Below, piece after piece: positions 1 to 64,000 of a DNA stretch of 64,000 nt; positions within the stretch are counted from its first letter, which is position 1; each line of letters starts with the position of its first letter. The position numbers and the translations under genes are program-made. Source of the stretch: JBBIPZ01 sp037442505 [NCBI: Deltaproteobacteria bacterium] (GTDB lineage: Bacteria > CALINM01); assembly GCA_037442505.1 (NCBI GenBank), contig JBBIPZ010000002.1, positions 70,085 through 134,084 on the forward strand, written 5' to 3'. Below the pieces are notes generated by a model, which was not told where the DNA came from, made no database searches, and saw nothing but the letters and a program-made list of their open reading frames with translations.

Positions 1-420
1 GATTGTTATGACAGATATTTAGTTAGGCTTGAAGAACTCAGACAGAGTAACAGGATTTTAAAGCAGGCTTTAAAGATGCTTCCATCTGGTGCTGTAAATG
101 CAGATGTTCCTCAGCTCGTCTTTCCGGAAAAGGAGAAAGTTTTAACAAACATTGAGTCTCTCATAATGCAGTTTAAATTGGCATCTGGAGGTTTTACAGT
201 GCCTAAGGGTGAAGTTTATGCCTCGGTCGAAAATGCTAAAGGTGAATTTGGTTATTACATTGTTAGCGATGGTTCATCAAAACCATATAGAATGAGAATC
301 AAATCCTCGTGTTTCATTAACCTTTCTGCATTGCCTTTTATTGTTAAGGGTTCTATGGTAGCGGATGTGGTGGCGGTGATAGGTAGCATAGATATAGTTT
401 TAGGAGAAATAGACCGTTAA
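1..420 (+). CDS. nuoD: NADH-quinone oxidoreductase subunit D, 3' end (partial)
   Basis: This is the C-terminal 139 residues of NuoD, the 49-kDa subunit that helps form the quinone-binding site of complex I. The frame is open from base 1 and reads DCYDRYLVRLEELRQSNR, a typical NuoD segment, before the first internal ATG at 76. The conserved end of the family (a YRMRIKSSCF segment, then a VVAVIGSIDIVLGEIDR terminus) is present, so only the 5' part is cut off by the window edge. The next gene begins 12 bases downstream in the same operon. The upstream nuoABC genes presumably lie outside the window. Confidence 0.95.
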   Translation, partial: DCYDRYLVRLEELRQSNRILKQALKMLPSGAVNADVPQLVFPEKEKVLTNIESLIMQFKLASGGFTVPKGEVYASVENAKGEFGYYIVSDGSSKPYRMRIKSSCFINLSALPFIVKGSMVADVVAVIGSIDIVLGEIDR

Positions 421-432
421 ACGGAGATAAAC

Positions 433-2349
433 ATGTCAGAAAAGACGTACTGTTTTTGGAATAACGAACAAATTGATTGTAGTAAGCCGCCTGAATATGC
501 TGATAAACCGGTTTCAGCTGTTATAGGGTGGGGAGGATTGCAGCTTTTTGATAACAGTTTAAATGTCGTTGCCCTATGTTATGAATATGCTAAGGCAATA
601 CAGGAGAACTCTTGCGGACAATGTATTCCATGTCGTGCGGGGACAAGGGTTATAAGAGATATCATGGAAAAGATTGTAAATGGGGAAGGTAGTGAAGCCG
701 ATCTTGAAGCGTTGCTACAACTTGCCACTAATATCTCACAGTCATCCATGTGTGAAATAGGTCAAAGTTCACCGCTTGTTTTTATCGAATTAATTACAAA
801 TCATCGGGACAGCTTCCTTGAAGTGATAAATAAAAAAACGAAGATAACTGCATCTGATTACGAGTTCAAGACGATATTGACCGCACCCTGTATGCAGGCG
901 TGTCCAATACATTTAGACATACCCAGGTATATCGAAGAGATTAAGTATGGAAGGTTTGAGACTTCGCTTGATGTTATCAGAGAAAGATTGCCACTGCCTG
1001 GAGTGGTTGGCAGGGTTTGTGTAAGACCATGTGAATTTAACTGCAGGCGTGGTTTGATTGACGAACCATTACAGATAAAGCACTTAAAGAGATTTGTGGC
1101 TGATTTTGAAAGAGAAAGATCGCTTACACCTCAATTTTCAAAAGTAGAGCCAAAGGATATCAAGGTTGCTATAATCGGTGCCGGACCAGCTGGACTGACT
1201 GCCGCGTTCTTTCTTGCAAAACTGGGGTATCAGGTAACAATATTTGAGTCATTACCTGAGCCTGGTGGTATGGCAGCGGTTGGTATCCCGGATTACAGAT
1301 TGCCAAGAGAGATACTTGGTGGCGAGGTGTCAAACATCGAGAAGCTGGGCGTAAAGATAATTTATAATAAAAACTTTGGCATTGATTTTAGCATTGAAGA
1401 GCTCGAACAAGAAGGGTTTAAGGCATTTTTCGTAGGATTAGGATGTCATTGTCATAAAAAGCTGGATATAGAGGGTGAAGACCAGTCGTTACAGGGGTAT
1501 ATACCCGGAGTATATTTTCTACGCTATATCAATCTCAATCAGGAGATACCAAAAGGTAAAAAGATAGTCGTTGTTGGTGGCGGCAATGTTGCTATGGATT
1601 GTGTTAGAAGTGCTGTGAGAATGGGGTTTGAAGATGTAAACATCGTTTACAGAAGGTCAAAAAAGGAGATGCCTGCTGATTACGTTGAGGTTATCGAAGC
1701 AGAAGAAGAGGGAGTAAAGTTCCACATGCTTACTGCTCCCAAAAGATTAATCAGTAAAGATGGTAAAATCGTCGGCCTGGAGTGTATAAAGATGGAGTTG
1801 GGTAAACCTGACGCCTCAGGCAGAAGAAGTCCCGTTCCAGTGCCCGGTTCAGAATTTATTATTGAGACTGACGTTTTAGTCCCTGCAATAGGTCAGGAGG
1901 CGGATATTGGATGTTGTGTGACAGGCATTAAAGGTGTTGAAATAACGAAGAAAGCGACGATTAAAGTTGATGAAAACTTTATGAGCACAAGGATGGGTGT
2001 CTTTGCTGGTGGCGACTGTGTAACAGGTGCAGATGTGCTTATCAGGGCATGTGCGCATGGAAGGCTTGCAGCGATAAAGATAGACAAATTTCTCAAAGGC
2101 GAAAAGCTCGAACTACTGCCAGAGGAACATGATGTGAAATTTGTAGAACCGCTTAAACCATATTTGCCAACCGAAAAAATGAAGATACCGGGCGGAATAA
2201 AAAGAGTCCCTATAAAACATGATTCACCGGAAGAAAGAATCAAAAGTTTTATGGAGTACACGAAAGGTTATTCCAATACAGATGCTATTAATGAGGCATC
2301 GCGTTGCTTGAGATGTTACAGAATAGTAACCTATGCTTATGCAAAATAG
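433..2349 (+). CDS. NuoF C-terminal domain fused to GltD-type NADPH/FAD oxidoreductase
   Basis: 638 residues in two parts. Residues about 30-130 match only the end of NuoF: the SCGQCIPCR motif (Cys61, 64, 67) plus Cys107 would bind the N3-type [4Fe-4S] cluster. The FMN/NADH-binding domain that normally precedes it is absent. Residues about 145-638 are a glutamate synthase beta (GltD)-like module with cysteines at 153, 157, 196, 200 and 204, an FAD Rossmann motif GAGPAGL (249-255), and a second nucleotide fold GGGNVAMD (382-389) followed by VYRRSKKEMPA. In GltD and NfnB relatives the YRR stretch favours NADPH. The gene sits where nuoE and nuoF belong and has a GGAG ribosome site. It probably feeds NADPH electrons to complex I or releases them; this is inferred. 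It resembles the SfrB-type partner of NuoG-like proteins in Geobacter. Confidence 0.88.
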   Translation: MSEKTYCFWNNEQIDCSKPPEYADKPVSAVIGWGGLQLFDNSLNVVALCYEYAKAIQENSCGQCIPCRAGTRVIRDIMEKIVNGEGSEADLEALLQLATNISQSSMCEIGQSSPLVFIELITNHRDSFLEVINKKTKITASDYEFKTILTAPCMQACPIHLDIPRYIEEIKYGRFETSLDVIRERLPLPGVVGRVCVRPCEFNCRRGLIDEPLQIKHLKRFVADFERERSLTPQFSKVEPKDIKVAIIGAGPAGLTAAFFLAKLGYQVTIFESLPEPGGMAAVGIPDYRLPREILGGEVSNIEKLGVKIIYNKNFGIDFSIEELEQEGFKAFFVGLGCHCHKKLDIEGEDQSLQGYIPGVYFLRYINLNQEIPKGKKIVVVGGGNVAMDCVRSAVRMGFEDVNIVYRRSKKEMPADYVEVIEAEEEGVKFHMLTAPKRLISKDGKIVGLECIKMELGKPDASGRRSPVPVPGSEFIIETDVLVPAIGQEADIGCCVTGIKGVEITKKATIKVDENFMSTRMGVFAGGDCVTGADVLIRACAHGRLAAIKIDKFLKGEKLELLPEEHDVKFVEPLKPYLPTEKMKIPGGIKRVPIKHDSPEERIKSFMEYTKGYSNTDAINEASRCLRCYRIVTYAYAK

Positions 2350-2366
2350 AAAGAGGAGTTGCTTAT

Positions 2367-5051
2367 ATGCGTGTTGTAATAAACGGTAAAGAGATAGAAG
2401 GGCAGGAAGGAAAGACAATTTTAGAGTTAGCAAGAGCTGCTGGAATCTATATTCCAACACTTTGCTATCTTGAAAAGGTTTTACCGATAGGTTCCTGTCG
2501 TATGTGTGTTGTTGAAGTTGAAGGGTATGAAAAGCCTGTTACAGCCTGCAATACACCAGCTGTAGATGGCATGAAGGTAGAAACAAACACTCCCAGATTA
2601 AAACAGATGAGGCAGGACATACTTAAATTTATGCTGCTCAATCATCCTTTAGACTGCCCTATCTGCGATAAGGCTGGGGAATGTAAACTACAAGACCTTG
2701 TTTATGAGTATGAAGTAAGCGAACAGACATACAACGTTTTAGCTCCAAAGAAAGAGTATAAAGAGTACTCGACACCTGCTATTAAGTATCATCCCAATAG
2801 GTGTGTGGTATGTAGTCGTTGTGTGAGGGTATGTAGAGAAAGCGTTGGAAGGAATGTTCTTGATTTAAAAGGGAATGGTTTTGATGCGCGGGTAGAAGTT
2901 GTCAATCCAGAACGTTGTATATCGTGTGGAGAATGTTTAGCGGCGTGTCCAGTTGGCGCTCTGACAGAAAATATGAGCCCTACAAAAGGAAGGCTGTGGC
3001 AGATAAAAAGGGTACCAACCGTTTGTGGATACTGTGGTGTAGGGTGTAACCTGGAGCTGAACGTGTTTGAAAATAGGATAATAAAGGTAACGACCAACGA
3101 CTTTGCCGGTCCTAACAAAGGCAAATTGTGTGTAAAGGGCAGGTTTGGCTACGAGTTTGTCAATAGCAGTGAAAGGCTGACAAAACCGTTGATAAGAAAA
3201 GATGGTCAGTTGGTTGAGACGAGCTGGGAAGAGGCATTAAATTACATTGCAACAAAACTATCTGATATAAAAGCTAAGCATGGTTCTGATAGCATTGCAG
3301 GATTAACTTCAGCACGTTGTACAAACGAAGATAATTATGTTTTTCAAAAATTCATACGCGCAGTGATCGGTACAAACAATTTAGATCACTGCGCCCGTCT
3401 CTGACACTCTTCTACGGTGGCCGGTCTGGCTGCCACATTAGGTTCAGGGGCAATGACAAACTATATAGAAGACTTTAAAAACGCGGAAGTGTTACTTGTT
3501 TTAGGTAGCAACACCACCGAGACGCATCCGGTGATAGGAATGTGGTTAAGACAGATTGCTCGTTATAAGGGTGTAAAAATTATCGTTGTTGACCCGAGAA
3601 AGATTGATCTGGTAGAAGAGGCTACCCTCTGGCTATCACCCAAGCCGGGATATGACATTGCCATTATAAACGGTATGGCTAATGTAATCATTTCGGAAGG
3701 ACTTTATAATGCAAAGTTTATTGAAGAGAATACAGAAGGTTTTGAAGAATTAAAACAGGTTGTTGCTAAATATACACCAGAGTATGTTGAAGAACTTACA
3801 GGCATCTTTGCAGAGAAGATTATAGAGGCAGCGAGGCTGTATGCTAAATCAAAGGCTTCAGCGATTCTGTACTGTATGGGAATAACACAGCACTCAAAAG
3901 GGACAGACAATGTAAAAGCGCTGTCAAACTTGGCGCTTCTTTGCGGCCATATTGGCAGACCCGGAACGGGTGTTAATCCTTTAAGAGGTCAGAATAATGT
4001 TCAGGGTGCCTGCGATATGGGTGGGCTTCCAGACGTTTTCCCCGGATATCAGAAGGTAAATATAGAGGAAAACAGGAAAAAGTTTGAAGAATTCTGGGGA
4101 GTTAAACTTTCAGGCACTCCGGGATTAACAGTTGTAGAGATGAGCCATGCTGCAGAGGAAGGCAAATTAAAGGCGTTATACATAATGGGTGAAAATCCAC
4201 TTGTTACAGATCCAGACCTTGAGCATGTCGAAAAGGCGTTTAGCAAACTGGATCTTTTTGTTGTTCAGGATATTTTTCTTACTGAAACAGCAAAACTTGC
4301 TCATGTTGTTTTACCTACAGCTTCTTTTGCAGAGAAGAATGGCACATTTACCAACACTGAACGCAGGGTTCAGAGGGTAAGAAAGGCTATAGACTCGCCC
4401 GGTGAGGCAAGGCAGGATTGGCAGATTATTTGTGACATAGCCACAAAGATGGGCTATCCAATGAACTATAAGGATGCAGAAGAGATCTTTGAAGAGATTC
4501 GAAAGGTTACACCTCAGTATGCAGGAATTACATACAGGAGATTAGGGCTCACTGGAATCGCATGGCCATGTCCAGACACATCACATCCTGGCACTCCAAT
4601 ATTACATACTGCAAAGATTGTAAGAGGCAAAGGCTTATTTGTTGGCGTTGAGTTTAGACCGCCAGCAGAAACGCCAGACAAAGAGTTTCCTTTTGTATTA
4701 ACTACAGGAAGGGACTACTATCAATACCATTCTGCTACGATGACGAGGAAGTCATGGTTGCTTAACAATTTCTGTCCTGAAAGTATGGCAGAAATAAATC
4801 CGAAAGACGGTGAAAAGCTTGGTATAAGTGACGGAGACTGGATAAAGATAAAGAGCAGAAGAGGACATGTAATAGTAAAGGCAAAATTAGCAGACAGGGT
4901 TCCGGAAGGTGTTGTGTTTAAAAGATTCCACTTTAAAGAGGCAGCTGTCAATAAATTAACTAATCCAATACTTGATCCAGTATCAAAGATACCCGAGTTT
5001 AAAGTATCTGCTGTAAAGATAGAGAAGTTCGAAAAGGGGAAGGCAATATGA
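2367..5051 (+). CDS. fdhF: Selenocysteine formate dehydrogenase alpha / NuoG-like subunit (TGA read-through)
   Basis: A single 894-residue protein results if TGA 3402-3404 is read as selenocysteine (Sec346). The peptide around it is DHCARL-Sec-HSSTVAGLAA, the catalytic loop of formate dehydrogenases, including the His that follows Sec. Domains in order: [2Fe-2S] ferredoxin (Cys33, 44, 47, 61); NuoG-type His/Cys cluster segment (about 90-120); two [4Fe-4S] motifs (RCVVCSRCVRVC, RCISCGECLAACP); the Fe4S4 motif of molybdopterin enzymes (CGYCGVGC...LC, about 220-260); the molybdopterin/tungstopterin catalytic domain; and a C-terminal dinucleotide-binding domain. The start ATG at 2367 has a GAGGAG ribosome site; an upstream in-frame start at 2304 would overlap the previous gene. 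It takes the nuoG position and overlaps nuoH by 4 bases. Unlike ordinary NuoG, it keeps the catalytic Sec, so CO2/formate activity is likely. Confidence 0.92.
3402..3434 (+). promoter_or_regulatory. Selenocysteine TGA codon and bacterial SECIS-like hairpin
   Basis: The TGA (3402-3404) is followed after 11 bases by a hairpin: 5' arm GGTGGCC (3416-3422), loop GGTCT (3423-3427), 3' arm GGCTGCC (3428-3434). This gives seven continuous pairs, five Watson-Crick and two G-U. The loop matches the AGGUCU-type apical loop of the E. coli fdhF SECIS that SelB binds, at nearly the same distance from the UGA. The hairpin lies inside the coding sequence, as bacterial SECIS elements do. Confidence 0.9.
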
Positions 5052-6052
5052 TTGATATTGATATTAATCTTGTAATTTTTACCCTTATAAAAATTGTTGT
5101 CGTCTTCGCCTGTGTGATGTTATGTGTGGCGTATCTAACGTGGATTGAAAGAAAGGTTATAGGACATATTCAGATAAGGGTAGGTCCAATGTATGCGGGC
5201 TGGCATGGGTTGTTACAACCAATTGCTGACGGTATTAAACTATTTTTCAAAGAAGACATAATGCCTGCTAAGGCAAGCAAGGTGCTTTTTGTATTAGCGC
5301 CAATGATAAGTATTGTGCCTGCTTTAATGAGTTTTGCCGTGATACCTTTTGGCGACACCACCACCTTTTTTGGATTACTTAAAGAACCTGTGCCAATGAG
5401 GATTACAGAGTTAAACATAGCTATACTTTATATCTTTGCCCTTGCCGGGTTAGGTTCTTATGGTGTGGTTTTTGGAGGATGGTCAGCCAACAATAAATAT
5501 GCATTGATGGGCGCATTAAGAGGTGCAGCCCAGATGGTCAGTTACGAGCTTGCACTTACGCTTTCTATTCTTGGTGTTGTGATGATTTCTGGCTCTCTTA
5601 ACCTCGTTCAAATAGTTGAAGGTCAAAAGGAAGTGTGGAATGTTGTGTATCAACCTGTGGCTTTTATACTCTATCTCATCTGTGGAACCGCAGAACTTAA
5701 CAGGACACCTTTTGATATGCCTGAGGCAGAATCAGAGCTTGTTGCGGGTTTCCACGCTGATTACAGCAGCATGAAGTTTGCGATGTTTTTTATGGCTGAG
5801 TATGCAAATATGATAACGATTGCAAGTTTAGCAACTACCTTATTTTTAGGTGGCTGGCATGGTCCATTTTTACCGCCACTTGTATGGTTTATGATTAAGG
5901 TTTTTGTTCTCGTTTACTTTTTTATCTGGCTGAGGGCTACATATCCAAGGGTCAGATATGACCAGTTGATGAAGTTTGGTTGGAAGGTATTGGTGCCGAT
6001 AGCTTTGGCAAATATTATTGTCACTGGTGCAGTGATGCAGTTTATCAAATAG
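5048..6052 (+). CDS. nuoH: NADH-quinone oxidoreductase subunit H
   Basis: 334-residue membrane subunit that joins the peripheral arm of complex I to the proton channel arm and forms part of the quinone tunnel. The family signature WIERKVIGHIQIRVGP appears near residue 32, followed by the acidic loop with GTAELNRTPFDMPEAESEL around residue 215. About eight hydrophobic segments are visible. The start codon overlaps the stop of the formate dehydrogenase-like gene (ATGA), so the two are translationally coupled. Length is normal for the family. Confidence 0.97.
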   Translation: MIDIDINLVIFTLIKIVVVFACVMLCVAYLTWIERKVIGHIQIRVGPMYAGWHGLLQPIADGIKLFFKEDIMPAKASKVLFVLAPMISIVPALMSFAVIPFGDTTTFFGLLKEPVPMRITELNIAILYIFALAGLGSYGVVFGGWSANNKYALMGALRGAAQMVSYELALTLSILGVVMISGSLNLVQIVEGQKEVWNVVYQPVAFILYLICGTAELNRTPFDMPEAESELVAGFHADYSSMKFAMFFMAEYANMITIASLATTLFLGGWHGPFLPPLVWFMIKVFVLVYFFIWLRATYPRVRYDQLMKFGWKVLVPIALANIIVTGAVMQFIK

Positions 6053-6067
6053 GACAGGTGAAAGATT

Positions 6068-6484
6068 ATGATTAAGCCATTAATAAAAGGTCTCATTGTA
6101 ACGTTAAGATATTTTTTTAGCAAACCTGTTACTGTGCATTATCCTGAAGAAAAGGTTGGTTCTTTTCCTCAATATAGAGGGCTACATATCATTAGAAGAA
6201 AAACGGACGGAAGCATAAAATGTGTTGCCTGTGGTCTTTGCGAAGCCATATGTCCGGCAAAGGCTATTAAGATAGAAATTGGAGAACTTGAAGACGGCAT
6301 AAGGTATCCAAAAAGCTATATTCTTGACGGCTGGCGTTGTATATATTGTGGTTTGTGTCAACAGGCATGTCCAGTGAACGCTATCATTTTAACTCCGGAA
6401 TACGAAAACGCCCGCTATACGCGAGAAGAGCTAATTTTAGACAGAGACACTCTGTTAAAAAGAGGTGACGAGGTAAAATTATGA
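6068..6484 (+). CDS. nuoI: NADH-quinone oxidoreductase subunit I (two [4Fe-4S] ferredoxin)
   Basis: 138 residues carrying two [4Fe-4S] motifs, CVACGLCEAICP and CIYCGLCQQACP, which hold clusters N6a and N6b that pass electrons from the peripheral arm towards the quinone site. An amphipathic N-terminus (LIKGLIVTLRYFF) fits membrane association. It overlaps nuoJ by 4 bases (ATGA). Its presence means the electron wire into the membrane arm is intact despite the unusual input module upstream. Confidence 0.97.
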   Translation: MIKPLIKGLIVTLRYFFSKPVTVHYPEEKVGSFPQYRGLHIIRRKTDGSIKCVACGLCEAICPAKAIKIEIGELEDGIRYPKSYILDGWRCIYCGLCQQACPVNAIILTPEYENARYTREELILDRDTLLKRGDEVKL

Positions 6485-6993
6485 TTTCAACTTATCTTTC
6501 TTACATATTTGGGATTGTTGCTGTTATAGCCGCACTTTCTACCGTTTTGCAGAAAAATCCTGTTTACAGCGCCGCATCATTGATTGTTGTAATGATATCT
6601 TTGGCTATTAACTATCTATTGCTGAATGCTGAGTTTATTGCTGCAATACAGGTGATTGTTTATGCCGGGGCAGTGATGGTGATGTTTGTGTTTGTGATAA
6701 TGTTTTTAAATCTTGGAGATGTGGCAAAGGTTAAACCTACCTTAAGTTCTGGTAGAATCTGGGGCGGTTTTTTGACGATAGTCCTTCTGGTGCAGCTTTT
6801 TCTTGCAATGCAAACAATAAAGACAAACCTTGAATCAGGAGACATGCTCTCAGAAAGTTTGCGAGGTTTAGATTCTACAAGGATGATAGGCAAGGTGCTT
6901 TTTTCTGACTTTTTACTGCCGTTTGAATTGGTTTCGGTTGTTTTAATTGTGGGTATTGTTGGGGCTGTAGTTTTGGGAAAAAGCAAGGATTAG
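6481..6993 (+). CDS. nuoJ: NADH-quinone oxidoreductase subunit J
   Basis: 170-residue polytopic protein with five hydrophobic segments. The conserved NuoJ stretch VIVYAGAVMVMFVFVIMFLNL falls near residues 58-78; it includes the third helix pi-bulge region that takes part in coupling. It starts inside the nuoI stop and is followed 9 bases later by nuoK. Length and order are typical. Confidence 0.96.
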   Translation: MISTYLSYIFGIVAVIAALSTVLQKNPVYSAASLIVVMISLAINYLLLNAEFIAAIQVIVYAGAVMVMFVFVIMFLNLGDVAKVKPTLSSGRIWGGFLTIVLLVQLFLAMQTIKTNLESGDMLSESLRGLDSTRMIGKVLFSDFLLPFELVSVVLIVGIVGAVVLGKSKD

Positions 6994-7002
6994 GGAGGAG
7001 AG

Positions 7003-7305
7003 ATGATATCTACAAATTTCCATTTAGTGATAGGTATTCTGCTTTTTTCGATAGGTGTTTTAGGCTTTATTATAAGGCGCAACCTGTTGATATGTTTCAT
7101 GTCGATAGAGCTAATGCTCAACTCTGTAAACCTTATCTTTGTGACGTACTCAAATATGGTTAAATCCACAATAGGTTTGATGTATGTTTTTTTTATTATG
7201 GCGGTAGCAGCGGCGGAAGTTTCTATAGGGCTTGCGATAATCATCCTTTTGTTCAGGCAAAAAGGCACAGTTGATATGGACAGCCTTAATACATTGAAAG
7301 GGTAG
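7003..7305 (+). CDS. nuoK: NADH-quinone oxidoreductase subunit K
   Basis: 100-residue three-helix membrane subunit. The family core LICFMSIELMLNSVNLIFV carries the conserved membrane glutamate, and a second glutamate follows in AAAEVSIGLAII; both belong to the proton path. A strong GGAGGAG ribosome site precedes the ATG. Standard operon position between nuoJ and nuoL. Confidence 0.97.
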   Translation: MISTNFHLVIGILLFSIGVLGFIIRRNLLICFMSIELMLNSVNLIFVTYSNMVKSTIGLMYVFFIMAVAAAEVSIGLAIIILLFRQKGTVDMDSLNTLKG

Positions 7306-7313
7306 GTGAGATT

Positions 7314-9230
7314 ATGTTCAGATACATTGTTTTTATTCCACTTTTTCCTGCTATAGGCGCATTTTTAAACGGAGTTTTTGGTCACAGGTTTACAAAAAAT
7401 GCCGTGCATACGATAGCGATCACTGCAATAGGGCTTTCATTCCTTTTTTCGTTATATGCGTTTTTTCAGTTGATAGGGTTGCCATCACATGAAAGGGTTA
7501 TAGAAGAGGTTGTTTATTCCTGGATAGGTACGGGCAACTTTTCTGTTAACGTAGCGTTTCTGTTAGACCCGTTAAGCTCTATAATGCTGCTTGTTGTTAC
7601 TGGTGTTGGCTTTTTGATACATATTTATTCAGTTGGATATATGCATCATGACAAGGCTTACTGGCGTTTCTTTACATATTTAAACCTGTTCGTATTTGCG
7701 ATGCTGCTTCTTGTTATGGGAAACAACTTTTTGATGATGTTTGTAGGCTGGGAAGGTGTGGGGCTATGTTCCTATCTTTTAATAGGCTTCTGGTATGAAG
7801 ATAACAACAACGCAAATGCAGGTAAGAAGGCGTTTGTCGTCAACAGAGTGGGTGACTTTGGCTTTATATTGGGTATATTTTTGATATTTACAACGTTTGG
7901 AACCATTACTTATAGAGAAGTGTTTGATAAGGCAACAATGATGCTGCCCTATGGTGGTACACTTGCGACAGCAATCACGTTATTGCTTTTTGTAGGTGCT
8001 ACAGGTAAATCTGCACAGATTCCATTATATGTATGGCTACCAGATGCTATGGCAGGTCCAACGCCGGTGTCAGCGTTAATCCATGCTGCTACAATGGTAA
8101 CAGCCGGTGTTTATATGATTGCACGTTGCAACGTGCTGTATTCACTTGCTCCTTTTAGTCTGGGCGTTGTTGCAACGGTTGGAGCAGTAACCGCATTATT
8201 TGCAGCTACTATGGGGCTTTTGCAAAGAGACATTAAGAAAGTGCTGGCTTACTCAACAATCAGTCAGCTTGGATATATGTTTCTGGGGGTAGGGGTTGCA
8301 GCCTACTCTGCAGGCGTGTTTCACTTAATGACACATGCATTCTTTAAGGCTCTTCTCTTTTTGGGCGCAGGCAGCGTTATACATGCTATGGGTGGAGAAC
8401 AGGATATAATGAAGATGGGTGGTTTGAGAAGGCACATTCCCAGAACATTTCTCACATTTTTTATAGGTACTCTGGCAATAGCTGGAACACCGGGATTGGC
8501 AGGATTTTTTAGTAAGGATGAAATCCTATGGCAGGCGTTTTCGAGTCCGCATGGACACCCTGTTTTATGGTTAATAGGCGCAGTAGCTGCGGGCATGACC
8601 TCTTTTTATATGTTCAGACTAACCTTTCTTACCTTTTTTGGAACAGAAAGGATGGATGAGCACACGAAACATCATATTCACGAATCACCAAACAGTATGG
8701 TTATACCATTGATGATACTTGCAATTTTATCTATTGTAGGCGGGTATGTTGGTGTGCCAGAGGCGTTAGGCGGGAGCAATCACTTCCATCATTTCTTCGA
8801 ACCTGTTATAAGGCATATTGGAGAGGTAAAGGAAGGGCATTTTTCGCATGCGCTTGAGTATGGGTTAATGGCAACCTCCGTGGGAATTGCTGTTATTGGC
8901 TTTTTAATCTCCTATACATTTTACATCAAAAATCCACAGCTGCCTGAAAAACTAAAGAACAGTATGGCAGGGCTATACAAGCTGATATTTAATAAATACT
9001 ATGTTGATGAGATTTATGAGTTTGTGTTTGTCAAAGGATGTAAAGGTTTAGGCACATTATTATGGCAGAAATTCGATGTCCTGGTAGTTGATGGTATTGT
9101 TAACGGAGCAGGAACAGTCGTTGAGTTTTTTGGCAAAACAATAAGAAGACTGCAAACTGGATATGTGCAGAACTACGCAGTGGGTATATTGTTAGGGATT
9201 GTAATAATACTTGGGATATTTATCTTTTAA
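7314..9230 (+). CDS. nuoL: NADH-quinone oxidoreductase subunit L (antiporter-like)
   Basis: 638 residues, the terminal ion-pumping subunit. The Proton_antipo core is clear: MMFVGWEGVGLCSYLLIGFW (conserved Glu), GKSAQIPLYVWLPDAMAGPTPVSALIHAATMV and GLAGFFSKDEI. The C-terminal part contains the lateral helix (FYIKNPQLPEKLKN onwards) and a last membrane anchor ending ILGIFIF. Start ATG follows a GGTGAG ribosome site 8 bases after nuoK. Confidence 0.97.
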   Translation: MFRYIVFIPLFPAIGAFLNGVFGHRFTKNAVHTIAITAIGLSFLFSLYAFFQLIGLPSHERVIEEVVYSWIGTGNFSVNVAFLLDPLSSIMLLVVTGVGFLIHIYSVGYMHHDKAYWRFFTYLNLFVFAMLLLVMGNNFLMMFVGWEGVGLCSYLLIGFWYEDNNNANAGKKAFVVNRVGDFGFILGIFLIFTTFGTITYREVFDKATMMLPYGGTLATAITLLLFVGATGKSAQIPLYVWLPDAMAGPTPVSALIHAATMVTAGVYMIARCNVLYSLAPFSLGVVATVGAVTALFAATMGLLQRDIKKVLAYSTISQLGYMFLGVGVAAYSAGVFHLMTHAFFKALLFLGAGSVIHAMGGEQDIMKMGGLRRHIPRTFLTFFIGTLAIAGTPGLAGFFSKDEILWQAFSSPHGHPVLWLIGAVAAGMTSFYMFRLTFLTFFGTERMDEHTKHHIHESPNSMVIPLMILAILSIVGGYVGVPEALGGSNHFHHFFEPVIRHIGEVKEGHFSHALEYGLMATSVGIAVIGFLISYTFYIKNPQLPEKLKNSMAGLYKLIFNKYYVDEIYEFVFVKGCKGLGTLLWQKFDVLVVDGIVNGAGTVVEFFGKTIRRLQTGYVQNYAVGILLGIVIILGIFIF

Positions 9231-9242
9231 GAGAGGTTAAAG

Positions 9243-10784
9243 ATGCAAGGACTTCCAATATTAAGTATAGTGACCTTTTTTCCATTAATTGGTGTTGTTT
9301 TATTATTTATGATTGACAAAGAAAATGATAGGCTTTTAAAAGGGCTTACATTTGTCGTCACGGTTATAGACTTTTTAATCTCTCTTTATGTGCTTTTTTA
9401 CTTTGACCCTACGACTCCTAACATGCAGTTTACAGAGTATCACGTATGGTTAGATAGGCTGGGAATCAGCTATTTTGTTGGGATCGATGGAATTTCACTC
9501 TTTTTGTTTTTATTGACAACGTTTTTGATGCCGATATGTATAATTTGTTCATGGAACTATATCCAGAAAAACGTTAAAGAGTTTGTAATTTTTATGTTAA
9601 TCCTTGAAGTAGGCATGTTAGGTGCGTTTATTGCACTCGACCTGTTTCTATTTTATGTCTTCTGGGAGCTTATGCTCATCCCGATGTATTTTATAATCGG
9701 TGTATGGGGTGGGCAAAGAAGGATTTATGCAGCGGTCAAGTTTGTGCTTTACACTTTGTTTGGAAGTGTTCTCATGCTTGTTGCGATACTTGCATTTTAC
9801 TTTTATGCAGGCGCTAAAACTGGTGAATACACATTCAATCTGTTGAAACTTTATGAAGTTGTCCCGCCTATGGAAATACAGATCTGGCTGTTTGCTGCCT
9901 TTGCTTTGTCTTTTGCGATAAAAGTTCCTATGTTCCCATTACATACATGGTTGCCAGATGCACATGTTGAAGCACCAACACCTGGTAGTGTTATATTAGC
10001 TGGTGTTTTGCTTAAGATGGGAACGTATGGTTTTATAAGATTTGCCATGGGGCTTTTTCCACATGCGGCACAGGCTTCAATACCTTTAATTGTTACACTT
10101 TCGTTGATTGGTATAATCTACGGTGCGCTTGTAGCAATGATGCAGCCTGATGTGAAAAAACTTGTAGCATATTCTTCCGTTAGCCATTTGGGTGCTGTAA
10201 TGTTAGGATTGTATAGCTTAAACATACAGGGCGTTGAAGGCGGCATTTATCAGATGCTTAACCATGGTTTAAGTACTGGCGGACTCTTTATTATGATTGG
10301 AATACTTTACGAAAGACGCCACACAAGATTGATTGCTGACTTTGGTGGACTTACAAAGGTTATTCCCGTTTTTGCAGCTTTTTTTATGGTTGTAACGCTA
10401 TCATCAGTAGGTTTGCCGGGGCTGAACGGATTCATAGGCGAGTTCTTGATCTTTTTAGGCGCATTCAAGGCAAATCCCGCATGGGCTGCGATTGCTGCAA
10501 CAAGTGTTATCCTATCCGCAGCTTATATGCTCTGGATGTTCCAGAGGGTTATGTTTGGTCCGATAACAAAAGAAGAGAACAAAAAGATAAAAGATCTGAG
10601 TGTAAGAGAGATATCTCTTATGGTGCCGATAGTACTGCTATTTTTTGTGATGGGATTATTTCCAAACTACTTTTTGAACAGGATGCATGTATCAGTTGAT
10701 GCCTTTCTTGCAAAATACAAATCCAAACTTACTATGAACATAGAAAAAACGATACCAGAACACAAACTTAACGGAGGCAATTAA
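9243..10784 (+). CDS. nuoM: NADH-quinone oxidoreductase subunit M (antiporter-like)
   Basis: 513-residue antiporter-like subunit of the complex I membrane arm. Diagnostic segments are FYVFWELMLIPMYFIIGVWGG (conserved Glu near residue 144), KVPMFPLHTWLPDAHVEAPTPGSVILAGVLLKMG and GLPGLNGFIGEFLIFLG. Fourteen or so hydrophobic segments are expected and visible. Its TAA overlaps the nuoN ATG by one base. Confidence 0.97.
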   Translation: MQGLPILSIVTFFPLIGVVLLFMIDKENDRLLKGLTFVVTVIDFLISLYVLFYFDPTTPNMQFTEYHVWLDRLGISYFVGIDGISLFLFLLTTFLMPICIICSWNYIQKNVKEFVIFMLILEVGMLGAFIALDLFLFYVFWELMLIPMYFIIGVWGGQRRIYAAVKFVLYTLFGSVLMLVAILAFYFYAGAKTGEYTFNLLKLYEVVPPMEIQIWLFAAFALSFAIKVPMFPLHTWLPDAHVEAPTPGSVILAGVLLKMGTYGFIRFAMGLFPHAAQASIPLIVTLSLIGIIYGALVAMMQPDVKKLVAYSSVSHLGAVMLGLYSLNIQGVEGGIYQMLNHGLSTGGLFIMIGILYERRHTRLIADFGGLTKVIPVFAAFFMVVTLSSVGLPGLNGFIGEFLIFLGAFKANPAWAAIAATSVILSAAYMLWMFQRVMFGPITKEENKKIKDLSVREISLMVPIVLLFFVMGLFPNYFLNRMHVSVDAFLAKYKSKLTMNIEKTIPEHKLNGGN

Positions 10785-12229
10785 TGGTTGAGCTTAACAT
10801 AAATTTTTGGTCTATCGCTCCTCAGCTTGTACTTATTGTTTTTGGGTTTCTTTTGCTTCTTATGGGTGCACTTGCAGGGAAAAAGACGGTTGGTTATCCT
10901 GCATTTGTCTCGGTTGCTGGCTTAGTCATGGCAGTTATTGTTAACGCTTACCTTTATGGCTCACGAAGACTTGCCTTTTCAAATATGGTGTTGTTTGATG
11001 AACTCACAGCTTTTTTTAACTTTATTTTTATAGGTGTAGGTATAACAGTCTCTTTGCTTTCACATAACTATATCAAAGACCGCATCAAGCATGAATGTGA
11101 ATTTTATGCATTGATATTATTTGCAATCTCTGGAATGTCTTTTATCGTATCGTCATTAGACTTTATCATACTTTTCCTAGGCTTAGAACTTATGTCGCTG
11201 TCAGTTTACGTCCTTGCCTGTATGTTTAAAAACGATAGTAAATCAGTGGAAGGTTCAATTAAATATTTTCTTTTAGGCTCTTTTTCAGCGGCGTTTCTTT
11301 TACTGGGTATCGCCTTTTTATATGGCAATTTTGGAACTACAAACTACGCATTTATGTTGCAACACTTTGCTAAATTTAGCGGAGAAAAGGCTCTTATAAT
11401 CAGCGTGGCATCTGGGCTTGTTTTAGCTGGTATCGTGATGAAGATATCGGCCGTTCCATTTCATATGTGGGCGCCAGATGTGTATGAGGGTGCGCCTACC
11501 ACCGTTACTGCATTTATGGCTACTGCAGTAAAGGCAGCTGCTTTTGCGATGTTATTAAGGGTATATCTGTTAGGGTTAAGACCTTTAATATTTGACACAG
11601 TGGGTGTAGTAGCGTTATTAGCTGTTTTCACAATGACACTTGGCAATCTATCAGCACTTGCACAGAAAAACATAAAAAGAATGCTTGCATATTCGAGCAT
11701 AGCACATGCTGGCTACTTAATGGTTGGTTTTGTTTCTTTAACGCAGACAGGTTTGTCCGCCATACTGTTTTACCTTGTCTCGTATAGTTTAATGAATTTA
11801 GGGGCGTTTGGCGTAATAATGCTTTTTGAAGCAAACTTAAAATCAGCAGAGTTGTCAGACCTGTCTGGGAAGGGCTTTAAGCATCCTTTCTTAGGTTTTC
11901 TGATGGTGGTATTTATGTTTTCGTTGGCTGGTGTTCCACCTACTGCTGGATTCACAGGCAAATTTTATATATTTACATCTGCTGTTCAGGCGGGCTATAT
12001 TTCTCTGGCTATAATTGGTGTTATCAATTCTGCAATTTCAGCTTATTACTACTTGCGTGTTCTGATATATCTTTTCTTTAAGGAGTATGAAGGTGGTGTA
12101 AGTCCAGTAAAGATTGTGCCTTCTTCTGCAGTTGCAATGATATTGATGGCTATTGGCGTCTTGTTTTTTGGCATAATACCGCAAAGTTTATTTGAATTGA
12201 CGGTAAAGTCGATATCATACCTTTTTTAA
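10784..12229 (+). CDS. nuoN: NADH-quinone oxidoreductase subunit N (antiporter-like)
   Basis: 481 residues, third antiporter-like subunit. The motif FLGLELMSLSVYVL carries the conserved glutamate, and KISAVPFHMWAPDVYEGAPTTVTAFMA is a family signature. It is the last gene of the operon: a strong intrinsic terminator follows 27 bases after its stop, separating complex I from the acetyl-CoA synthase genes. Confidence 0.97.
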   Translation: MVELNINFWSIAPQLVLIVFGFLLLLMGALAGKKTVGYPAFVSVAGLVMAVIVNAYLYGSRRLAFSNMVLFDELTAFFNFIFIGVGITVSLLSHNYIKDRIKHECEFYALILFAISGMSFIVSSLDFIILFLGLELMSLSVYVLACMFKNDSKSVEGSIKYFLLGSFSAAFLLLGIAFLYGNFGTTNYAFMLQHFAKFSGEKALIISVASGLVLAGIVMKISAVPFHMWAPDVYEGAPTTVTAFMATAVKAAAFAMLLRVYLLGLRPLIFDTVGVVALLAVFTMTLGNLSALAQKNIKRMLAYSSIAHAGYLMVGFVSLTQTGLSAILFYLVSYSLMNLGAFGVIMLFEANLKSAELSDLSGKGFKHPFLGFLMVVFMFSLAGVPPTAGFTGKFYIFTSAVQAGYISLAIIGVINSAISAYYYLRVLIYLFFKEYEGGVSPVKIVPSSAVAMILMAIGVLFFGIIPQSLFELTVKSISYLF

Positions 12230-12256
12230 ACATAGCAAGTTAATGAAGGCAGGGAA

Positions 12257-12279
12257 GGGGCAATTTGCCCCTTTTTTTT
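12257..12279 (+). terminator. Intrinsic terminator of the nuo operon
   Basis: GGGGC-AATTT-GCCCC hairpin (extendable to a GGGGCAA/TTGCCCC pairing) followed immediately by eight T residues. It lies 27 bases after the nuoN stop and ends complex I transcription before acsV. Confidence 0.85.
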
Positions 12280-12312
12280 AGAAAAAAAAATATGGTAAAA
12301 TTATAAAGTTTA

Positions 12313-14250
12313 ATGGAAGAGCTGTTAATAGACTTTTATCCGGATCAAAAATCCGCCAGAATCGAGAAAGGCGGTAATCTTTTAAAGGCTGCCCATGCTG
12401 CTGGTGCACATATCAATGCGTCATGTGGTGGTGCTGGTACCTGTGGACAATGTAAAATTATAATAGAAAAGGGAGAATACGAAACTAAACGTTCAGATAA
12501 ACTGACAGAAGAAGAATGGCAACAGGGCAAAAGATTAGCCTGCCAGACCATTGCACTTACAGATCTTATAGTGAGAATTCCCCCCGAATCAAAGCTTGAC
12601 AGGACAGTATTAAAAAGAAAAGAGAAAAAATCAGAGCAAGACAAATCTTTTGGACTTACAGCATTAAAAATAACGATTGAAGAAGCTTTCGAAACAGAGC
12701 CTGTTATAGTGAAAAGATATATTCAGCTTGCCCCCCCTTCTATAGAAAACAATATGGGGGACCTAACGCGGGTAATAATGGCTTTGAAAAAACAGTATGA
12801 TTATGAAAATCTTGATGTGGATTTTAAGGCATTAAAAACATTATCAACAGTTTTAAGAAAGGCAAACTGGAACGTTACCGTTCTTATTTTAGAAAAGGAT
12901 GGATATACACCCAAAATTATTGGAGTAGAAGAAGGGGATACTACAGATAAATTTTATGGTATAGCTGTAGATGTTGGAACAACAACACTTTACGTTCAGC
13001 TTATCGATATGAATAATAAAACTGTACTTGCTGAAGCGTCCGATTATAATCCCCAAATAAGTTATGGTGAAGATGTTATAACAAGGATTCTTTATGCCAT
13101 TAAATCATCAGGGCTTGAAAGGCTTCAGGAAGCCGTGATCAAATCTTTGAACAACTTGATAAACGAAGTAGTTAAGGAAGCAGGGGTAGATAAAAATCAT
13201 ATCTGTTTAATCATCACAGCTGGCAATACAACGATGACCCAACTTTTGTTGGGCATAAATCCAAAATACATAAGAGAGCATCCTTATGTACCTTCGGTTA
13301 ATTTTTATCCATTCATAAGGGCTTGCAACATGGGTTTTGATTTGCCGACACATGTTTACCTATACACAATGCCGGTGATAGCGAGTTATGTCGGAGGAGA
13401 TATAGTTTCTGGTGTCATGGCTTGTTCCGTTCATCAAAATCAAGAGCTTGTGCTTTTTATTGATGTGGGGACAAATGGAGAGATTGTGCTTGGAAACGCA
13501 GACTGGATGGTCACAGCATCCTGTTCAGCTGGTCCTGCTTTTGAGGGCGGTGGCGTAAAATATGGTATGAGGGCTACAAGGGGAGCGATAGAAAATGTTG
13601 AGATTGATAAAGAGACTTTTGAGCCCAGGATATACACAATTGGAAATTTAAAACCAAAAGGTATTTGTGGTTCCGGGATGATAATACTACTTGCAGAACT
13701 TTTCACGAAAGGCTTAATAACTCCAGATGGCAAGTTTGTGAAAACTTTAAATACAAACAGGATACGCGAAGGTGAGAATGGCTACGAGTATGTCCTCGCG
13801 TGGAAGGAAGAAACCCAGATTGGCGTTGATCTTGTGATTACCGAAGTGGATATTGATAACATTATAAGAACTAAGGGAGCTATATACGCAGGTTGTTCGG
13901 TATTACTGAAAAGTGTTGGTCTTGATTTTACAAATATTGAAAAGTTTATTATTGCAGGGGGTTTTGGCAGTTTTATTAACGTGGAAAAGGCGATAATTAT
14001 TGGATTATTACCAGACATTCCACCTGAAAGATTTATGTATGTGGGTAACAGCTCACTTGCAGGTGCAAGACTTGCTGTTTTTTCAAAAGAAAAGTTGATT
14101 GAAGCTGAAAGATGTGCTAATATGATGACCAATATAGAGCTCAGCAATTATCCGAGCTTTATGGAAGAGTATGTGGCTGCTTTATTTTTGCCACACACCG
14201 ATTTAAACAAGTTTCCATACGTAATGGAACAAATAAAGGGGAATAGCTAA
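12313..14250 (+). CDS. acsV: Reductive activator of corrinoid iron-sulfur protein (RACo, ASKHA family)
   Basis: 645 residues. The N-terminus is a plant-type [2Fe-2S] domain (Cys38, 44, 47, 77). The C-terminal half is an ASKHA-type ATPase (DUF4445) with GIAVDVGTTTLYVQL near residue 218 and VLFIDVGTNGEIVLGN near 380. RACo uses ATP to re-reduce inactive Co(II) of the corrinoid protein AcsCD to Co(I), so that it can accept methyl groups again. The gene heads the acs cluster and overlaps cooC by one base. A possible -10 box (TAAAAT, 12296-12301) lies only 11 bases before the ATG and no Shine-Dalgarno is visible, so the transcript may be nearly leaderless. Confidence 0.92.
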   Translation: MEELLIDFYPDQKSARIEKGGNLLKAAHAAGAHINASCGGAGTCGQCKIIIEKGEYETKRSDKLTEEEWQQGKRLACQTIALTDLIVRIPPESKLDRTVLKRKEKKSEQDKSFGLTALKITIEEAFETEPVIVKRYIQLAPPSIENNMGDLTRVIMALKKQYDYENLDVDFKALKTLSTVLRKANWNVTVLILEKDGYTPKIIGVEEGDTTDKFYGIAVDVGTTTLYVQLIDMNNKTVLAEASDYNPQISYGEDVITRILYAIKSSGLERLQEAVIKSLNNLINEVVKEAGVDKNHICLIITAGNTTMTQLLLGINPKYIREHPYVPSVNFYPFIRACNMGFDLPTHVYLYTMPVIASYVGGDIVSGVMACSVHQNQELVLFIDVGTNGEIVLGNADWMVTASCSAGPAFEGGGVKYGMRATRGAIENVEIDKETFEPRIYTIGNLKPKGICGSGMIILLAELFTKGLITPDGKFVKTLNTNRIREGENGYEYVLAWKEETQIGVDLVITEVDIDNIIRTKGAIYAGCSVLLKSVGLDFTNIEKFIIAGGFGSFINVEKAIIIGLLPDIPPERFMYVGNSSLAGARLAVFSKEKLIEAERCANMMTNIELSNYPSFMEEYVAALFLPHTDLNKFPYVMEQIKGNS

Positions 14251-14999
14251 TGGCGTTTTTTGTTGCAATGGCAGGTAAAGGTGGAACAGGCAAAACAACA
14301 GTTGCTGGGCTGATTGTCAATATCTTATTATCAAAAGGCAAATCACCAATTCTTGCAGTAGATGCTGATGCAAACTGTAATCTTAACGAAGTATTGGGCG
14401 TTAAGTTAGGAGAAACCATAGGCAGGATAAGGGAAGAGGTTCTTCAGGTGCCCCCCGGTATGACCAAAGATGCATATATAGGCTATCGTGTCCAGGAGGC
14501 ACTTGTTGAAAGCGATGGCTTTGATCTGATTGCGATGGGAAGACCAGAAGGTGCAGGTTGTTACTGCTATGCAAACGTCTTATGTAAAAAATATGTTGAC
14601 ATTCTAGCAGATAATTATAATTATGTAGTGATTGATAATGAGGCAGGGCTGGAACATATGAGCAGGAGAACGACGCATGGTGCAGATTTGATGGTAATTG
14701 TTACGGATGCGTCTCAAAGAGGTGTTATTACAGCGTCAAGGATAAGAGACCTTGCAGAAGAACTAAAGCTTAAGATAAATAAAACAGTGTTGATATTGAA
14801 CAGGGTCGAAGGTGAGATTTCCGAAGAAACCAAAAAAGAGATAGAGAAAACAGGGCTTGAGCTGGGTTGTGTGTTGCCCGCTGACGAGACGATAAAGATG
14901 TTTGATGAAAAAGGTATATCCACGCTAACCCTTCCAAAAGACAACCCGGTATTGAAAAAAGTAGAGGCTTTTGTAGATAAGTACATAATAAATGCATAA
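14250..14999 (+). CDS. cooC: CooC/AcsF-type nickel-insertion ATPase
   Basis: 249-residue MinD-type P-loop ATPase with the deviant Walker A GKGGTGKTT (residues 9-17). A Cys-X-Cys pair in GAGCYCYAN (Cys104, Cys106) corresponds to the metal-binding cysteines of CooC proteins. These ATPases mature the Ni-containing active sites of CODH or acetyl-CoA synthase. Placement between acsV and acsD supports the ACS-maturation (AcsF-like) role, but sequence alone does not separate AcsF from CooC. Start overlaps the acsV stop (TAATG). Confidence 0.9.
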   Translation: MAFFVAMAGKGGTGKTTVAGLIVNILLSKGKSPILAVDADANCNLNEVLGVKLGETIGRIREEVLQVPPGMTKDAYIGYRVQEALVESDGFDLIAMGRPEGAGCYCYANVLCKKYVDILADNYNYVVIDNEAGLEHMSRRTTHGADLMVIVTDASQRGVITASRIRDLAEELKLKINKTVLILNRVEGEISEETKKEIEKTGLELGCVLPADETIKMFDEKGISTLTLPKDNPVLKKVEAFVDKYIINA

Positions 15000-15022
15000 A
15001 AAATAAAAAAAGAGGGGGAGTT

Positions 15023-15955
15023 ATGGCATTTAAAGAACCAGTAGAAAAGTACAACAATGCAGTAACAGAAGTTGAAATCTCCGGCTTGAAGGTTGGAGGA
15101 CAATCCGTATTAACAGGCGTTTACACATTTGATGGTCCCGTTCCCAATGCTCCTAAAATTGCGATGGAAGTTCTTGATTCCAGGCCAGAAGAGTGGCCAC
15201 AGACTTTAATTGACGCATTAGGAGATGTTTATGACGACCCGGTCAAATGGGCTCTAAAGTGTCAAAATGAGTACAAGGCAGATATGATTTGTTTGAGCCT
15301 TGTCAGCACAGATCCAAACGGTATGAACAAATCTGCTTCCGAGGCTGCCGCTGTAGCAAAGGCAGTTCTTGATGCGATTAACATTCCTTTGATTGTTTAT
15401 GGTAGCTTAAATAGCGAAAAGGATGGTGAGGTTATAAAGGCTGTTGGAGAGGCTTGTCATGGTAAAGTAATGCTTGTTGGCCCAGCAGACGATGAAAACT
15501 ACAGAACAATAGGTGGGTCTGCATTAGGATATAAACATAAGGTTGCAGCAAATTCTCCGATAGATGTAAACCTTGCAAAGCAGCTAAACATCCTTTTGGG
15601 CAATCTTGGTGTGCCAATGGATTCAATAGTCATAGATCCAACCACAGGTGGTTTGGGATATGGTATTGAGTACACCTTTTCTGTTATGCAGAGAATCAGG
15701 TTGGCAGCACTTGCACAGGGTGATGATAAGCTCAAATCACCTTTCATAAACCTGATTGGAAAAGAGGCATGGAAGGCGAGAGAAGCAAAGATATCCGAGC
15801 AAGAAGAACCTACTTTTGGTGATTTAGCAACACGTGGCATCCTTTGGGAAGCAATTACAGCAATCAATCTACTTGTCTCCGGCTCAGACATTATGGTGTT
15901 AAGACATCCTGAAGCTGTCAGGCTTGTTAGAGCATTTCTAAACGAGTTTAAATAA
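15023..15955 (+). CDS. acsD: Corrinoid iron-sulfur protein small subunit (CODH/ACS delta)
   Basis: 310-residue TIM-barrel subunit of the corrinoid iron-sulfur protein. Recognisable stretches are GGQSVLTGVYTFDGPVPN near residue 25 and VIDPTTGGLGYGIEYTFSVM near residue 205. Together with AcsC it carries the methyl group from AcsE to the A-cluster of AcsB. A GGGGGAG ribosome site precedes the ATG. Confidence 0.95.
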   Translation: MAFKEPVEKYNNAVTEVEISGLKVGGQSVLTGVYTFDGPVPNAPKIAMEVLDSRPEEWPQTLIDALGDVYDDPVKWALKCQNEYKADMICLSLVSTDPNGMNKSASEAAAVAKAVLDAINIPLIVYGSLNSEKDGEVIKAVGEACHGKVMLVGPADDENYRTIGGSALGYKHKVAANSPIDVNLAKQLNILLGNLGVPMDSIVIDPTTGGLGYGIEYTFSVMQRIRLAALAQGDDKLKSPFINLIGKEAWKAREAKISEQEEPTFGDLATRGILWEAITAINLLVSGSDIMVLRHPEAVRLVRAFLNEFK

Positions 15956-15980
15956 AATTTTAAGGATATAGGGAGGAGAT

Positions 15981-18173
15981 ATGTCTAAGATTATAGCATC
16001 ATCAGCGATTAGGGGAGCCCATGCCATATATGACAGGGTTTCTAAGAAGTACAAAGAGGCTCTCGAAAAGTTTGGGCCAGACAAGAAGGTAGAATTGCCC
16101 AACACTGGTTACTATCTGCCGGTCATCTATGGTTTGTTAGGACACCCGGTAAAGACACTTGGCGATATGCAACCAGTTCTTGACAAGTGCAAAGACCTTT
16201 TGCCACCATTTGTTAATGATAAGGTATGGGTTCCATACTTGGGTCATACACTTGATGCAGGTGCGGCTACACTTTTTCTATTCGAAATAGAAGAATCATT
16301 GAAATATCTTGAAGATCTTGTTCCATATTTCATAGCAGAAGACTGTGATGAAGACCATCTTTGGTTGGGAGCAGCAGATGATATCATCTTGAGGAAAAGA
16401 GGCGTTGAGTTTGTCGATGGAACAGCGCCTGGGTTTGCCGCAGTGGTTGGAGAAGCACCAGATGTAGAGACAGCGGTTAGTTTAGCAAAACAGCTTATCG
16501 AAAAACAGTTGTACGTATTTATGGCTGGTGGTAAGTTTGCTGAACAGTTGAAAAAGGGTGGCATGCAGTTAGGATGGAGCACACGTTTGGTTCCTTTTGG
16601 AGAACCGGTTTCTGCACACATCTTCTCATTAGGTTTTGCTACAAGGGCAGCGCTTGCCTTTGGTGGTATTAAACCTGGTGACTTTAAAAATGTTCTACTT
16701 TACAACAAAAATAGGGTTTTTGCTTTTGTCCTTGCCCTTGACGAGGTTACAGAAGAAAGGTATGCAGCAGCAGCGGGAGCAATCAATTATGGATTCCCTG
16801 CTATTGCACATACTAACATCCCACAGATATTACCAACAGGTATCTGTACATATGAACACGTAGTAAGTAATGTGCCACTTAACGAAATCGTTGATAAAGC
16901 GGTGGAGGTAAGAGGTCTTAAAGTTACTGTTACAAAAATTGATATCCCTGTTTCTTACGGGCCAGCATACGAAGGTGAAAGGGTTAAGAAAGAAAACATG
17001 AGGGTTGAGTTGGGCGGTCCAAAATCCTTTGGTTTTGAGTTCTGCCAGATGAAAGATATGGATGAAGTAAAAGATGGCCATTTTGAAGTAATAGGTCCCG
17101 ATCTTGACGAAATACCTGAAGGTGCCACAGTGCCAATAGCTATCTGGTTAGAGGTTGCAGGTAGAAAGATGCAGGAAGACTTTGAACCGATTCTCGAAAG
17201 ACAGTTCCATCATCTATTAAACCAGGCGGAAGGTGTATTACACATTGGACAGAGAGACATCATCTGGATGAGAATCACGAAGAAGGCGTTTGATAGCGGT
17301 TTCAGATTGAAGCATTTAGGTACAATACTTCACGCAAAACTGCACAATGACTTTGGCAACATCCTTGATAAGATACAGGTTAAAATTTATACAGAGCCGG
17401 AAAAGGTTAAAGAATTACTTGAAGTCGCAAGAAAGACTTACAGAAAGAGAGAAGAAAGAATGGCAGGCATGACAGACGAAAGTGTTGATCTGTTCTATTC
17501 CTGTACACTTTGTCAGTCTTTTGCTCCCACACATGTTTGTGTCGTAACTCCAGAAAGACCTGGGCTTTGTGGTGCATACAACTGGCTCGACTGTCGTGCA
17601 GCTTATGAAATTAACCCAACTGGTCCTAACCAGCCAATTACAAAAGGAACTGTTTTAGATGAACTTACCGGGCAGTGGGATACTGTTAACCAGTTTGTAT
17701 ATGAAAAATCAGGAAACGCCATAGAAAGATTCAGTGCCTACTCTATACTTCAAGATCCAATGACATCCTGTGGATGTTTTGAGGCGATAGTTGTTATTTT
17801 ACCGATGACACAGGGCTTTATGATCGTTGATAGAGATTTTAATGGAATGACGCCTTGTGGAATGGCATTCTCCACGCTTGCTGGTCAGGTTGGTGGTGGT
17901 GCACAGACACCGGGGTTTGTTGGAATTTCAAGACAGTTTGTTCTTAGCAAGAAGTTTTTACTTGCAGAAGGTGGCTTGCCAAGAGTAGTGTGGATGCCCA
18001 AGGCGATGAAAGAGTTCTTAAAAGAAGGTATTGAGAAAAGAGCTCAGGAGCTTGGTCTTGAAGATTTTTACAACAAAATTGCGGATGAGACTATTGCTAC
18101 GACCGAAGAAGAGCTTATGGAGTACCTCCAGAAGGTAAACCATCCTGTTCTTTCGATGGAACCATTAATGTAA
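15981..18173 (+). CDS. acsB: Acetyl-CoA synthase, CO-methylating (CODH/ACS beta)
   Basis: 730 residues, the full bacterial length (Moorella ACS has 729). The A-cluster ligands are all present: Cys508, 511, 520 and 530 for the [4Fe-4S] cube, and the Cys597-Gly598-Cys599 motif that holds the distal nickel; numbering is two higher than in Moorella. The enzyme joins CO, the methyl group of the corrinoid protein and CoA into acetyl-CoA. The N-terminal domain that docks CODH and forms the CO tunnel is present, so a CODH partner is expected elsewhere in the genome. GGAGGAG ribosome site. Confidence 0.97.
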   Translation: MSKIIASSAIRGAHAIYDRVSKKYKEALEKFGPDKKVELPNTGYYLPVIYGLLGHPVKTLGDMQPVLDKCKDLLPPFVNDKVWVPYLGHTLDAGAATLFLFEIEESLKYLEDLVPYFIAEDCDEDHLWLGAADDIILRKRGVEFVDGTAPGFAAVVGEAPDVETAVSLAKQLIEKQLYVFMAGGKFAEQLKKGGMQLGWSTRLVPFGEPVSAHIFSLGFATRAALAFGGIKPGDFKNVLLYNKNRVFAFVLALDEVTEERYAAAAGAINYGFPAIAHTNIPQILPTGICTYEHVVSNVPLNEIVDKAVEVRGLKVTVTKIDIPVSYGPAYEGERVKKENMRVELGGPKSFGFEFCQMKDMDEVKDGHFEVIGPDLDEIPEGATVPIAIWLEVAGRKMQEDFEPILERQFHHLLNQAEGVLHIGQRDIIWMRITKKAFDSGFRLKHLGTILHAKLHNDFGNILDKIQVKIYTEPEKVKELLEVARKTYRKREERMAGMTDESVDLFYSCTLCQSFAPTHVCVVTPERPGLCGAYNWLDCRAAYEINPTGPNQPITKGTVLDELTGQWDTVNQFVYEKSGNAIERFSAYSILQDPMTSCGCFEAIVVILPMTQGFMIVDRDFNGMTPCGMAFSTLAGQVGGGAQTPGFVGISRQFVLSKKFLLAEGGLPRVVWMPKAMKEFLKEGIEKRAQELGLEDFYNKIADETIATTEEELMEYLQKVNHPVLSMEPLM

Positions 18174-18201
18174 AAAATAAAAATAAAAAGGAGATATAGA
18201 T

Positions 18202-19545
18202 ATGGGACTTACAGGTATTCAAATTTATAAATTACTTCCTCAAACAAACTGTAAAGAATGCGGCGAACCAACCTGTCTTGCTTTTGCTATGAAGCTGGCT
18301 GCAGGTAAGGCGGATATCAATCTTTGTCCGTATGTTTCAGAAGAGGCAAAGTCAAAACTTTCTGAAGCTACAGCTCCGCCAATCAGAGAGTTTAGCATTG
18401 GTGCTGGTGACTCGGCTGTTAAAGTTGGTGGCGAAACAGTGATGTTCAGGCACGAAAAGACGTTTTTTAACCCAACACCAGTTGCGGTTTTGGTAAAAGA
18501 CACAGAGGCAGATGCAGAGTTAGATGCCAAGTTGAACAAAATAAAAGGTATTTGTTTTGAACGCGTTGGCAAAAAGCTTTGTGTTGATATGATTGCGGTA
18601 AAGAACGATAGCGGAGATAAAGCAAAATTTCTCGCAGTGTTAGATAAGGTTGCTGCAACAGGCAAACCCATGTTGATAGCAAGCGAAAACGTTGATACAT
18701 TAAAAGAGGCAGCTGAGAAGTTTAAAGCAGTTAGACCTTTACTTTATGCTGCTACTTCTTCAAATGTAGATGCTGTTGCAGAAATTGCTAAGGCTAATAA
18801 TGTTCCAGTTGTTGCCAGGGGGAGCAATCTGAATGAATTAACTGATGTTACAGCTAAGTTATCTGCAGCTGGAGTTAAGGATATCGCTATAGATACTGGT
18901 GCAAGAACCATTAAAGATGCACTAAAAGATAACGTGTTTGTGAGAAGGGCATCGGTAAAGCAGAAAGTTAAAGAGGTTGGTTATCCAACTATAGTAATGG
19001 CTAACGAAATCACCAACGACCCAATGCTTGAAGCAGTAATAGCTTCAGCGCTAATTTCTCAATATGCTGGAATAGTAGTGCTTTCAGAGGCAGATCCTGC
19101 AAAAATATTACCAATTACTGTTTCGAGAATGAATGTGTTTACAGATCCACAGAGGCCCATGGTTGTTGAACAGGGGATATACCCAATTAATAATCCTGAT
19201 GAAAATTCTCCTGTCATTATCACCGTTAATTTTGCGCTTACATACTTTATCGTTTCTGCAGAAATTGAGGCGAGCAGGGTGCCCTGTTGGTTAATGATTA
19301 TGGATACAGAAGGACTCTCGGTTCTTACAGCATGGTCAGCAGGTAAGTTTGTTGCAGATGCAATGGCTGCTTATGTTAAAAAGACTGATATTACTCAAAA
19401 AGTAAAACACAAAAAGATAATCATCCCCGGCTATGTTGCACAGCTTTCAGGTGAGTTTCAGGAAGAGTTAGGGGAAGGCTGGGAGGTTCAGATAGGACCA
19501 AGAGAAGCTGGTGATTTACCAAAATATCTTAAGATGTGGAAATAA
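18202..19545 (+). CDS. acsC: Corrinoid iron-sulfur protein large subunit (CODH/ACS gamma)
   Basis: 447 residues. The N-terminal domain binds a low-potential [4Fe-4S] cluster through Cys17, 20, 25 and 42 (TNCKECGEPTC...LCPY), which reduces the cobalt. A TIM barrel follows, and the C-terminal segment (about 330-447) is the cobalamin-binding domain. Partner of AcsD; shuttles methyl groups from AcsE to AcsB and possibly to the methionine synthase-like gene downstream. Confidence 0.96.
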   Translation: MGLTGIQIYKLLPQTNCKECGEPTCLAFAMKLAAGKADINLCPYVSEEAKSKLSEATAPPIREFSIGAGDSAVKVGGETVMFRHEKTFFNPTPVAVLVKDTEADAELDAKLNKIKGICFERVGKKLCVDMIAVKNDSGDKAKFLAVLDKVAATGKPMLIASENVDTLKEAAEKFKAVRPLLYAATSSNVDAVAEIAKANNVPVVARGSNLNELTDVTAKLSAAGVKDIAIDTGARTIKDALKDNVFVRRASVKQKVKEVGYPTIVMANEITNDPMLEAVIASALISQYAGIVVLSEADPAKILPITVSRMNVFTDPQRPMVVEQGIYPINNPDENSPVIITVNFALTYFIVSAEIEASRVPCWLMIMDTEGLSVLTAWSAGKFVADAMAAYVKKTDITQKVKHKKIIIPGYVAQLSGEFQEELGEGWEVQIGPREAGDLPKYLKMWK

Positions 19546-19571
19546 ATAATAAAATTTGGAGGGAGTAGATA

Positions 19572-20465
19572 ATGTCAAAAGTAATCACAATTGCAGAAAG
19601 TATCAACATTATGTCCAAGACGATAGGGCCTGCTATCAGGGAAAGAAACAAGGCTCCTATTCAAAAGATGGCTGTAGAAGAAACAGAGGCAGGTGCAGAT
19701 TATCTTGATCTAAATTTAGGACCGGCAAGAAAGGCTGGTGACGAGGTGATGGAGTGGCTTGTAAAAACAGTTGAAGAAGTTTCTGATTTACCATTATTTC
19801 TTGATACAACCAACCCAGTTGCGATCGAGGCAGGTATCAAGGCTGCAAAGAAAAATCTGCCAATAATCAACTCCATATCTGCTCAGACAGAGTCACTGCA
19901 AACAAAACTTCCACTTGTAAAGAAGTATGGCTGTGATTTTGTCGCTTTAACACTTTCGGAAGAAGGCATTCCAAGGGATGCAGCAGAAAGAGGAATGTGT
20001 TTGGTAACCATAATGAGCGCAGCTGCAGAGATGGGAATACCAAACGAAAAACTCTGGGTTGACCCGATAGTGCTTCCCATATCTGTTGACCTCAATCAGG
20101 TACTTGCTTTTCAGGAGTTTATACCTCAGGTACAGGAAATCTGTCCCGGTGCAAAAACAACATGTGGTCTTTCTAACGTTTCAAATGGTGCGCCGACAGA
20201 CGAGTTAAGAAGGGTGCTTAACAGGGCATATCTTGCAATGTTAAAGAAGTTAGGACTTTATTCAGCTATAGTCGATAGTTATGATAAAGAGATGATGCAG
20301 TTATGTGCCGGCAATATGTCAGAAATTGAAGAGCTCGTTTCAAAAATGATGGATGGTTATGAGCCTGATATGAACAGCCTTAACGAGCAGCAGCAAAAAT
20401 ATGCAAAAAGCGTTAGGGTTCTCTTAGGTAAGGTTCTTTATTCTCATTCCTGGTTAGAAGTTTAA
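19572..20465 (+). CDS. acsE: Methyltetrahydrofolate:corrinoid iron-sulfur protein methyltransferase
   Basis: 297-residue pterin-binding TIM barrel. Typical features are GADYLDLNLGPARKAGDEVM near residue 40, LFLDTTNP near residue 76 and TTCGLSNVSNGAP near residue 196. It moves the methyl group of 5-methyl-THF onto Co(I) of AcsCD. A GGAGGGAG ribosome site precedes the ATG. The stop is 3 bases before the following methionine synthase-like frame. Confidence 0.95.
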   Translation: MSKVITIAESINIMSKTIGPAIRERNKAPIQKMAVEETEAGADYLDLNLGPARKAGDEVMEWLVKTVEEVSDLPLFLDTTNPVAIEAGIKAAKKNLPIINSISAQTESLQTKLPLVKKYGCDFVALTLSEEGIPRDAAERGMCLVTIMSAAAEMGIPNEKLWVDPIVLPISVDLNQVLAFQEFIPQVQEICPGAKTTCGLSNVSNGAPTDELRRVLNRAYLAMLKKLGLYSAIVDSYDKEMMQLCAGNMSEIEELVSKMMDGYEPDMNSLNEQQQKYAKSVRVLLGKVLYSHSWLEV

Positions 20466-20468
20466 TAA

Positions 20469-21482
20469 TTGATAGCAAAGTTTTTACCTCTATTAATAGG
20501 AAGTCTGCCTCTATCAGCCGTCGAAAAGGCTATAGAGGCAGTTTTTTCTTGTTGTCCGAACACGCCGTCATGGCCACAATTACCCAAACTTTCTCCATTT
20601 GAGGGAATGAACCTTCAGTATCTTGAAGGGATTCCCGGCTGGCAGATTAATCAGAATAAGGTGATTTTTAAACCATCACAACAGGTAACAGTAGAATTTT
20701 CAGATGCCATAAACAAGGTTTTTAGTGATGATGTGAATGCGTTTGCAATTACAGAAAAGCATTCTGCCTGCTTAAATCCGTTTCTTGAGCAACTAAAAAA
20801 TAGAGATGTAGAGATAGTAAAAGGTCAGGTTATTGGACCAGTCACATTTTTAACATCACACAAGATAGAAGATTTCGTCATGTTGATAAAGGATGATGGC
20901 TATAGAGAGTTGATTCCAAGAATACTCTGGTTAAAGGCAAAGTTTCAAATAAAAAGATTTAAAGATGTGAGCCCAGATAGCAACAGGATAATATTTTTTG
21001 ATGAGCCAATCCTTTCACAGATTGGTTCTGCTGTGACAAGCATAAACAAGGAAGATATTGCAGAGTTATTTTCCATTGTAACAGATTCATTAGATTGTTA
21101 CAAAGGGGTTCATATTTGTGGAAACTCTGATTGGGACTTTATTCTTAGCCTGCCCATTGATATTGTAAACTTTGATGCATTTAGTTACGGCGACAACTTC
21201 TTACTATATAGAGATGCCATTGAAGACTTTATATCAAGAGGTGGCTATATTGCAGCGGGTATAATACCGACAGATAGTGAGAGTTTGAGCAAAACAAACG
21301 AAGAAACCGCAATGGAGAAAGCAAAACGTTTTATGAAAGAGTTGAAAAGTATTGTTAATGAAGACAATATTTATAACAGAGTTTTTATAACGCCTGCCTG
21401 TGGAATGGGAACTTTAACAGAAGCCGAAGCATATAAAGCGATGGGGTTACTTAAGCATCTGTCAGAAAAATTAGTTGTGTAG
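20469..21482 (+). CDS. Core methionine synthase-like protein (MetE catalytic domain family, MesB-like)
   Basis: 337 residues, matching only the C-terminal zinc catalytic domain of MetE/UROD-type methyltransferases, with no folate-binding N-terminal half. Putative zinc ligands are His and Cys in GVHICGN and Cys in ITPACGMGT. Core synthases of the MesB family occur in anaerobes with the Wood-Ljungdahl pathway and are predicted to take methyl groups from the corrinoid iron-sulfur protein. Position three bases after acsE fits that role. The start is TTG with no clear ribosome site, which suggests translational coupling to acsE. Family assignment is by motif and context; a UROD-like corrinoid methyltransferase is the alternative. 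Confidence 0.75.
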   Translation: MIAKFLPLLIGSLPLSAVEKAIEAVFSCCPNTPSWPQLPKLSPFEGMNLQYLEGIPGWQINQNKVIFKPSQQVTVEFSDAINKVFSDDVNAFAITEKHSACLNPFLEQLKNRDVEIVKGQVIGPVTFLTSHKIEDFVMLIKDDGYRELIPRILWLKAKFQIKRFKDVSPDSNRIIFFDEPILSQIGSAVTSINKEDIAELFSIVTDSLDCYKGVHICGNSDWDFILSLPIDIVNFDAFSYGDNFLLYRDAIEDFISRGGYIAAGIIPTDSESLSKTNEETAMEKAKRFMKELKSIVNEDNIYNRVFITPACGMGTLTEAEAYKAMGLLKHLSEKLVV

Positions 21483-21528
21483 TTTTGTTTCAAATAAATT
21501 TTTAACGCCCCTGCCTGAATAAAAATAA

Positions 21529-21557
21529 TTGTGTTTGATTTTTAATTAAAGTATAAT
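21529..21557 (+). promoter_or_regulatory. Sigma-70-type promoter for the hybrid kinase gene
   Basis: TTGTGT (21529-21534), 17-base spacer, TATAAT (21552-21557). Transcription would start about 21564, some 20 bases before the ATG at 21586. Confidence 0.6.
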
Positions 21558-21585
21558 TGGAAAAAAGGACCGAACAAAAACGTTC

Positions 21586-24138
21586 ATGAGGCAAGGAAAC
21601 AGCATTAAAAATGTGTTGGTACTTATCCAGCTAATCATTATAGTGCCTTTTATACTAATTGTTATCCTCATGAGCATACAACAGGCTAACAGTATATTTA
21701 ATGAAAAAGTCAAAAGTATTTTAGTTGAAACAGAGGGTATAGCAAAGTCAGAAAACAAAGTTGATGAGATAAAAGCCGTTCTCAAATCATTAGCGATAAC
21801 TTCTGATGTTAAAAGGCTTAATAAACAAGCCATCCAGCAACTATTTAAAGAAACTATTAAAAATACCGGGATATTTTATAATCTGTTGCTGGCAGATAAA
21901 ACAGGCAATCTTATTGTAAGTGGTATTGAAGTTAAAAATCCAATTGCTAGCGCAAGTGATAGATTATATTTTAAGCGCGCTTTAAGAGAAAAAAGGTTTG
22001 TCTGGGGTGAGTTTGCTATATCAAGGTCAACTGGAAAAAACACGATTCATTTTGCGATGCCCGTTTTAAATGAAAAAGATGAGGTAATATCGGTAATCGT
22101 GGCTGTACCGATAATGGAAAAAGTCTTGCCAATGTTTGCCGCTGAACGCAGATATAATTTGATAGACGAAAATGGCAAGATTGTCGTTTCAAATAATAAA
22201 GATAATATTGGAAAATTGTTTGAACACTTTGACATTATAAAAGACAGCGAAAAAGTGTCAGATATCTTTTTGCATGACAAACATTATGCGGTTTTTGCAA
22301 AAATCATCATAGAAAACAAGGTATTTGGATATATTGCGGATGAGGTAGAATTTTCAAAAACTAACATTTTAATAAAATCTGGTTTTATTTTAGAGCAATT
22401 AATAATCGTATTTATAACATTTTTGAGTTTGTATTTTACGAGAAAAACCACAAACAGATATTTGCTTCAGCCTGTAGATAATATAAAGAAAAGGTTTGAA
22501 AGCTTTGCAGTATCAGGAGAACTGACAAAAATTGATGAAAAATATCAAGGAGAGCTGGAAGTATTTAAAGAAGCATATAACAAGTTTGTCGAAATATATG
22601 AAGAGACTCAAGATGAGATTGAAAAAGAGAGAGACTTCTGGTTTGATACTTTCAACAGTTTTTCCGATCCTATATTTATTGTAGACAAAGACTACAGAAT
22701 AATAAAAGCTAACGAAATGTTTTTTGAGTTGGTTGGGATAGATAAAAACAGAATATCAGGCTTACATTGCTATGATTTAGTTCACAAAATTAAGCAACCA
22801 ACAGTTTACTGTCCACACAAAGATGTTTTGAACAAAAATTTAAGCTTTTCCTATGAGCTTTTTATTGAAGAGCTAAATAAGTGGTATTTGGTCACGTATT
22901 CACCATTAATACATAAAGGTGTTGCAAATTCTACTATCCATATCTTTAAGGACATAACCAAAATTAAACAAAATGAAGAAGAAAAACTCAAGATTGAAAG
23001 GCAACTGCTACATACACAGAGGTTAGAGAGTTTAGGGATACTCGCAGGTGGTATTGCCCATGATTTTAACAACATGCTGACAGGTATTCTTGGTAATGCA
23101 GAACTTGCTTTGATGGAAAACGATAAGATGCCGCAAACGGTAAAAAAGAATCTGGAAACAATTAAAATCATTACTGATAAAGCAGCACATCTGACAAGGC
23201 AGATGCTTGCGTATTCAGGAAAAGGTAAATTTGTGCTGAAAGAAATCGATTTAAATAAGTTTATCAAAGAGATATACGATTTAGTGAAGGTTTCGATATC
23301 TAAAAAAGCGGTCATTAGTCTTAATCTAAATGAAAAAGAGCCATTATTTTTACAGGGTGACCCGGGTCAGATTGAGCAGGTGATTTTAAATCTTGTAATA
23401 AATGCAAGCGAAGCATTAGAAGATAAAGATGGACTAATTACTATCACAACCGGTAAGCAATGGTGTGATGAAAAATATTTTAAAACAACAGTTGAAAATG
23501 AATTAACAAATCTTCCTGAAGGCTGGTACGCCTATTTTGAAGTGACAGATACTGGCTGTGGTATGGATAAAAGTACAATGAATAAGATATTTGAGCCATT
23601 TTTTACAACTAAATTCACTGGGCGGGGGTTAGGACTTTCAGCAATTCTTGGTATTGTGAGGGGACATGGTGGTGCTATCAGAGTATATAGTGAAAAGGGA
23701 AAAGGCAGCTCTTTTAAGATAATATTTCCTTTAAGTAAAATGGCTGAATCAGTGGAGGAAAAAGTTGTCAAACGCAGAGAACTAACAAACAAAACAGTTT
23801 TAATTATAGACGATGAAGAGATGGTAAGAGATGTAGCTAAAGGAATTGTTGAAGTTTTAGGCGGAGAAGCGATTACTGCAAAAGATGGCGTGGAAGGAAT
23901 AGAGATTTTTAATGAAAACAGAGATAAAATCGATTTTGTATTGTTAGATTTAACAATGCCAAATCTTTCCGGTGAAGAGGTGTTTAGAGAGCTTAAAAAA
24001 ATAAAAAATGACATCAAGGTAATATTAATGAGTGGCTATAATGAACAGGAAGTTTCGCAAAGACTTGTAGGAAGAGGCTTTGCTGGTTTTATACAAAAGC
24101 CGTTTAGTATCGAAAAACTTATAGAAATTTTGCAGTAG
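21586..24138 (+). CDS. Hybrid sensor histidine kinase with Cache, PAS and receiver domains
   Basis: 850 residues. A first membrane helix (about 9-27) and a second (about 262-282) flank a periplasmic Cache-like sensor domain containing ASASDRLYFKRAL and FAMPVLNEKDEVISVIVAVP. Inside the cell follow a HAMP-like linker, a PAS domain (about 365-460, with a C-x6-H-type pair of cysteines and histidines), HisKA with phospho-acceptor His492 in GGIAHDFNN, a HATPase domain (NLVINASEAL, GCGMD, GRGLGLSAI) and a C-terminal receiver with Asp788 in LLDLTMP. No output domain or partner regulator is adjacent. It has its own promoter and follows the acs cluster, so it may sense a substrate of that pathway, but this is speculative. 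Confidence 0.9.
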   Translation: MRQGNSIKNVLVLIQLIIIVPFILIVILMSIQQANSIFNEKVKSILVETEGIAKSENKVDEIKAVLKSLAITSDVKRLNKQAIQQLFKETIKNTGIFYNLLLADKTGNLIVSGIEVKNPIASASDRLYFKRALREKRFVWGEFAISRSTGKNTIHFAMPVLNEKDEVISVIVAVPIMEKVLPMFAAERRYNLIDENGKIVVSNNKDNIGKLFEHFDIIKDSEKVSDIFLHDKHYAVFAKIIIENKVFGYIADEVEFSKTNILIKSGFILEQLIIVFITFLSLYFTRKTTNRYLLQPVDNIKKRFESFAVSGELTKIDEKYQGELEVFKEAYNKFVEIYEETQDEIEKERDFWFDTFNSFSDPIFIVDKDYRIIKANEMFFELVGIDKNRISGLHCYDLVHKIKQPTVYCPHKDVLNKNLSFSYELFIEELNKWYLVTYSPLIHKGVANSTIHIFKDITKIKQNEEEKLKIERQLLHTQRLESLGILAGGIAHDFNNMLTGILGNAELALMENDKMPQTVKKNLETIKIITDKAAHLTRQMLAYSGKGKFVLKEIDLNKFIKEIYDLVKVSISKKAVISLNLNEKEPLFLQGDPGQIEQVILNLVINASEALEDKDGLITITTGKQWCDEKYFKTTVENELTNLPEGWYAYFEVTDTGCGMDKSTMNKIFEPFFTTKFTGRGLGLSAILGIVRGHGGAIRVYSEKGKGSSFKIIFPLSKMAESVEEKVVKRRELTNKTVLIIDDEEMVRDVAKGIVEVLGGEAITAKDGVEGIEIFNENRDKIDFVLLDLTMPNLSGEEVFRELKKIKNDIKVILMSGYNEQEVSQRLVGRGFAGFIQKPFSIEKLIEILQ

Positions 24139-24169
24139 TAACTAAATATGTGTTTGTGTTCACAGAATG

Positions 24170-25330
24170 TTATAAAAGATGTTTAATCAGTGTAGTTGCA
24201 AATGCGCCCCTTGTCAATTCGAATGATAATATGACCTTAATTTTACCTTTATAAATCTCATCGGATTCAGGTTGTTTTGCTTTTAAGTTTATAGGGAAAA
24301 CAACAGCGTCGCGCTGGAAAGACTTTATAATAACCTTTCTGTAATGTCTAAAATTAAACCTGCCCTGATGAAGCCCTTCTTCTTTTAATATCTCGTCGTA
24401 AAAGGTTTCGACTTCATCACTGCTAAAATAAGGGGTTAAACCGTGTGAAGGAAGTCTAAGTTTTTTGAAATATTCGAGCTCATCATCAACAAGCTTTGTG
24501 TAAGAAGATAATTTCCAGTGTTTAATAACAATCTTTTTAGAGTCAGATAACAAACGTTTTAGAAAAATTTTGTCGAGCATTTTGTTCCAAAGATACGATT
24601 GATAAGCAGAAAAATATGTAGAAACGTCAGTAGTAGGTAAAAGATGGATTGTGTTAATAAACTTTTTTGGATTATCAACAAGGTATGTAAAAATTCTTTT
24701 TTCTAAGTTTGTTTTGGCAAACTTAAGACAGTACTTAAAGTCACCCCAATGCTCAAAAAAAAGCTGCTTTCTCTGTTTATCAGAACTGCTATCTTGAGGA
24801 AAGATAGAACAAACAGCAGCCTTAATCGCGCCATTATATTGCGCCTTTAGAAACTTTTCTCCAAAAAAACCACATCGTTCATCATAGCTGCCAAAACGTT
24901 GTTCACCAAAGTAATTAGGAAAACCATAATTAGCAATATTAAAAAGGTTGTTGAGCATTTTTTTGGCATCCAACTGTGATATATCTCTGATAACAATCTG
25001 AAATCTATTTGCAATGATGTCCGATGTTGCAAAATGCCTGTTAGACTTTCCTAAGAAAGTAAGTTTAAGGTTGTCCATACCCGTATCTAAATCAAGCTTG
25101 TTTTTAAAAACGGTGATATGTTGTGAAGTTAAGGCGTATCTATCTTTTTTGCCGCCATATGAAAGTTGGGAAAGCGGTAAACTATTTTTTCGTGCGATAT
25201 ATTGCAGGGCATCTATTGTGTTCCAGAATTTTTTTTCGAGCCTGTAAACATGGTATTCCCCGGTTTTATTAGTTGGAAAATTGGTGATTTCAGTAACTAT
25301 AAAATCTTCAGGCAAAACCTTAATCTTCAT
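24170..25330 (-). CDS. truD: tRNA pseudouridine(13) synthase TruD
   Basis: 386 residues from the chosen ATG. TruD makes pseudouridine at position 13 of tRNA-Glu. The catalytic motif YGGKKDRYALTSQHI contains Asp63. The conserved GFPNYFGEQRFG segment follows near residue 130 and the TRGAFATTLIKHLL end is characteristic. A TTG start 18 bases upstream is possible; the ATG at 25330 follows an AGGG and overlaps the U32 gene by only 11 bases. It converges on the sensor kinase gene with 31 bases between them and no clear terminator. Confidence 0.94.
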   Translation of the reverse strand: MKIKVLPEDFIVTEITNFPTNKTGEYHVYRLEKKFWNTIDALQYIARKNSLPLSQLSYGGKKDRYALTSQHITVFKNKLDLDTGMDNLKLTFLGKSNRHFATSDIIANRFQIVIRDISQLDAKKMLNNLFNIANYGFPNYFGEQRFGSYDERCGFFGEKFLKAQYNGAIKAAVCSIFPQDSSSDKQRKQLFFEHWGDFKYCLKFAKTNLEKRIFTYLVDNPKKFINTIHLLPTTDVSTYFSAYQSYLWNKMLDKIFLKRLLSDSKKIVIKHWKLSSYTKLVDDELEYFKKLRLPSHGLTPYFSSDEVETFYDEILKEEGLHQGRFNFRHYRKVIIKSFQRDAVVFPINLKAKQPESDEIYKGKIKVILSFELTRGAFATTLIKHLL

Positions 25331-26534
25331 ATCTGTTTGCCCTGACAATATCTAAAATACGAGCCTCTTTGGGTGCCTTTATCACAACAATACTGCCTGC
25401 ATTTGCCGATGAAACTTCTTGACCTTCGACCGTTTTTATCTCATCAATTAAGAAAGGGAGATGTTCAATATTGGGAGATAAAAAGAATAACTCCATTCCT
25501 CTGGAAAGTCTCTTTTTAAGTTCTAAATATGCAAAGCCGCTATCAATTTGTTTTATAACACCAATAACGTCCTGTGTCATCAAATCCTGTCTGCCAGTAA
25601 GATTATAACCATCTTTGTCCTGTTGACCATGCAGCATACCTGTAGTGTAACCCCTACTGGAAAATACCATAAGCTCTTTTTTATAAACATCTTTCTCAAA
25701 TTTGTCGCCATTATAAATGGCATCTATAGCCTTTCTGTAAGTATGCACCACCCCGGCAACATAGTTAATACCTTTCATTCTACCCTCAATCTTAAAACTG
25801 TTAATACCGGCAGAAGATAAGTCTGGCAGATACTCCACGAGACAAAGGTCTTTTGAATTCATTAGATGACTTCCACGTTCGTTTTCAAAAACGGGGAAAA
25901 ACTGTCCGGGTCTTGTTTCTTCCATAAGGCTGTAGTTCCATCTACAAGAATGTGTGCATTCACCTTTATTAGCGCTTCTGCCAGTTAAAAATGCGCTTAT
26001 ATAGCATCTGCCAGAATAAGAGATGCAAATGCCACCGTGAACAAAAACTTCTAACTCTATTTGTGTCTTTTGTCTGATAAATTTTATCTCTTCTAAAGAA
26101 ACTTCCCTTGCCAGATTAACTCTTTTTGCACCTAAGGATTCCCAGAAACGTATAGCCTCAAAATTAGTGACGTTTGCCTGAGTGCTAATATGTATAGGGA
26201 TATCCCTGGCAGTCTCTTTTGCAAGCAAAAATACCCCTGGATCAGATAAAATGATGGCATCTGGCTTAATTTCACTTAAAACAGCCAAATGTTTTTTTAT
26301 ATTGTCAATATCAGCGTTATGCGGGAAAATGTTAACAGTTACATAAACTTTTACATTGTTTTTATGTGCAAACGAAACCGCTTCTTCAATTTCTGAATCA
26401 TTTTCAAAGCCTTTTGTCATTGCCCTTAAACTTAAAGCGGTTTTACCTAAGTATACCGCATCAGCGCCATAATGGATGGCAGTTTTAAGTTTTTCTAAAT
26501 TTCCAGCAGGTGCAAGCAGTTCTGGCTTATTCAT
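25320..26534 (-). CDS. Peptidase U32 family protein (TrhP/YegQ-like)
   Basis: 404 residues with the U32 core: LLAPAGNLEKLKTAIHYGADAVYLG at the N-terminus, VFVHGGICISYSGRC near residue 165, and a cysteine set ending in GECTHSCRWNY. Family members TrhP/YegQ and RlhA are now linked to prephenate-dependent hydroxylation of tRNA U34 or 23S rRNA rather than proteolysis. A C-terminal beta-barrel domain (about 320-404) is present. It lies in a minus-strand run with truD and rnhA, overlapping both, which supports an RNA-related role. The exact substrate cannot be told from sequence. Confidence 0.85.
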   Translation of the reverse strand: MNKPELLAPAGNLEKLKTAIHYGADAVYLGKTALSLRAMTKGFENDSEIEEAVSFAHKNNVKVYVTVNIFPHNADIDNIKKHLAVLSEIKPDAIILSDPGVFLLAKETARDIPIHISTQANVTNFEAIRFWESLGAKRVNLAREVSLEEIKFIRQKTQIELEVFVHGGICISYSGRCYISAFLTGRSANKGECTHSCRWNYSLMEETRPGQFFPVFENERGSHLMNSKDLCLVEYLPDLSSAGINSFKIEGRMKGINYVAGVVHTYRKAIDAIYNGDKFEKDVYKKELMVFSSRGYTTGMLHGQQDKDGYNLTGRQDLMTQDVIGVIKQIDSGFAYLELKKRLSRGMELFFLSPNIEHLPFLIDEIKTVEGQEVSSANAGSIVVIKAPKEARILDIVRANRYED

Positions 26535-26985
26535 TTATTTTTGCCGCCTTTATCGCTTCAACTGCCAATTTATCGCAAAGCTCATTCTCTTTGTGTCCCT
26601 GATGTCCTCTTATCCAGTTCCACTCAATTTCGTGTCCATCCATAGCATTTAATAGTCGTTCCCATAAATCCCTATTTTGAACATCTTTTTTTTGTGAATT
26701 CTTCCAGTTATTTTTTAACCAGCTAGGCAACCATTTTGTGATGCCATTTACTACGTATTGAGAATCGGTATAAATCTTTACTTTAGATGCTACCTTTAAT
26801 GCCTCAAGTCCCGCTATGACAGCCATCAGTTCCATTCTATTATTGGTTGTTAAAGATTCTGAACAAACAATTTGTTTTTCTTTGTCTTTGTATCGTAATA
26901 TTGCACAATAAGCACCTACACCGGGATTTCCACTGCATGCGCCATCGGTAAACAGTTCGATAACAGGTTTGTTTTTTTTGGTCAT
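26527..26985 (-). CDS. rnhA: Ribonuclease HI
   Basis: 152 residues, normal for RNase HI, which degrades RNA in RNA-DNA hybrids. Active-site acids are Asp14 (FTDGACSGNPG), Glu52 (NRMELMA), Asp74 (YTDSQYV) and the C-terminal Asp in ENELCDKLA. It also carries the basic handle region (WLKNNWKNSQKKDVQNRDLW). Overlaps the U32 gene start by 8 bases. Confidence 0.97.
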   Translation of the reverse strand: MTKKNKPVIELFTDGACSGNPGVGAYCAILRYKDKEKQIVCSESLTTNNRMELMAVIAGLEALKVASKVKIYTDSQYVVNGITKWLPSWLKNNWKNSQKKDVQNRDLWERLLNAMDGHEIEWNWIRGHQGHKENELCDKLAVEAIKAAKINE

Positions 26986-27003
26986 ATCTTGTCAATTATT
27001 ATG

Positions 27004-27696
27004 TTATAAAATTTGCTTGTTTTCAATGACTGAAATTGTATTTAGGCAAATGTGCTTTTCTTTTACCAGTCTGAAAACAAACTTAAGATCTGTGAACGTA
27101 TCAACGTCGCGTTTTTTGTCAAGCAGCATAAAAGAACAGCTGTCTTTTACATTTTTCAAGGTATCTTCAAGAGCAAATTGAGTGCTCCATCGAACATTGT
27201 TAAAATAACTTTTTTTAAACACAGACTTTTTAAAGCCAATCAAATAATATCCACCATCTTCCGCTGGTCCTAAAACCATATCAAAATTACAAAGCGTCTC
27301 AAAGGCAGTTTTTAAATCGCTTGATGTTATATCTATCGTATCGCTACCAATCAAGATAGCCATTTCTGCTTCAGCATCAAAAACTTTCTTGAATGCGTTT
27401 GCCATCTTTTCACCTAAATTGTTGCCGTCCTGTGCATAAAAAATATAATTATTACCAATAAACGATTTAATACAGTCAAGGCTATCAGTTGGAGTGAAAA
27501 AGATTATGAAATCTAAACCACTTGCCTTTAAAGTTTCGAGAATGTCATTTACAAACGCTTTGTATAACAAAACAGCATTATCACTACCAATATCGATTGC
27601 CAGGCGTGTTTTAACATTTCCAGGTAAGGGAGCCTTAACAAAGAAGATAATCTTGCAATTTTTACTACACACCGGTATGCCCAAAGCCGCCATCAC
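27004..27696 (-). CDS. DUF2064 / TIGR04282 glycosyltransferase-like protein
   Basis: 230 residues of the family of GT-A-fold nucleotidyl or glycosyl transferases named after arsenosugar biosynthesis genes. Hallmarks: [39 protein letters not shown] and [15 protein letters not shown]. The longest start (GTG at 27696) overlaps dut by 32 bases; a GTG at 27672 would overlap by 8 and also retains the full domain, so the start is uncertain. There is no arsenic gene nearby, so the biological substrate is unknown. Confidence 0.82.
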
Positions 27697-28108
27697 CCCT
27701 ATCTGTTGAGGAAAGCTCTGCCACTTCTTGTATTTCTACAACATATCTTTTTGCAATAATCAGTTGGGCTATGCGGTCAGCACGTTTTATAGTATAGGGC
27801 TCATTGCCTAAATTTACGACAATTAACTTTATCTCTCCACGGTAATCTTCATCTATCGTGCCGGGCGTGTTTAAAAGGGTGATACCATATTTTAATGCAA
27901 GCCCGCTTCTTGGTCTTATCTGAGCTTCAAATCCTTCTGGCAACTCAATCACGATACCTGTAGGAACGAGTGTTCTTTCTAAAGGATTTATACAAACGTC
28001 GCTGTCAACCGCAGCATACAGGTCTAAGCCACTTGCGAATTTGGTCATATATGCAGGTAGAGGCAAGTCTTTAGCGTGAGGAAGTCTTTTTATTTTTAAG
28101 GTTTCCAT
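27665..28108 (-). CDS. dut: Deoxyuridine 5'-triphosphate nucleotidohydrolase (dUTPase)
   Basis: 147-residue trimeric dUTPase, which removes dUTP and supplies dUMP. The five motifs are visible: [44 protein letters not shown], and the C-terminal P-loop-like [10 protein letters not shown]. It overlaps genes on both sides in the minus-strand run. Confidence 0.97.
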
Positions 28109-29351
28109 CGTCTTGTTTAGGGGAGATTATCGCATATCTTGCATTTTCTTGTGATAAATAGGTGTTTGCAACCTTAACGACATCATCAACTGTAACTTTG
28201 TTGATTTTTTCCAGCTCCTTTTCTAATGGGATAAAATTGTTGTAGTAAAGTTCACTCTTTGCGTTGTATGAAAATCTGGCATCACTGCTATCTAAGGCTA
28301 TCAAGCTGTAACCTTTCATCTGCTCTTTCGCATAACCAATTTCCTCTTCTGGAATATCTCCTTTTGCAAGCTTCTTTAAGATTTCAGCAACTTTATCCAT
28401 GCATTTTTTATGATGTTTAATGCTTGTTCCAAAATATATCTCTAAATAGCCTGTGTCCTGATATTCGTGGACAAATGAAAAAACTGAGTAAGCATAACCC
28501 GATTTTTCACGAAGCTCCTGAAACAATAAAGAGCTCATTCCTGCGCCCAGTATATAATTTAGAACTTTAAGAGGATACTTGTCGTCATTGTAAATAGAGA
28601 CGGTTTTAAAACCAATAGCTGTGTGAATTTGATAAAGATGGCTTTTAGAAAGCTTAATATTCTTTCCTTTCTTGTTAGCTTCCCTTTTGAAGGAGATATT
28701 ACCCTTTTCTCTATTGCCAAAGTATTTGTCTGCTAAATTATAAAACTCGTCCCATTTAAAGTTGCCTGCTGCAGCCACAACTATCCTGTCATTTTGATAG
28801 TAGTTCTTAACAAAATTAGAAATACTATCTCTTGAGAAGTTTTTGACATGTTTTTCTGTGCCAAGTAATGAATGCCCCAAACCATCCTTACCAAAAATCG
28901 ATTGCAGCATTAGATCGTGTATGAGGTCATCAGGGGTGTCGTTAACCATACCTATTTCCTGTATAACAACCTCTTTTTCCCTTTCGAGTTCTTCTTCTGG
29001 AAACACAGAATTTAGGAATATGTCTGACAAAAGCTCTACTCCTAATTCGAGTCTGTCTTTAATGATTTTTACATAGTAGCAAGTGTATTCTTTATTTGTG
29101 TAGGCATTTATAATGCCACCAATTCTGTCAATAGTCTTGGAAATGTCCAGAGCAGAACGTTTATTTGTGCCTTTAAACAACATGTGCTCGGTAAAATGGG
29201 CTATACCAAGCTGCTCCAATGGTTCATCACGTCCACCACAAAATACAAAAATACCAACTGTTACTGAGTTGTAATCAGGAATTTCCTCACCAATAATGCG
29301 GATACCGTTAGCTAATAACTTTTTGTGATAGGCTTTATGAGGTCCTTTCAC
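28071..29351 (-). CDS. Insulinase-type zinc peptidase, M16 family
   Basis: About 426 residues from the chosen GTG. The inverted zinc motif HFTEH with a downstream glutamate in [11 protein letters not shown] marks an active M16 protease. The C-terminal half (about 190-426) is the inactive second M16 domain. The GTG at 29351 is preceded by AGAGG at good spacing and overlaps pnp by 17 bases; a further start at 29402 would overlap pnp by 68 bases. The pnp-M16-dut order is seen in many bacteria. Confidence 0.9.
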
Positions 29352-31425
29352 CAAGCGCCTCTTTACGGCTAAGCTTAATCTTCCCCTGAGGATCAATGTC
29401 AATAACCTTCACCAGTACCTCATCGCCAATTTTAACCACATCAGTAACATTTTTTACACGTTCGTGTGAGAGCTGAGAAATATGTAGCAAACCGTCAACA
29501 CCTTGAGCCAACTGAACAAAAGCTCCGTAAGTTTCTATTCTTACAACCTTCCCAAGATAAATGCCACCAAGTTCTGGCTCAAAAGTGTGCTTCTTTACAA
29601 GACTTATAGCCTTATCTGCGGCATCAGCGTTGCTTGAAAAGATATTTACTGTTCCGTCCTCATTAATATCTATGTTAACGCCAGTCTGGTCTATTATGCT
29701 TCTAATATTTTTCCCACTGGGTCCAATTAAATCTTTTATCTTTTCTTTGTTAATCTTGACAGTGTAAACGCGTGGTGCATAAATAGATAGACTCTCTTTA
29801 GGCTTGCTAATTGTTTTATTCATTATTTCGAGAATGTGTAATCTTCCCTGTTTTGCCTGTTCGAGTGCAGTTCTTAAGATATCACCAGATACTCCAGTTA
29901 TTTTAATATCCATCTGAACAGCAGTTATTGCATCTTTTGTTCCGCAAATCTTAAAGTCCATATCGCCAATATGGTCTTCATCACCAAGGATGTCTGAAAG
30001 AACAATAGCCTTGCCGCCCTCAATCATCAGTCCCATCGCAACCCCAGCTACATGTTCTTTAATTGGAACGCCCGCATCCATTAACGAAAGTGAACCTCCA
30101 CAAACAGAAGCCATAGATGAAGAACCATTAGATTCAAGGATATCTGAAACTATCCTTATGGTATATGGAAAGACAGAACTATCAGGAATGATAGGCATCA
30201 ATGCCCTTTCTGCAAGAAATCCGTGACCGATTTCCCTTCTACCGGGACCTCTTAAAGGTTTAACTTCGCCGGTGCAAAATGGGAAAAAGTTGTAATGTAG
30301 CATAAAAGATTTAAAAGTTTCACCGAAAAGGGCATCTACCTTTTGCTCGTCTTCAGAAGTGCCAAGAGTAGTAACCACAAGTGCCTGGGTTTCTCCACGG
30401 GTAAAAACAGCTGAACCATGAGTTCTTGGTAGCAAACCAATTTCACATGTGATAGGCCTAATCTCTTGAGGCGTTCTGCCGTCTATTCTCTTGCCCGTTT
30501 CAAAGATATGTCTTCTAACAACAGTCTTTTCGACCTTTTCTATAGCAAATCCGAGCCATATATCGAGTGATGGGTCAGAAAACTTTGATTGAACATCTTC
30601 TTTTATTATAGAAAAAAGCTCTGCAAGACCTTTTCTACGCTCTGCCTTACTTGTGCTAAAAATCTTTTCCTTAAAGACATCCTGATATTTAGTTTCGACG
30701 TATTTTTCAATTTCTTTAGCAATCTCAGGGAGAGAATATTCTGCTTTTGTAATTCCAAGCTCTTTAATAATATCTTCCTGAAACTGTGTAATCTTAATTA
30801 TCTCTTTATGTGCAATTTCGAGTGCCTTAATAAACTGCTCCTCAGTAACAAAAGTTGCCCTCCCTTCAACCATCACTATGGCGTCCTTAGTTCCTGCAAC
30901 TACAACATCAAGAAGGCTCTTTTCCATCTGCGTTCTTGTAGGATTTATCAAATACTCTCCATCTATCATTCCCATCCTAACAGCGCCCACTGGACCTTTA
31001 AACGGTGCTCCAGCCAATTCAAGCGCATAAGATGCTCCAATGATGGCAAGAATATCAGGATCGTTTTCCTGATCTATCGAAAGAACAGTAGCGATAACCT
31101 GTATTTCGTTAAAAAAACCTTTTGGGAAAAGCGGTCTTATTGGCCTATCTATAAGGCGAGAGGTAAGCGTTTCCTTTTCACTTGGTTTACCTTCTCTTTT
31201 AAAGAAACCACCGGGTATCTTGCCCGCTGCGTAAGTTTTCTCGATATAATCACATACCAATGGTAAAAAATCTGTCCCTACTTTTGGCTCACTGGCTATA
31301 ACTGCCGTTACAAGTACAACACTCTCCCCATACTGTATAACACACGAACCAGAGGCTTGCTTTGCAAGCTTTCCCGTTGAAAATACAAGTTCTCTATCGC
31401 TTATGCGAATACTTTTTCTATGCAT
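29335..31425 (-). CDS. pnp: Polyribonucleotide nucleotidyltransferase (PNPase)
   Basis: 696 residues: two RNase PH domains separated by an alpha-helical region, then KH (about 555-615, with KIKDLIGPSGKNIRSIIDQTG) and S1 (about 622-690, with GKVVRIETYGAFVQL). It degrades RNA 3' to 5' by phosphorolysis and is part of the degradosome. Catalytic segment GDEDHIGDMDFKICG is present. It follows rpsO by 20 bases, the usual rpsO-pnp arrangement. A 225-residue open frame on the opposite strand is a shadow. Confidence 0.97.
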   Translation of the reverse strand: MHRKSIRISDRELVFSTGKLAKQASGSCVIQYGESVVLVTAVIASEPKVGTDFLPLVCDYIEKTYAAGKIPGGFFKREGKPSEKETLTSRLIDRPIRPLFPKGFFNEIQVIATVLSIDQENDPDILAIIGASYALELAGAPFKGPVGAVRMGMIDGEYLINPTRTQMEKSLLDVVVAGTKDAIVMVEGRATFVTEEQFIKALEIAHKEIIKITQFQEDIIKELGITKAEYSLPEIAKEIEKYVETKYQDVFKEKIFSTSKAERRKGLAELFSIIKEDVQSKFSDPSLDIWLGFAIEKVEKTVVRRHIFETGKRIDGRTPQEIRPITCEIGLLPRTHGSAVFTRGETQALVVTTLGTSEDEQKVDALFGETFKSFMLHYNFFPFCTGEVKPLRGPGRREIGHGFLAERALMPIIPDSSVFPYTIRIVSDILESNGSSSMASVCGGSLSLMDAGVPIKEHVAGVAMGLMIEGGKAIVLSDILGDEDHIGDMDFKICGTKDAITAVQMDIKITGVSGDILRTALEQAKQGRLHILEIMNKTISKPKESLSIYAPRVYTVKINKEKIKDLIGPSGKNIRSIIDQTGVNIDINEDGTVNIFSSNADAADKAISLVKKHTFEPELGGIYLGKVVRIETYGAFVQLAQGVDGLLHISQLSHERVKNVTDVVKIGDEVLVKVIDIDPQGKIKLSRKEALGERTS

Positions 31426-31445
31426 TTGAATTTATCAGCCTCCAG

Positions 31446-31715
31446 TTATTTACGGATACCTAAACGATTAATAATTTCTTTGTAGCTCTGGAAATTATGA
31501 TCCTTTAGATAATCCAACAACTTTCTTCTCTGGCTGACAAGCTTCAAAAGCCCTCGCCTTGAGCTAAAATCCTTTTTGTGTGTTTTAAAATGTTCAGTCA
31601 GATAGTTTATCCTGCCCGTGAGTAAAGCAATCTGAACCTCTGGAGAACCTGTATCGCCTTCAAACCTGCGAAACTGACTGATTAACTCCTGCTTTCTTTC
31701 TTTGTTTAAAGTCAT
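31446..31715 (-). CDS. rpsO: 30S ribosomal protein S15
   Basis: 89 residues, exact family length. Contains [17 protein letters not shown] and the RNA-binding segment [22 protein letters not shown]. It binds the 16S rRNA central domain early in 30S assembly. A strong AGGAGG site precedes the ATG, and a minus-strand promoter lies about 40 bases upstream. Confidence 0.98.
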
Positions 31716-31747
31716 TTAAAAACCTCCTATCAATATTAAGGTTTAAA

Positions 31748-31776
31748 AATTTACCATAAAATTAAACATTTGTAAA
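31748..31776 (-). promoter_or_regulatory. Promoter of rpsO-pnp
   Basis: On the minus strand TTTACA (31771-31776), a 17-base spacer and TAAATT (31748-31753). Transcription would begin near 31741, about 25 bases before the rpsO ATG. Confidence 0.55.
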
Positions 31777-31814
31777 CATAATTTTATCTGCAAGCCAGAT
31801 AGGGAAAAAAGCTT

Positions 31815-31831
31815 CTGGCAAAATATTTGCA
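31815..31831 (+). promoter_or_regulatory. Candidate sigma-54 promoter
   Basis: CTGGCAAAATATTTGCA matches the -24/-12 consensus YTGGCACGRNNNTTGCW at nearly all informative positions, with GG (31817-31818) and GC (31829-31830) exactly 12 bases apart. It points to the right, towards the structured intergenic segment and aroF. A chance match cannot be excluded in a window this long. Confidence 0.45.
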
Positions 31832-31923
31832 TATGAGATTAGATTTTTAGGTCACGTCGTTCCCTCTAAATGAGTTAAAAAAGAAGTGTAAAAGACGACT
31901 GAAATAAATTAGCAAAATTATAA

Positions 31924-31952
31924 TTGACTTTGGTAATAAAACACAATAAAAT
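31924..31952 (+). promoter_or_regulatory. Sigma-70-type promoter before the aroF leader
   Basis: TTGACT (31924-31929), exact 17-base spacer, TAAAAT (31947-31952). Predicted start about 31959, which leaves a leader of about 200 bases before aroF. Confidence 0.7.
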
Positions 31953-31958
31953 TGTCGC

Positions 31959-32139
31959 TATGTATATCAGCACAGGTGTTGTCCCGGCAAGTCATGTTCG
32001 ATTTAGTCGATTTAGTTTGTTCCGTCGATCTGTAAGGAGGGGCAACTGTGTCTTAATTTTTTAGTTTTCAAATATTGAATGTAGTAATTACAAATTAAGC
32101 CACAGGCGGCAAAAGCCCTTGTGGCTTTTTTATTTTTTT
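31959..32139 (+). ncRNA. Candidate structured leader or small RNA upstream of aroF
   Basis: About 180 bases from the predicted promoter start to an intrinsic terminator. No open frame is supported. A long-range pairing is visible between 31971-31985 (CACAG, TTG, CCC blocks) and 32039-32050 (GGGG, CAA, CTGTG blocks), which would bury an AAGGAGGGG sequence at 32034-32042. The enclosed loop contains a perfect tandem 9-base repeat, TCGATTTAG twice (31998-32015). It does not match a T-box, SRP RNA, tmRNA or RNase P that I recognise. It could be an attenuator for aromatic synthesis or a free-standing RNA, perhaps 6S-like in size. Confidence 0.4.
32097..32139 (+). terminator. Intrinsic terminator between leader/RNA and aroF
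   Basis: AAGCCACA (32097-32104) pairs with TGTGGCTT (32120-32127), with GGC/GCC pairing inside, followed by T-rich sequence to 32139. It lies 18 bases before the aroF ATG, so it either ends the upstream RNA or acts as an attenuator. Confidence 0.75.
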
Positions 32140-32156
32140 CCAAAGGAGGTTTAATT

Positions 32157-33173
32157 ATGATTATTGTTTTGAAACCCGGGTGTAAAGAAGAAGAAATCAA
32201 GACAGTTATTGAGAAGGTAGAAGAGTTAGGTTTTAAGGCGCACACTATAGTAGGCGTTGAAAGAACAGTTATAGGGGCAGTTGGCGACGAAAGGGGCAAA
32301 CCAAAACTTCAAGCATTACAGGCTCTATCGTGTGTTGAGAGTGTTGTACCTATCTTAAAACCATACAAGCTGGCAAGCAGGGAATTTAAAAATGAGCCCA
32401 CTGTTGTAAAGATATATGAGGCTGCATTTGGGAGAGAATATTTTGGTGTGATAGCTGGTCCTTGTTCTGTAGAATCTGAAAAACAGATTATCGAGACCGC
32501 TATTAAAGTAAAGGAAGCGGGCGCAAAAATGCTAAGAGGAGGGGCATTTAAACCAAGGACATCACCTTACGCGTTTCAAGGCTTAGAAAAGGAAGGATTA
32601 AAACTTCTTGCTATGGCAAGGAAAGAGTCTGGGTTACCTTTTGTAACAGAGGTGGTAAATCCAGAAGACGTGGAATTGGTGGGAGAATATGCTGATATGC
32701 TTCAAATTGGGGCAAGAAATGTTCAAAACTTTTCATTGTTGAAAAAGGCGGGCAAGTTTGGGAAACCTGTTTTGCTAAAAAGGGGAATGTCAACAACAAT
32801 ACAAGAGTTTTTAATGTCTGCTGAGTATATACTTTCAGAAGGAGTTAAAGACCTTATTTTGTGTGAAAGAGGCATCAGAACGTTTGAAACTGCAACAAGA
32901 AATACACTTGATATTTCCGCTATTCCAGTAATTCAGGAACAGTCACATCTTCCAATAATCATCGACCCATCTCATGCGACAGGTGTAAGAAGATATGTTG
33001 CACCATTGTGTTTTGCAGCGATGGCATGTGGCGCAGATGGACTGATTGTTGAGGTGCATCCAGAACCAGAAAAGGCTCTTTGTGACGGACCACAATCTTT
33101 ACGTATCGAAGAGTTTAAAAAAATAATGGATGAGTTGTTACGACTATCTGAATTTAATGGAAAAATAGTTTAA
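32157..33173 (+). CDS. aroF: 3-deoxy-7-phosphoheptulonate (DAHP) synthase
   Basis: 338 residues. The first 66 are the ferredoxin-like/ACT-like regulatory domain found in the type I-beta DAHP synthases of the Thermotoga kind; the rest is the TIM barrel with GPCSVES, GAKMLRGGAFKPRTSPYAFQG and IIDPSHATG. It condenses PEP and erythrose 4-phosphate in the first shikimate-pathway step. Start ATG 32157 follows AAAGGAGG; a further-upstream GTG lies inside the terminator stem and is rejected. Feedback control by aromatic amino acids is likely through the N-terminal domain. Confidence 0.95.
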   Translation: MIIVLKPGCKEEEIKTVIEKVEELGFKAHTIVGVERTVIGAVGDERGKPKLQALQALSCVESVVPILKPYKLASREFKNEPTVVKIYEAAFGREYFGVIAGPCSVESEKQIIETAIKVKEAGAKMLRGGAFKPRTSPYAFQGLEKEGLKLLAMARKESGLPFVTEVVNPEDVELVGEYADMLQIGARNVQNFSLLKKAGKFGKPVLLKRGMSTTIQEFLMSAEYILSEGVKDLILCERGIRTFETATRNTLDISAIPVIQEQSHLPIIIDPSHATGVRRYVAPLCFAAMACGADGLIVEVHPEPEKALCDGPQSLRIEEFKKIMDELLRLSEFNGKIV

Positions 33174-33194
33174 AAGTTGTGATAATATTTTTTA

Positions 33195-33989
33195 GTGTTG
33201 AAAGGTTCGGTTTTTTTAATAGCAGAGTTTGGTTTTGTTAACAAGGTATTGAAAGAGAGGAAGAAACGTCTTTTCCAAAAAGTTTTCTTGCTCTCTCTTT
33301 TGTGTCATATTGTTTTCGTGTTTGTGTTGATAACCGCACCTTACAAAAAAAATAACGAATTAAAACAACAAATTGTAGAAATAATCGATGCATCATACGT
33401 TCCTTTGCCGTCTGAAGATGAAACTAAAGTTGAAACAAACGAGACTGTAACTCAAACTTCAGCAGAAGAGAAGTCTAAATCGGCTGAAAAAAAAGAACAG
33501 ACACAGGAAAACATACCTGAGAAAAAAGAGTTCAGTTTGCCAGAAAGAAAGGTTTTAGATAGAAAGAGACCTGATACCAGCTGGCGTAAAGAAGTTGAGA
33601 AAAAATTTCAAGCCGAAAAACCTCAAAAAATAAGTGTATCGAGGGCAGATTTAGAGTATAAAAAACATGCTCCTCAAAGCATTAATGCATCAACGTCAGC
33701 AAATTCGCAATCGTATATAAGAATGTTGGGTTTTATGATAAGAAACCATTGGTATGTTCCTGAGGATTATGGACACAAATTTTATGGTTTATCAGCTGAA
33801 CTTGAGGTTAGTTTAGACACAAACGGATATATAAAAAATGTGGAGGTTGTTCGCTCTTCTGGCAATGGCTTATTTGATAACTATGCTAAAGAGGCGGTAA
33901 TCAAAACAGTTAGATTTCCTCTGCCGCCAAAAGAAATGTTTGAAAATATATTTTTAAATGGTAAAATAACAGTAGAGTTTAAACCGTGA
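33195..33989 (+). CDS. tolA: TolA/TonB-like energy transducer with TonB C-terminal domain
   Basis: 264 residues: a basic N-terminus, one membrane helix (about 29-49, VFLLSLLCHIVFVFVLITAP), a Lys/Glu-rich periplasmic spacer (about 65-160) and a C-terminal TonB_C-like domain (about 175-264, with VSLDTNGYIKNVEVVRSSGN). Because tolB, pal and cpoB follow directly, it most likely serves as TolA, linking the inner membrane motor to Pal. The start is uncertain: GTG 33195 is the longest, and TTG 33249 just before the helix is also possible. No tolQ/tolR motor genes lie beside it. Confidence 0.78.
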   Translation: MLKGSVFLIAEFGFVNKVLKERKKRLFQKVFLLSLLCHIVFVFVLITAPYKKNNELKQQIVEIIDASYVPLPSEDETKVETNETVTQTSAEEKSKSAEKKEQTQENIPEKKEFSLPERKVLDRKRPDTSWRKEVEKKFQAEKPQKISVSRADLEYKKHAPQSINASTSANSQSYIRMLGFMIRNHWYVPEDYGHKFYGLSAELEVSLDTNGYIKNVEVVRSSGNGLFDNYAKEAVIKTVRFPLPPKEMFENIFLNGKITVEFKP

Positions 33990-35161
33990 AATATTTGAAA
34001 TATCTAATTTTTGTTCTGCTTTTTGTGTCAATTTCTGGATTTAAAATTGAAATAACAAACCCAAATTTGCGTCCTTTCAGGTTATTTATCGATGAATTTA
34101 GAGCAAAACACGGCGAAAAGATTTATTCGCAAGTAGTTTCTAACTTGAAAATGTTACCTAATATCGTGTTTTCAAATACCAGGGATGCTGCTGATTATGA
34201 AGTTTCTATGAACACAGAAGCAGACACTTTTAATGCTATACTTACAAATGTAAAAACAGGAGAGTTTTTTACTTTTAAGTTAAAACCTTTTGCTACTGAT
34301 ATCATTTCTAATGCAAACCTTCTTTCCGATAAGCTTTATGAAAAGATAACACAAACGAAAGGCATTTTTAGTACAAAGATAGTCTTCTCTATGAACTGGA
34401 AAGGTGTAAGACAGATCTTTCTTACAGACATTACTGGAAAGATGTTTAAAAAACTAACTAATAATAAAAGCGATTCCATTGCACCAAAAATTTCTCATAA
34501 TAGACGATATGTTGTCTATACTCAGTATCTTAATGGTTCCGGTACCGCCTTAAGATTGATTGACTTAGAAACTCTTGAAGATAAACTTTTGCTTTCTTCT
34601 AAAGAGATTAACCTCGCTGGTGGCTTTGAAAAGGATGATAAATCAATACTCTATGTTAGCTTTGATGGAAAGGTATCCCGAATTTATGCGCTATCTATAC
34701 AAGACAATCATAAAAATGAGCTTTATCGCACTCGTGCAAGGGTTGTAAGCCCTGTAACCACTTTTGAAGTAGGCAGGATTGCATTTGTTTCTGACGAGTA
34801 TGGAAGCCCACAAATATTTACTTTAAATATATCAGATAAGAAGGTACAAAGGGTTTCGCAAAATCCAGGTTATATCACATCACCATCTTTTACAGTTCAA
34901 GGAACACACTATGCTTATATTGGACAGGCTAATGGCAACCGAAATATTTATATAACTTCGTTAGATGGGAGCGATTTTGTTCTACTAACACATGGGAAAA
35001 CGAACTATGAAGATCCCGTTTGGTTGGAAAACGAAAGATTTATATTGTCGTACAGTTTTAACAAAGAATCTTCAAAAGTCATTTTAATTGACATACCAAC
35101 ACAGCAGAATATAATATTATTTAGTGTGCCGGCAAAAATTAGTTATATGTCTGCACGCTAA
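33986..35161 (+). CDS. tolB: Tol-Pal system protein TolB
   Basis: 391 residues: a short hydrophobic export signal (about 1-18), the TolB N-terminal domain (about 20-125), then a beta-propeller built of repeats such as IFLTDITGKMFKKLTNN and FTLNISDKKVQRVSQNPG. It is periplasmic and binds Pal to keep the outer membrane attached during division. GTG start overlapping the tolA stop (GTGA). Confidence 0.92.
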   Translation: MKYLKYLIFVLLFVSISGFKIEITNPNLRPFRLFIDEFRAKHGEKIYSQVVSNLKMLPNIVFSNTRDAADYEVSMNTEADTFNAILTNVKTGEFFTFKLKPFATDIISNANLLSDKLYEKITQTKGIFSTKIVFSMNWKGVRQIFLTDITGKMFKKLTNNKSDSIAPKISHNRRYVVYTQYLNGSGTALRLIDLETLEDKLLLSSKEINLAGGFEKDDKSILYVSFDGKVSRIYALSIQDNHKNELYRTRARVVSPVTTFEVGRIAFVSDEYGSPQIFTLNISDKKVQRVSQNPGYITSPSFTVQGTHYAYIGQANGNRNIYITSLDGSDFVLLTHGKTNYEDPVWLENERFILSYSFNKESSKVILIDIPTQQNIILFSVPAKISYMSAR

Positions 35162-35175
35162 GGGGGATAAAAGAT

Positions 35176-35775
35176 ATGAAAAAATTTATATTATTTTTTC
35201 TGTTATTAATATTGGTGGCTTGTGCGAAACCTGCTATTGAGGCACCAAAGGTTCAAAACGAACCAGTCCTTAATGGCAAGGAAGAGGCTGTTTTGAAAGA
35301 TGCGATTGATAATAAGGCTAAAACAGATAAGTCTAATTTAGAAGAGCTGCAGGGTCTAAAAAAGTTGTCTCCTGAGGATATAACCCCTGATATGATTGCA
35401 AATGCACAGCATGCTCTTTCAGATGCGACGATAGAGAAGGGTGCTCTTGCCAAGATGATACATTTTGACTTTGATAGCTACGAATTGACAGCAGAAGCCA
35501 AACAGGTTCTGGATGAAGTCGCAAAATATTTAAATGAATATAAAACGTTAAGGATAGTCATAGAAGGGCATTGCGACGAAAGGGGAACAAGAGAGTATAA
35601 TCTGGCTTTAGGGATGAAAAGGGCTGAAGTTGCAAAAAAATATTTGTCTGATCTGGGTATAGCCGAGAGTAGGCTCGAAATTGTTAGCTATGGGAAGGAT
35701 AAGCCCTTAATTGAAGGTTCTGGAGAAGAGGTCTGGAGTAAAAATAGAAGGGATCAATTTAGACGTATTCAGTGA
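35176..35775 (+). CDS. pal: Peptidoglycan-associated lipoprotein Pal
   Basis: 199 residues. Lipobox LVAC with lipidated Cys16, a charged linker, then an OmpA-like peptidoglycan-binding domain (about 95-199) carrying IHFDFDSYELTAEAKQ and EGHCDERGTREYNLALGMKRA. Anchors the outer membrane to peptidoglycan. A GGGGG-type ribosome site precedes the ATG; the stop overlaps cpoB. Confidence 0.95.
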   Translation: MKKFILFFLLLILVACAKPAIEAPKVQNEPVLNGKEEAVLKDAIDNKAKTDKSNLEELQGLKKLSPEDITPDMIANAQHALSDATIEKGALAKMIHFDFDSYELTAEAKQVLDEVAKYLNEYKTLRIVIEGHCDERGTREYNLALGMKRAEVAKKYLSDLGIAESRLEIVSYGKDKPLIEGSGEEVWSKNRRDQFRRIQ

Positions 35776-36632
35776 AAAAACTTGTCTTATATTTCTGTAT
35801 TGTATTAATTTCAGGCTGTGTCGTTAGCAAAGAAGAGTTTTATTCGCTTCAAAGAGACGTTGCCGTCTTGAAGAATGATTTTAGGGAGAATGCGGCACTT
35901 TTCAGCACTGAAGCTGGTGAGATTAAGTCAAGCACAAAACGGCTGGATGAGCTTCATCGTAACTTGAGAAAGAGTTTTGCCGATACAAATGCGCATATTG
36001 AAGATTTAGAAAAAGAAGTAAACAAATTAAAAGGCGACTACGATTCTTTAGAAAAAAAGTTTAACAGCATTAATCAGAATGTTTCTGATGCTATAAAGTT
36101 TCAGAAGGATATGATTAAAGCAGATAGGGCAGAAATCAAAAAGATTTCAGATAGCTTAACGGCGTTAAAAGCATCTCAATCTACTATATTTTCCAACATA
36201 TCAACGATTTACACTATTTTAAAAACACAAAACACCGGCGTGAAGGGTGATAAAGAAGCTAATGAACAGGAAAAAAAAGCTATTTATGACGCCGCGCTCT
36301 CTCTATATAATAAAGCTGATTACAATGCAGCGATAGAACGATTTACTTACTTTGCCATCAGATTTCCTTACGATAATCTGGCGGTAAATGCCTTATACTG
36401 GATAGGAGAATGTTATTACGCACAGAAAAATTACGATTATGCTGTGCAGTATTTTCATAGAGTAGTGACAGATTATCCAAACTCTAATAAGGTTGCAGCA
36501 GCGCTTTTAAAGGAGGCAATGACATTGAAAGAGTTGGGGATGGATAAAGAATCAAATGCTGCTTACGAGGAGTTACTTTATCGTTTTCCTTATTCTGAAG
36601 AAGCTAAAAAACATAAAGAAAAGAAGAAGTGA
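35772..36632 (+). CDS. cpoB: Tol-Pal system protein CpoB/YbgF-like lipoprotein
   Basis: 286 residues. Lipobox LISGC with Cys16, a long coiled coil (about 20-150), then tetratricopeptide repeats (about 170-280) including YNAAIERFTYFAIRFP and YDYAVQYFHRVVTDYPNSNKV. CpoB coordinates the Tol system with cell-wall synthesis. E. coli CpoB is soluble; a lipoprotein form is common in other lineages. GTG start overlapping the pal stop. Confidence 0.9.
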   Translation: MKKLVLYFCIVLISGCVVSKEEFYSLQRDVAVLKNDFRENAALFSTEAGEIKSSTKRLDELHRNLRKSFADTNAHIEDLEKEVNKLKGDYDSLEKKFNSINQNVSDAIKFQKDMIKADRAEIKKISDSLTALKASQSTIFSNISTIYTILKTQNTGVKGDKEANEQEKKAIYDAALSLYNKADYNAAIERFTYFAIRFPYDNLAVNALYWIGECYYAQKNYDYAVQYFHRVVTDYPNSNKVAAALLKEAMTLKELGMDKESNAAYEELLYRFPYSEEAKKHKEKKK

Positions 36633-36910
36633 ACTCATACAAACGTGTTAAAATTACAGTTAAAGGCAAAGTTCAGGGTGTGTGGTATAGGCAATCAACA
36701 CTTGAAATTGCCACGAAATTAGATATAAAAGGCTGGGTTAGAAATCTCCACAATGGCGATGTAGAAATAACAGCAGAAGGTGAAGCTGAAGCGTTAGAAT
36801 CGCTTATAGAGTGGTGCAAAAAAGGTCCACCGCTTGCAGTGGTAAAAGAAGTTAACGTTGTCGAACAATCGTACATAGGTGATCTTACGGAGTTTCAAAT
36901 AACTCGTTAA
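36629..36910 (+). CDS. acyP: Acylphosphatase
   Basis: 93-residue ferredoxin-like enzyme that hydrolyses carboxyl phosphate bonds. Catalytic Arg and Asn lie in VQGVWYRQSTLEIA and GWVRNLHNGDVEI. GTG start overlapping cpoB by 4 bases, so it is the last gene of the tol run. A Trp replaces the more common Phe in the GVxFR motif, as in several bacterial members. Confidence 0.93.
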   Translation: MNSYKRVKITVKGKVQGVWYRQSTLEIATKLDIKGWVRNLHNGDVEITAEGEAEALESLIEWCKKGPPLAVVKEVNVVEQSYIGDLTEFQITR

Positions 36911-37067
36911 ATAATTTACTACCACTTTAAGATGCCAGGTCGCTATCCAACCTTCGAATTTAGAAAATAGGCAGGATTAATTTTTAGTTGCCTTTGTCAT
37001 CTTTTTTGTATTTTTTTTATCAAAATAGGCATATAATTAAATAATGCTAACTTTTAGGAGGTTTTAC

Positions 37068-37715
37068 TTGAAAACTTTTATTTTTGCTATTCTATTGTTA
37101 TTTACGCCGGTCCTTACCTTTTCTCAGCAACAGGGACACAAAGGCACAGTGCTTCAAACTTTTCAGGTGGAAGGTTACACTTATATGGAGATAAAGGATG
37201 GAAACGTAACAAAATGGATCGCGAGTCCAACCCTTGATGTCAAGAAAGGCGACATAGTTGAGACATCTTATGGTATGCTAATGCCGGATTTTGATAGCCC
37301 AACGCTAAAAAGAACATTTAAGGAGATTTATTTTGTCACCCGGGCAAGTGTTGTGTCTCCTGCTGTACCTAAAGATGCGCCTAAAAAACCAAAACCTGCC
37401 GCCAGGCCTAAGGGCAAATTCTATACTGTTTCAGAAGTTATAGAAAATAAAGACGCGCTTGCAGGTAAAACAGTGGTTTTTAAAGCCAAGGTAACTAAAT
37501 ACACCCCTTCTATTATGCAAAAAAACTGGCTACACGTAACTAACGAAACTGAAACTAAAGAAAAGATTGATCTTGTTGTAACGACTAATGACGAGACGAA
37601 AGCAGGAGAAGTTGTAAAGATAGAGGGCTTATTAACAGTTAACAAAAATTTGGGCTCCGGTTATTTTTTCCCTATAATCATAGAGGATGCCAAAGTTTCT
37701 ACGATAAAGGATTAG
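37068..37715 (+). CDS. Exported OB-fold protein of unknown function
   Basis: 215 residues from a TTG start that follows AGGAGG at 6 bases; an ATG at 37044 would have no ribosome site. A signal peptide ends near TFSQQQ. Two parts follow: an N-terminal region with GTVLQTFQVEGYTYMEIKDG and, after a Pro/Lys-rich linker (PKKPKPAARPKG), an OB-fold-like domain (about 130-215) with ALAGKTVVFKAKVTKY and WLHVTN. This layout occurs in periplasmic proteins near cytochromes, but none is here. A TATAAT box lies at 37032-37037. Function unknown. Confidence 0.7.
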   Translation: MKTFIFAILLLFTPVLTFSQQQGHKGTVLQTFQVEGYTYMEIKDGNVTKWIASPTLDVKKGDIVETSYGMLMPDFDSPTLKRTFKEIYFVTRASVVSPAVPKDAPKKPKPAARPKGKFYTVSEVIENKDALAGKTVVFKAKVTKYTPSIMQKNWLHVTNETETKEKIDLVVTTNDETKAGEVVKIEGLLTVNKNLGSGYFFPIIIEDAKVSTIKD

Positions 37716-38950
37716 CTACCGGTTTTTTTTAGAATTGATGTTAAAGCTATAGCGATGGCAGCAAAAAAAGCTGCCATGTAAAAGCTTGATGTAAAGCTGC
37801 CCGTCTTTTCTGCAAGAACACCAGCGATAGATGGGCCTGTAATTTGACCTAAGCCAAATATAAACGTTATAAAACCAAATGCCTGCGCAGCCTTTTGAGG
37901 TCCCACATAGTCACCAACTGCTGCTGCCATTATAGATGGAATGCTCCATGCGACAACACCAAAGAAAAAAATCGAAAAATAAAGAAATGCTCCCGGCAAT
38001 TTGGTGGCTACCAGGATATAAGAGACAAACTGAAAAAAGAAAACAAGCATTAGTCCAGTCTTTCTCCCCAGTTTATCAGAAAGTGTGCCAAATACAGGTC
38101 CTGACAAAAGGCTAAAAAGCCCAACCGCTGACCAAAAGTTGCCAGCAACTGATTCAGGAAAGCCGCGTTCTTTAACGAGTGTTGTTACAATAAACGTTGC
38201 ATAAATAACGTAGGTATAACCAAATAAGAAATAAATCGCCCCAAGATGATAAATAATGCCACTTCTATAAATATTTGTGATTTTATAATTGTCTGGCTTT
38301 ACATTTATTTCAACATTGCTTTCGCTACCAACCGGGTTTAGCCCCATATCTTGCGGCTTGTTTCTAAGTAGCAATAAACATAAAGCTGCCACAATTATTA
38401 CGATAATTCCCAGGATCAACCAGCTTATCCTCCAGCCTTCACTACCAACACTTGAATTAATAAACGGGATAAGTTTGCCAGAAAAAACAATAGCAAATCC
38501 ACTGCCTATTACAATAAAGCCAGCAGCTTTTCCCCGCTTGTTTTTAGTGAACCATGCAGACACCAGTCCCATCATTGGTACGTTAGAGGCTCCGCTACCA
38601 ATACCAGTTAAAAAATAAAGGAAAAGGGCAAACAAAAAGTTCGTAGCCGCCCCAACAAGAATCATTGATACACCTACAATAAGCAAAGCAATAAAGATTG
38701 TTAATCTTGCTCCGAATCGTTGAGAAAGGGTTCCACTAATAAAAACAGCAACCAAATACCCGATAAAATTGCCAGTGCTGATATAGCCCATCTGTGCATA
38801 ACTTAACTTGAGTGTAGAAGCCATTGATGGCAAAAGCATTCCCAGAGCAAAACGACCAAGCCCCAAACACGCAAAGATACAAAGTGTGCCGGTTATAACA
38901 ACTACCCAACCATAATGAAAAGAGGAACGGTTTTTCTCTGGTTGATGCAT
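37712..38950 (-). CDS. Major facilitator superfamily transporter
   Basis: 412 residues with about 12 membrane segments. YGWVVVITGTLCIFACLGLGRFALGMLLPSM opens the first helix, and GTLSQRFGARLTIF and GTLSDKLGRKTGLM are the two loop 2-3 and 8-9 signatures. Similar to OFA/YbfB-type MFS carriers of small organic anions; the substrate cannot be read. It converges on the exported OB-fold gene, whose stop codon it overlaps by 3 to 4 bases. It stands apart from its neighbours. Confidence 0.85.
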   Translation of the reverse strand: MHQPEKNRSSFHYGWVVVITGTLCIFACLGLGRFALGMLLPSMASTLKLSYAQMGYISTGNFIGYLVAVFISGTLSQRFGARLTIFIALLIVGVSMILVGAATNFLFALFLYFLTGIGSGASNVPMMGLVSAWFTKNKRGKAAGFIVIGSGFAIVFSGKLIPFINSSVGSEGWRISWLILGIIVIIVAALCLLLLRNKPQDMGLNPVGSESNVEINVKPDNYKITNIYRSGIIYHLGAIYFLFGYTYVIYATFIVTTLVKERGFPESVAGNFWSAVGLFSLLSGPVFGTLSDKLGRKTGLMLVFFFQFVSYILVATKLPGAFLYFSIFFFGVVAWSIPSIMAAAVGDYVGPQKAAQAFGFITFIFGLGQITGPSIAGVLAEKTGSFTSSFYMAAFFAAIAIALTSILKKTGS

Positions 38951-38981
38951 TTGAGAAATTATAACAATGTTTTAAAAAAAG

Positions 38982-40232
38982 TCAATCTTTAATAGCAATT
39001 AAGGAATCAAGATCAATCAAACGTGCTGCAAATTCATTCTTGCCGGGGTTTTCTTTTAGATAAACCTTAAGATATTCGCGGGAGATTGCTCTAAAATAAT
39101 TGTTTTCTTTTTTATCAAGCAGACAAAAAAGTTTTTTATTTTTGAAGCGTTTTGGGAAGTTGACTCTTTTTTCATTGTCAATTAAACGAAGACGTTTGAC
39201 CCTTTCTATCTTTTCGGTATGAGAAACTTGATTGTCCATGGAGGCAGCCTTTGTTCCAGACCGTTTAGAATAAGGAAATATATGCATGTAACTTATGTCT
39301 GTATTTTTTAAAAGTTGTTCAGTCTCTGAAAAAAGGGCTAAATCTTCTCCCGGAAATCCAACTATTACATCAACACCAATACTGGCAAGAGGGAAAAATT
39401 CTCTAATCGTCTCAACAGATTTCACAAAATCTTTAACGTTATATTTTCTACCCATTAAAGAAAGTATTCTGTCACTGCCACTTTGTAAAGATATATGAAA
39501 ATGTGGACAAAAATTTTCCATTTCAGCAAGAATGGCAAGAAGTTCAGAAGTAATCTCAGTGGGATAAAGTGAGGATAGTCTTATGCGAAAAGGATAAGAC
39601 TCTTTACTGATTGAATACATCAAATTTTGAATGTTTTCACCAAATTCAATGCCCCATTTTCCTAAATGAATTCCAGTTATTATAACTTCTTGTTCGTCGC
39701 GAAGATGCCATAGGTTTTTTAAAACAAGATCTTTTTGCATACTTACTGGTTTACCTCTTACAAGAGGAACAATGCAGTAACTACAGTAGCTATCGCAGCC
39801 ATCTTGTATTTTCAAGACAGCTCGACTTCGTTCTTTAAAACTATGCTTGAATTCAAAATTGAGATTACTTGAATAGTGAACAGCGGTCCCGGATAATATT
39901 TCCGGAATATTTATCTTATCGTTGTTCTGATAAATATTTGTGACAAAAGGCAATGATAAAAGGTAATCTTTAGCCTTTTCAGCATAACAGCCTGTTACAA
40001 CTATTTTTGCTGTTGGATTATCTTTGTGGAATTTGTTTAACGCCTGCCGACAACCTGCTTCAGCCTTTTCTGTAACACAACAGGTGTTATAAACGATTAT
40101 GTCTGCATTCTTAGAATTTGTCGTGATGTTAAAACCTAATTGCAAAAACTTTTCAGATAAGAGGTTTTTCTCAAATTGGTTAACCTTACATCCAGAAAAG
40201 CCAATATATACATTCAAAACATTAGTTTTCAT
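38982..40232 (-). CDS. mtaB: tRNA t6A37 methylthiotransferase MtaB
   Basis: 416-residue radical-SAM methylthiotransferase that adds a methylthio group to t6A at tRNA position 37. The N-terminal UPF0004 domain has three cysteines (GCKVNQFE, NTCCVTEKAE, VTGCYAEKA); the radical-SAM motif is DGCDSYCSYCIVPLVRG near residue 143. The C-terminal TRAM-like tail is short. MtaB subclass is favoured over MiaB and RimO by GCKVNQ and IVPxxRG. Confidence 0.9.
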   Translation of the reverse strand: MKTNVLNVYIGFSGCKVNQFEKNLLSEKFLQLGFNITTNSKNADIIVYNTCCVTEKAEAGCRQALNKFHKDNPTAKIVVTGCYAEKAKDYLLSLPFVTNIYQNNDKINIPEILSGTAVHYSSNLNFEFKHSFKERSRAVLKIQDGCDSYCSYCIVPLVRGKPVSMQKDLVLKNLWHLRDEQEVIITGIHLGKWGIEFGENIQNLMYSISKESYPFRIRLSSLYPTEITSELLAILAEMENFCPHFHISLQSGSDRILSLMGRKYNVKDFVKSVETIREFFPLASIGVDVIVGFPGEDLALFSETEQLLKNTDISYMHIFPYSKRSGTKAASMDNQVSHTEKIERVKRLRLIDNEKRVNFPKRFKNKKLFCLLDKKENNYFRAISREYLKVYLKENPGKNEFAARLIDLDSLIAIKD

Positions 40233-40237
40233 AACAG

Positions 40238-40945
40238 CTACCAGCTCCTACCAGCTCCTCCGCCACCACTACTTCCTCCTCCAAAACCACCAAACCCACC
40301 ACCACCGAATCCACCACCAAACCCTCCAAAACCACCAAATCCTCCGCCTCTGTAAACACCTCTATAACCATTTCTTGCCCTAAAAAAAATATTTAACAAA
40401 ATAACGATTAAAAAAATTAATGCAAATAGTTCTGCTTCATACCTTTTTTTCTTTTTTGTTTTTTTGCCTGTTCCACCTGTTTTTAGCTTTTTGTATAGCG
40501 TGTAACTGCCTTTAATAACTGCATTCTCATAATTTTTAAGCTTTAAATCCTGTAGCATCGTTGAGTCAATGATATGACCAATTTCACCATCAGTTAAAAT
40601 GCCTTCAAGACCATAACCTGTTTGAATAAATATTTTTTTGTCATCGATTGATAAAACGAGAAGCAGCCCATTATCTTTTCCAGATTCTCCAATCTTCCAT
40701 TTGTCAAACACTGCCTGTGAATAACCTTTGATATCGGCATTATCAATATTTTTTACGATCAAAATGGCGTATTCTGCTAAACCTTCATTTTTGAGTTTTT
40801 TGCTTATGTTTTTGAGCTCTTTTTTACCGTCTTCTGACAACACCCCGGCGAAGTCGTTAATATAATCAACTGGTTTAGGTATTTCAAAGGCTGTTATAAT
40901 TAAAAGAAGCAGTGAGAAGAGAAAAAAACCATTAAACTTCTTCAT
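40238..40945 (-). CDS. TPM-domain (YgcG-type) membrane protein with glycine-rich tail
   Basis: 235 residues: signal peptide (about 1-20), TPM_phosphatase domain (about 25-145, with YINDFAGVLSEDGKKELK and DNGLLLVLSIDDKKIFIQTGYGLEG), a membrane helix (about 170-188) and a C-terminal tail of GGFGG-type repeats ending GGGGAGRSW. The tail is typical of this family. Function in bacteria is not settled. Starts inside the end of the nucleotidyltransferase-like gene. Confidence 0.88.
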   Translation of the reverse strand: MKKFNGFFLFSLLLLIITAFEIPKPVDYINDFAGVLSEDGKKELKNISKKLKNEGLAEYAILIVKNIDNADIKGYSQAVFDKWKIGESGKDNGLLLVLSIDDKKIFIQTGYGLEGILTDGEIGHIIDSTMLQDLKLKNYENAVIKGSYTLYKKLKTGGTGKKTKKKKRYEAELFALIFLIVILLNIFFRARNGYRGVYRGGGFGGFGGFGGGFGGGGFGGFGGGSSGGGGAGRSW

Positions 40946-41657
40946 TAAAGACCTTGCTGAAAAATTCTAACTCTTCGATGTAATTTAAAATTAGAGTTTC
41001 TAAGATATTTTTTGTTATTTTAACATCGTCGCGTCTCATGGTGTAGAGATTTTTAATTCCATTAAAAGGTTTGTTGAAATATGCTTCAAGTGCATTTATA
41101 ACATCAAATCTTGTCTCAGGCAACGGCAACCCTTTTAGGCGTAAAATCTGTTTAAGTAAAACTATTGTAGAGGTCAGGGATTTGTAGAGTACATCTTGAT
41201 TTTTAATCAATGCGTCTTTTGCAAAAAGCATCTTCCTCAAACCAATAACTTTTGACCTGATTTCAGTCTCACACTGTTTTCTAATATCGCTTAAGTTTAA
41301 CTCAATGTCTTTTAAAAAATCGTCTCCATAAAGCAACATGTTTTTCTCTTTTATCTCAATAAATTCGACAGGAAAAACATCCTTGGCCTCAATTACCTCT
41401 TTTCCTCTAAGCATTAACGGAACGCTAAAAGGATAGTTTTTGTATTTTTTATAAATGCTGCTGACACGTAAGATGGTTGTGTTATCGCATTCATTTTTGA
41501 GAATTATGAAGGTGTTGATATCAGAAACACCAAAGTGAAAGTCTTCCTGAATAATAATACTACCAAAAAGATAAAGAGATAAAATATCGTTACCAAGTTC
41601 AGATGTCAATTTTGAGGAGAAATCATCGATAATCTCTTTAAATTTTTTCAGTTTCAT
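40932..41657 (-). CDS. Nucleotidyltransferase-fold protein, probably degenerate active site
   Basis: 241 residues. The N-terminal segment LYLFGSIIIQEDFHFGVSDINTFIIL resembles the MNT/polbeta signature GS-x10-D-x-D, but the second metal ligand is Asn (SDIN), so catalysis may be weakened. The C-terminal half is helical and reminiscent of the substrate-binding or HEPN-like region. Coupled by overlap to moaC upstream and the TPM gene downstream. No toxin-antitoxin partner is evident. Function unknown. Confidence 0.6.
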   Translation of the reverse strand: MKLKKFKEIIDDFSSKLTSELGNDILSLYLFGSIIIQEDFHFGVSDINTFIILKNECDNTTILRVSSIYKKYKNYPFSVPLMLRGKEVIEAKDVFPVEFIEIKEKNMLLYGDDFLKDIELNLSDIRKQCETEIRSKVIGLRKMLFAKDALIKNQDVLYKSLTSTIVLLKQILRLKGLPLPETRFDVINALEAYFNKPFNGIKNLYTMRRDDVKITKNILETLILNYIEELEFFSKVFNEEV

Positions 41658-42139
41658 AGTGTTTCCTCCCTTATAAAGGTGCCACTTTTACCGCCGCTCT
41701 TTTTCATAAGTTTAATCTCACTTATGATAATCCCTTTATCTATCGCCTTACACATATCGTAGATAGCCAATGCGGCAATAGAAGCACCTGTCATTGCTTC
41801 CATCTCGACTCCAGTAACGTCATAGGATTTTGCCATACTATAAATTGTAATCTCACCTTTGTCTTCGTCTATACTAAAATCTATTTTGACGGAATTCAAA
41901 AAAATAGGGTGACAAAGTGGTATTAACTCCGGGGTTTTTTTTGCAGCCATTATTCCTGCAATTCTTGCGACACCAAAAACGTCGCCCTTTTTTACACCTT
42001 CATTAAGTATTGTAGAAAGCGTTGTTTTATCCATCCTAACAATAGCGGTTGCTAAAGCTTCTCTGACGGTTTTAGATTTATCGGAAACATCAACCATTAT
42101 CGCATTGCCTTTTTCGTCTAAATGAGTGAGTTTTCCCAT
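41654..42139 (-). CDS. moaC: Cyclic pyranopterin monophosphate synthase MoaC
   Basis: 161 residues from the ATG at 42139, which follows GGAGGG at 6 bases; a start at 42154 is less likely. Family motifs: MVDVSDKSKTVREA, PLCHPIFLNSVKIDF, and GVEMEAMTGASIAALAIYDMCKA. It performs the second step of molybdopterin synthesis with MoaA. The pterin cofactor is needed by the formate dehydrogenase encoded at 2367-5051. Confidence 0.96.
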   Translation of the reverse strand: MGKLTHLDEKGNAIMVDVSDKSKTVREALATAIVRMDKTTLSTILNEGVKKGDVFGVARIAGIMAAKKTPELIPLCHPIFLNSVKIDFSIDEDKGEITIYSMAKSYDVTGVEMEAMTGASIAALAIYDMCKAIDKGIIISEIKLMKKSGGKSGTFIREETL

Positions 42140-42210
42140 CTGACCCTCCATCAAAGAAGTTAATATATAAATTTTAAAGCTTTAATCCAAATAATGTAAG
42201 CAAAACTTTT

Positions 42211-42239
42211 TTTGCAAACTTTTTCGTAAATGTTATAAT
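42211..42239 (+). promoter_or_regulatory. Promoter of the epimerase gene, probably giving a leaderless mRNA
   Basis: TTTGCA (42211-42216), 17-base spacer, TATAAT (42234-42239). The ATG at 42246 begins exactly 7 bases after the -10 box, where transcription should start, and there is no Shine-Dalgarno. Confidence 0.55.
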
Positions 42240-42245
42240 TATAAC

Positions 42246-43142
42246 ATGAAAATTTTTGTAACGGGAGGAACTGGTTTTATAGGGAAAAAAGTTACCGGTG
42301 CGCTAATGAAGGATGGCCACACACTTTTTCTTCTCACCCGTTCAAAAAATAACAAAAAGGATTCAGATACAGTTAAATATATCGAAGGTAATCCCAGTGT
42401 TACCGGTGAATGGCAAAAGATTATTAAAGATTGTGATGTAATCGTCAATCTTGTGGGCGAAACGATCGGCCAAAAATGGAACGAAGATGTTAAAAAAAGA
42501 ATTCGAGAAAGTAGAATTTATGCTACAAAAAATATCGTAGATGCAATACCCGAAGGCAAGAACATAACTTTAATGAGCACGTCAGCAGTAGGTTATTATG
42601 GATTTCATGAAGACGAAGAAATTGACGAATCATTTCCACCAGGCAAAGATTTTCTTGCAGGAGTTGCTAAAGATTGGGAAGCTGAGGCATTAAAAGCAAA
42701 GAATAAAGGTGCAAGGGTTGTAATTACACGTTTTGGCCTTGTGATTGGTGAAAATGGTGGGTTATTGGAAAGACTTATACCGATTTTTAAAAGTTATGCC
42801 GGAGGGCCTATAGGTAGTGGAAATCAATGGTTTTCCTGGGTTTTCATTGATGACCTTGTAAAGGCATATCTGTATTTACTTTATTCAAAAAACCTTGATG
42901 GTGCTTTTAATATTACTTCTCCAAAACCGGTTAGAAATAAAGAATTCACTAAAGCCTTAGCAAAGGCTCTGGGTGTTTTTGCTGTATTTCCGATTCCGCT
43001 TTTTGCTATAAGATTGGTGATGGGTGAGTTTGCTGAATACTCTATAAATGGCCAAAGGGTAATACCCAAAAAGCTAACAGAATTAGGTTTTAAATTTGAC
43101 CATCCTGACATTTTCGAGGCACTTCAATTGGTTGTAAAGTAA
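42246..43142 (+). CDS. TIGR01777-family NAD-dependent epimerase/dehydratase-like protein
   Basis: 298-residue atypical SDR (SDR39U1/YfcH group). Nucleotide motif VTGGTGFIGKKV at the N-terminus, NLVGETIGQKWNEDVKKRI, STSAVGYYGFHEDEEIDE with the catalytic-type Tyr, and a C-terminal DUF1731 domain (about 250-298). Biological role of the family is poorly known. No ribosome site; see the promoter entry. Confidence 0.9.
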   Translation: MKIFVTGGTGFIGKKVTGALMKDGHTLFLLTRSKNNKKDSDTVKYIEGNPSVTGEWQKIIKDCDVIVNLVGETIGQKWNEDVKKRIRESRIYATKNIVDAIPEGKNITLMSTSAVGYYGFHEDEEIDESFPPGKDFLAGVAKDWEAEALKAKNKGARVVITRFGLVIGENGGLLERLIPIFKSYAGGPIGSGNQWFSWVFIDDLVKAYLYLLYSKNLDGAFNITSPKPVRNKEFTKALAKALGVFAVFPIPLFAIRLVMGEFAEYSINGQRVIPKKLTELGFKFDHPDIFEALQLVVK

Positions 43143-43289
43143 CCGAATTTGCAAAAATAAAGCATAATAAACTACAAGCTAAAGATTTAATTAAAGCTTA
43201 TCTTTGATTAAAGATTGCGTTAAATACTTTTTGCTGTAAATATCAGCTGATTTTATTTAAAATATATTAAAATATTTTCGGAGGCGTTG

Positions 43290-44246
43290 ATGTTAAAAGC
43301 ATCTAATTATGATATATTTGTCTCTGGTTCGCTTGCTTACGACAGAATAATGGACTTCCCTGGCAGGTTTGCTGAACATATTCTTCCTGAAAAACTTCAT
43401 ATTTTAAATATATGTTTTACAGTCAATGGTATGAAAGAAAAGTTTGGTGGTACTGCCGGAAATATTGCATACTCATTAAGTTTGCTTGGAGAAAAGCCAA
43501 CAATTATTTCCACCATAGGCAAGGACTACGAACAGTATTTCAAATGGTTAAAGTATAACAATATAAATACTGATAGAATTAAAATTATCGAAGACGAGTT
43601 CACAGCATCTGCATACATAACTACAGATCTAGCAGATAATCAAATTACAGGTTTTAATCCGGGAGCTATGAAGTATCCTTCTGCATATGATTTTAAAAAT
43701 TTAAACAAAAATAAGAGTATTGCTATAATTTCTCCTGGTAATTTGATAGATATGGATAATTATGCAAAATTCTATAAACAAAGCAATATCATGTATATTT
43801 GCGACCCAGGTCAATCGCTAACTGCATGGGAAAAGGATGCATTGATTGATTGGATTGAAGGCTCTTATATGTTGATAACAAACGATTACGAACTCGAACT
43901 AATAATGAAGATAACCGGCTTAAATGAAAAACAGATACTATCTAAAACTGCCTATCTTATAACAACTCTTGGAGAAAATGGCGTTAAAATTAAGTTTTGT
44001 GAAGAAACGATAAATGTGCCAGCAGCTAAAATTGAAAAGGTGTTAGATCCAACAGGTGCTGGGGATGCCTTTCGAGCAGGTTTATTAAAAGGTATAGTAA
44101 ACAATTTTGATATCGAGACATCAGCAAAATTAGGTGTGGTGGCTGCAGCATATGCAGTTGAGCAATATGGCACACAGGAGCATTTTTATACAGTTTTGGA
44201 TTTTATAAAGCGCTACGAAGAAAATTTTGGCAGGTTAAGTTTGTAA
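43290..44246 (+). CDS. PfkB-family sugar or nucleoside kinase
   Basis: 318 residues. N-terminal KFGGTAGNIAYSLSLLG and C-terminal VLDPTGAGDAFRAGLLKG are the two PfkB signatures; Asp in GAGD is the catalytic base. The pattern (short lid, GNIAYSLSLLGEKP) resembles adenosine kinase-like members, but ribokinase or fructokinase activity is possible. ATG 43290 follows GGAGG; a TTG just before it is not needed. pfkA follows 30 bases later, suggesting sugar metabolism. Confidence 0.85.
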   Translation: MLKASNYDIFVSGSLAYDRIMDFPGRFAEHILPEKLHILNICFTVNGMKEKFGGTAGNIAYSLSLLGEKPTIISTIGKDYEQYFKWLKYNNINTDRIKIIEDEFTASAYITTDLADNQITGFNPGAMKYPSAYDFKNLNKNKSIAIISPGNLIDMDNYAKFYKQSNIMYICDPGQSLTAWEKDALIDWIEGSYMLITNDYELELIMKITGLNEKQILSKTAYLITTLGENGVKIKFCEETINVPAAKIEKVLDPTGAGDAFRAGLLKGIVNNFDIETSAKLGVVAAAYAVEQYGTQEHFYTVLDFIKRYEENFGRLSL

Positions 44247-44276
44247 AATTTATGCAGTTTTACAATGGAGGTTTGT

Positions 44277-45368
44277 ATGGGAAAAGCACTTAAAATAGCA
44301 ATAAATACTGGTGGTGGTGATGCTCCCGGATTGAATGCGGTGATAGAAGCCGTTGTTATGTCAGCCTACAGCAGACATTGGGAAGTTTATGGCATAAAAA
44401 ATGGTTATCTGGGCTTATTGGATACGGATGAAATTATTCATCTTACCCCTGATAAGGTGAGAAATATCGCATCCTTGGGCGGAACAATACTCGGCACAAC
44501 CAATCGTGGCAATCCTTTTCAGATGCCGGTTCCTTGTATTACAGGAGAAACACAGATTAAAGATTTATCAGATAAGGTGATTGAAAACTTCAAAAGGTTA
44601 CGTTTTGACTGTTTGGTTGCCGTTGGTGGTGATGGCAGTTTGAAGATAGCTTATGATTTTTTCAAAAAAGGAATGCCAGTAATAGGCGTTCCCAAAACGA
44701 TTGATAATGATCTGGGGGGAACTGTTATAACCTTTGGTTTTGATACTGCTGTAAGTATCGCAACAGAAGCTATAGACAGACTTCATTCCACAGCCAAGTC
44801 ACATGAAAGGGTAATGGTTGTTGAGGTGATGGGTAGGCGTGCTGGCTGGATAGCGTTAAATAGTGGAATTTCAGGAGGAGCACATGTAATCCTGATTCCA
44901 GAGATACCTTTTGATATAGAAAAGATTTGTGATCATATTATGGAAAGAGAGCTGCAGGGGAAAAAATATTCTATAATTGTAGCTGCAGAGGGCGCAGTTC
45001 CTGTTGGTGGTACGGAAATTGTTAAAGAAGGTGCCGTTGGTGGAAGGCAGGACGTTGTTCTGGGTGGTGTTGCAGAATATGTAGCAAAAGAAATTGCAAA
45101 AAAAACTGGAAAAGATACACGTTCACTTGTGCTTGGACATCTTCAACGGGGTGGGTCTCCAACTACTTTTGATAGACTTTTGTCACTAAGGTTTGGTGCG
45201 GCAGCTGTCCGTGCGATTGAGGCAGGAGAGTTTGGCTCAATGGTTGCGCTATTGCCGCCGCATATCAGGACGGTTCCTCTCAACGAGGCATTAACTATGA
45301 AAAGGGTCCCACTTGATGGTGATACTGTTCAGACAGCCAGAGATTTAGGCATTTCATTTGGAGATTGA
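44277..45368 (+). CDS. pfkA: 6-phosphofructokinase, mixed-signature type
   Basis: 363 residues. Phosphorylates fructose 6-phosphate. Motifs: INTGGGDAPGLNAV, GTTNRGNPF, GGDGS (117-121), PKTIDNDLGG (139-148) and MGRRAGWIAL. Gly in GGDG is the ATP-type residue, while Lys in PKTIDND is usual in PPi-dependent and atypical enzymes, so the phosphoryl donor is uncertain. ATG 44277 is used because an upstream ATG at 44265 overlaps the ribosome site GGAGG. Confidence 0.92.
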   Translation: MGKALKIAINTGGGDAPGLNAVIEAVVMSAYSRHWEVYGIKNGYLGLLDTDEIIHLTPDKVRNIASLGGTILGTTNRGNPFQMPVPCITGETQIKDLSDKVIENFKRLRFDCLVAVGGDGSLKIAYDFFKKGMPVIGVPKTIDNDLGGTVITFGFDTAVSIATEAIDRLHSTAKSHERVMVVEVMGRRAGWIALNSGISGGAHVILIPEIPFDIEKICDHIMERELQGKKYSIIVAAEGAVPVGGTEIVKEGAVGGRQDVVLGGVAEYVAKEIAKKTGKDTRSLVLGHLQRGGSPTTFDRLLSLRFGAAAVRAIEAGEFGSMVALLPPHIRTVPLNEALTMKRVPLDGDTVQTARDLGISFGD

Positions 45369-45377
45369 GGTTGCCTT

Positions 45378-46154
45378 GTGAATAGACTCGATTTCGTTGA
45401 TGGCAACTATAAAACAAAAGAGAAAGAGCTATCTTTTATCACTAAGCTATCTCCATCTTTTCAGTTTTATCGTCAGATACTGCCTATTGTTTTCAAAGCG
45501 AGTAGTTTAGCAAAAAAAGGCTTATATAACGATGAAGAATGGTGTAATAGCAGTATTGATGCATTAAGAGCATTAGAATCAGCAGGAATAAAGTTTGACA
45601 TAAGAGGCGTCGAAAATTTTAAAAACCTTGATGTCCCTTGTGTTTTCATCGGAAACCATATGAGCACGCTTGAAACATTTATCCTGCCATGTATGATAGT
45701 ACCTTACAGAAGGGTCACGTTTGTAGTAAAACAAAGCCTTGTTGAGTATCCAGTATTTAAATATGTAATGCGGTCAAGAGATCCTATTACAGTAACGAGA
45801 ACAAATCCAAGGGAAGATTTAAAAACGGTGCTCGAAGGTGGAAAAAAGCGTTTAAGCGAAGGTGTGTCAATAATTATTTTCCCACAAACGACGAGGGTTT
45901 TGCAGTTTGATCCGAAAGAGTTTAACACTATTGGGATAAAACTTGCTCAAAGGGCAAACGTTCCCGTTGTGCCGATAGCTTTAAAAACAGATGCATGGAG
46001 GAACGGAAAGCTACTTAAAGATTTTGGGAAGATTGACCCTGAAAAAAAAGTATTTTTTGAGTTTGGCAATCCTATCTGGATTAAAGATAAAGGTATAGAG
46101 GAGCATAAGCAAGTTGTTGGTTTTATTCAATCAAGGCTGCAGCAATGGAGCTAA
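45378..46154 (+). CDS. PlsC-type 1-acyl-glycerol-3-phosphate acyltransferase family protein
   Basis: 258 residues with the acyltransferase block I FIGNHMSTLETFILP (HxxxxE in place of the common HxxxxD), block II-like RVTFVVKQSLVEYPVFKYVM and block III IIFPQTTRV. Members acylate lysophospholipids or lipid precursors. The Glu variant of the HX4D motif and the PQTTR sequence mark a subfamily whose substrate is not certain. GTG start 9 bases after pfkA. Confidence 0.82.
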   Translation: MNRLDFVDGNYKTKEKELSFITKLSPSFQFYRQILPIVFKASSLAKKGLYNDEEWCNSSIDALRALESAGIKFDIRGVENFKNLDVPCVFIGNHMSTLETFILPCMIVPYRRVTFVVKQSLVEYPVFKYVMRSRDPITVTRTNPREDLKTVLEGGKKRLSEGVSIIIFPQTTRVLQFDPKEFNTIGIKLAQRANVPVVPIALKTDAWRNGKLLKDFGKIDPEKKVFFEFGNPIWIKDKGIEEHKQVVGFIQSRLQQWS

Positions 46155-46179
46155 AATTGAAGGATGATTATTGATCTTC

Positions 46180-47538
46180 CTAATCTGTTTTTTTCAAAAA
46201 TAGAGTTTTCATTTTCTTTTTAAACGATAGGAGCAGATAGAGCAGGGTACCTTTGCGAATGTTTATTTCAACCCTTCTTTCTTCTGTTTCAGCATCAATA
46301 ATAACATTTACAGACATTGATTTCTGAAAGGACAAAATCTGAGATGGGTACAAACTCCTGTGACCAGTGATAAGAAAACTAACAACAGAAGCTATGATTG
46401 CATAAGTTGCAATGGAAGGCCCAAAAAGTTCGATCGCCATAATACTTGCAGCAAGCGGGGTGTTTAGTGTTCCAGAAATCACACTAACCAGACCAAGCGC
46501 AGAGTAAAATGCAAGATTATTTTCGCCCATAAGTTGTGCTAATGAGTTGCCACTGCTTGCACCAATAAAAAACAGAGGTGTTATAATGCCTCCGCTTCCA
46601 CCAAAGCAAAGCGTTAACATCGTAAAGATAGTTTTTAGAAAAAAATCGTAGTAGTTTGATGGTTTGTTTTCCAGAAAGCTAATAGTTTGGTTTATTGATA
46701 AACCTAAATAATCTGTGCTAAAAATTAATGCAAAAAGAACAATTAAAATTCCAGCAATAACCGACTTTAAGTAAATGTTTAATCTTAATTTTTTGTTTAT
46801 TTTTCTTCCCTTTCTCATTATTTCTATAACAAAAATCGATATAATACCGAATACAATTCCAGCAAAAAGCGATTTTATCAGCAGATTTCCAGCAGGTATG
46901 TCGGATAATAAAATTGGATTCCTGAAGTAATGAACACCCATAAGTGAAGAAATGTAGTAGCTTATAACGCCCGCAATGACAGAAGGAAAAAGAGCCTCAT
47001 ATAATAGTTGTCCAACAAAAAGCACTTCCACGCCAAATAAAGCTCCTGTTAGCGGAACACCAAACGCGCTGGCAAAACCAGCAGAAACGCCACAAATAAC
47101 CATCTTTTTATAATCCTTTTCTTTAAATGAAAAAAATCTTGAAAAAAAGGATGCAATCGAAGCACAAATATCAGCACAAGGTGCCTCTCTGCCTGCAGAG
47201 CCACCAGCTGAAATGGTGATAATTGATGTAATAAAAATTTTGGGTGCTGCAAGAATTGATATTTTTTCAGTCTTATGGAAAGATTTAATCACATCGTCTG
47301 TAGAGAGTTCCTGGATGCGCGAAAAAAGATTTTTGTTTATAAATACTACCAGTGGGAACAAAAGAGGTATAAAATAAAAGTAGTTTTTGTAGGTAGATAA
47401 AAAATTTATCGATAAATCTAAGGTCTTCAGAAAAAAAGAAGCAGAAATTCCACCAATTAAGCCAACAGCAGTGCTTAAAAAAAACCATTTAAGCACACTA
47501 ATAAAAATAACAGTTTCTTCTTTGATAATATGCTTCAC
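46180..47538 (-). CDS. ClC-family chloride channel or H+/Cl- antiporter
   Basis: 452 residues with about 11 helices. Selectivity-filter motifs: SAGGSAGREAPCADI (gating Glu), GVPLTGALFGVEVL and GGSGGIITPLFFIGA. A hydrophilic C-terminal tail of about 50 residues follows, without a CBS pair. Probably an anion channel or exchanger of the inner membrane. GTG start; no clear ribosome site. Converges on the acyltransferase gene. Confidence 0.9.
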   Translation of the reverse strand: MKHIIKEETVIFISVLKWFFLSTAVGLIGGISASFFLKTLDLSINFLSTYKNYFYFIPLLFPLVVFINKNLFSRIQELSTDDVIKSFHKTEKISILAAPKIFITSIITISAGGSAGREAPCADICASIASFFSRFFSFKEKDYKKMVICGVSAGFASAFGVPLTGALFGVEVLFVGQLLYEALFPSVIAGVISYYISSLMGVHYFRNPILLSDIPAGNLLIKSLFAGIVFGIISIFVIEIMRKGRKINKKLRLNIYLKSVIAGILIVLFALIFSTDYLGLSINQTISFLENKPSNYYDFFLKTIFTMLTLCFGGSGGIITPLFFIGASSGNSLAQLMGENNLAFYSALGLVSVISGTLNTPLAASIMAIELFGPSIATYAIIASVVSFLITGHRSLYPSQILSFQKSMSVNVIIDAETEERRVEINIRKGTLLYLLLSFKKKMKTLFLKKTD

Positions 47539-47639
47539 AAGGGTATTTTATTGAATTCTTATGAAAAAATCAAAATTAATAAATACAAGCGAACATAACA
47601 AATAACAAAAACACCCCAGTTATCCTTAACCATCATTAA

Positions 47640-48706
47640 AAACAAGATAGTTTTGGCATTCAGATAGTTAATGACATTTATCCAAACGAATTGCAACATG
47701 TAATATTATCTTTTGACTTTCATCCATTAACGAAAAACTTTTTTATTAGAAAAAATCATCGTAACATTTATCCGCGTCTTAACTATATCTGGGATAAAAA
47801 GAGGGGGCGTGGCTTTGTGGTGAACTATCTCGAGGAAAACAAAATTTTATTAACGGTTTTAAGTACAAAACAGACACTAATGAGACCCAAAATGGCGTTT
47901 TTATAGGTGGAGAGCTGTCCAAATCTGAGTTTGATAGAGAAACAAACAAGATGAATGAAACAGGTATGGCATACTACAATGGTTCAAGGTGGTATCATAT
48001 ATGGTGTAATTCAAATGAGGGGCTTGCTTCTGGTTCAACAATGTAGCCAATACCTATAACAAGCTGGAAGTTTTTGGGTAGCGAAGTGTTAGAGAGAGGT
48101 TCATTTAAAATTATAATTAAAAGTAACCACTTAGCTGTTTCAGATGGTAACCCAATTTATATTGAAAGATTTGGAATATTTTTGGCTGGGAATCCATATT
48201 TGATACTTGTGCAACGCATAACTAATATCGGCAATAAAATTGCAAGCTACTATTATGTTTATGGTGATGAGCCATGGCTTGGTAATTATGGTTCTTCTAT
48301 AGGCAACATTGGCTGGGTTAAGGATTGTTTAATTAAGTATGAAGTACAGATTGATCCAAAGAAATATAAATTTTTCGGCTTTTATGATTATGGTAACGAT
48401 GTTATTGGAGAGGAGCATAAATTTACTGGTATGGCTAATTTTATAGGGTGGATTTATGATGAGCCTGACGTTGCATTTATTGTGAATAAAGAAGGAGTGA
48501 AAATTGATAAAGCAAAAAACAAAAAACCACTTTATAGCCAGTCAAGCAGATTTATCGGTGGACAGTGGGGACCAGTTTATCTTCAACCAAAAGGAAGTCA
48601 GAGTATAGCGTTAGCATTAGCGTTAGGTATTGCTTATGGTGGAAATGAAGGCAAGATACCTATCAAACAATCAGTTTTTTTTAATATTTTGAGTTTTCCC
48701 TACTAA
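47640..48706 (+). pseudogene. Decayed gene of unknown family (frameshift plus in-frame TAG)
   Basis: Coding-like sequence runs through two frames. In the first (to 47906) it reads FGIQIVNDIYPNELQHVIL and on to DKKRGRGFVVNYLEEN. It then continues in the frame used by 48074-48706, with KYKTDTNETQNGVFIGGELS and MAYYNGSRWYHIW, through a TAG at 48044-48046 and on to SWKFLGSEVLERGSFK. The switch lies about 47795-47870, near a run of A and G. The 5' end also hits a stop at 47637-47639 with no good start. The C-terminal GPVYLQPKGSQSIALALALG suggests a beta-sandwich, perhaps carbohydrate-related. I do not recognise the family. The last part (48074-48706, TTG start) could still be read as a separate frame. 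Confidence 0.65.
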
Positions 48707-48744
48707 AATAACAGCAGCCAAGAATGTTTGTGGAATGAATAATG

Positions 48745-49431
48745 TTATTTATTTTTTGTTCTTTCTCCAAACATGGCTGTGCCGATTCTAAGGATTGTTG
48801 CCCCCTCCTCTACTGCGACTGTGTAATCTCCAGACATTCCCATCGATAACTCGGTCAAGGGGTGTTTATAGATACCTTTTTTGTTCAAAAAATCAAAAAT
48901 TTGTTTTATCTCTTTAAAGTAATTTCGAGAATCTTCTTTGTTGCCCGTGTATGGTGGGATAGCCATCAGACCTTTAAGTTCTATCCATGCAAGGTTGTTT
49001 AACTCGAAAACAAACTTTTCTAACTCGTCTTTAGGCAACCCACCTTTAGATTCTTCACCTTGATTAATTTGTATCAAAACCGCTTGTGTTTTACCAATTT
49101 TTTCAGCCCTTTTATTTATTTCTAAGGCAAGCTGAAGACTATCCAGAGAGTGAATTAGCTTTACGGAACCAACGATGTATTTTGCCTTGTTTTTTTGCAG
49201 TGTGCCAATAAAATGCCAGTTGAGATTGTTACATACACGCATCTTACCAAGCATTTCCTGAACATAATTTTCTCCAACATCAGTAATGCCAATAGAATTT
49301 AATGTTTGTATTATTTCAACTGGTACTGTTTTGGTAACAGCTACAATTAAAGGGAAATCCTTGCGTCCAACCTTTTGCATTGTATCTAAAATTTCAGATT
49401 TAATTTTTAGATATCTATTAACCAATTCCAT
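48745..49431 (-). CDS. yggS: YggS-family PLP homeostasis protein
   Basis: 228-residue PLP-binding barrel. VAVTKTV holds the PLP lysine; DVGENYVQEML, WHFIGTLQKNK, IHSLDS and LSMGMSGDYTVAVEEG are family motifs. It buffers free pyridoxal phosphate and has no catalytic activity. The ATG overlaps the end of maf by 14 bases. Confidence 0.95.
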   Translation of the reverse strand: MELVNRYLKIKSEILDTMQKVGRKDFPLIVAVTKTVPVEIIQTLNSIGITDVGENYVQEMLGKMRVCNNLNWHFIGTLQKNKAKYIVGSVKLIHSLDSLQLALEINKRAEKIGKTQAVLIQINQGEESKGGLPKDELEKFVFELNNLAWIELKGLMAIPPYTGNKEDSRNYFKEIKQIFDFLNKKGIYKHPLTELSMGMSGDYTVAVEEGATILRIGTAMFGERTKNK

Positions 49432-50041
49432 TGGCTTTTACCTCGATGACTTTAAATTTTAGTAAATCCTGAAGAATCTGTGCAAGAGGTAACCCAACAA
49501 CATTTGTATATGAACCTTCAATCTCCTCTATCATAAAGCTGCCGTAGCCTTGAACTGCATACCCGCCAGCCTTGTCTAAAGGTTCTTTTGTTGCAATATA
49601 GTTTCGTATTTCTTTAATGGAAAGGGGCTTAAATTTAACTTGAGTCCGAAACGAACGTAGCACTGTTTTTTTTTGGTTTTTAGAATTAAGTGTTATACAA
49701 TAAGCCGTAAAAACAGAATGCCATTTACCTTCCAGCATTTTAAGCGTCCTTTCTGCGTCTGCAATAGAACTGGGCTTTTCGAAAATTCTTCCTTTTCTTA
49801 CAACAATAGTATCTGCAGTAATGATACAGCCATTTAAGTCGGGATAGTTTTTAAGTGTTTCTTCCATCTTGAGCAACGCCTTTTTCTCTGCAAAATATCT
49901 TGGGCTCTTAAATTTAAATTTTATATCCTCACCATAAGGAGAGATTACTTCAAAATTTAGTCCTGTAGATTTTAGCGACTCACTTCTTCTTGGTGAGTTT
50001 GATGCGAGAAATATTTTAATTTCTGTGTTTTGATAGATCAT
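49418..50041 (-). CDS. maf: Maf-family nucleoside triphosphate pyrophosphatase
   Basis: 207 residues with FLASNSPRRSESLKSTGL at the start, ITADTIVV and LDKAGGYAVQGYGS, all Maf signatures. These enzymes hydrolyse non-canonical or dTTP/UTP nucleotides for quality control. It abuts the APH/kinase gene with no gap. Confidence 0.95.
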   Translation of the reverse strand: MIYQNTEIKIFLASNSPRRSESLKSTGLNFEVISPYGEDIKFKFKSPRYFAEKKALLKMEETLKNYPDLNGCIITADTIVVRKGRIFEKPSSIADAERTLKMLEGKWHSVFTAYCITLNSKNQKKTVLRSFRTQVKFKPLSIKEIRNYIATKEPLDKAGGYAVQGYGSFMIEEIEGSYTNVVGLPLAQILQDLLKFKVIEVKANGIG

Positions 50042-51586
50042 TTAAAATAGCTCCTGAATGTTTTTTGCGATAAGCTCTGGCGGATTAACTGTTTTTATTT
50101 TAAGAATTCTATAAGATGGTATCTCGTCTGGTTGTTCCATAGCTTTTAACTGATGTTGTAATACTTTGACATCTGCATCTGATACATCTTTTCCCTCTTT
50201 TTGTCGTGTTAGTACCCTTTTGATAAGCAGATCTTCAGACGCAGTTAAGTATATAAACAAAGGATTAAAACCTTCCGTTAAAAGCGTATCAAGAAAAAGT
50301 TTTCTCTGCCATATCTTTAAAAAGGTAGCATCTACAACAACTTTTTTGTTTGGAAGGCAGTTTTTTATTGTAAGTTCTAATAGTTTTTTATATGTATTTT
50401 CAGTGACTTGCTTTGAATAAATACCCGTTTCTATATCGCTGTACTGATGGGAAGTTATCTTGATGTTAGAAATTTCCTTACGTATAACATCACTTCTTAA
50501 AATCGTAGCTCTATCCTGAAAAAAATTAGTTACACTGCTTTTTCCAGAACCAGATACGCCCATCATTATCAGTGGGTTAAAACTCGTTTTATTTTTAAGA
50601 ATATAATGGCAGGCTAAAGAAAAATAATCACAGGCTTTTTTGTAGTGTATACTTTTCTGGCTTTTATCAAATACATCATAGGTTAAACTTTCGATTTTAC
50701 CCCTTACAACAGCACGATAAACTTTGTAGAATCTTAATAACTCATCATTTTTGTAAAATCCATTATGCTTGAAGTATGTCTTATAGACAGCGTTAGATAG
50801 ATCAAATCTGCCTTTGAACTCTAAATCCATCAGCAGAAATGCGAGGTCTTCCAACACATCACCAATGCTTAGTCTTTTGTTAAACTCGATACAGTCAAAA
50901 ATAACTATTCGTTTGGCTAAAACTATGTGATTTGTGTGTAAATCGCCGTGGATCTCTTTTATAAAGCCTGAAGCCTTTCTTTCTATAAAGAGCTTCTTGT
51001 TATTGTTAATAAAATTAAAGACAAACGCATTTATCATCTCAAACTGGTCTTTAGTTATAGTTTTATCAATGTATGGAGAAATCTCCTCCATATTTTCCTG
51101 ATTGTCTTTTTTTACAGCGGCTATTCCACCATAATAGTTGCCAGTATAAGAGAGCGATTGTCGATGAAATGCGGCTATTTTTCGTGCCACGGTCTTAATT
51201 TCTGATAATAGCAGTGCTCCATCTTCAATTTGATTAGAAAGGATTTTCGTTTCAGGTATACGTTTCATCTTAACTGCATAATCAAAAACCTTGCTATTTT
51301 TTGTTTTGTTAAAGCTCAAAACACCATTTTTTTGAAAAATTTTTACTATACCGAGGTAGTAACCCTTTGCAAGCCTTGAATTTAACAAAACTTCCCTTTT
51401 ACAATTCTGCAAACGTTTTTTTAATGTGGAAAAGTCGAGAAAATCAAATTTGACAGCCTTTTTAACTTTATAGGCGTAATTACCCCCAACAAAAACGTGA
51501 GATATATGTGTTTCGTAATGTTTTACAATTGTGGGTTTATCACCATAGATGTTTTTAGACAAGAAAAACCGTACAAGTTTATCCAT
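50042..51586 (-). CDS. Fused aminoglycoside phosphotransferase-like and P-loop kinase protein
   Basis: 514 residues. Residues 1-about 320 form an APH-like fold (ETHISHVFVGGNYAYKVKKAVKFDFLDFS at the ATP lysine, EIHGDLHTNHIV and IFDCIEFN as catalytic and metal sites). Residues about 335-514 form a zeta-toxin/gluconate kinase-like P-loop domain with GVSGSGKSS and SDVIRKEI. This fusion is widespread and its substrate is unknown; it is not evidence of antibiotic resistance. In operon with maf and yggS. Confidence 0.85.
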   Translation of the reverse strand: MDKLVRFFLSKNIYGDKPTIVKHYETHISHVFVGGNYAYKVKKAVKFDFLDFSTLKKRLQNCKREVLLNSRLAKGYYLGIVKIFQKNGVLSFNKTKNSKVFDYAVKMKRIPETKILSNQIEDGALLLSEIKTVARKIAAFHRQSLSYTGNYYGGIAAVKKDNQENMEEISPYIDKTITKDQFEMINAFVFNFINNNKKLFIERKASGFIKEIHGDLHTNHIVLAKRIVIFDCIEFNKRLSIGDVLEDLAFLLMDLEFKGRFDLSNAVYKTYFKHNGFYKNDELLRFYKVYRAVVRGKIESLTYDVFDKSQKSIHYKKACDYFSLACHYILKNKTSFNPLIMMGVSGSGKSSVTNFFQDRATILRSDVIRKEISNIKITSHQYSDIETGIYSKQVTENTYKKLLELTIKNCLPNKKVVVDATFLKIWQRKLFLDTLLTEGFNPLFIYLTASEDLLIKRVLTRQKEGKDVSDADVKVLQHQLKAMEQPDEIPSYRILKIKTVNPPELIAKNIQELF

Positions 51587-51611
51587 CTCACTTTAATATT
51601 ACTCTATTTTT

Positions 51612-52199
51612 TTATTCTTGTCCTGTATTAATGATACGTTCTTCAGTAACAATTATATCAACTCGTCTATCATAATATCCCATTGGTACCTGTTCCACGA
51701 TTTGTAACTCAAAGGCTATAGCGATGGTTTTGACCCCAGTCTTTATAGAAGGGAGCAATCTGTCATAAAATCCCCCTCCATATCCCATTCTGCCACCTTT
51801 TGTATCGAATGCGCTGCCGGGCACAACAACCAGCTCAACGTCTTTGAGCTTTGCTTCTTTAGCGGTAGAAGGGTTGGGTTCTAAAATGCCATAGCTACCC
51901 TCAATAAGTTCTTTAAAATCATTTAAATAAAAAAGTCGTAACCTTTTGTTTGGTATATCAGTATATGGAACAATAACATTTTTTCCCATTTCTAAAAGGC
52001 GTTCTATAATGGGCTTTGTATCCACCTCGGATCTGAAGTTGATAAAAATAAAGATATTCTGTGCAGTCGTAATCTCTCCTAGAGTAAAAAAATGATCAAA
52101 TATAGCCTTGCTTTTTTTTGCCCATTCATCTTTTGTCAGGCTGTCCCTTATTGTAAGAATACGTTTTCTTAACTCTTTTTTTTCCAATCTAATATCCAT
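51612..52199 (-). CDS. 5-formyltetrahydrofolate cyclo-ligase
   Basis: 195 residues, ATP-dependent conversion of 5-formyl-THF to 5,10-methenyl-THF. KKELRKRILTIRDSLTKDEW binds nucleotide, and GGRMGYGGGFYDRLL is the family's C-terminal signature. It returns stalled folate to the one-carbon route used by FchA and FolD encoded nearby. Overlaps the REC-PilZ gene by 11 bases. Confidence 0.94.
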   Translation of the reverse strand: MDIRLEKKELRKRILTIRDSLTKDEWAKKSKAIFDHFFTLGEITTAQNIFIFINFRSEVDTKPIIERLLEMGKNVIVPYTDIPNKRLRLFYLNDFKELIEGSYGILEPNPSTAKEAKLKDVELVVVPGSAFDTKGGRMGYGGGFYDRLLPSIKTGVKTIAIAFELQIVEQVPMGYYDRRVDIIVTEERIINTGQE

Positions 52200-52893
52200 C
52201 TGTTTGTCTCTCTATAAAATTTCTTAATGTTTCGATTATGTCTTTACTGGGTCCAACAAATTCGAGCCCCATACCAACTGGATATGATTCCTTCTTTTTA
52301 CTGCCTTCCTTATTAATCCAGACCACTCTACACCAGAGTTTTAAAGAAGCATTAGTATTTGGAAGCAAAAATTTTAGTTCAAGATAAGCCCCTTCTTTAA
52401 GTAACCTATCTGCGGCGAGAAACAATCCGCCTTCACTCAAATCGAGTATGACGCCCTTTTCCATATCGTCTTCAAAACCATAAAAGGCCGGGACATCTAT
52501 GATAATCCGTCTCTTTTTTCTCTTGTCTAAATTCAGGTATTTATTGGCAAGATTTACAAATGTCAGTTCTGTAAAAGGCTTTTTTATGATATCTTTAGCT
52601 CCGTTTTGAATTAATATATCTTCAAGTGATTTATCGATAAAAGAAGATACTATAACAACAGGGATATCTTTAATCTCTGCAATGTCCTTCTTAGCTTGTA
52701 AAAACTCTAATCCATTCATCAGGGGCATTTCGTAATCGAGAAAAATAACATTTGGCAAAAATTTCTTGGCAACATCAATAGCTTCTTTGCCATTAGAGGC
52801 AGTAAAAACTTCGCAATCTGTACGATAAAGATAACTTTTACCCAGGTCTAAAAAAAACTTTACATCATCTACAAGTAAAACTTTTCCAGCCAT
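52189..52893 (-). CDS. Response regulator with PilZ output domain
   Basis: 234 residues. Receiver domain (1-about 120) with VDD, phospho-acceptor Asp53 in FLDYEMPLMNG and conserved Lys in KKPFTE. The C-terminal PilZ domain (about 128-230) has RR in KKRRIIIDVPA and LDLSEGG, the c-di-GMP-binding pattern RxxxR/DxSxxG, although the first Arg pair is compressed. It would join phosphorelay with c-di-GMP signalling. No kinase is adjacent. Confidence 0.88.
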   Translation of the reverse strand: MAGKVLLVDDVKFFLDLGKSYLYRTDCEVFTASNGKEAIDVAKKFLPNVIFLDYEMPLMNGLEFLQAKKDIAEIKDIPVVIVSSFIDKSLEDILIQNGAKDIIKKPFTELTFVNLANKYLNLDKRKKRRIIIDVPAFYGFEDDMEKGVILDLSEGGLFLAADRLLKEGAYLELKFLLPNTNASLKLWCRVVWINKEGSKKKESYPVGMGLEFVGPSKDIIETLRNFIERQTDGY

Positions 52894-52900
52894 TTATACA

Positions 52901-53416
52901 CTATCGGTTATTTTTATATGCAGCAAGTAAAAGTCCGTCTTTTTCAACTTTAACTTCTCCATTAGTATTGTAAGCTTTATAATGCTCGATAATATTGTTT
53001 TTATTGAATAGCGCTATGGAATTTCCGGTTTTTAAGTCCCAATTAATCTCTAATTTGTCCTGATACACATCACCCTTGTAATGTCTTATGTTATATGAGA
53101 TGTTGTTGCCTACTTTTTTTGCCTTTATGTAAAAAAGTTCATCGCCCTTTGCGTAAAAAAACTCTTTTTCGCCCATAGCGATAGGATTTTTACCGGTCCA
53201 GAATTCGACAGTGTTAAACAGGACAAAATCTAATAGGGCGGCTACACCATAAACAGGTATGATAACAAAAGCCCATGTTGTAGCGCTTCTAAGAAACTTG
53301 TCTTTAACCTGACTGTTAATCTCATAAACCTTTCTCGTGAGCTGAAACTTGCCGTAGCAGCCTGTAAACACAGAAAGTATAAAACTGATGATTAAAGCGA
53401 TAGAAATTTTTTTCAT
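52901..53416 (-). CDS. DUF3332 lipoprotein
   Basis: 171 residues. Lipoprotein signal with FTGC (Cys20). The family stretch YGKFQLTRKVYEINSQV, PVYGVAALLDFVLFNTVEFWTGKNP and a beta-rich C-terminus match DUF3332. Function is unknown. A GGAGG site precedes the ATG, and no other member of a pathway adjoins it. Confidence 0.85.
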   Translation of the reverse strand: MKKISIALIISFILSVFTGCYGKFQLTRKVYEINSQVKDKFLRSATTWAFVIIPVYGVAALLDFVLFNTVEFWTGKNPIAMGEKEFFYAKGDELFYIKAKKVGNNISYNIRHYKGDVYQDKLEINWDLKTGNSIALFNKNNIIEHYKAYNTNGEVKVEKDGLLLAAYKNNR

Positions 53417-53646
53417 TTTTATTTATCCTCCTCACTAAAAGATTAGTAAATTTTACCTTTTTAAGCCAGATTAGTCAATTAACAGCTAGTGTATAAATGG
53501 GGACAGGTCAACTATACATTTTAAAAGATGTGGCTTTTTAGGATTTTATGCGCGCATTTATTTTCAGTTAAAAATGTAAACTTATCATTTCAGGATATTA
53601 GTGCTAATTAGTGTGGAAAAAAATTGAATGCTTAAGATAAGTAACT

Positions 53647-53668
53647 GGGCTGCAGCTTTTGCAGCCCC
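53647..53668 (-). terminator. GC-rich hairpin downstream of fchA
   Basis: GGGCTGC and GCAGCCC arms with a short loop, 11 bases after the fchA stop. There is no T-run on the minus strand, so it is a weak terminator or an RNA 3' end protector. Confidence 0.45.
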
Positions 53669-53678
53669 AAAATAAATA

Positions 53679-54314
53679 TTAATGTCCTGCCATTCTCTCT
53701 CTAACTTTAACGACTGTTTTGTCTCTTAGTTCAGCACCTGTGCTGAATAGACAGCACCTTTCTGATACCACAAACTTAACAAATTCTTCATCTTCTATGG
53801 TAGGAAGATTGATATCAACAGAAAACATAGCAGCCCTCATTGCCCCGTCTGCTACGTATGCAGCCACACCTACATCGCTTATTGCACCTTTATTGCCAAA
53901 ATGTGATAACTTTTCTGCCTGAATAAGGATGTTATGACAGGCTTTGGCAATTGCAAGTGGTATTTCTGTAGCATTTTTAGCCTCTTTTTGAATCGCCTCT
54001 TTTCTTGCTTTTTTTTGTTCATCTGTGTCTTTAGGCAATCTGAATGCGGCCATATATGTCTCGAATGCAGCCATATCTTTTGCCGTTAATTCCTTTAGAT
54101 TTTGCATTATTGCTTTGGTGTCTTCAAGAATTTCTTTAGCTTTGTCCCAGCATTCTTCGTAGCCTTTTTTACCTATTGTCAAATTTGCAACCATGCAAAC
54201 CATTGCAGCAGCAGATGTAGCAACCACAGCTGATACGCTTCCGCCACCAGGAGTTGGTGAGTTAGAAGAGGCAACCTCTAAGTATTCATTGATAGTTTTT
54301 TCGTAAAGACTCAT
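53679..54314 (-). CDS. fchA: Methenyltetrahydrofolate cyclohydrolase / cyclodeaminase family
   Basis: 211 residues. The family starts with the substrate-binding stretch SSNSPTPGGGSVSAVVATSAAAMV. It corresponds to the FchA cyclohydrolase of acetogens or the cyclodeaminase half of FTCD. Ten bases after folD on the same strand, so it most likely supplements FolD in the methyl branch of the Wood-Ljungdahl pathway. ATG preceded by GGGGG. Confidence 0.92.
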   Translation of the reverse strand: MSLYEKTINEYLEVASSNSPTPGGGSVSAVVATSAAAMVCMVANLTIGKKGYEECWDKAKEILEDTKAIMQNLKELTAKDMAAFETYMAAFRLPKDTDEQKKARKEAIQKEAKNATEIPLAIAKACHNILIQAEKLSHFGNKGAISDVGVAAYVADGAMRAAMFSVDINLPTIEDEEFVKFVVSERCCLFSTGAELRDKTVVKVRERMAGH

Positions 54315-54323
54315 ATTCCCCCC

Positions 54324-55178
54324 TTAACTTTTTTTCTGAAACTCAATAGCTGTTAAAACATTATTCATCATTAAAGTTGTTGTCATAGAGCCAACTCCAC
54401 CCGGAACAGGTGTGATATATGAAGCAATTTCTTTGACAGCCTCAAAATCAACATCTCCGACATATTTACCTGGTTCAACCTCGTTAATACCAGCGTCAAT
54501 AACTACAGCGCCGGGGGCAATCATATCTGCTGTAACAAGCTTTGCCTTACCTGCAGCAGCAATAACTATCTCCGCCTGTTTGCTGATAGAAGGCAAATCC
54601 TTCGTCTTTGTGTGGCATACTGTGATGGTCGCATGTCTTTTTATCAACATTATAGCCAAAGGTTTTCCAACTGTCTCACCCCTGCCGATGATACATACCC
54701 TCTTTCCGACTATATCGATATTCATTCTTTTTAGTATCTCAATACAGGAGAGAGGTGTTGCAGGCACAAGCTTTTCTTCCCCACTTAAAAGGTATCCCCT
54801 GTTCATTGGTGTAACAGCATCAACATCTTTTAAATAATGGACATGACTCATAACCCTATCTTTGTTAATGTGTTTTGGAAGCGGTAATTCAACCATTATG
54901 CCGTGAACATTAGGATTGTTGTTAAGTTCTTCGATAATACACAAAACCTCAGCCTCTGAAGTGTTTGCTGGCTTTTCGATAAAATCCACATCGATGCCTA
55001 TACTTGCACCCATCTTGACTTTGCTTCTTGCATAAAAGATTGATGCAGGATCATCACCAACAAGTAAAACTGCCAGTTTAGGCGCGATGCCTTCATTCCT
55101 AAAAGCCTCTGCCTTAGCCTTTACCTCTTCTTTAATCTGTGCTGCCAGAGCTTTTCCATCGATAATTTGTGCTGCCAT
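54324..55178 (-). CDS. folD: Bifunctional methylene-THF dehydrogenase / methenyl-THF cyclohydrolase
   Basis: 284 residues. KLAVLLVGDDPASIFYARSKVKMG carries the catalytic Lys region, LPLPKHINKDRVM, and PVTPxG-type sequence ASYITPVPGGVGSMTTTLMM closes the protein. It interconverts methylene- and formyl-THF. The GRGETVGKP segment binds NAD(P). GGGGGGAG ribosome site. Having both folD and fchA is unusual but known in acetogens. Confidence 0.96.
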   Translation of the reverse strand: MAAQIIDGKALAAQIKEEVKAKAEAFRNEGIAPKLAVLLVGDDPASIFYARSKVKMGASIGIDVDFIEKPANTSEAEVLCIIEELNNNPNVHGIMVELPLPKHINKDRVMSHVHYLKDVDAVTPMNRGYLLSGEEKLVPATPLSCIEILKRMNIDIVGKRVCIIGRGETVGKPLAIMLIKRHATITVCHTKTKDLPSISKQAEIVIAAAGKAKLVTADMIAPGAVVIDAGINEVEPGKYVGDVDFEAVKEIASYITPVPGGVGSMTTTLMMNNVLTAIEFQKKS

Positions 55179-55266
55179 AACTCCCCCCTATCTTTTAAAT
55201 TTTCCTAAATGAAAAAACCACAAAAAAAAGTTTAAGTCAACATTTTTTTTATTGTTTGTTAATTGA

Positions 55267-55971
55267 TCAAAGATTTAAGCGTTCTTTAGTTTCTTCTTTT
55301 ATCTTTTGTAGCCCCTCAATATTTTTTATAACAATAACTTTGTTAGCTACATCAATCAACCCATTTCCCTTTAATCTGCGCAAAGCCCTTGATAGAGTCT
55401 CGTTAACAGTCCCTATTTTTTTTGCCAGTTCTGTTTTTGTAAAGCCAAGATTAAGAATGATTTCATTGTTATTTTTCTTACCATTTCTAATTCCTTCTTC
55501 TAATAAAAATTCTGCAAGTCTAACATCAACAGTTTTAAGAGAAACGTTATTAACAAGATCGACCATTTTCTTTAACAACATAGAAAGACTTATGATGAGA
55601 TTAAAACTGACCTTAGGGTTATTTTCTAAAGTTTTCAGAAAACGTTTTTTTTCAAAATATATTATCTTGCTATCAAGGATTGTTTCTGCAAATGCAGGAT
55701 AATATTTGCCAATAAAAATAGCAGCTTCAGCAAATGTTTCTTTTGGATTTATTATATGCAAAATTTGTTCTCTACTATCAGGCGAAATCTTATATATCTT
55801 CACCATCCCGGAGACAAGTATGTAAAAACCCGTCGCATCGTCACCTTCTGAGAAAATAATACTTTTTTTAGGAAAATCTTTAATCACGGCACCTTGAGCG
55901 ATTTTCATTAAATCATCATCAGACAATCCTGAAAAAATAAGACACTTTCTAAGTTCAGCAATAATATCCAT
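55267..55971 (-). CDS. Crp/Fnr-family transcription regulator
   Basis: 234 residues: a cyclic nucleotide-binding fold (about 12-125, with GDDATGFYILVSGMVKIYKI) and a Crp-type winged helix (about 160-230, with FTKTELAKKIGTVNETLSRALRRL as the recognition helix region). Only one N-terminal cysteine, so no Fnr-type iron-sulfur cluster is apparent; the ligand may be a nucleotide, CO, NO or heme. Sits between an ABC exporter and the folate genes and may regulate either side. Confidence 0.88.
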   Translation of the reverse strand: MDIIAELRKCLIFSGLSDDDLMKIAQGAVIKDFPKKSIIFSEGDDATGFYILVSGMVKIYKISPDSREQILHIINPKETFAEAAIFIGKYYPAFAETILDSKIIYFEKKRFLKTLENNPKVSFNLIISLSMLLKKMVDLVNNVSLKTVDVRLAEFLLEEGIRNGKKNNNEIILNLGFTKTELAKKIGTVNETLSRALRRLKGNGLIDVANKVIVIKNIEGLQKIKEETKERLNL

Positions 55972-55978
55972 AACCCCT

Positions 55979-56737
55979 CTATTTAAAAAGTTTTTTTCTC
56001 ATTAATTTTATTGAAACCATGAAAAAAAACAAGCCGTGAAGTAATGTCAAATAGCCGTACAAATATGTTGAGACGTTGAAACCATAAAAAAACGTTCTAA
56101 AGGACTTTAGCATTATAGTCAATGGGAAGACTATATTGCTTAAAATGATTAAAATAGCAGGTAAACTTGTGATAGGAAAGAATGTCCCTGAAAAAAAAAG
56201 CATTGGGGTAAAATATAAAAAAATTGGGTAATTAAATGATTCTATATTGTTAACAACTGAAGTGAAAAACATTCCTAAAGACGAAAATGTAAAGCTTAAT
56301 ATTATTAGTAACGGCAAATAAAATAATGCTATTTTTAAAGTGATAAGCTTAAGCAAAACAAATAATAATAGAACCATTGTTCCACTGATAGCGCCTCTCG
56401 TTGTTCCCCACATAATTTCACCAACAACTACATCCTCTATACTTAATGGTGTGGCAATAATTGCATCAAAAGTCTTCTGAAAAAACATTTTTACAAAGCT
56501 TGAGTATGTAGTATAAAAGAACGAAGAGTTTAATGACGCCATAACAACAATTGCAGGCAAAATAAAAGTTCTGTAAGACATTCCCTCTATATCCCTAACA
56601 AATGAGCCCAAGCCAAAACCAAACGCAAAAAGATAAAAAAGAGGTTCAAGAAAAGGCAGAAAAAAGTTAACTATAAAAAGCTTTTTAAAAACATCAGCAT
56701 TTCTTCTCCAGACAGGAATCCACATCCACAACTTCAT
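55979..56737 (-). CDS. ABC-2 type transporter permease
   Basis: 252 residues with six membrane segments of the ABC2_membrane family (FIVNFFLPFLEPLFYLFAFGFGLG and FFSGTFFPITSLPAILIILSNIVFPLT). It forms an exporter with the ATPase encoded just upstream; the genes overlap by 4 bases. Substrate unknown; possibly drugs, lipids or polysaccharide. Confidence 0.88.
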   Translation of the reverse strand: MKLWMWIPVWRRNADVFKKLFIVNFFLPFLEPLFYLFAFGFGLGSFVRDIEGMSYRTFILPAIVVMASLNSSFFYTTYSSFVKMFFQKTFDAIIATPLSIEDVVVGEIMWGTTRGAISGTMVLLLFVLLKLITLKIALFYLPLLIILSFTFSSLGMFFTSVVNNIESFNYPIFLYFTPMLFFSGTFFPITSLPAILIILSNIVFPLTIMLKSFRTFFYGFNVSTYLYGYLTLLHGLFFFMVSIKLMRKKLFK

Positions 56738-57636
56738 TCTCTAAGCTCCCTACCTGTAAGAAAAATAAAAAGGTCTTCCAGATTGGATGGTCTAACTACA
56801 AATTTTATATCTCCACAGAGCTTTGTAAGCCCTTGAATAACTTCCATTTTTTCCTGACAATGAATATAAATCTTATCCTTATAAAACATTTTCTTACCAG
56901 GAATAGAATTTAAATCAATATCATTACAATTTTCAATCTCGACCGTTTCCCTCCCAATATAAGAATTAATTAGCTCATTAGGCGCCCCTTCTACAAGTAT
57001 TCTGCCATTATCAAGGATATATATTCTATCACAAAGCTGTTCTGCCTCTTCCATATAATGTGTCGTCAATACAACAGTTTTGCCGCTTTTTTTCAACTCC
57101 CCAATCAATTCCCATATATGCCTGCGTGCCTGAGGATCAAGCCCCGTTGTAGGTTCGTCTAACACAAGTATTTTAGGGTTATTGATAAGACTTCTCGCTA
57201 TAATTAATCTTCTCTTCATTCCACCAGAAAGATCGTTTACCTTTGCGTTTTTTCTGTCAGTAAGAGAAACAAAATCTAAAAGCTTATCTATCCTTACTTC
57301 AGCTTGTTTTTTCTTAATAAAAAAGTAACGTGAATAAACAAGCAAGTTTTCAAAAACAGTAAAATCTGGATCCAGATTGTTATCTTGTGGAACCAGACCT
57401 ATAAAAGACTTTACTTTCGATTGGCTATTATTGACATCAAAGCCAAACACACTAAGGTGACCTTCATTAAAAAAAGATGTGCAGGTGATAAGTTTAATTA
57501 AAGTTGTCTTTCCCGCACCATTAGGACCCAAAAATCCAACAATTTCTCCCTCTTTAACATAAAAATCAACAGACTTAAGCGCCTCAAAACCATCGTATCG
57601 TTTAACAATTTTGCTGCCTTCAATAATAGCCTTCAT
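56734..57636 (-). CDS. ABC transporter ATP-binding protein (ABC-2 exporter)
   Basis: 300 residues. Walker A GPNGAGKTT, signature LSGGMKRRLIIARSL, Walker B ILVLDEPTTGLD and the H-loop TTHYMEEAEQ are intact. The C-terminal ~80 residues form the regulatory extension of CcmA/NodI-type exporters. Pairs with the following permease. No promoter was identified upstream. Confidence 0.94.
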   Translation of the reverse strand: MKAIIEGSKIVKRYDGFEALKSVDFYVKEGEIVGFLGPNGAGKTTLIKLITCTSFFNEGHLSVFGFDVNNSQSKVKSFIGLVPQDNNLDPDFTVFENLLVYSRYFFIKKKQAEVRIDKLLDFVSLTDRKNAKVNDLSGGMKRRLIIARSLINNPKILVLDEPTTGLDPQARRHIWELIGELKKSGKTVVLTTHYMEEAEQLCDRIYILDNGRILVEGAPNELINSYIGRETVEIENCNDIDLNSIPGKKMFYKDKIYIHCQEKMEVIQGLTKLCGDIKFVVRPSNLEDLFIFLTGRELRE

Positions 57637-57996
57637 AATATTTAAATGATTTCATAAAAAAAAGAAAAAGTGAACTATTTTTGCCCATAAACAATGACTG
57701 GACTATATAAATTTTTAAAATAAGACTTTTGAATAACTTTAAATTTCTAAAATCCTTTTCATAATACGAGAGCAACTTTAGGTTTAAGGTAACATATTAA
57801 AAAACAGAGGCTCTAATTGCTTCTGAGGAAATCAAGGAAAAGGTCAAAATTTCTCTTTTATAGAGATTAAAAAATTAGTAAATTTTCTATGCATTCCCTC
57901 TTTCTTATAAACAAAAATCTTGTCTATTAAGGGATTATTTACAAAAAAATTCTTAGTAAAATCAGATCTAACCTGTAGAAATCTTTTTATCAGGAA

Positions 57997-58008
57997 AGGC
58001 ACTTTTAA
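57997..58008. repeat. 12-base inverted repeat, left copy
   Basis: AGGCACTTTTAA, with its exact reverse complement at 63537-63548. The two flank the glycosyltransferase cluster. Confidence 0.45.
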
Positions 58009-58030
58009 GTTAGCTTATCGCAGGTGTTAA

Positions 58031-58077
58031 ATGCAGCAAATCACAAATATAACCGGTTAAATGTGAGGATGTTGCAT
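58031..58077. repeat. Imperfect 47-base dyad upstream of the glycosyltransferase genes
   Basis: Nested inverted arms: ATGCAGCA (58031-58038) with TGTTGCAT (58070-58077, one G-U or mismatch); TCACA (58041-58045) with TGTGA (58062-58066); a central perfect palindrome TAACCGGTTA (58050-58059). It could be a regulator-binding site or an RNA stem; the TCACA/TGTGA blocks recall Crp half-sites in reversed order. Confidence 0.55.
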
Positions 58078-58144
58078 TGGTGTGATCATAACATTGTTGT
58101 TTTTTAAGCCATTTTTAAATATAATCTTTATAATAGCTAAAATT

Positions 58145-59176
58145 ATGATAGACTTTCCATTGGTAACTGTCAATATATTAACATTCAATAGAAAAAATGA
58201 AGTCATTGTTACTTTAAAAAAAATTCTAAATATTGATTATCCTGAAGGGAAGCTTGAAATAATATTGGTTGATAACGCCTCCACAGATGGAACTTCTGAT
58301 TATATTAAAGAAAATTTTCCTAATATTAAAGTAATTACTTTACCAAAAAATATTGGTATTTCTGGGTGGAATGAAGGTTTTAAAGCAGGGAGTGGAAAAT
58401 ATTTTTTGGTTTTAGATGATGACTGTCATATTGAAGGAGATACTTTAAAAAATAGTATAATCTTTTTAGAGAAAAATAAAGATTTTGGAATATTATCATT
58501 TAATGTGATTGATCCTATCACTAAATATTCCTTTACTCAGTACTTTCCCTATGGCATCTTTTCCTTTTGGGGATGTGCAGTATTAATTAAACGAGATGTT
58601 ATTGAAAAAACAGGAGGTTTTGATAGCAACATTTTTCTTTACGCACATGAAGCTGAGTTTGTTTTTAATGCTATGAAATATGGTTTTAAACACAAGGTAA
58701 TGATATCCAACTATGCATATCACAGGAAAAATCCCAAGGAAGCAATTAATAAAGGGATTAATAACAATATCTATTTTTCAGAACTTTATACATATTTTAA
58801 ACACTTAAATGGAAAGAGATTGTACTTATTTTTTATAGGTGCATTTATTGAAAGAATTTATAAAGATTTTAAAAGTATTTTAAAATTCAATTTTGATCTA
58901 ACTTTAATGAAAATTTTTTTTAATGCCTTTATCTTGGGTGAAAAATTTAAAACCATAAGAAACACTTCTATTGAAAATCTTTTCTTCTATAATGACATTA
59001 GAATAAGAGAAAAAAGTATATCTTTTTTTTTATTAAAAAGGTTCTCAAAGTTTGCATTTAGTCGCAAAAAATTCTTTTTCAAATTTATAAAAAAAAGAAT
59101 AGTTTATTATCCAGATTTTGATAGTAGTCTTTTCTTAAAATTTAAACCAGTATCAGAAAGGAAAACTTATGTTTGA
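58145..59176 (+). CDS. Glycosyltransferase family 2
   Basis: 343 residues from ATG 58145; an upstream GTG (58082) adds a hydrophobic stretch before the usual GT2 start and is less likely. PLVTVNILTFNRKNEV, VDNASTDGTSDYI and the DxD-type LDDDCHIEG are typical GT-A motifs; GGFDSNIFLYAHEAEFVFNAM follows. It probably adds a sugar to LPS or O-antigen. Very AT-rich, like the whole cluster. Confidence 0.88.
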   Translation: MIDFPLVTVNILTFNRKNEVIVTLKKILNIDYPEGKLEIILVDNASTDGTSDYIKENFPNIKVITLPKNIGISGWNEGFKAGSGKYFLVLDDDCHIEGDTLKNSIIFLEKNKDFGILSFNVIDPITKYSFTQYFPYGIFSFWGCAVLIKRDVIEKTGGFDSNIFLYAHEAEFVFNAMKYGFKHKVMISNYAYHRKNPKEAINKGINNNIYFSELYTYFKHLNGKRLYLFFIGAFIERIYKDFKSILKFNFDLTLMKIFFNAFILGEKFKTIRNTSIENLFFYNDIRIREKSISFFLLKRFSKFAFSRKKFFFKFIKKRIVYYPDFDSSLFLKFKPVSERKTYV

Positions 59177-60314
59177 TTACATTATTGTTGGTTCAGGATT
59201 AGCAGGTTCGACTATTGCTGAAAGAATAGCAAAAGTCATAAAAAAAAAGGTTTTAATTGTTGAAAGGAGAAATCATATCGGTGGAAATTGTTTTGATGTA
59301 AAAGACGAAAACGGTATTATTGTCCATAAATACGGACCACACCTGTTTCATACTGATAATAAAGAAGTTTTTGATTATTTATCAAATTTTACAGAATGGC
59401 AGTTATATCATCATAAAGTATTAGCTTTTATCGATGGCAATAAAGTGCCGATCCCCTTTAATTTCAACACATTGGAAATGCTTTTTCCTTTAACCCTCGC
59501 ACAAGAATTGCAGAAGAAACTCTTGGAAAAATTTAAATATGGTGAAAAAGTACCAATACTGGATTTAAAAAAAATAGATGATAAGAATCTTAAATTTTTA
59601 GCTCAATATATATATGAAAAAGTTTTTCTCAATTATACTATTAAGCAATGGGGCAAAATCCCGGAGAATATAGATCCGGAAGTTACAGCAAGGGTACCTA
59701 TTTTTATAGGAAGGGATGACAGATATTTTAATGATAAGTATCAGGTTGTACCTAAAGAAGGTTATATGAAAATATTTGAAAGAATGCTAAATCATCCCAA
59801 TATAAAGCTCTTACTAAATACAGATTTTGCAGAGGTATTAAAGATTGATCTGGTCACAAAGAAGGTGTATGCTTTTGGTCGAGAGTTTAAGGGAAAAATA
59901 ATATTTACAGGGATGATTGATGAGTTATTTGGGTATAAGTTTGGGAAACTTTCTTACCGTTCTCTCGATTTAGAATTTAAAACTGTTGAGAAGAATTATT
60001 TTCAAGAAGCGGCAATAGTAAATTATCCAAATGATTATAACTTTACAAGGATAACAGAGTTTAAGTATATACATAAGGTAGAGACAGACAAAACAACCAT
60101 ACTTTATGAATATCCAAAAGAGTGTAAAAATGGAGATACACCTTATTATCCATTATTTAACGAGGAAAGTAGAAAAGAGTATAGTAAGTATAAGGAATTT
60201 GGAGAATCATTTAGTAATCTAATTTTATTAGGAAGATTAGCAGAATATAAATATTACGATATGGATGATATAGTTGAAAGAGCATTAAACGTCTTCGAGG
60301 AGAAAATAAGGTGA
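59169..60314 (+). CDS. glf: UDP-galactopyranose mutase
   Basis: 381 residues. N-terminal FAD motif IIVGSGLAGSTIAERI, the family stretch ERRNHIGGNCFDVKDENG, HKYGPHLFHTDN, and C-terminal GRLAEYKYYDMDDIVERAL. Converts UDP-galactopyranose to UDP-galactofuranose, so the surface glycan probably contains galactofuranose. Overlaps the previous gene by 8 bases. Confidence 0.96.
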   Translation: MFDYIIVGSGLAGSTIAERIAKVIKKKVLIVERRNHIGGNCFDVKDENGIIVHKYGPHLFHTDNKEVFDYLSNFTEWQLYHHKVLAFIDGNKVPIPFNFNTLEMLFPLTLAQELQKKLLEKFKYGEKVPILDLKKIDDKNLKFLAQYIYEKVFLNYTIKQWGKIPENIDPEVTARVPIFIGRDDRYFNDKYQVVPKEGYMKIFERMLNHPNIKLLLNTDFAEVLKIDLVTKKVYAFGREFKGKIIFTGMIDELFGYKFGKLSYRSLDLEFKTVEKNYFQEAAIVNYPNDYNFTRITEFKYIHKVETDKTTILYEYPKECKNGDTPYYPLFNEESRKEYSKYKEFGESFSNLILLGRLAEYKYYDMDDIVERALNVFEEKIR

Positions 60315-61312
60315 TTCTTAAAAAAAATAGTGAGGCGGTTTGTGCGGTAGTTGTTACTTATAATAGAAAGAATTTACTTTTGGAATGTTTAGAAGGACTA
60401 TTAAAACAGACATATCCTATAGATGCGATTTATTTGATTGATAACGCATCCATAGATGGAACTCAGGAATTACTTTTCGAAAAGGGCTATATAAAAGAAT
60501 TGTCACCTGAAGGGATTAATCAACCCTGGGAAAAAACATTTTATATTCATTCTACGTCCAATAATCTCTTCGCCCATATTCCCATTCACTATGTTCGTAT
60601 GCATGAAAATACAGGTGGTTCTGGTGGCTTTTATGAGGGATGCAAAAGAGGATATGAAAGGGGTTATAACTGGTTATGGTTGATGGATGATGATGTGGAA
60701 CCATTGCCTGACGGGCTCAAAAATTTATTTTTTTATTCAAATCTATCAAAATGTATTCATCCCTCCCGATGTCTCCCTGATGGCAAAAGATTCCAATGGG
60801 GAGACATTATTACGAAAGATGGTAAATCAATACCTATTGACAATAATAGATTCTTAGAGGATAAAGGGAAAACTTATATGGAAATTAATACTGGCTGCTT
60901 CGAAGGGATGCTAATCCATAAGGATGTTATAGCAAAAATAGGCTTTCCTATGAAAGATTTATTTATGGTAGGCGATGATACTTTATATGGTTGGTTGGCA
61001 TCAAGACATACCAAAGTGATTTATATAAAAGATTATTGTTTAAAAAAGAAAATACTGCCTAAAAAAACAAAAAATACTTTAACAGAATACCTGCTTTTTA
61101 GGAACAGATATTACTTACTGAAGATAATAACAGGAAATTCTAATCTTCTAAAACTTAAATATTTTTTTCATGTAATAAATAAAATATTGAGCAGAATTTT
61201 TAAATATAAGTCAGGTAAGCTGGCCTTTGCAATTTTAAAAGGTTACATTGATGCTGTAAAGAATGATTTTTCAAATAATTATGTTAAGAAATTGCTATCA
61301 ATAAAAAAATGA
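60311..61312 (+). CDS. Glycosyltransferase family 2, GlfT-like
   Basis: 333 residues. CAVVVTYNRKNLLLECLEGLLKQT, IDNASIDGTQELL, NTGGSGGFYEGCKRGYERG and the metal site LMDDDVEP are characteristic of the GT2 group that includes galactofuranosyltransferases. Adjacency to glf (4-base GTGA overlap) favours galactofuranose transfer. The acceptor is unknown. Confidence 0.85.
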   Translation: MILKKNSEAVCAVVVTYNRKNLLLECLEGLLKQTYPIDAIYLIDNASIDGTQELLFEKGYIKELSPEGINQPWEKTFYIHSTSNNLFAHIPIHYVRMHENTGGSGGFYEGCKRGYERGYNWLWLMDDDVEPLPDGLKNLFFYSNLSKCIHPSRCLPDGKRFQWGDIITKDGKSIPIDNNRFLEDKGKTYMEINTGCFEGMLIHKDVIAKIGFPMKDLFMVGDDTLYGWLASRHTKVIYIKDYCLKKKILPKKTKNTLTEYLLFRNRYYLLKIITGNSNLLKLKYFFHVINKILSRIFKYKSGKLAFAILKGYIDAVKNDFSNNYVKKLLSIKK

Positions 61313-61313
61313 C

Positions 61314-62348
61314 ATGAAATTTAATTTAAAAAATATTTTAGTTATAAGGCTTGCAGGTCTTGGAGATATGCTTCTTACTCTATCAGCAATATCTCCTATT
61401 AAGAAGGTTTATCCCGAATCGAAGATTTATTTTTTAACAGATAAACTTAATCTTGATTTTCTGAAATGCTTTGATTTTGTTACTGATACCTTTGAATATA
61501 AAAGAGGTTTTAAAAATACTTTAGAAACCATTAGGTTATTAAGAGATTTAAAAATAGATGCAGTTATTAACTTTGAAAGAGCCTTCAAAAAAACATTCAT
61601 CTCTTACATAATTAAAAGTCCAATAAGAATTGGCTACGATATCTTTCCAAATAAAATATTTAACACTCAATCTTACGAGGATTTAAAAGATAATCCATCA
61701 ATACATATGCGAGAACGGTATTTTAAACTATCTAAAGGTCTTGGCTTGAAAAAATATGATTTGCAACTCAATTTCATTCCTATGGAAGATGCAATTATTA
61801 ACGTTGAAAAATTTCTAACTGATAAAAATCTTAATTCTGATAAAGATATAATCATAGGGATTAATCCTGTTACTGGTTTTAAATCAAAATATTGGACAAA
61901 TGATAGATGGGCAAAGGTGGCTGACTATCTGATTGAGAAAAAAAATGCTAAAGTAATCTTTACCTTTGGTCCTTCAGAAGAACAGTTAAAAACCTGTCAG
62001 GATATTATAAACCTCATGAAACATAAACCTATCCTTTCTTTTAAGACAACTCTCATCGAATTCGGAGCCCTATTGAAAAAGTTAGATTTACTTATATGTC
62101 TCGATTCTGGACCTTTTCATTTTGCTGTGTCTCTTGGTGTTCCAACAATATCTCTCTGGGGAAGAGGAAACTTAAAACAATGGGGACCAGAAGACAAATC
62201 CCATATTGTTATCACTAAAAATGTTCCCTGTTCTCCCTGCAACAAATTTGAATGTGAACAAGTAATATGTATGTCATCTATTACAGTTGATGATGTTATT
62301 GAAAAGATAGAACTAATTTATCCAACGTTAAAACGAGTACAAAAATGA
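61314..62348 (+). CDS. Glycosyltransferase family 9 (LPS heptosyltransferase-like)
   Basis: 344 residues. ILVIRLAGLGDMLLTLSAI at the start, GINPVTGFKSKYWTNDRWAKVADYL in the nucleotide-sugar site and LDSGPFHFAVSLGVPTISLWG are GT9 signatures. A cysteine-rich tail (CSPCNKFECEQVICM) is typical of the family. Likely adds heptose to the lipid A core. Confidence 0.9.
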   Translation: MKFNLKNILVIRLAGLGDMLLTLSAISPIKKVYPESKIYFLTDKLNLDFLKCFDFVTDTFEYKRGFKNTLETIRLLRDLKIDAVINFERAFKKTFISYIIKSPIRIGYDIFPNKIFNTQSYEDLKDNPSIHMRERYFKLSKGLGLKKYDLQLNFIPMEDAIINVEKFLTDKNLNSDKDIIIGINPVTGFKSKYWTNDRWAKVADYLIEKKNAKVIFTFGPSEEQLKTCQDIINLMKHKPILSFKTTLIEFGALLKKLDLLICLDSGPFHFAVSLGVPTISLWGRGNLKQWGPEDKSHIVITKNVPCSPCNKFECEQVICMSSITVDDVIEKIELIYPTLKRVQK

Positions 62349-63457
62349 AAAAAAAGAATCTTATGATTTTTCATCCAATAGGTAAATGGATTGGTGGGGG
62401 AGAGACAGGATTAATTGATCTTATAAAACACTTGAATCCTGAAAAATTTAATATTCAGGTTGTTTTACCGCATAAAGGACCTCTATCTGATGAACTTAGT
62501 AAACTTAATATTAGGCATCATTTTATTCATATTAGGAGATGGCATTCTGTTGAAACTAAGTTTTTGTTACCATATCTGTTGGTGAGATTAAGTTTAGTTA
62601 TTGGTGATTTTAAACCTGATTTAATATTTTGCAACTCACATGATGTAGTGCCATTTGGTGTGATTATTAAATCAATATTAAGAAAGCCAGTTATTTCTTT
62701 TATAGGGGTTGAGTTAATTAAAGAGTTAGCTGAAAAATACCTTATTCAATATTCTGATGCGGTTATAGTAAAAACAAATTGGCAAAAAAGGGAAATAGAG
62801 AAGATAAAAAAAGAAGGCGTGTATAATCTAAGAGATGGTTTTGATATCGAAAAATTTGCCATAAAGGATAAAGAATTAATCCATTCGGAACTTAAAAAAG
62901 AGTTAAATATACCCTCAAATGGCCTTCTTTTACTCAGTGTTGGAAGATTTGAAGATGTTAAAAATTTTGAATATTCAATTATTGCAGTTAAACAAACTAA
63001 TAATAAAAACGTTTATCTCTTAATAGTTGGGGCAAAGTTTGATAACTCCCTATACGAACAAAGAATTTTCAAGTTAATTAAAGAACTTGATTTTGAAGAG
63101 AATGTAAGGATTATCCCTTTTACAAAAGATTTAGCCAAATATTTTATAGGCTCACACATATTCATTCAGAGCTCAAAGAGTGAGGGACTTCCTCGCACTG
63201 TCATTGAAGCTATGCTTTATGGACTCCCTCTTATTCTTTCTGATATTGAGCCTCATAAAGAGATTCTCTGTAATGGTAAAGGATTTTTGGTGCCCCTTGA
63301 TAATTCACTAAGCCTTACTGAAAAGATAAACTTCTTTTATAACAATAAAGATTTCATTAAAGAATTTGGAGATTACAATAGGGAATCAGCTTTTAAAAAT
63401 TATGACATTGAAGTTTACATAAAAAAGGTAGAAGAGATTTTTAAAAGGTTAGGCTAA
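62345..63457 (+). CDS. Glycosyltransferase family 4
   Basis: 370 residues, GT-B fold. N-terminal WIGGGETGLIDLIKHL (GGAE-type), LLSVGRFEDVKNFEYSI in the Glyco_trans_1 domain, and the C-terminal E-x7-E-type SSKSEGLPRTVIEAMLYGLPLILSD. Final gene of the cluster; overlaps the GT9 stop by 4 bases. Confidence 0.92.
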   Translation: MKKKNLMIFHPIGKWIGGGETGLIDLIKHLNPEKFNIQVVLPHKGPLSDELSKLNIRHHFIHIRRWHSVETKFLLPYLLVRLSLVIGDFKPDLIFCNSHDVVPFGVIIKSILRKPVISFIGVELIKELAEKYLIQYSDAVIVKTNWQKREIEKIKKEGVYNLRDGFDIEKFAIKDKELIHSELKKELNIPSNGLLLLSVGRFEDVKNFEYSIIAVKQTNNKNVYLLIVGAKFDNSLYEQRIFKLIKELDFEENVRIIPFTKDLAKYFIGSHIFIQSSKSEGLPRTVIEAMLYGLPLILSDIEPHKEILCNGKGFLVPLDNSLSLTEKINFFYNNKDFIKEFGDYNRESAFKNYDIEVYIKKVEEIFKRLG

Positions 63458-63536
63458 TTTTCTCAATTTAAAAGGTCTTTAAATTATATTAGATAACCTG
63501 GATAATTATGAAAAAATTACGTTTTGAATCCTTTAT

Positions 63537-63548
63537 TTAAAAGTGCCT
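63537..63548. repeat. 12-base inverted repeat, right copy
   Basis: TTAAAAGTGCCT, the reverse complement of 57997-58008, about 80 bases after the last glycosyltransferase gene. A 6-base hairpin (CCTATC/GATAGG, 63546-63564) overlaps it. Confidence 0.45.
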
Positions 63549-63573
63549 ATCTTGCCAGGATAGGGAAAAAATC

Positions 63574-63604
63574 TTGACAAAAGACTGTATTATAGATGTA
63601 TAAT
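63574..63604 (+). promoter_or_regulatory. Promoter of the tRNA gene
   Basis: TTGACA (63574-63579) and TATAAT (63599-63604) with a 19-base spacer; TGTATA at 63597 would give 17. Transcription would begin about 12 to 15 bases before the tRNA. Confidence 0.65.
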
Positions 63605-63621
63605 AATTCTCTAAACAAAAT

Positions 63622-63695
63622 GGGCTCATAGCTCAGCTTGGTAGAGCCACCGGCTCATAACCGGTCGGTCCCTGGTTCGAATCCAGGTGAGCCCA
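63622..63695 (+). tRNA. tRNA-Met (CAT anticodon)
   Basis: 74 bases. Acceptor stem GGGCTCA with TGAGCCC, discriminator A, no encoded CCA. D-arm GCTC/GAGC, anticodon stem ACCGG/CCGGT with loop CTCATAA (anticodon CAT), T-arm CCTGG/CCAGG with TTCGAAT. A paired G1-C72 and lack of the three G-C pairs in the anticodon stem exclude an initiator tRNA. An Ile-CAT (lysidine) tRNA is the alternative but the body resembles elongator Met. Confidence 0.93.
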
Positions 63696-63820
63696 CTTTT
63701 TGATTATGTTTTCGAGGAGGCAGTTATTAGAAACATTTCTGGCATTTTAAAACTTGCCGATGAACACACCTTTAAATTTGAACTTAGCTATGAAATGAAA
63801 CCTAAATCTATATCTGTAAG
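63696..63820. other. Spacer with a possible orphan coding remnant
   Basis: A GAGGAGG site at 63714-63720 precedes a frame reading IRNISGILKLADEH and on through the terminator, but without an ATG, GTG or TTG start. It may be a gene remnant or chance. Confidence 0.3.
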
Positions 63821-63848
63821 ATGCCCCTTTTTGGGGCATTTTTTTTAC
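63821..63848 (+). terminator. Intrinsic terminator
   Basis: ATGCCCC, TTTTT loop, GGGGCAT, then a run of T. Ends the tRNA transcript before the next gene. Confidence 0.85.
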
Positions 63849-63855
63849 TAACAAT

Positions 63856-64000
63856 ATGGAGATTACTGCTAAAGATATTTACAATGTCATTGATCGATTT
63901 GCCCCTTTTGTTTTGCAGGAGGAATGGGATAACTCCGGATTGCAGTTTGGTTCATTGAAAAAAGAGGTAAAAAAAGTATTTTTGACGCTTGATGTTACTG
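63856..64000 (+). CDS. Nif3-like dinuclear metal center protein (partial, 5' end)
   Basis: 48 residues before the window ends. The start MEITAKDIYNVIDRFAPFVL, then EEWDNSGLQFG and KKVFLTLDVT, match the N-terminus of the Nif3/YbgI family (formerly called GTP cyclohydrolase I type 2). Function is unsettled. The start is close to the preceding terminator and no good ribosome site is visible. Confidence 0.85.
   Translation, partial: MEITAKDIYNVIDRFAPFVLQEEWDNSGLQFGSLKKEVKKVFLTLDVT

What the first reader, a model, noticed from the sequence alone, without database searches (positions are those of the whole stretch)
2367..5051. Complex I operon encodes a selenocysteine formate dehydrogenase in place of NuoG
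The frame breaks at TGA 3402-3404 but resumes at once with DHCARL-Sec-HSSTVAG, the catalytic loop of formate dehydrogenase, and an E. coli fdhF-like SECIS hairpin follows 11 bases later. A conventional gene finder would report two broken genes. Conventional NuoG subunits have lost the catalytic residue. A catalytic Sec enzyme hard-wired into nuo implies direct formate/CO2 chemistry coupled to quinone and ion pumping.
Basis: partly seen in the sequence, partly recalled or inferred. Interest (0 to 1): 0.88.

Follow-up and report, generated by a model that had tools for sequence, protein, structure and literature searches.

The report
Formate enzyme built into complex I
A respiratory complex I operon carries a selenium-dependent, apparently active formate dehydrogenase in the place where complex I normally has a dead relative of that enzyme, and the same arrangement turns up in other anaerobes, in both live and dead versions.

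Summary
Window 2367-5051 encodes a full-length selenocysteine formate dehydrogenase (FDH; Sec346-His347-Arg540) in the NuoG slot of a nuo operon that runs on into CODH/ACS genes. TGA stands at the aligned codon in 69 of 126 FDH-like genes collected, and a covarying SECIS hairpin follows it: all six stem pairs form in 65 of 67 Sec genes, 2 of 26 Cys homologues and 0 of 26 without Sec/Cys-His. The nearest relative (76%) has the same operon and selA, selB, selC and selD; in its MAG I found no NuoF FMN/NADH domain and no other FDH.

The case is not unique. Of the 46 readable, 21 keep Sec or Cys followed by His. The other 25 have lost that pair; the 21 of these that were aligned keep nearly all Fe-S ligands. 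The family shares complex I's N5-loop signature (CPxCD) but lies apart from canonical NuoG.

Best reading: a complex I variant fed by formate, and probably NAD(P)H. Subunit docking, formate:quinone activity and pumping are inferred, not shown. Nine full-text searches gave no report of it.

The parts
1..420 (+). C-terminal part of NuoD (cut by the window edge)
   Evidence: Complex1_49kDa E 7.9e-56
433..2349 (+). FG: NuoF C-terminal [4Fe-4S] domain fused to a GltD/NfnB-like FAD/NAD(P)H module, in the position of NuoE/NuoF
   Evidence: NADH_4Fe-4S, Fer4_20 and Pyr_redox_2; GltD-family NCBIfam hits, all below cut-off; no Complex1_51K match in this protein
2367..5051 (+). Sec formate dehydrogenase alpha subunit with NuoG-like N-terminal Fe-S domain, in the NuoG slot
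   Evidence: AF2 pLDDT 91
3402..3404 (+). in-frame TGA, Sec346
   Evidence: aligned TGA in 69 of 126 collected FDH-like genes, window included; in frame in 68
3417..3433 (+). SECIS stem-loop, 6 bp, loop GGUCU at 3423-3427
5048..6052 (+). NuoH (overlaps the FDH stop by 4 nt)
   Evidence: NuoH models, NF004741 above cut-off
6068..6484 (+). NuoI
   Evidence: TIGR01971
6481..6993 (+). NuoJ
   Evidence: Oxidored_q3
7003..7305 (+). NuoK
   Evidence: Oxidored_q2
7314..9230 (+). NuoL
   Evidence: TIGR01974
9243..10784 (+). NuoM
   Evidence: TIGR01972
10784..12229 (+). NuoN
   Evidence: TIGR01770
12313..14250 (+). RACo/AcsV-like corrinoid activator; start of the CODH/ACS run
   Evidence: RACo domains; NF040756 715.5 bits, below its cut-off of 800
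14250..14999 (+). CooC/MinD-like ATPase
   Evidence: MinD/ParA models below cut-off; the name CooC is recalled
15023..15955 (+). CODH/ACS delta subunit
   Evidence: CdhD
15981..18173 (+). acetyl-CoA synthase subunit (CODH/ACS alpha/beta model)
   Evidence: NF040764 1054.6 bits, above cut-off
18202..19545 (+). CODH/ACS gamma subunit
   Evidence: NF003195 605.1 bits, above cut-off
19572..20465 (+). pterin-binding methyltransferase (AcsE-like)
   Evidence: Pterin_bind; the name AcsE is recalled

Best explanation
The operon encodes a complex I variant whose electron-input module is not NuoEFG. The NuoG position holds a working Sec (Mo/W-bisPGD) formate dehydrogenase, and the NuoE/F position holds a NuoF[4Fe-4S]-GltD fusion with FAD and an NAD(P)H site. 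Electrons from formate pass from the Sec-metal site through the N7-type [4Fe-4S] cluster into the N-terminal chain that NuoG normally supplies, then through NuoI and NuoB to menaquinone, driving pumping by NuoH/L/M/N. The GltD module feeds (or drains) the same chain with NAD(P)H. In this lineage the enzyme is probably the only FDH and therefore also the formate step of the Wood-Ljungdahl pathway, whose CODH/ACS genes continue in the same run. Shown: gene content and order, Sec/SECIS, intact triad and cluster ligands, complex I-type N5 loop, recurrence of the slot arrangement. Inferred: docking as a subunit, formate:quinone activity, pumping, the NAD(P)H input, direction of flow.
For: (1) FDH sits exactly between FG and NuoH, with a 4-nt overlap into nuoH; the order is the same in L001, with nuoA-B-C-D upstream. 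(2) Of 80 regions fetched (80 genomes), 47 have NuoD-FG-FDH/NuoG-like; of the 43 of these in my gene table, 40 also show nuoA, B and C. Of the 46 readable ones, 20 have Sec and 1 Cys followed by His; 25 have lost this (read). (3) All 39 'slot' proteins in the 112-row alignment keep every ligand of the N1b, N5, second ferredoxin-type and N7-type clusters; 35 of 39 keep all of the first ferredoxin-type cluster (Cys to Asp in 4); cluster names by homology, recalled. Dead ones hold on to the N-terminal Fe-S domain (51.5% to the window) while the catalytic domain drifts (39.0%). A protein kept in the same slot as a wire after losing catalysis is what a complex I subunit would be. (4) Residues P57, P98, D101 and R145 are 49 of 49 in slot and pre-nuoA proteins but 10, 4, 7 and 11 of 51 in stand-alone FDHs; P98 and D101 make the N5 loop CPxCD, as in mitochondrial 75-kDa and bacterial NuoG and in 9 of 12 canonical NuoG beside nuoD. 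(5) One branch (SH-aLRT 98) parts 47 rows, 44 of them nuo-associated, from 24 rows, 21 of them stand-alone. (6) Relative G001: no Complex1_51K domain found (9 of 14 controls match), one FDH found, FTHFS present, all four sel functions. (7) Full NuoD of L001 has GPQHPATHG and ends without a CxxC motif: quinone-type, not NiFe (motif meaning recalled).
Against: FG-FDH pairs exist without NuoD nearby (14 of 80), so the pair can probably work as a soluble enzyme. In the pre-nuoA class (L125, L157, L171, L172, L175, L177) FG abuts NuoH and the Sec FDH lies just upstream of nuoA, so the slot is not obligatory. The window's N-terminal domain scores equally with FdsA (161 bits), a NiFe-hydrogenase subunit (158) and NuoG (158). 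L153/L154 and L156/L158/L163 break the clean split of the tree. No complex was modelled and nothing biochemical is known. G001 is a MAG of unstated completeness, so its absences are weak.
Confidence: 0.74

Rival explanations
1. FG and FDH form a soluble NAD(P)-dependent formate dehydrogenase that is only co-transcribed with an 11-subunit complex I; complex I takes its electrons from ferredoxin or another donor.
For: 14 of 80 fetched regions have FG-FDH without NuoD. Published work on 11-subunit complex I suggests ferredoxin or several partners (PMC11238625 passages; PMC4287179 passages). In D. hafniense an operon annotated nuoEFG was reassigned to a soluble FDH.
Against: 25 of 46 readable slot proteins have lost Sec/Cys-His yet stay in the slot; the 21 of these in the alignment (19 'slot', 2 'slot?') keep the ligands of four clusters, which makes little sense for a soluble FDH. 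Complex I-type N5 loop residues P98 and D101 in 49 of 49 slot/pre-nuoA proteins.
Confidence: 0.17
2. The slot protein is a pure electron wire from the GltD module (NAD(P)H) to the Q module; its formate chemistry is vestigial also in Sec forms.
For: Many slot homologues have lost the catalytic residues. In L159, and probably L168, a short FDH with the Sec codon is encoded upstream of nuoA while the slot copy is dead.
Against: In all 19 slot Sec proteins of the alignment the Sec-His-Arg triad is complete, and in 65 of 67 Sec genes examined the SECIS stem is complete, a costly feature that would decay. In relative G001 it is the only FDH found.
Confidence: 0.05
3. The TGA is a true stop or a sequencing error and the gene is broken.
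For: The frame is interrupted; single-sequence folding is no better than shuffles.
Against: TGA at the same codon in 69 of 126 FDH-like genes, with a hairpin that follows Sec and not Cys; sel genes in the nearest relative.
Confidence: 0.01

Closest known systems
NAD+-dependent formate dehydrogenase alpha subunit FdsA (Rhodobacter capsulatus, PDB 6tg9)
   Same: Same domain order and cluster set; 785 bits over 3-886; AF2 model TM 0.96/0.91
   Different: Here Sec instead of Cys (FdsA Cys recalled), encoded inside a nuo operon, partner is a NuoF[4Fe-4S]-GltD fusion rather than FMN-type FdsB/G (partner subunits recalled); complex I-type N5 loop CPICD where FdsA has CLTCA
Canonical NuoG / Nqo3 / 75-kDa subunit of complex I
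   Same: Same operon position, same N-terminal clusters and N5 loop; NuoG-family score 432 bits; Foldseek TM 0.78 to mycobacterial NuoG
   Different: Keeps a complete FDH active site; below the NuoG equivalog cut-off; outside the canonical NuoG group (support 100). PMC10100899 (passages) says Nqo3 likely diversified from cytoplasmic FDHs and lists it as lacking the metal cofactor
[quoted passage not shown]
   Same: Same Q and P modules, no NuoEFG; G001 has one directly upstream of the FDH-bearing operon
   Different: Here an input module (FG + FDH) is encoded in place; for the 11-subunit form the donor is described as unknown or several partners (PMC11238625 passages). PMC8671834 (passages) speculates that an acetogen lacking nuoG might couple FDH or hydrogenases to complex I, without naming such an operon
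ForCE menaquinone-linked FDH of Bacillus (PDB 8rqz)
   Same: FDH with NuoG-like N-terminal domain, menaquinone reduced; model Z 53.9
   Different: ForCE uses a small DUF1641 partner and has no predicted transmembrane segment (PMC8808070 passages); no pump
Stn/Nfn-type transhydrogenases and SfrAB
   Same: GltD-like module beside NuoF/NuoG-like parts: chains 9bov_A 414, StnC 8oh5_C 374 and NfnA 9n5u_A 372 bits to FG
   Different: Those have no complex I membrane arm (recalled); for SfrAB I saw only passages in PMC13186404
Formate hydrogenlyase (FHL)
   Same: FDH joined to a complex I-like membrane arm (E. coli FHL chain 7z0t is among the FDH matches)
   Different: Quinone-type NuoD (GPQHPATHG) with no C-terminal CxxC in L001; full NuoJ/K/L/M/N set

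Membership tests
Mo/W formate dehydrogenase alpha (FdhF/FdsA type) | family model above cut-off | tested here: met
   TIGR01591 906.7 bits, cut-off 666.25
Mo/W formate dehydrogenase alpha (FdhF/FdsA type) | catalytic Sec/Cys, adjacent His, active-site Arg | tested here: met
   U346, H347, R540; roles of the residues recalled from E. coli FdhF
Mo/W formate dehydrogenase alpha (FdhF/FdsA type) | formate oxidation activity | not testable with these tools
   none
Bacterial selenoprotein | in-frame TGA with SECIS just downstream | tested here: met
Bacterial selenoprotein | selA, selB, selC, selD in the genome | tested here: inconclusive
   Window genome not held; all present in relative G001
Canonical NuoG | family model above cut-off | tested here: not met
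   TIGR01973 432.2 bits, cut-off 470.05
Canonical NuoG | no metal active site | tested here: not met
   triad intact
Canonical NuoG | groups with canonical NuoG in a tree | tested here: not met
   11 canonical rows are one side of a branch, support 100, N5 columns left out
Canonical NuoG | operon position before nuoH and N1b, N5, ferredoxin-type and N7 ligands | tested here: met
NADH:quinone complex I (14 subunits) | NuoF FMN/NADH domain (Complex1_51K) | tested here: not met
   no match in the window protein nor in the MAG of relative G001
NADH:quinone complex I (14 subunits) | Q and P modules | tested here: met
   NuoD and NuoH-N in the window; nuoA-D in L001
NADH:quinone complex I (14 subunits) | FDH physically assembled in the complex | not testable with these tools
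   indirect only
Formate hydrogenlyase | NiFe-binding CxxC motifs in the NuoD-like subunit | tested here: not met
   full NuoD of L001 has the quinone-type motif and no C-terminal CxxC; the window holds only the C-terminal part, which has none
ForCE | DUF1641 partner subunit | not tested
   not searched for

The most novel reading that the evidence does not exclude
This is a second, independent recruitment of formate dehydrogenase into the NuoG slot, caught in the act: one family holds live Sec enzymes, half-dead ones (L179: Cys, His lost, Arg kept) and fully dead wires. In the window's lineage it is a reversible energy-converting formate/CO2 complex I: menaquinol plus proton-motive force (or NAD(P)H through the GltD arm) drives CO2 to formate for the Wood-Ljungdahl methyl branch encoded in the same gene run, and formate oxidation pumps ions in the other direction.
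Probability: 0.3. Interest if true: 0.92.

Novelty: new variant of a known kind. Interest (0 to 1): 0.74.

Why it matters
The electron donor of complex I lacking NuoEFG in anaerobes is left open, or given as ferredoxin or merely 'not NADH', in the papers seen (PMC11238625, PMC12142623, PMC4911364, PMC4287179; passages only). Here a concrete input module is encoded in place: formate, probably with NAD(P)H. It would be a formate-driven ion pump by direct coupling rather than a redox loop, and it would place the first step of the Wood-Ljungdahl methyl branch on complex I. It also makes the origin of NuoG from formate dehydrogenase testable: PMC10100899 infers that event long ago, and here the same kind of loss, read as three changes on the tree, has left live and dead versions in one operon position. 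Because the TGA splits the gene in mechanical ORF calling, such operons may be listed as lacking NuoG or as having a broken FDH.

Tried and rejected
Single-sequence SECIS folding: not better than shuffles; replaced by comparison. Rfam gathering scan: only a tRNA, no SECIS model hit. Idea that the find is unique to this genome: rejected. Idea that it is the ancestor of canonical NuoG: the tree puts canonical NuoG in a separate group, but on 312 columns with long branches, so only mildly against. Idea that dead slot copies are canonical NuoG: L160 scores 573 bits to an FDH and 255 to a complex I subunit, L174 323 to 228. Idea of a sulfate reducer: dsrA not found in G001, but that is a MAG. A tandem FDH-like pair with Glu at the Sec place (L020) was not followed further. 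Papers whose passages I saw and did not use as evidence: PMC7117926, PMC4046663 (it reports nuoEF-fdhF units without other nuo genes).

Rows dropped: one search collected 126 FDH-like genes; 112 passed length and coverage limits for (L118 and L136 among those left out; L114, L145, L187 and L111 never entered the table and were read alone). 104 rows went into, 71 were chosen for, 61 for (three NuoG candidates, L200, L206 and L210, left out). In one search one of 68 TGA genes (L031) was left out, and five gapped genes were left out of its control. The 80 regions are the 80 best rows, one per genome; they are a sample biased to close relatives, not a census of the 395 genomes. The two definitions 'slot' and 'slot?' were pooled. 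Of the 17 regions, two (L213, L214) were blind guesses and matched nothing. Literature: nine searches were answered; absence from print means absence from those.
Full report
1. Observation. Window 2367-5051 reads as one protein of 894 aa if TGA 3402-3404 is Sec. Its domains are a [2Fe-2S] domain, the NuoG-type His-Cys3 cluster domain, two ferredoxin-type clusters, and the molybdopterin Fe4S4, catalytic and C-terminal domains. NCBIfam's formate dehydrogenase alpha model matches above cut-off, its NuoG model below cut-off. The AF2 model (pLDDT 91) is closest to FdsA-type FDHs (TM 0.95-0.96; Z 52-54), with NuoG lower (TM 0.78 mycobacterial, 0.76 E. coli).

2. Is the TGA Sec? Of 126 FDH-like genes gathered, window included, 69 have TGA at the aligned codon, and 68 were read in frame. 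The six-pair stem at +15..+31 with loop GGUCU, GGACU or GGGCU is complete in 65 of 67 Sec genes (one distant gene left out), in 2 of 26 Cys-His homologues and in 0 of 26 homologues without Sec/Cys-His (20 slot proteins and 6 others, 3 of them distant molybdoenzymes); pairs 17-29 and 20-26 each show both-sided changes in eight distinct sequences. The protein context of most of these genes is alike, so the hairpin follows the Sec codon rather than the peptide. The window genome is not held. In the genome of the nearest relative (L001, 'Proteobacteria' MAG SKW176, 76% identical FDH) selA, selB, tRNA-Sec and selD are present; selD has a TGA of its own. Single-sequence folding of the window gave no signal (z -0.24).

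3. Operon. The order is nuoD - FG - FDH - nuoH-I-J-K-L-M-N, then a RACo/AcsV-like activator, a CooC-like ATPase, CODH/ACS delta, alpha/beta and gamma, and a methyltransferase, all on the + strand. FG is the NuoF C-terminal [4Fe-4S] domain fused to a GltD/NfnB-like FAD module; the FMN/NADH domain is absent. L001 has the same run with nuoA-B-C-D complete, and directly upstream of it an 11-subunit nuo operon without E, F or G. In that MAG no Complex1_51K domain is found (9 of 14 control genomes match). PF00384 hits only this FDH and a protein with a Tat-like start that is QrcB-like (81 bits, below that model's cut-off) next to an NrfD-like membrane protein and a multihaem cytochrome (NrfD and Tat by eye). 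Formate-THF ligase is present and dsrA is not found. So, as far as a MAG can tell, the nuo-borne FDH is its only FDH and must serve the Wood-Ljungdahl formate step.

4. It is a class. The held collection puts G001 in a phylum with 3 held genomes, and FG is found in 1 of these 3. In the phylum of G002 (genome of L021, Desulfobacteraceae RAAP-1) FG-like proteins match in 340 of 395 sampled genomes, many only as GltD kin. I fetched the 80 best rows, one per genome: 47 have NuoD-FG-FDH/NuoG-like, 8 have NuoD-FG-NuoH, 14 have FG-FDH without NuoD, 11 are other or cut. Of the 47, one is cut; 20 have Sec, 1 has Cys with His (L142), 25 have lost this (Ser, Thr, Gly, Ala, Asp, Leu, Tyr, gaps, or Cys-Leu), read. 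In six loci a Sec FDH of the window's closest group lies just upstream of nuoA instead. In L159, and probably L168, a short FDH without the NuoG-like domain lies upstream of nuoA while the slot copy is dead (the L168 copy could not be read through cleanly).

5. Is the slot protein a complex I subunit? (a) All 39 'slot' proteins in the alignment keep the ligands of the N1b, N5, second ferredoxin-type and N7-type clusters, also the 19 that lost the triad; four have Cys to Asp in the first ferredoxin-type cluster. (b) Dead copies stay close to the window in the N-terminal domain (0.515) but not in the catalytic one (0.390); live slot copies 0.538 and 0.608; stand-alone FDHs 0.388 and 0.537. (c) P57, P98, D101 and R145 are fixed in 49 of 49 slot and pre-nuoA proteins and less common in 51 stand-alone ones (10, 4, 7 and 11). 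P98 and D101 make the N5 loop CPxCD, which is that of the mitochondrial 75-kDa subunit and bacterial NuoG and of 9 of 12 canonical NuoG found beside nuoD here (L204, L206 and L211 differ). The N-terminal domain of slot protein L176 scores best with complex I (172 bits, FdsA 157), that of stand-alone L005 with hydrogenases (165), then FdsA (145) and complex I (129); the window's own is a tie (FdsA 161, NuoG 158, NiFe-hydrogenase subunit 158). (d) One branch (SH-aLRT 98) parts 47 rows, 44 of them nuo-associated, from 24 rows, 21 of them stand-alone; exceptions are L156, L158, L163 on the first side and L020, L153, L154 on the second (similar). With canonical NuoG added and the N5 columns left out, the 11 NuoG rows are one side of a branch (100) and the slot family, with L140, L158, L180 and L208, is one side of another (97) inside the FDH part; there L153/L154 do join the slot family. 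The label 'dead slot copy' needs three changes on the tree. All this is indirect; a soluble FG-FDH enzyme that is merely co-transcribed is not excluded for the Sec forms.

6. Mechanism. Formate to the Sec-metal site, N7-type cluster, N-terminal clusters, NuoI, NuoB, menaquinone, with pumping by the membrane arm; FG as a second port for NAD(P)H. Using recalled potentials (about -430 mV for CO2/formate, -74 mV for menaquinone) the drop of about 0.35 V is ample for complex I pumping. The quinone-type motif in L001 NuoD and the lack of a C-terminal CxxC argue against hydrogenase chemistry. Direction is open: the adjoining CODH/ACS genes fit either acetate oxidation or CO2 fixation.

7. Literature. 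Nine answered full-text searches gave no report of an active FDH in the NuoG slot. Passages read say that nuoEFG is absent and the donor unknown, ferredoxin, several, or not NADH (PMC11238625, PMC12142623, PMC4911364, PMC4287179, PMC9686372, PMC5736913). One speculates that an acetogen without nuoG might couple FDH or hydrogenase to complex I (PMC8671834). One reports a complete nuo set and a Sec FDH split in two ORFs in Desulfococcus multivorans (PMC5109826); I did not check whether they adjoin, so a named example may already be in print unrecognised. One says Nqo3 likely descends from cytoplasmic FDHs (PMC10100899). Most papers of subscription journals are not in that library.

Noticed in passing
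L020 7332-12697: Two tandem FDH/NuoG-like genes with Glu in place of Sec346 in a split nuo operon of a MAG (Dive96_bin3.184); the second frame is short in my reading.
   Followed up: partly
L159 16877-18910, L168 659-2812: A short FDH with the Sec codon but without the NuoG-like Fe-S domain lies upstream of nuoA while the slot copy is catalytically dead, as if catalysis and wire had been split between two genes (L168 not read through cleanly).
   Followed up: partly
L179: Slot protein with Cys346-Leu347 and Arg540 still present: a possibly recent, partial loss of the active site.
   Followed up: partly
L208 (G015): FG followed by a short NuoG-like protein in a nuo operon of a genome among the relatives of G001: FG-type complex I outside the main sample.
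   Followed up: no
L115, L116, L130: NuoD-FG-NuoH (L115: FG-NuoH at a contig edge) with no FDH-like gene recognised in the stretch fetched: a complex I with the GltD port but no NuoG relative in view.
   Followed up: no
L001 1-5516 and L077 82-3969: An 11-subunit nuo operon without nuoEFG directly upstream of the FDH-bearing nuo operon: two complex I types in tandem.
   Followed up: partly
L190 (G001 C95:51038-51943): selD of the relative has an in-frame TGA, so SelD itself is probably a selenoprotein.
   Followed up: no
L195 (G001 C79): QrcB-like molybdopterin-fold protein (below the model's cut-off) with a Tat-like start, beside NrfD-like and multihaem cytochrome genes.
   Followed up: partly
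G090 C96:69916-75279: A 1794-aa open frame holding two FDH-like matches in tandem (one TAA inside one match).
   Followed up: no
window 53679-55178: fchA-like (recalled) and folD (THF dehydrogenase/cyclohydrolase) genes: more of the folate C1 branch, on the - strand.
   Followed up: no
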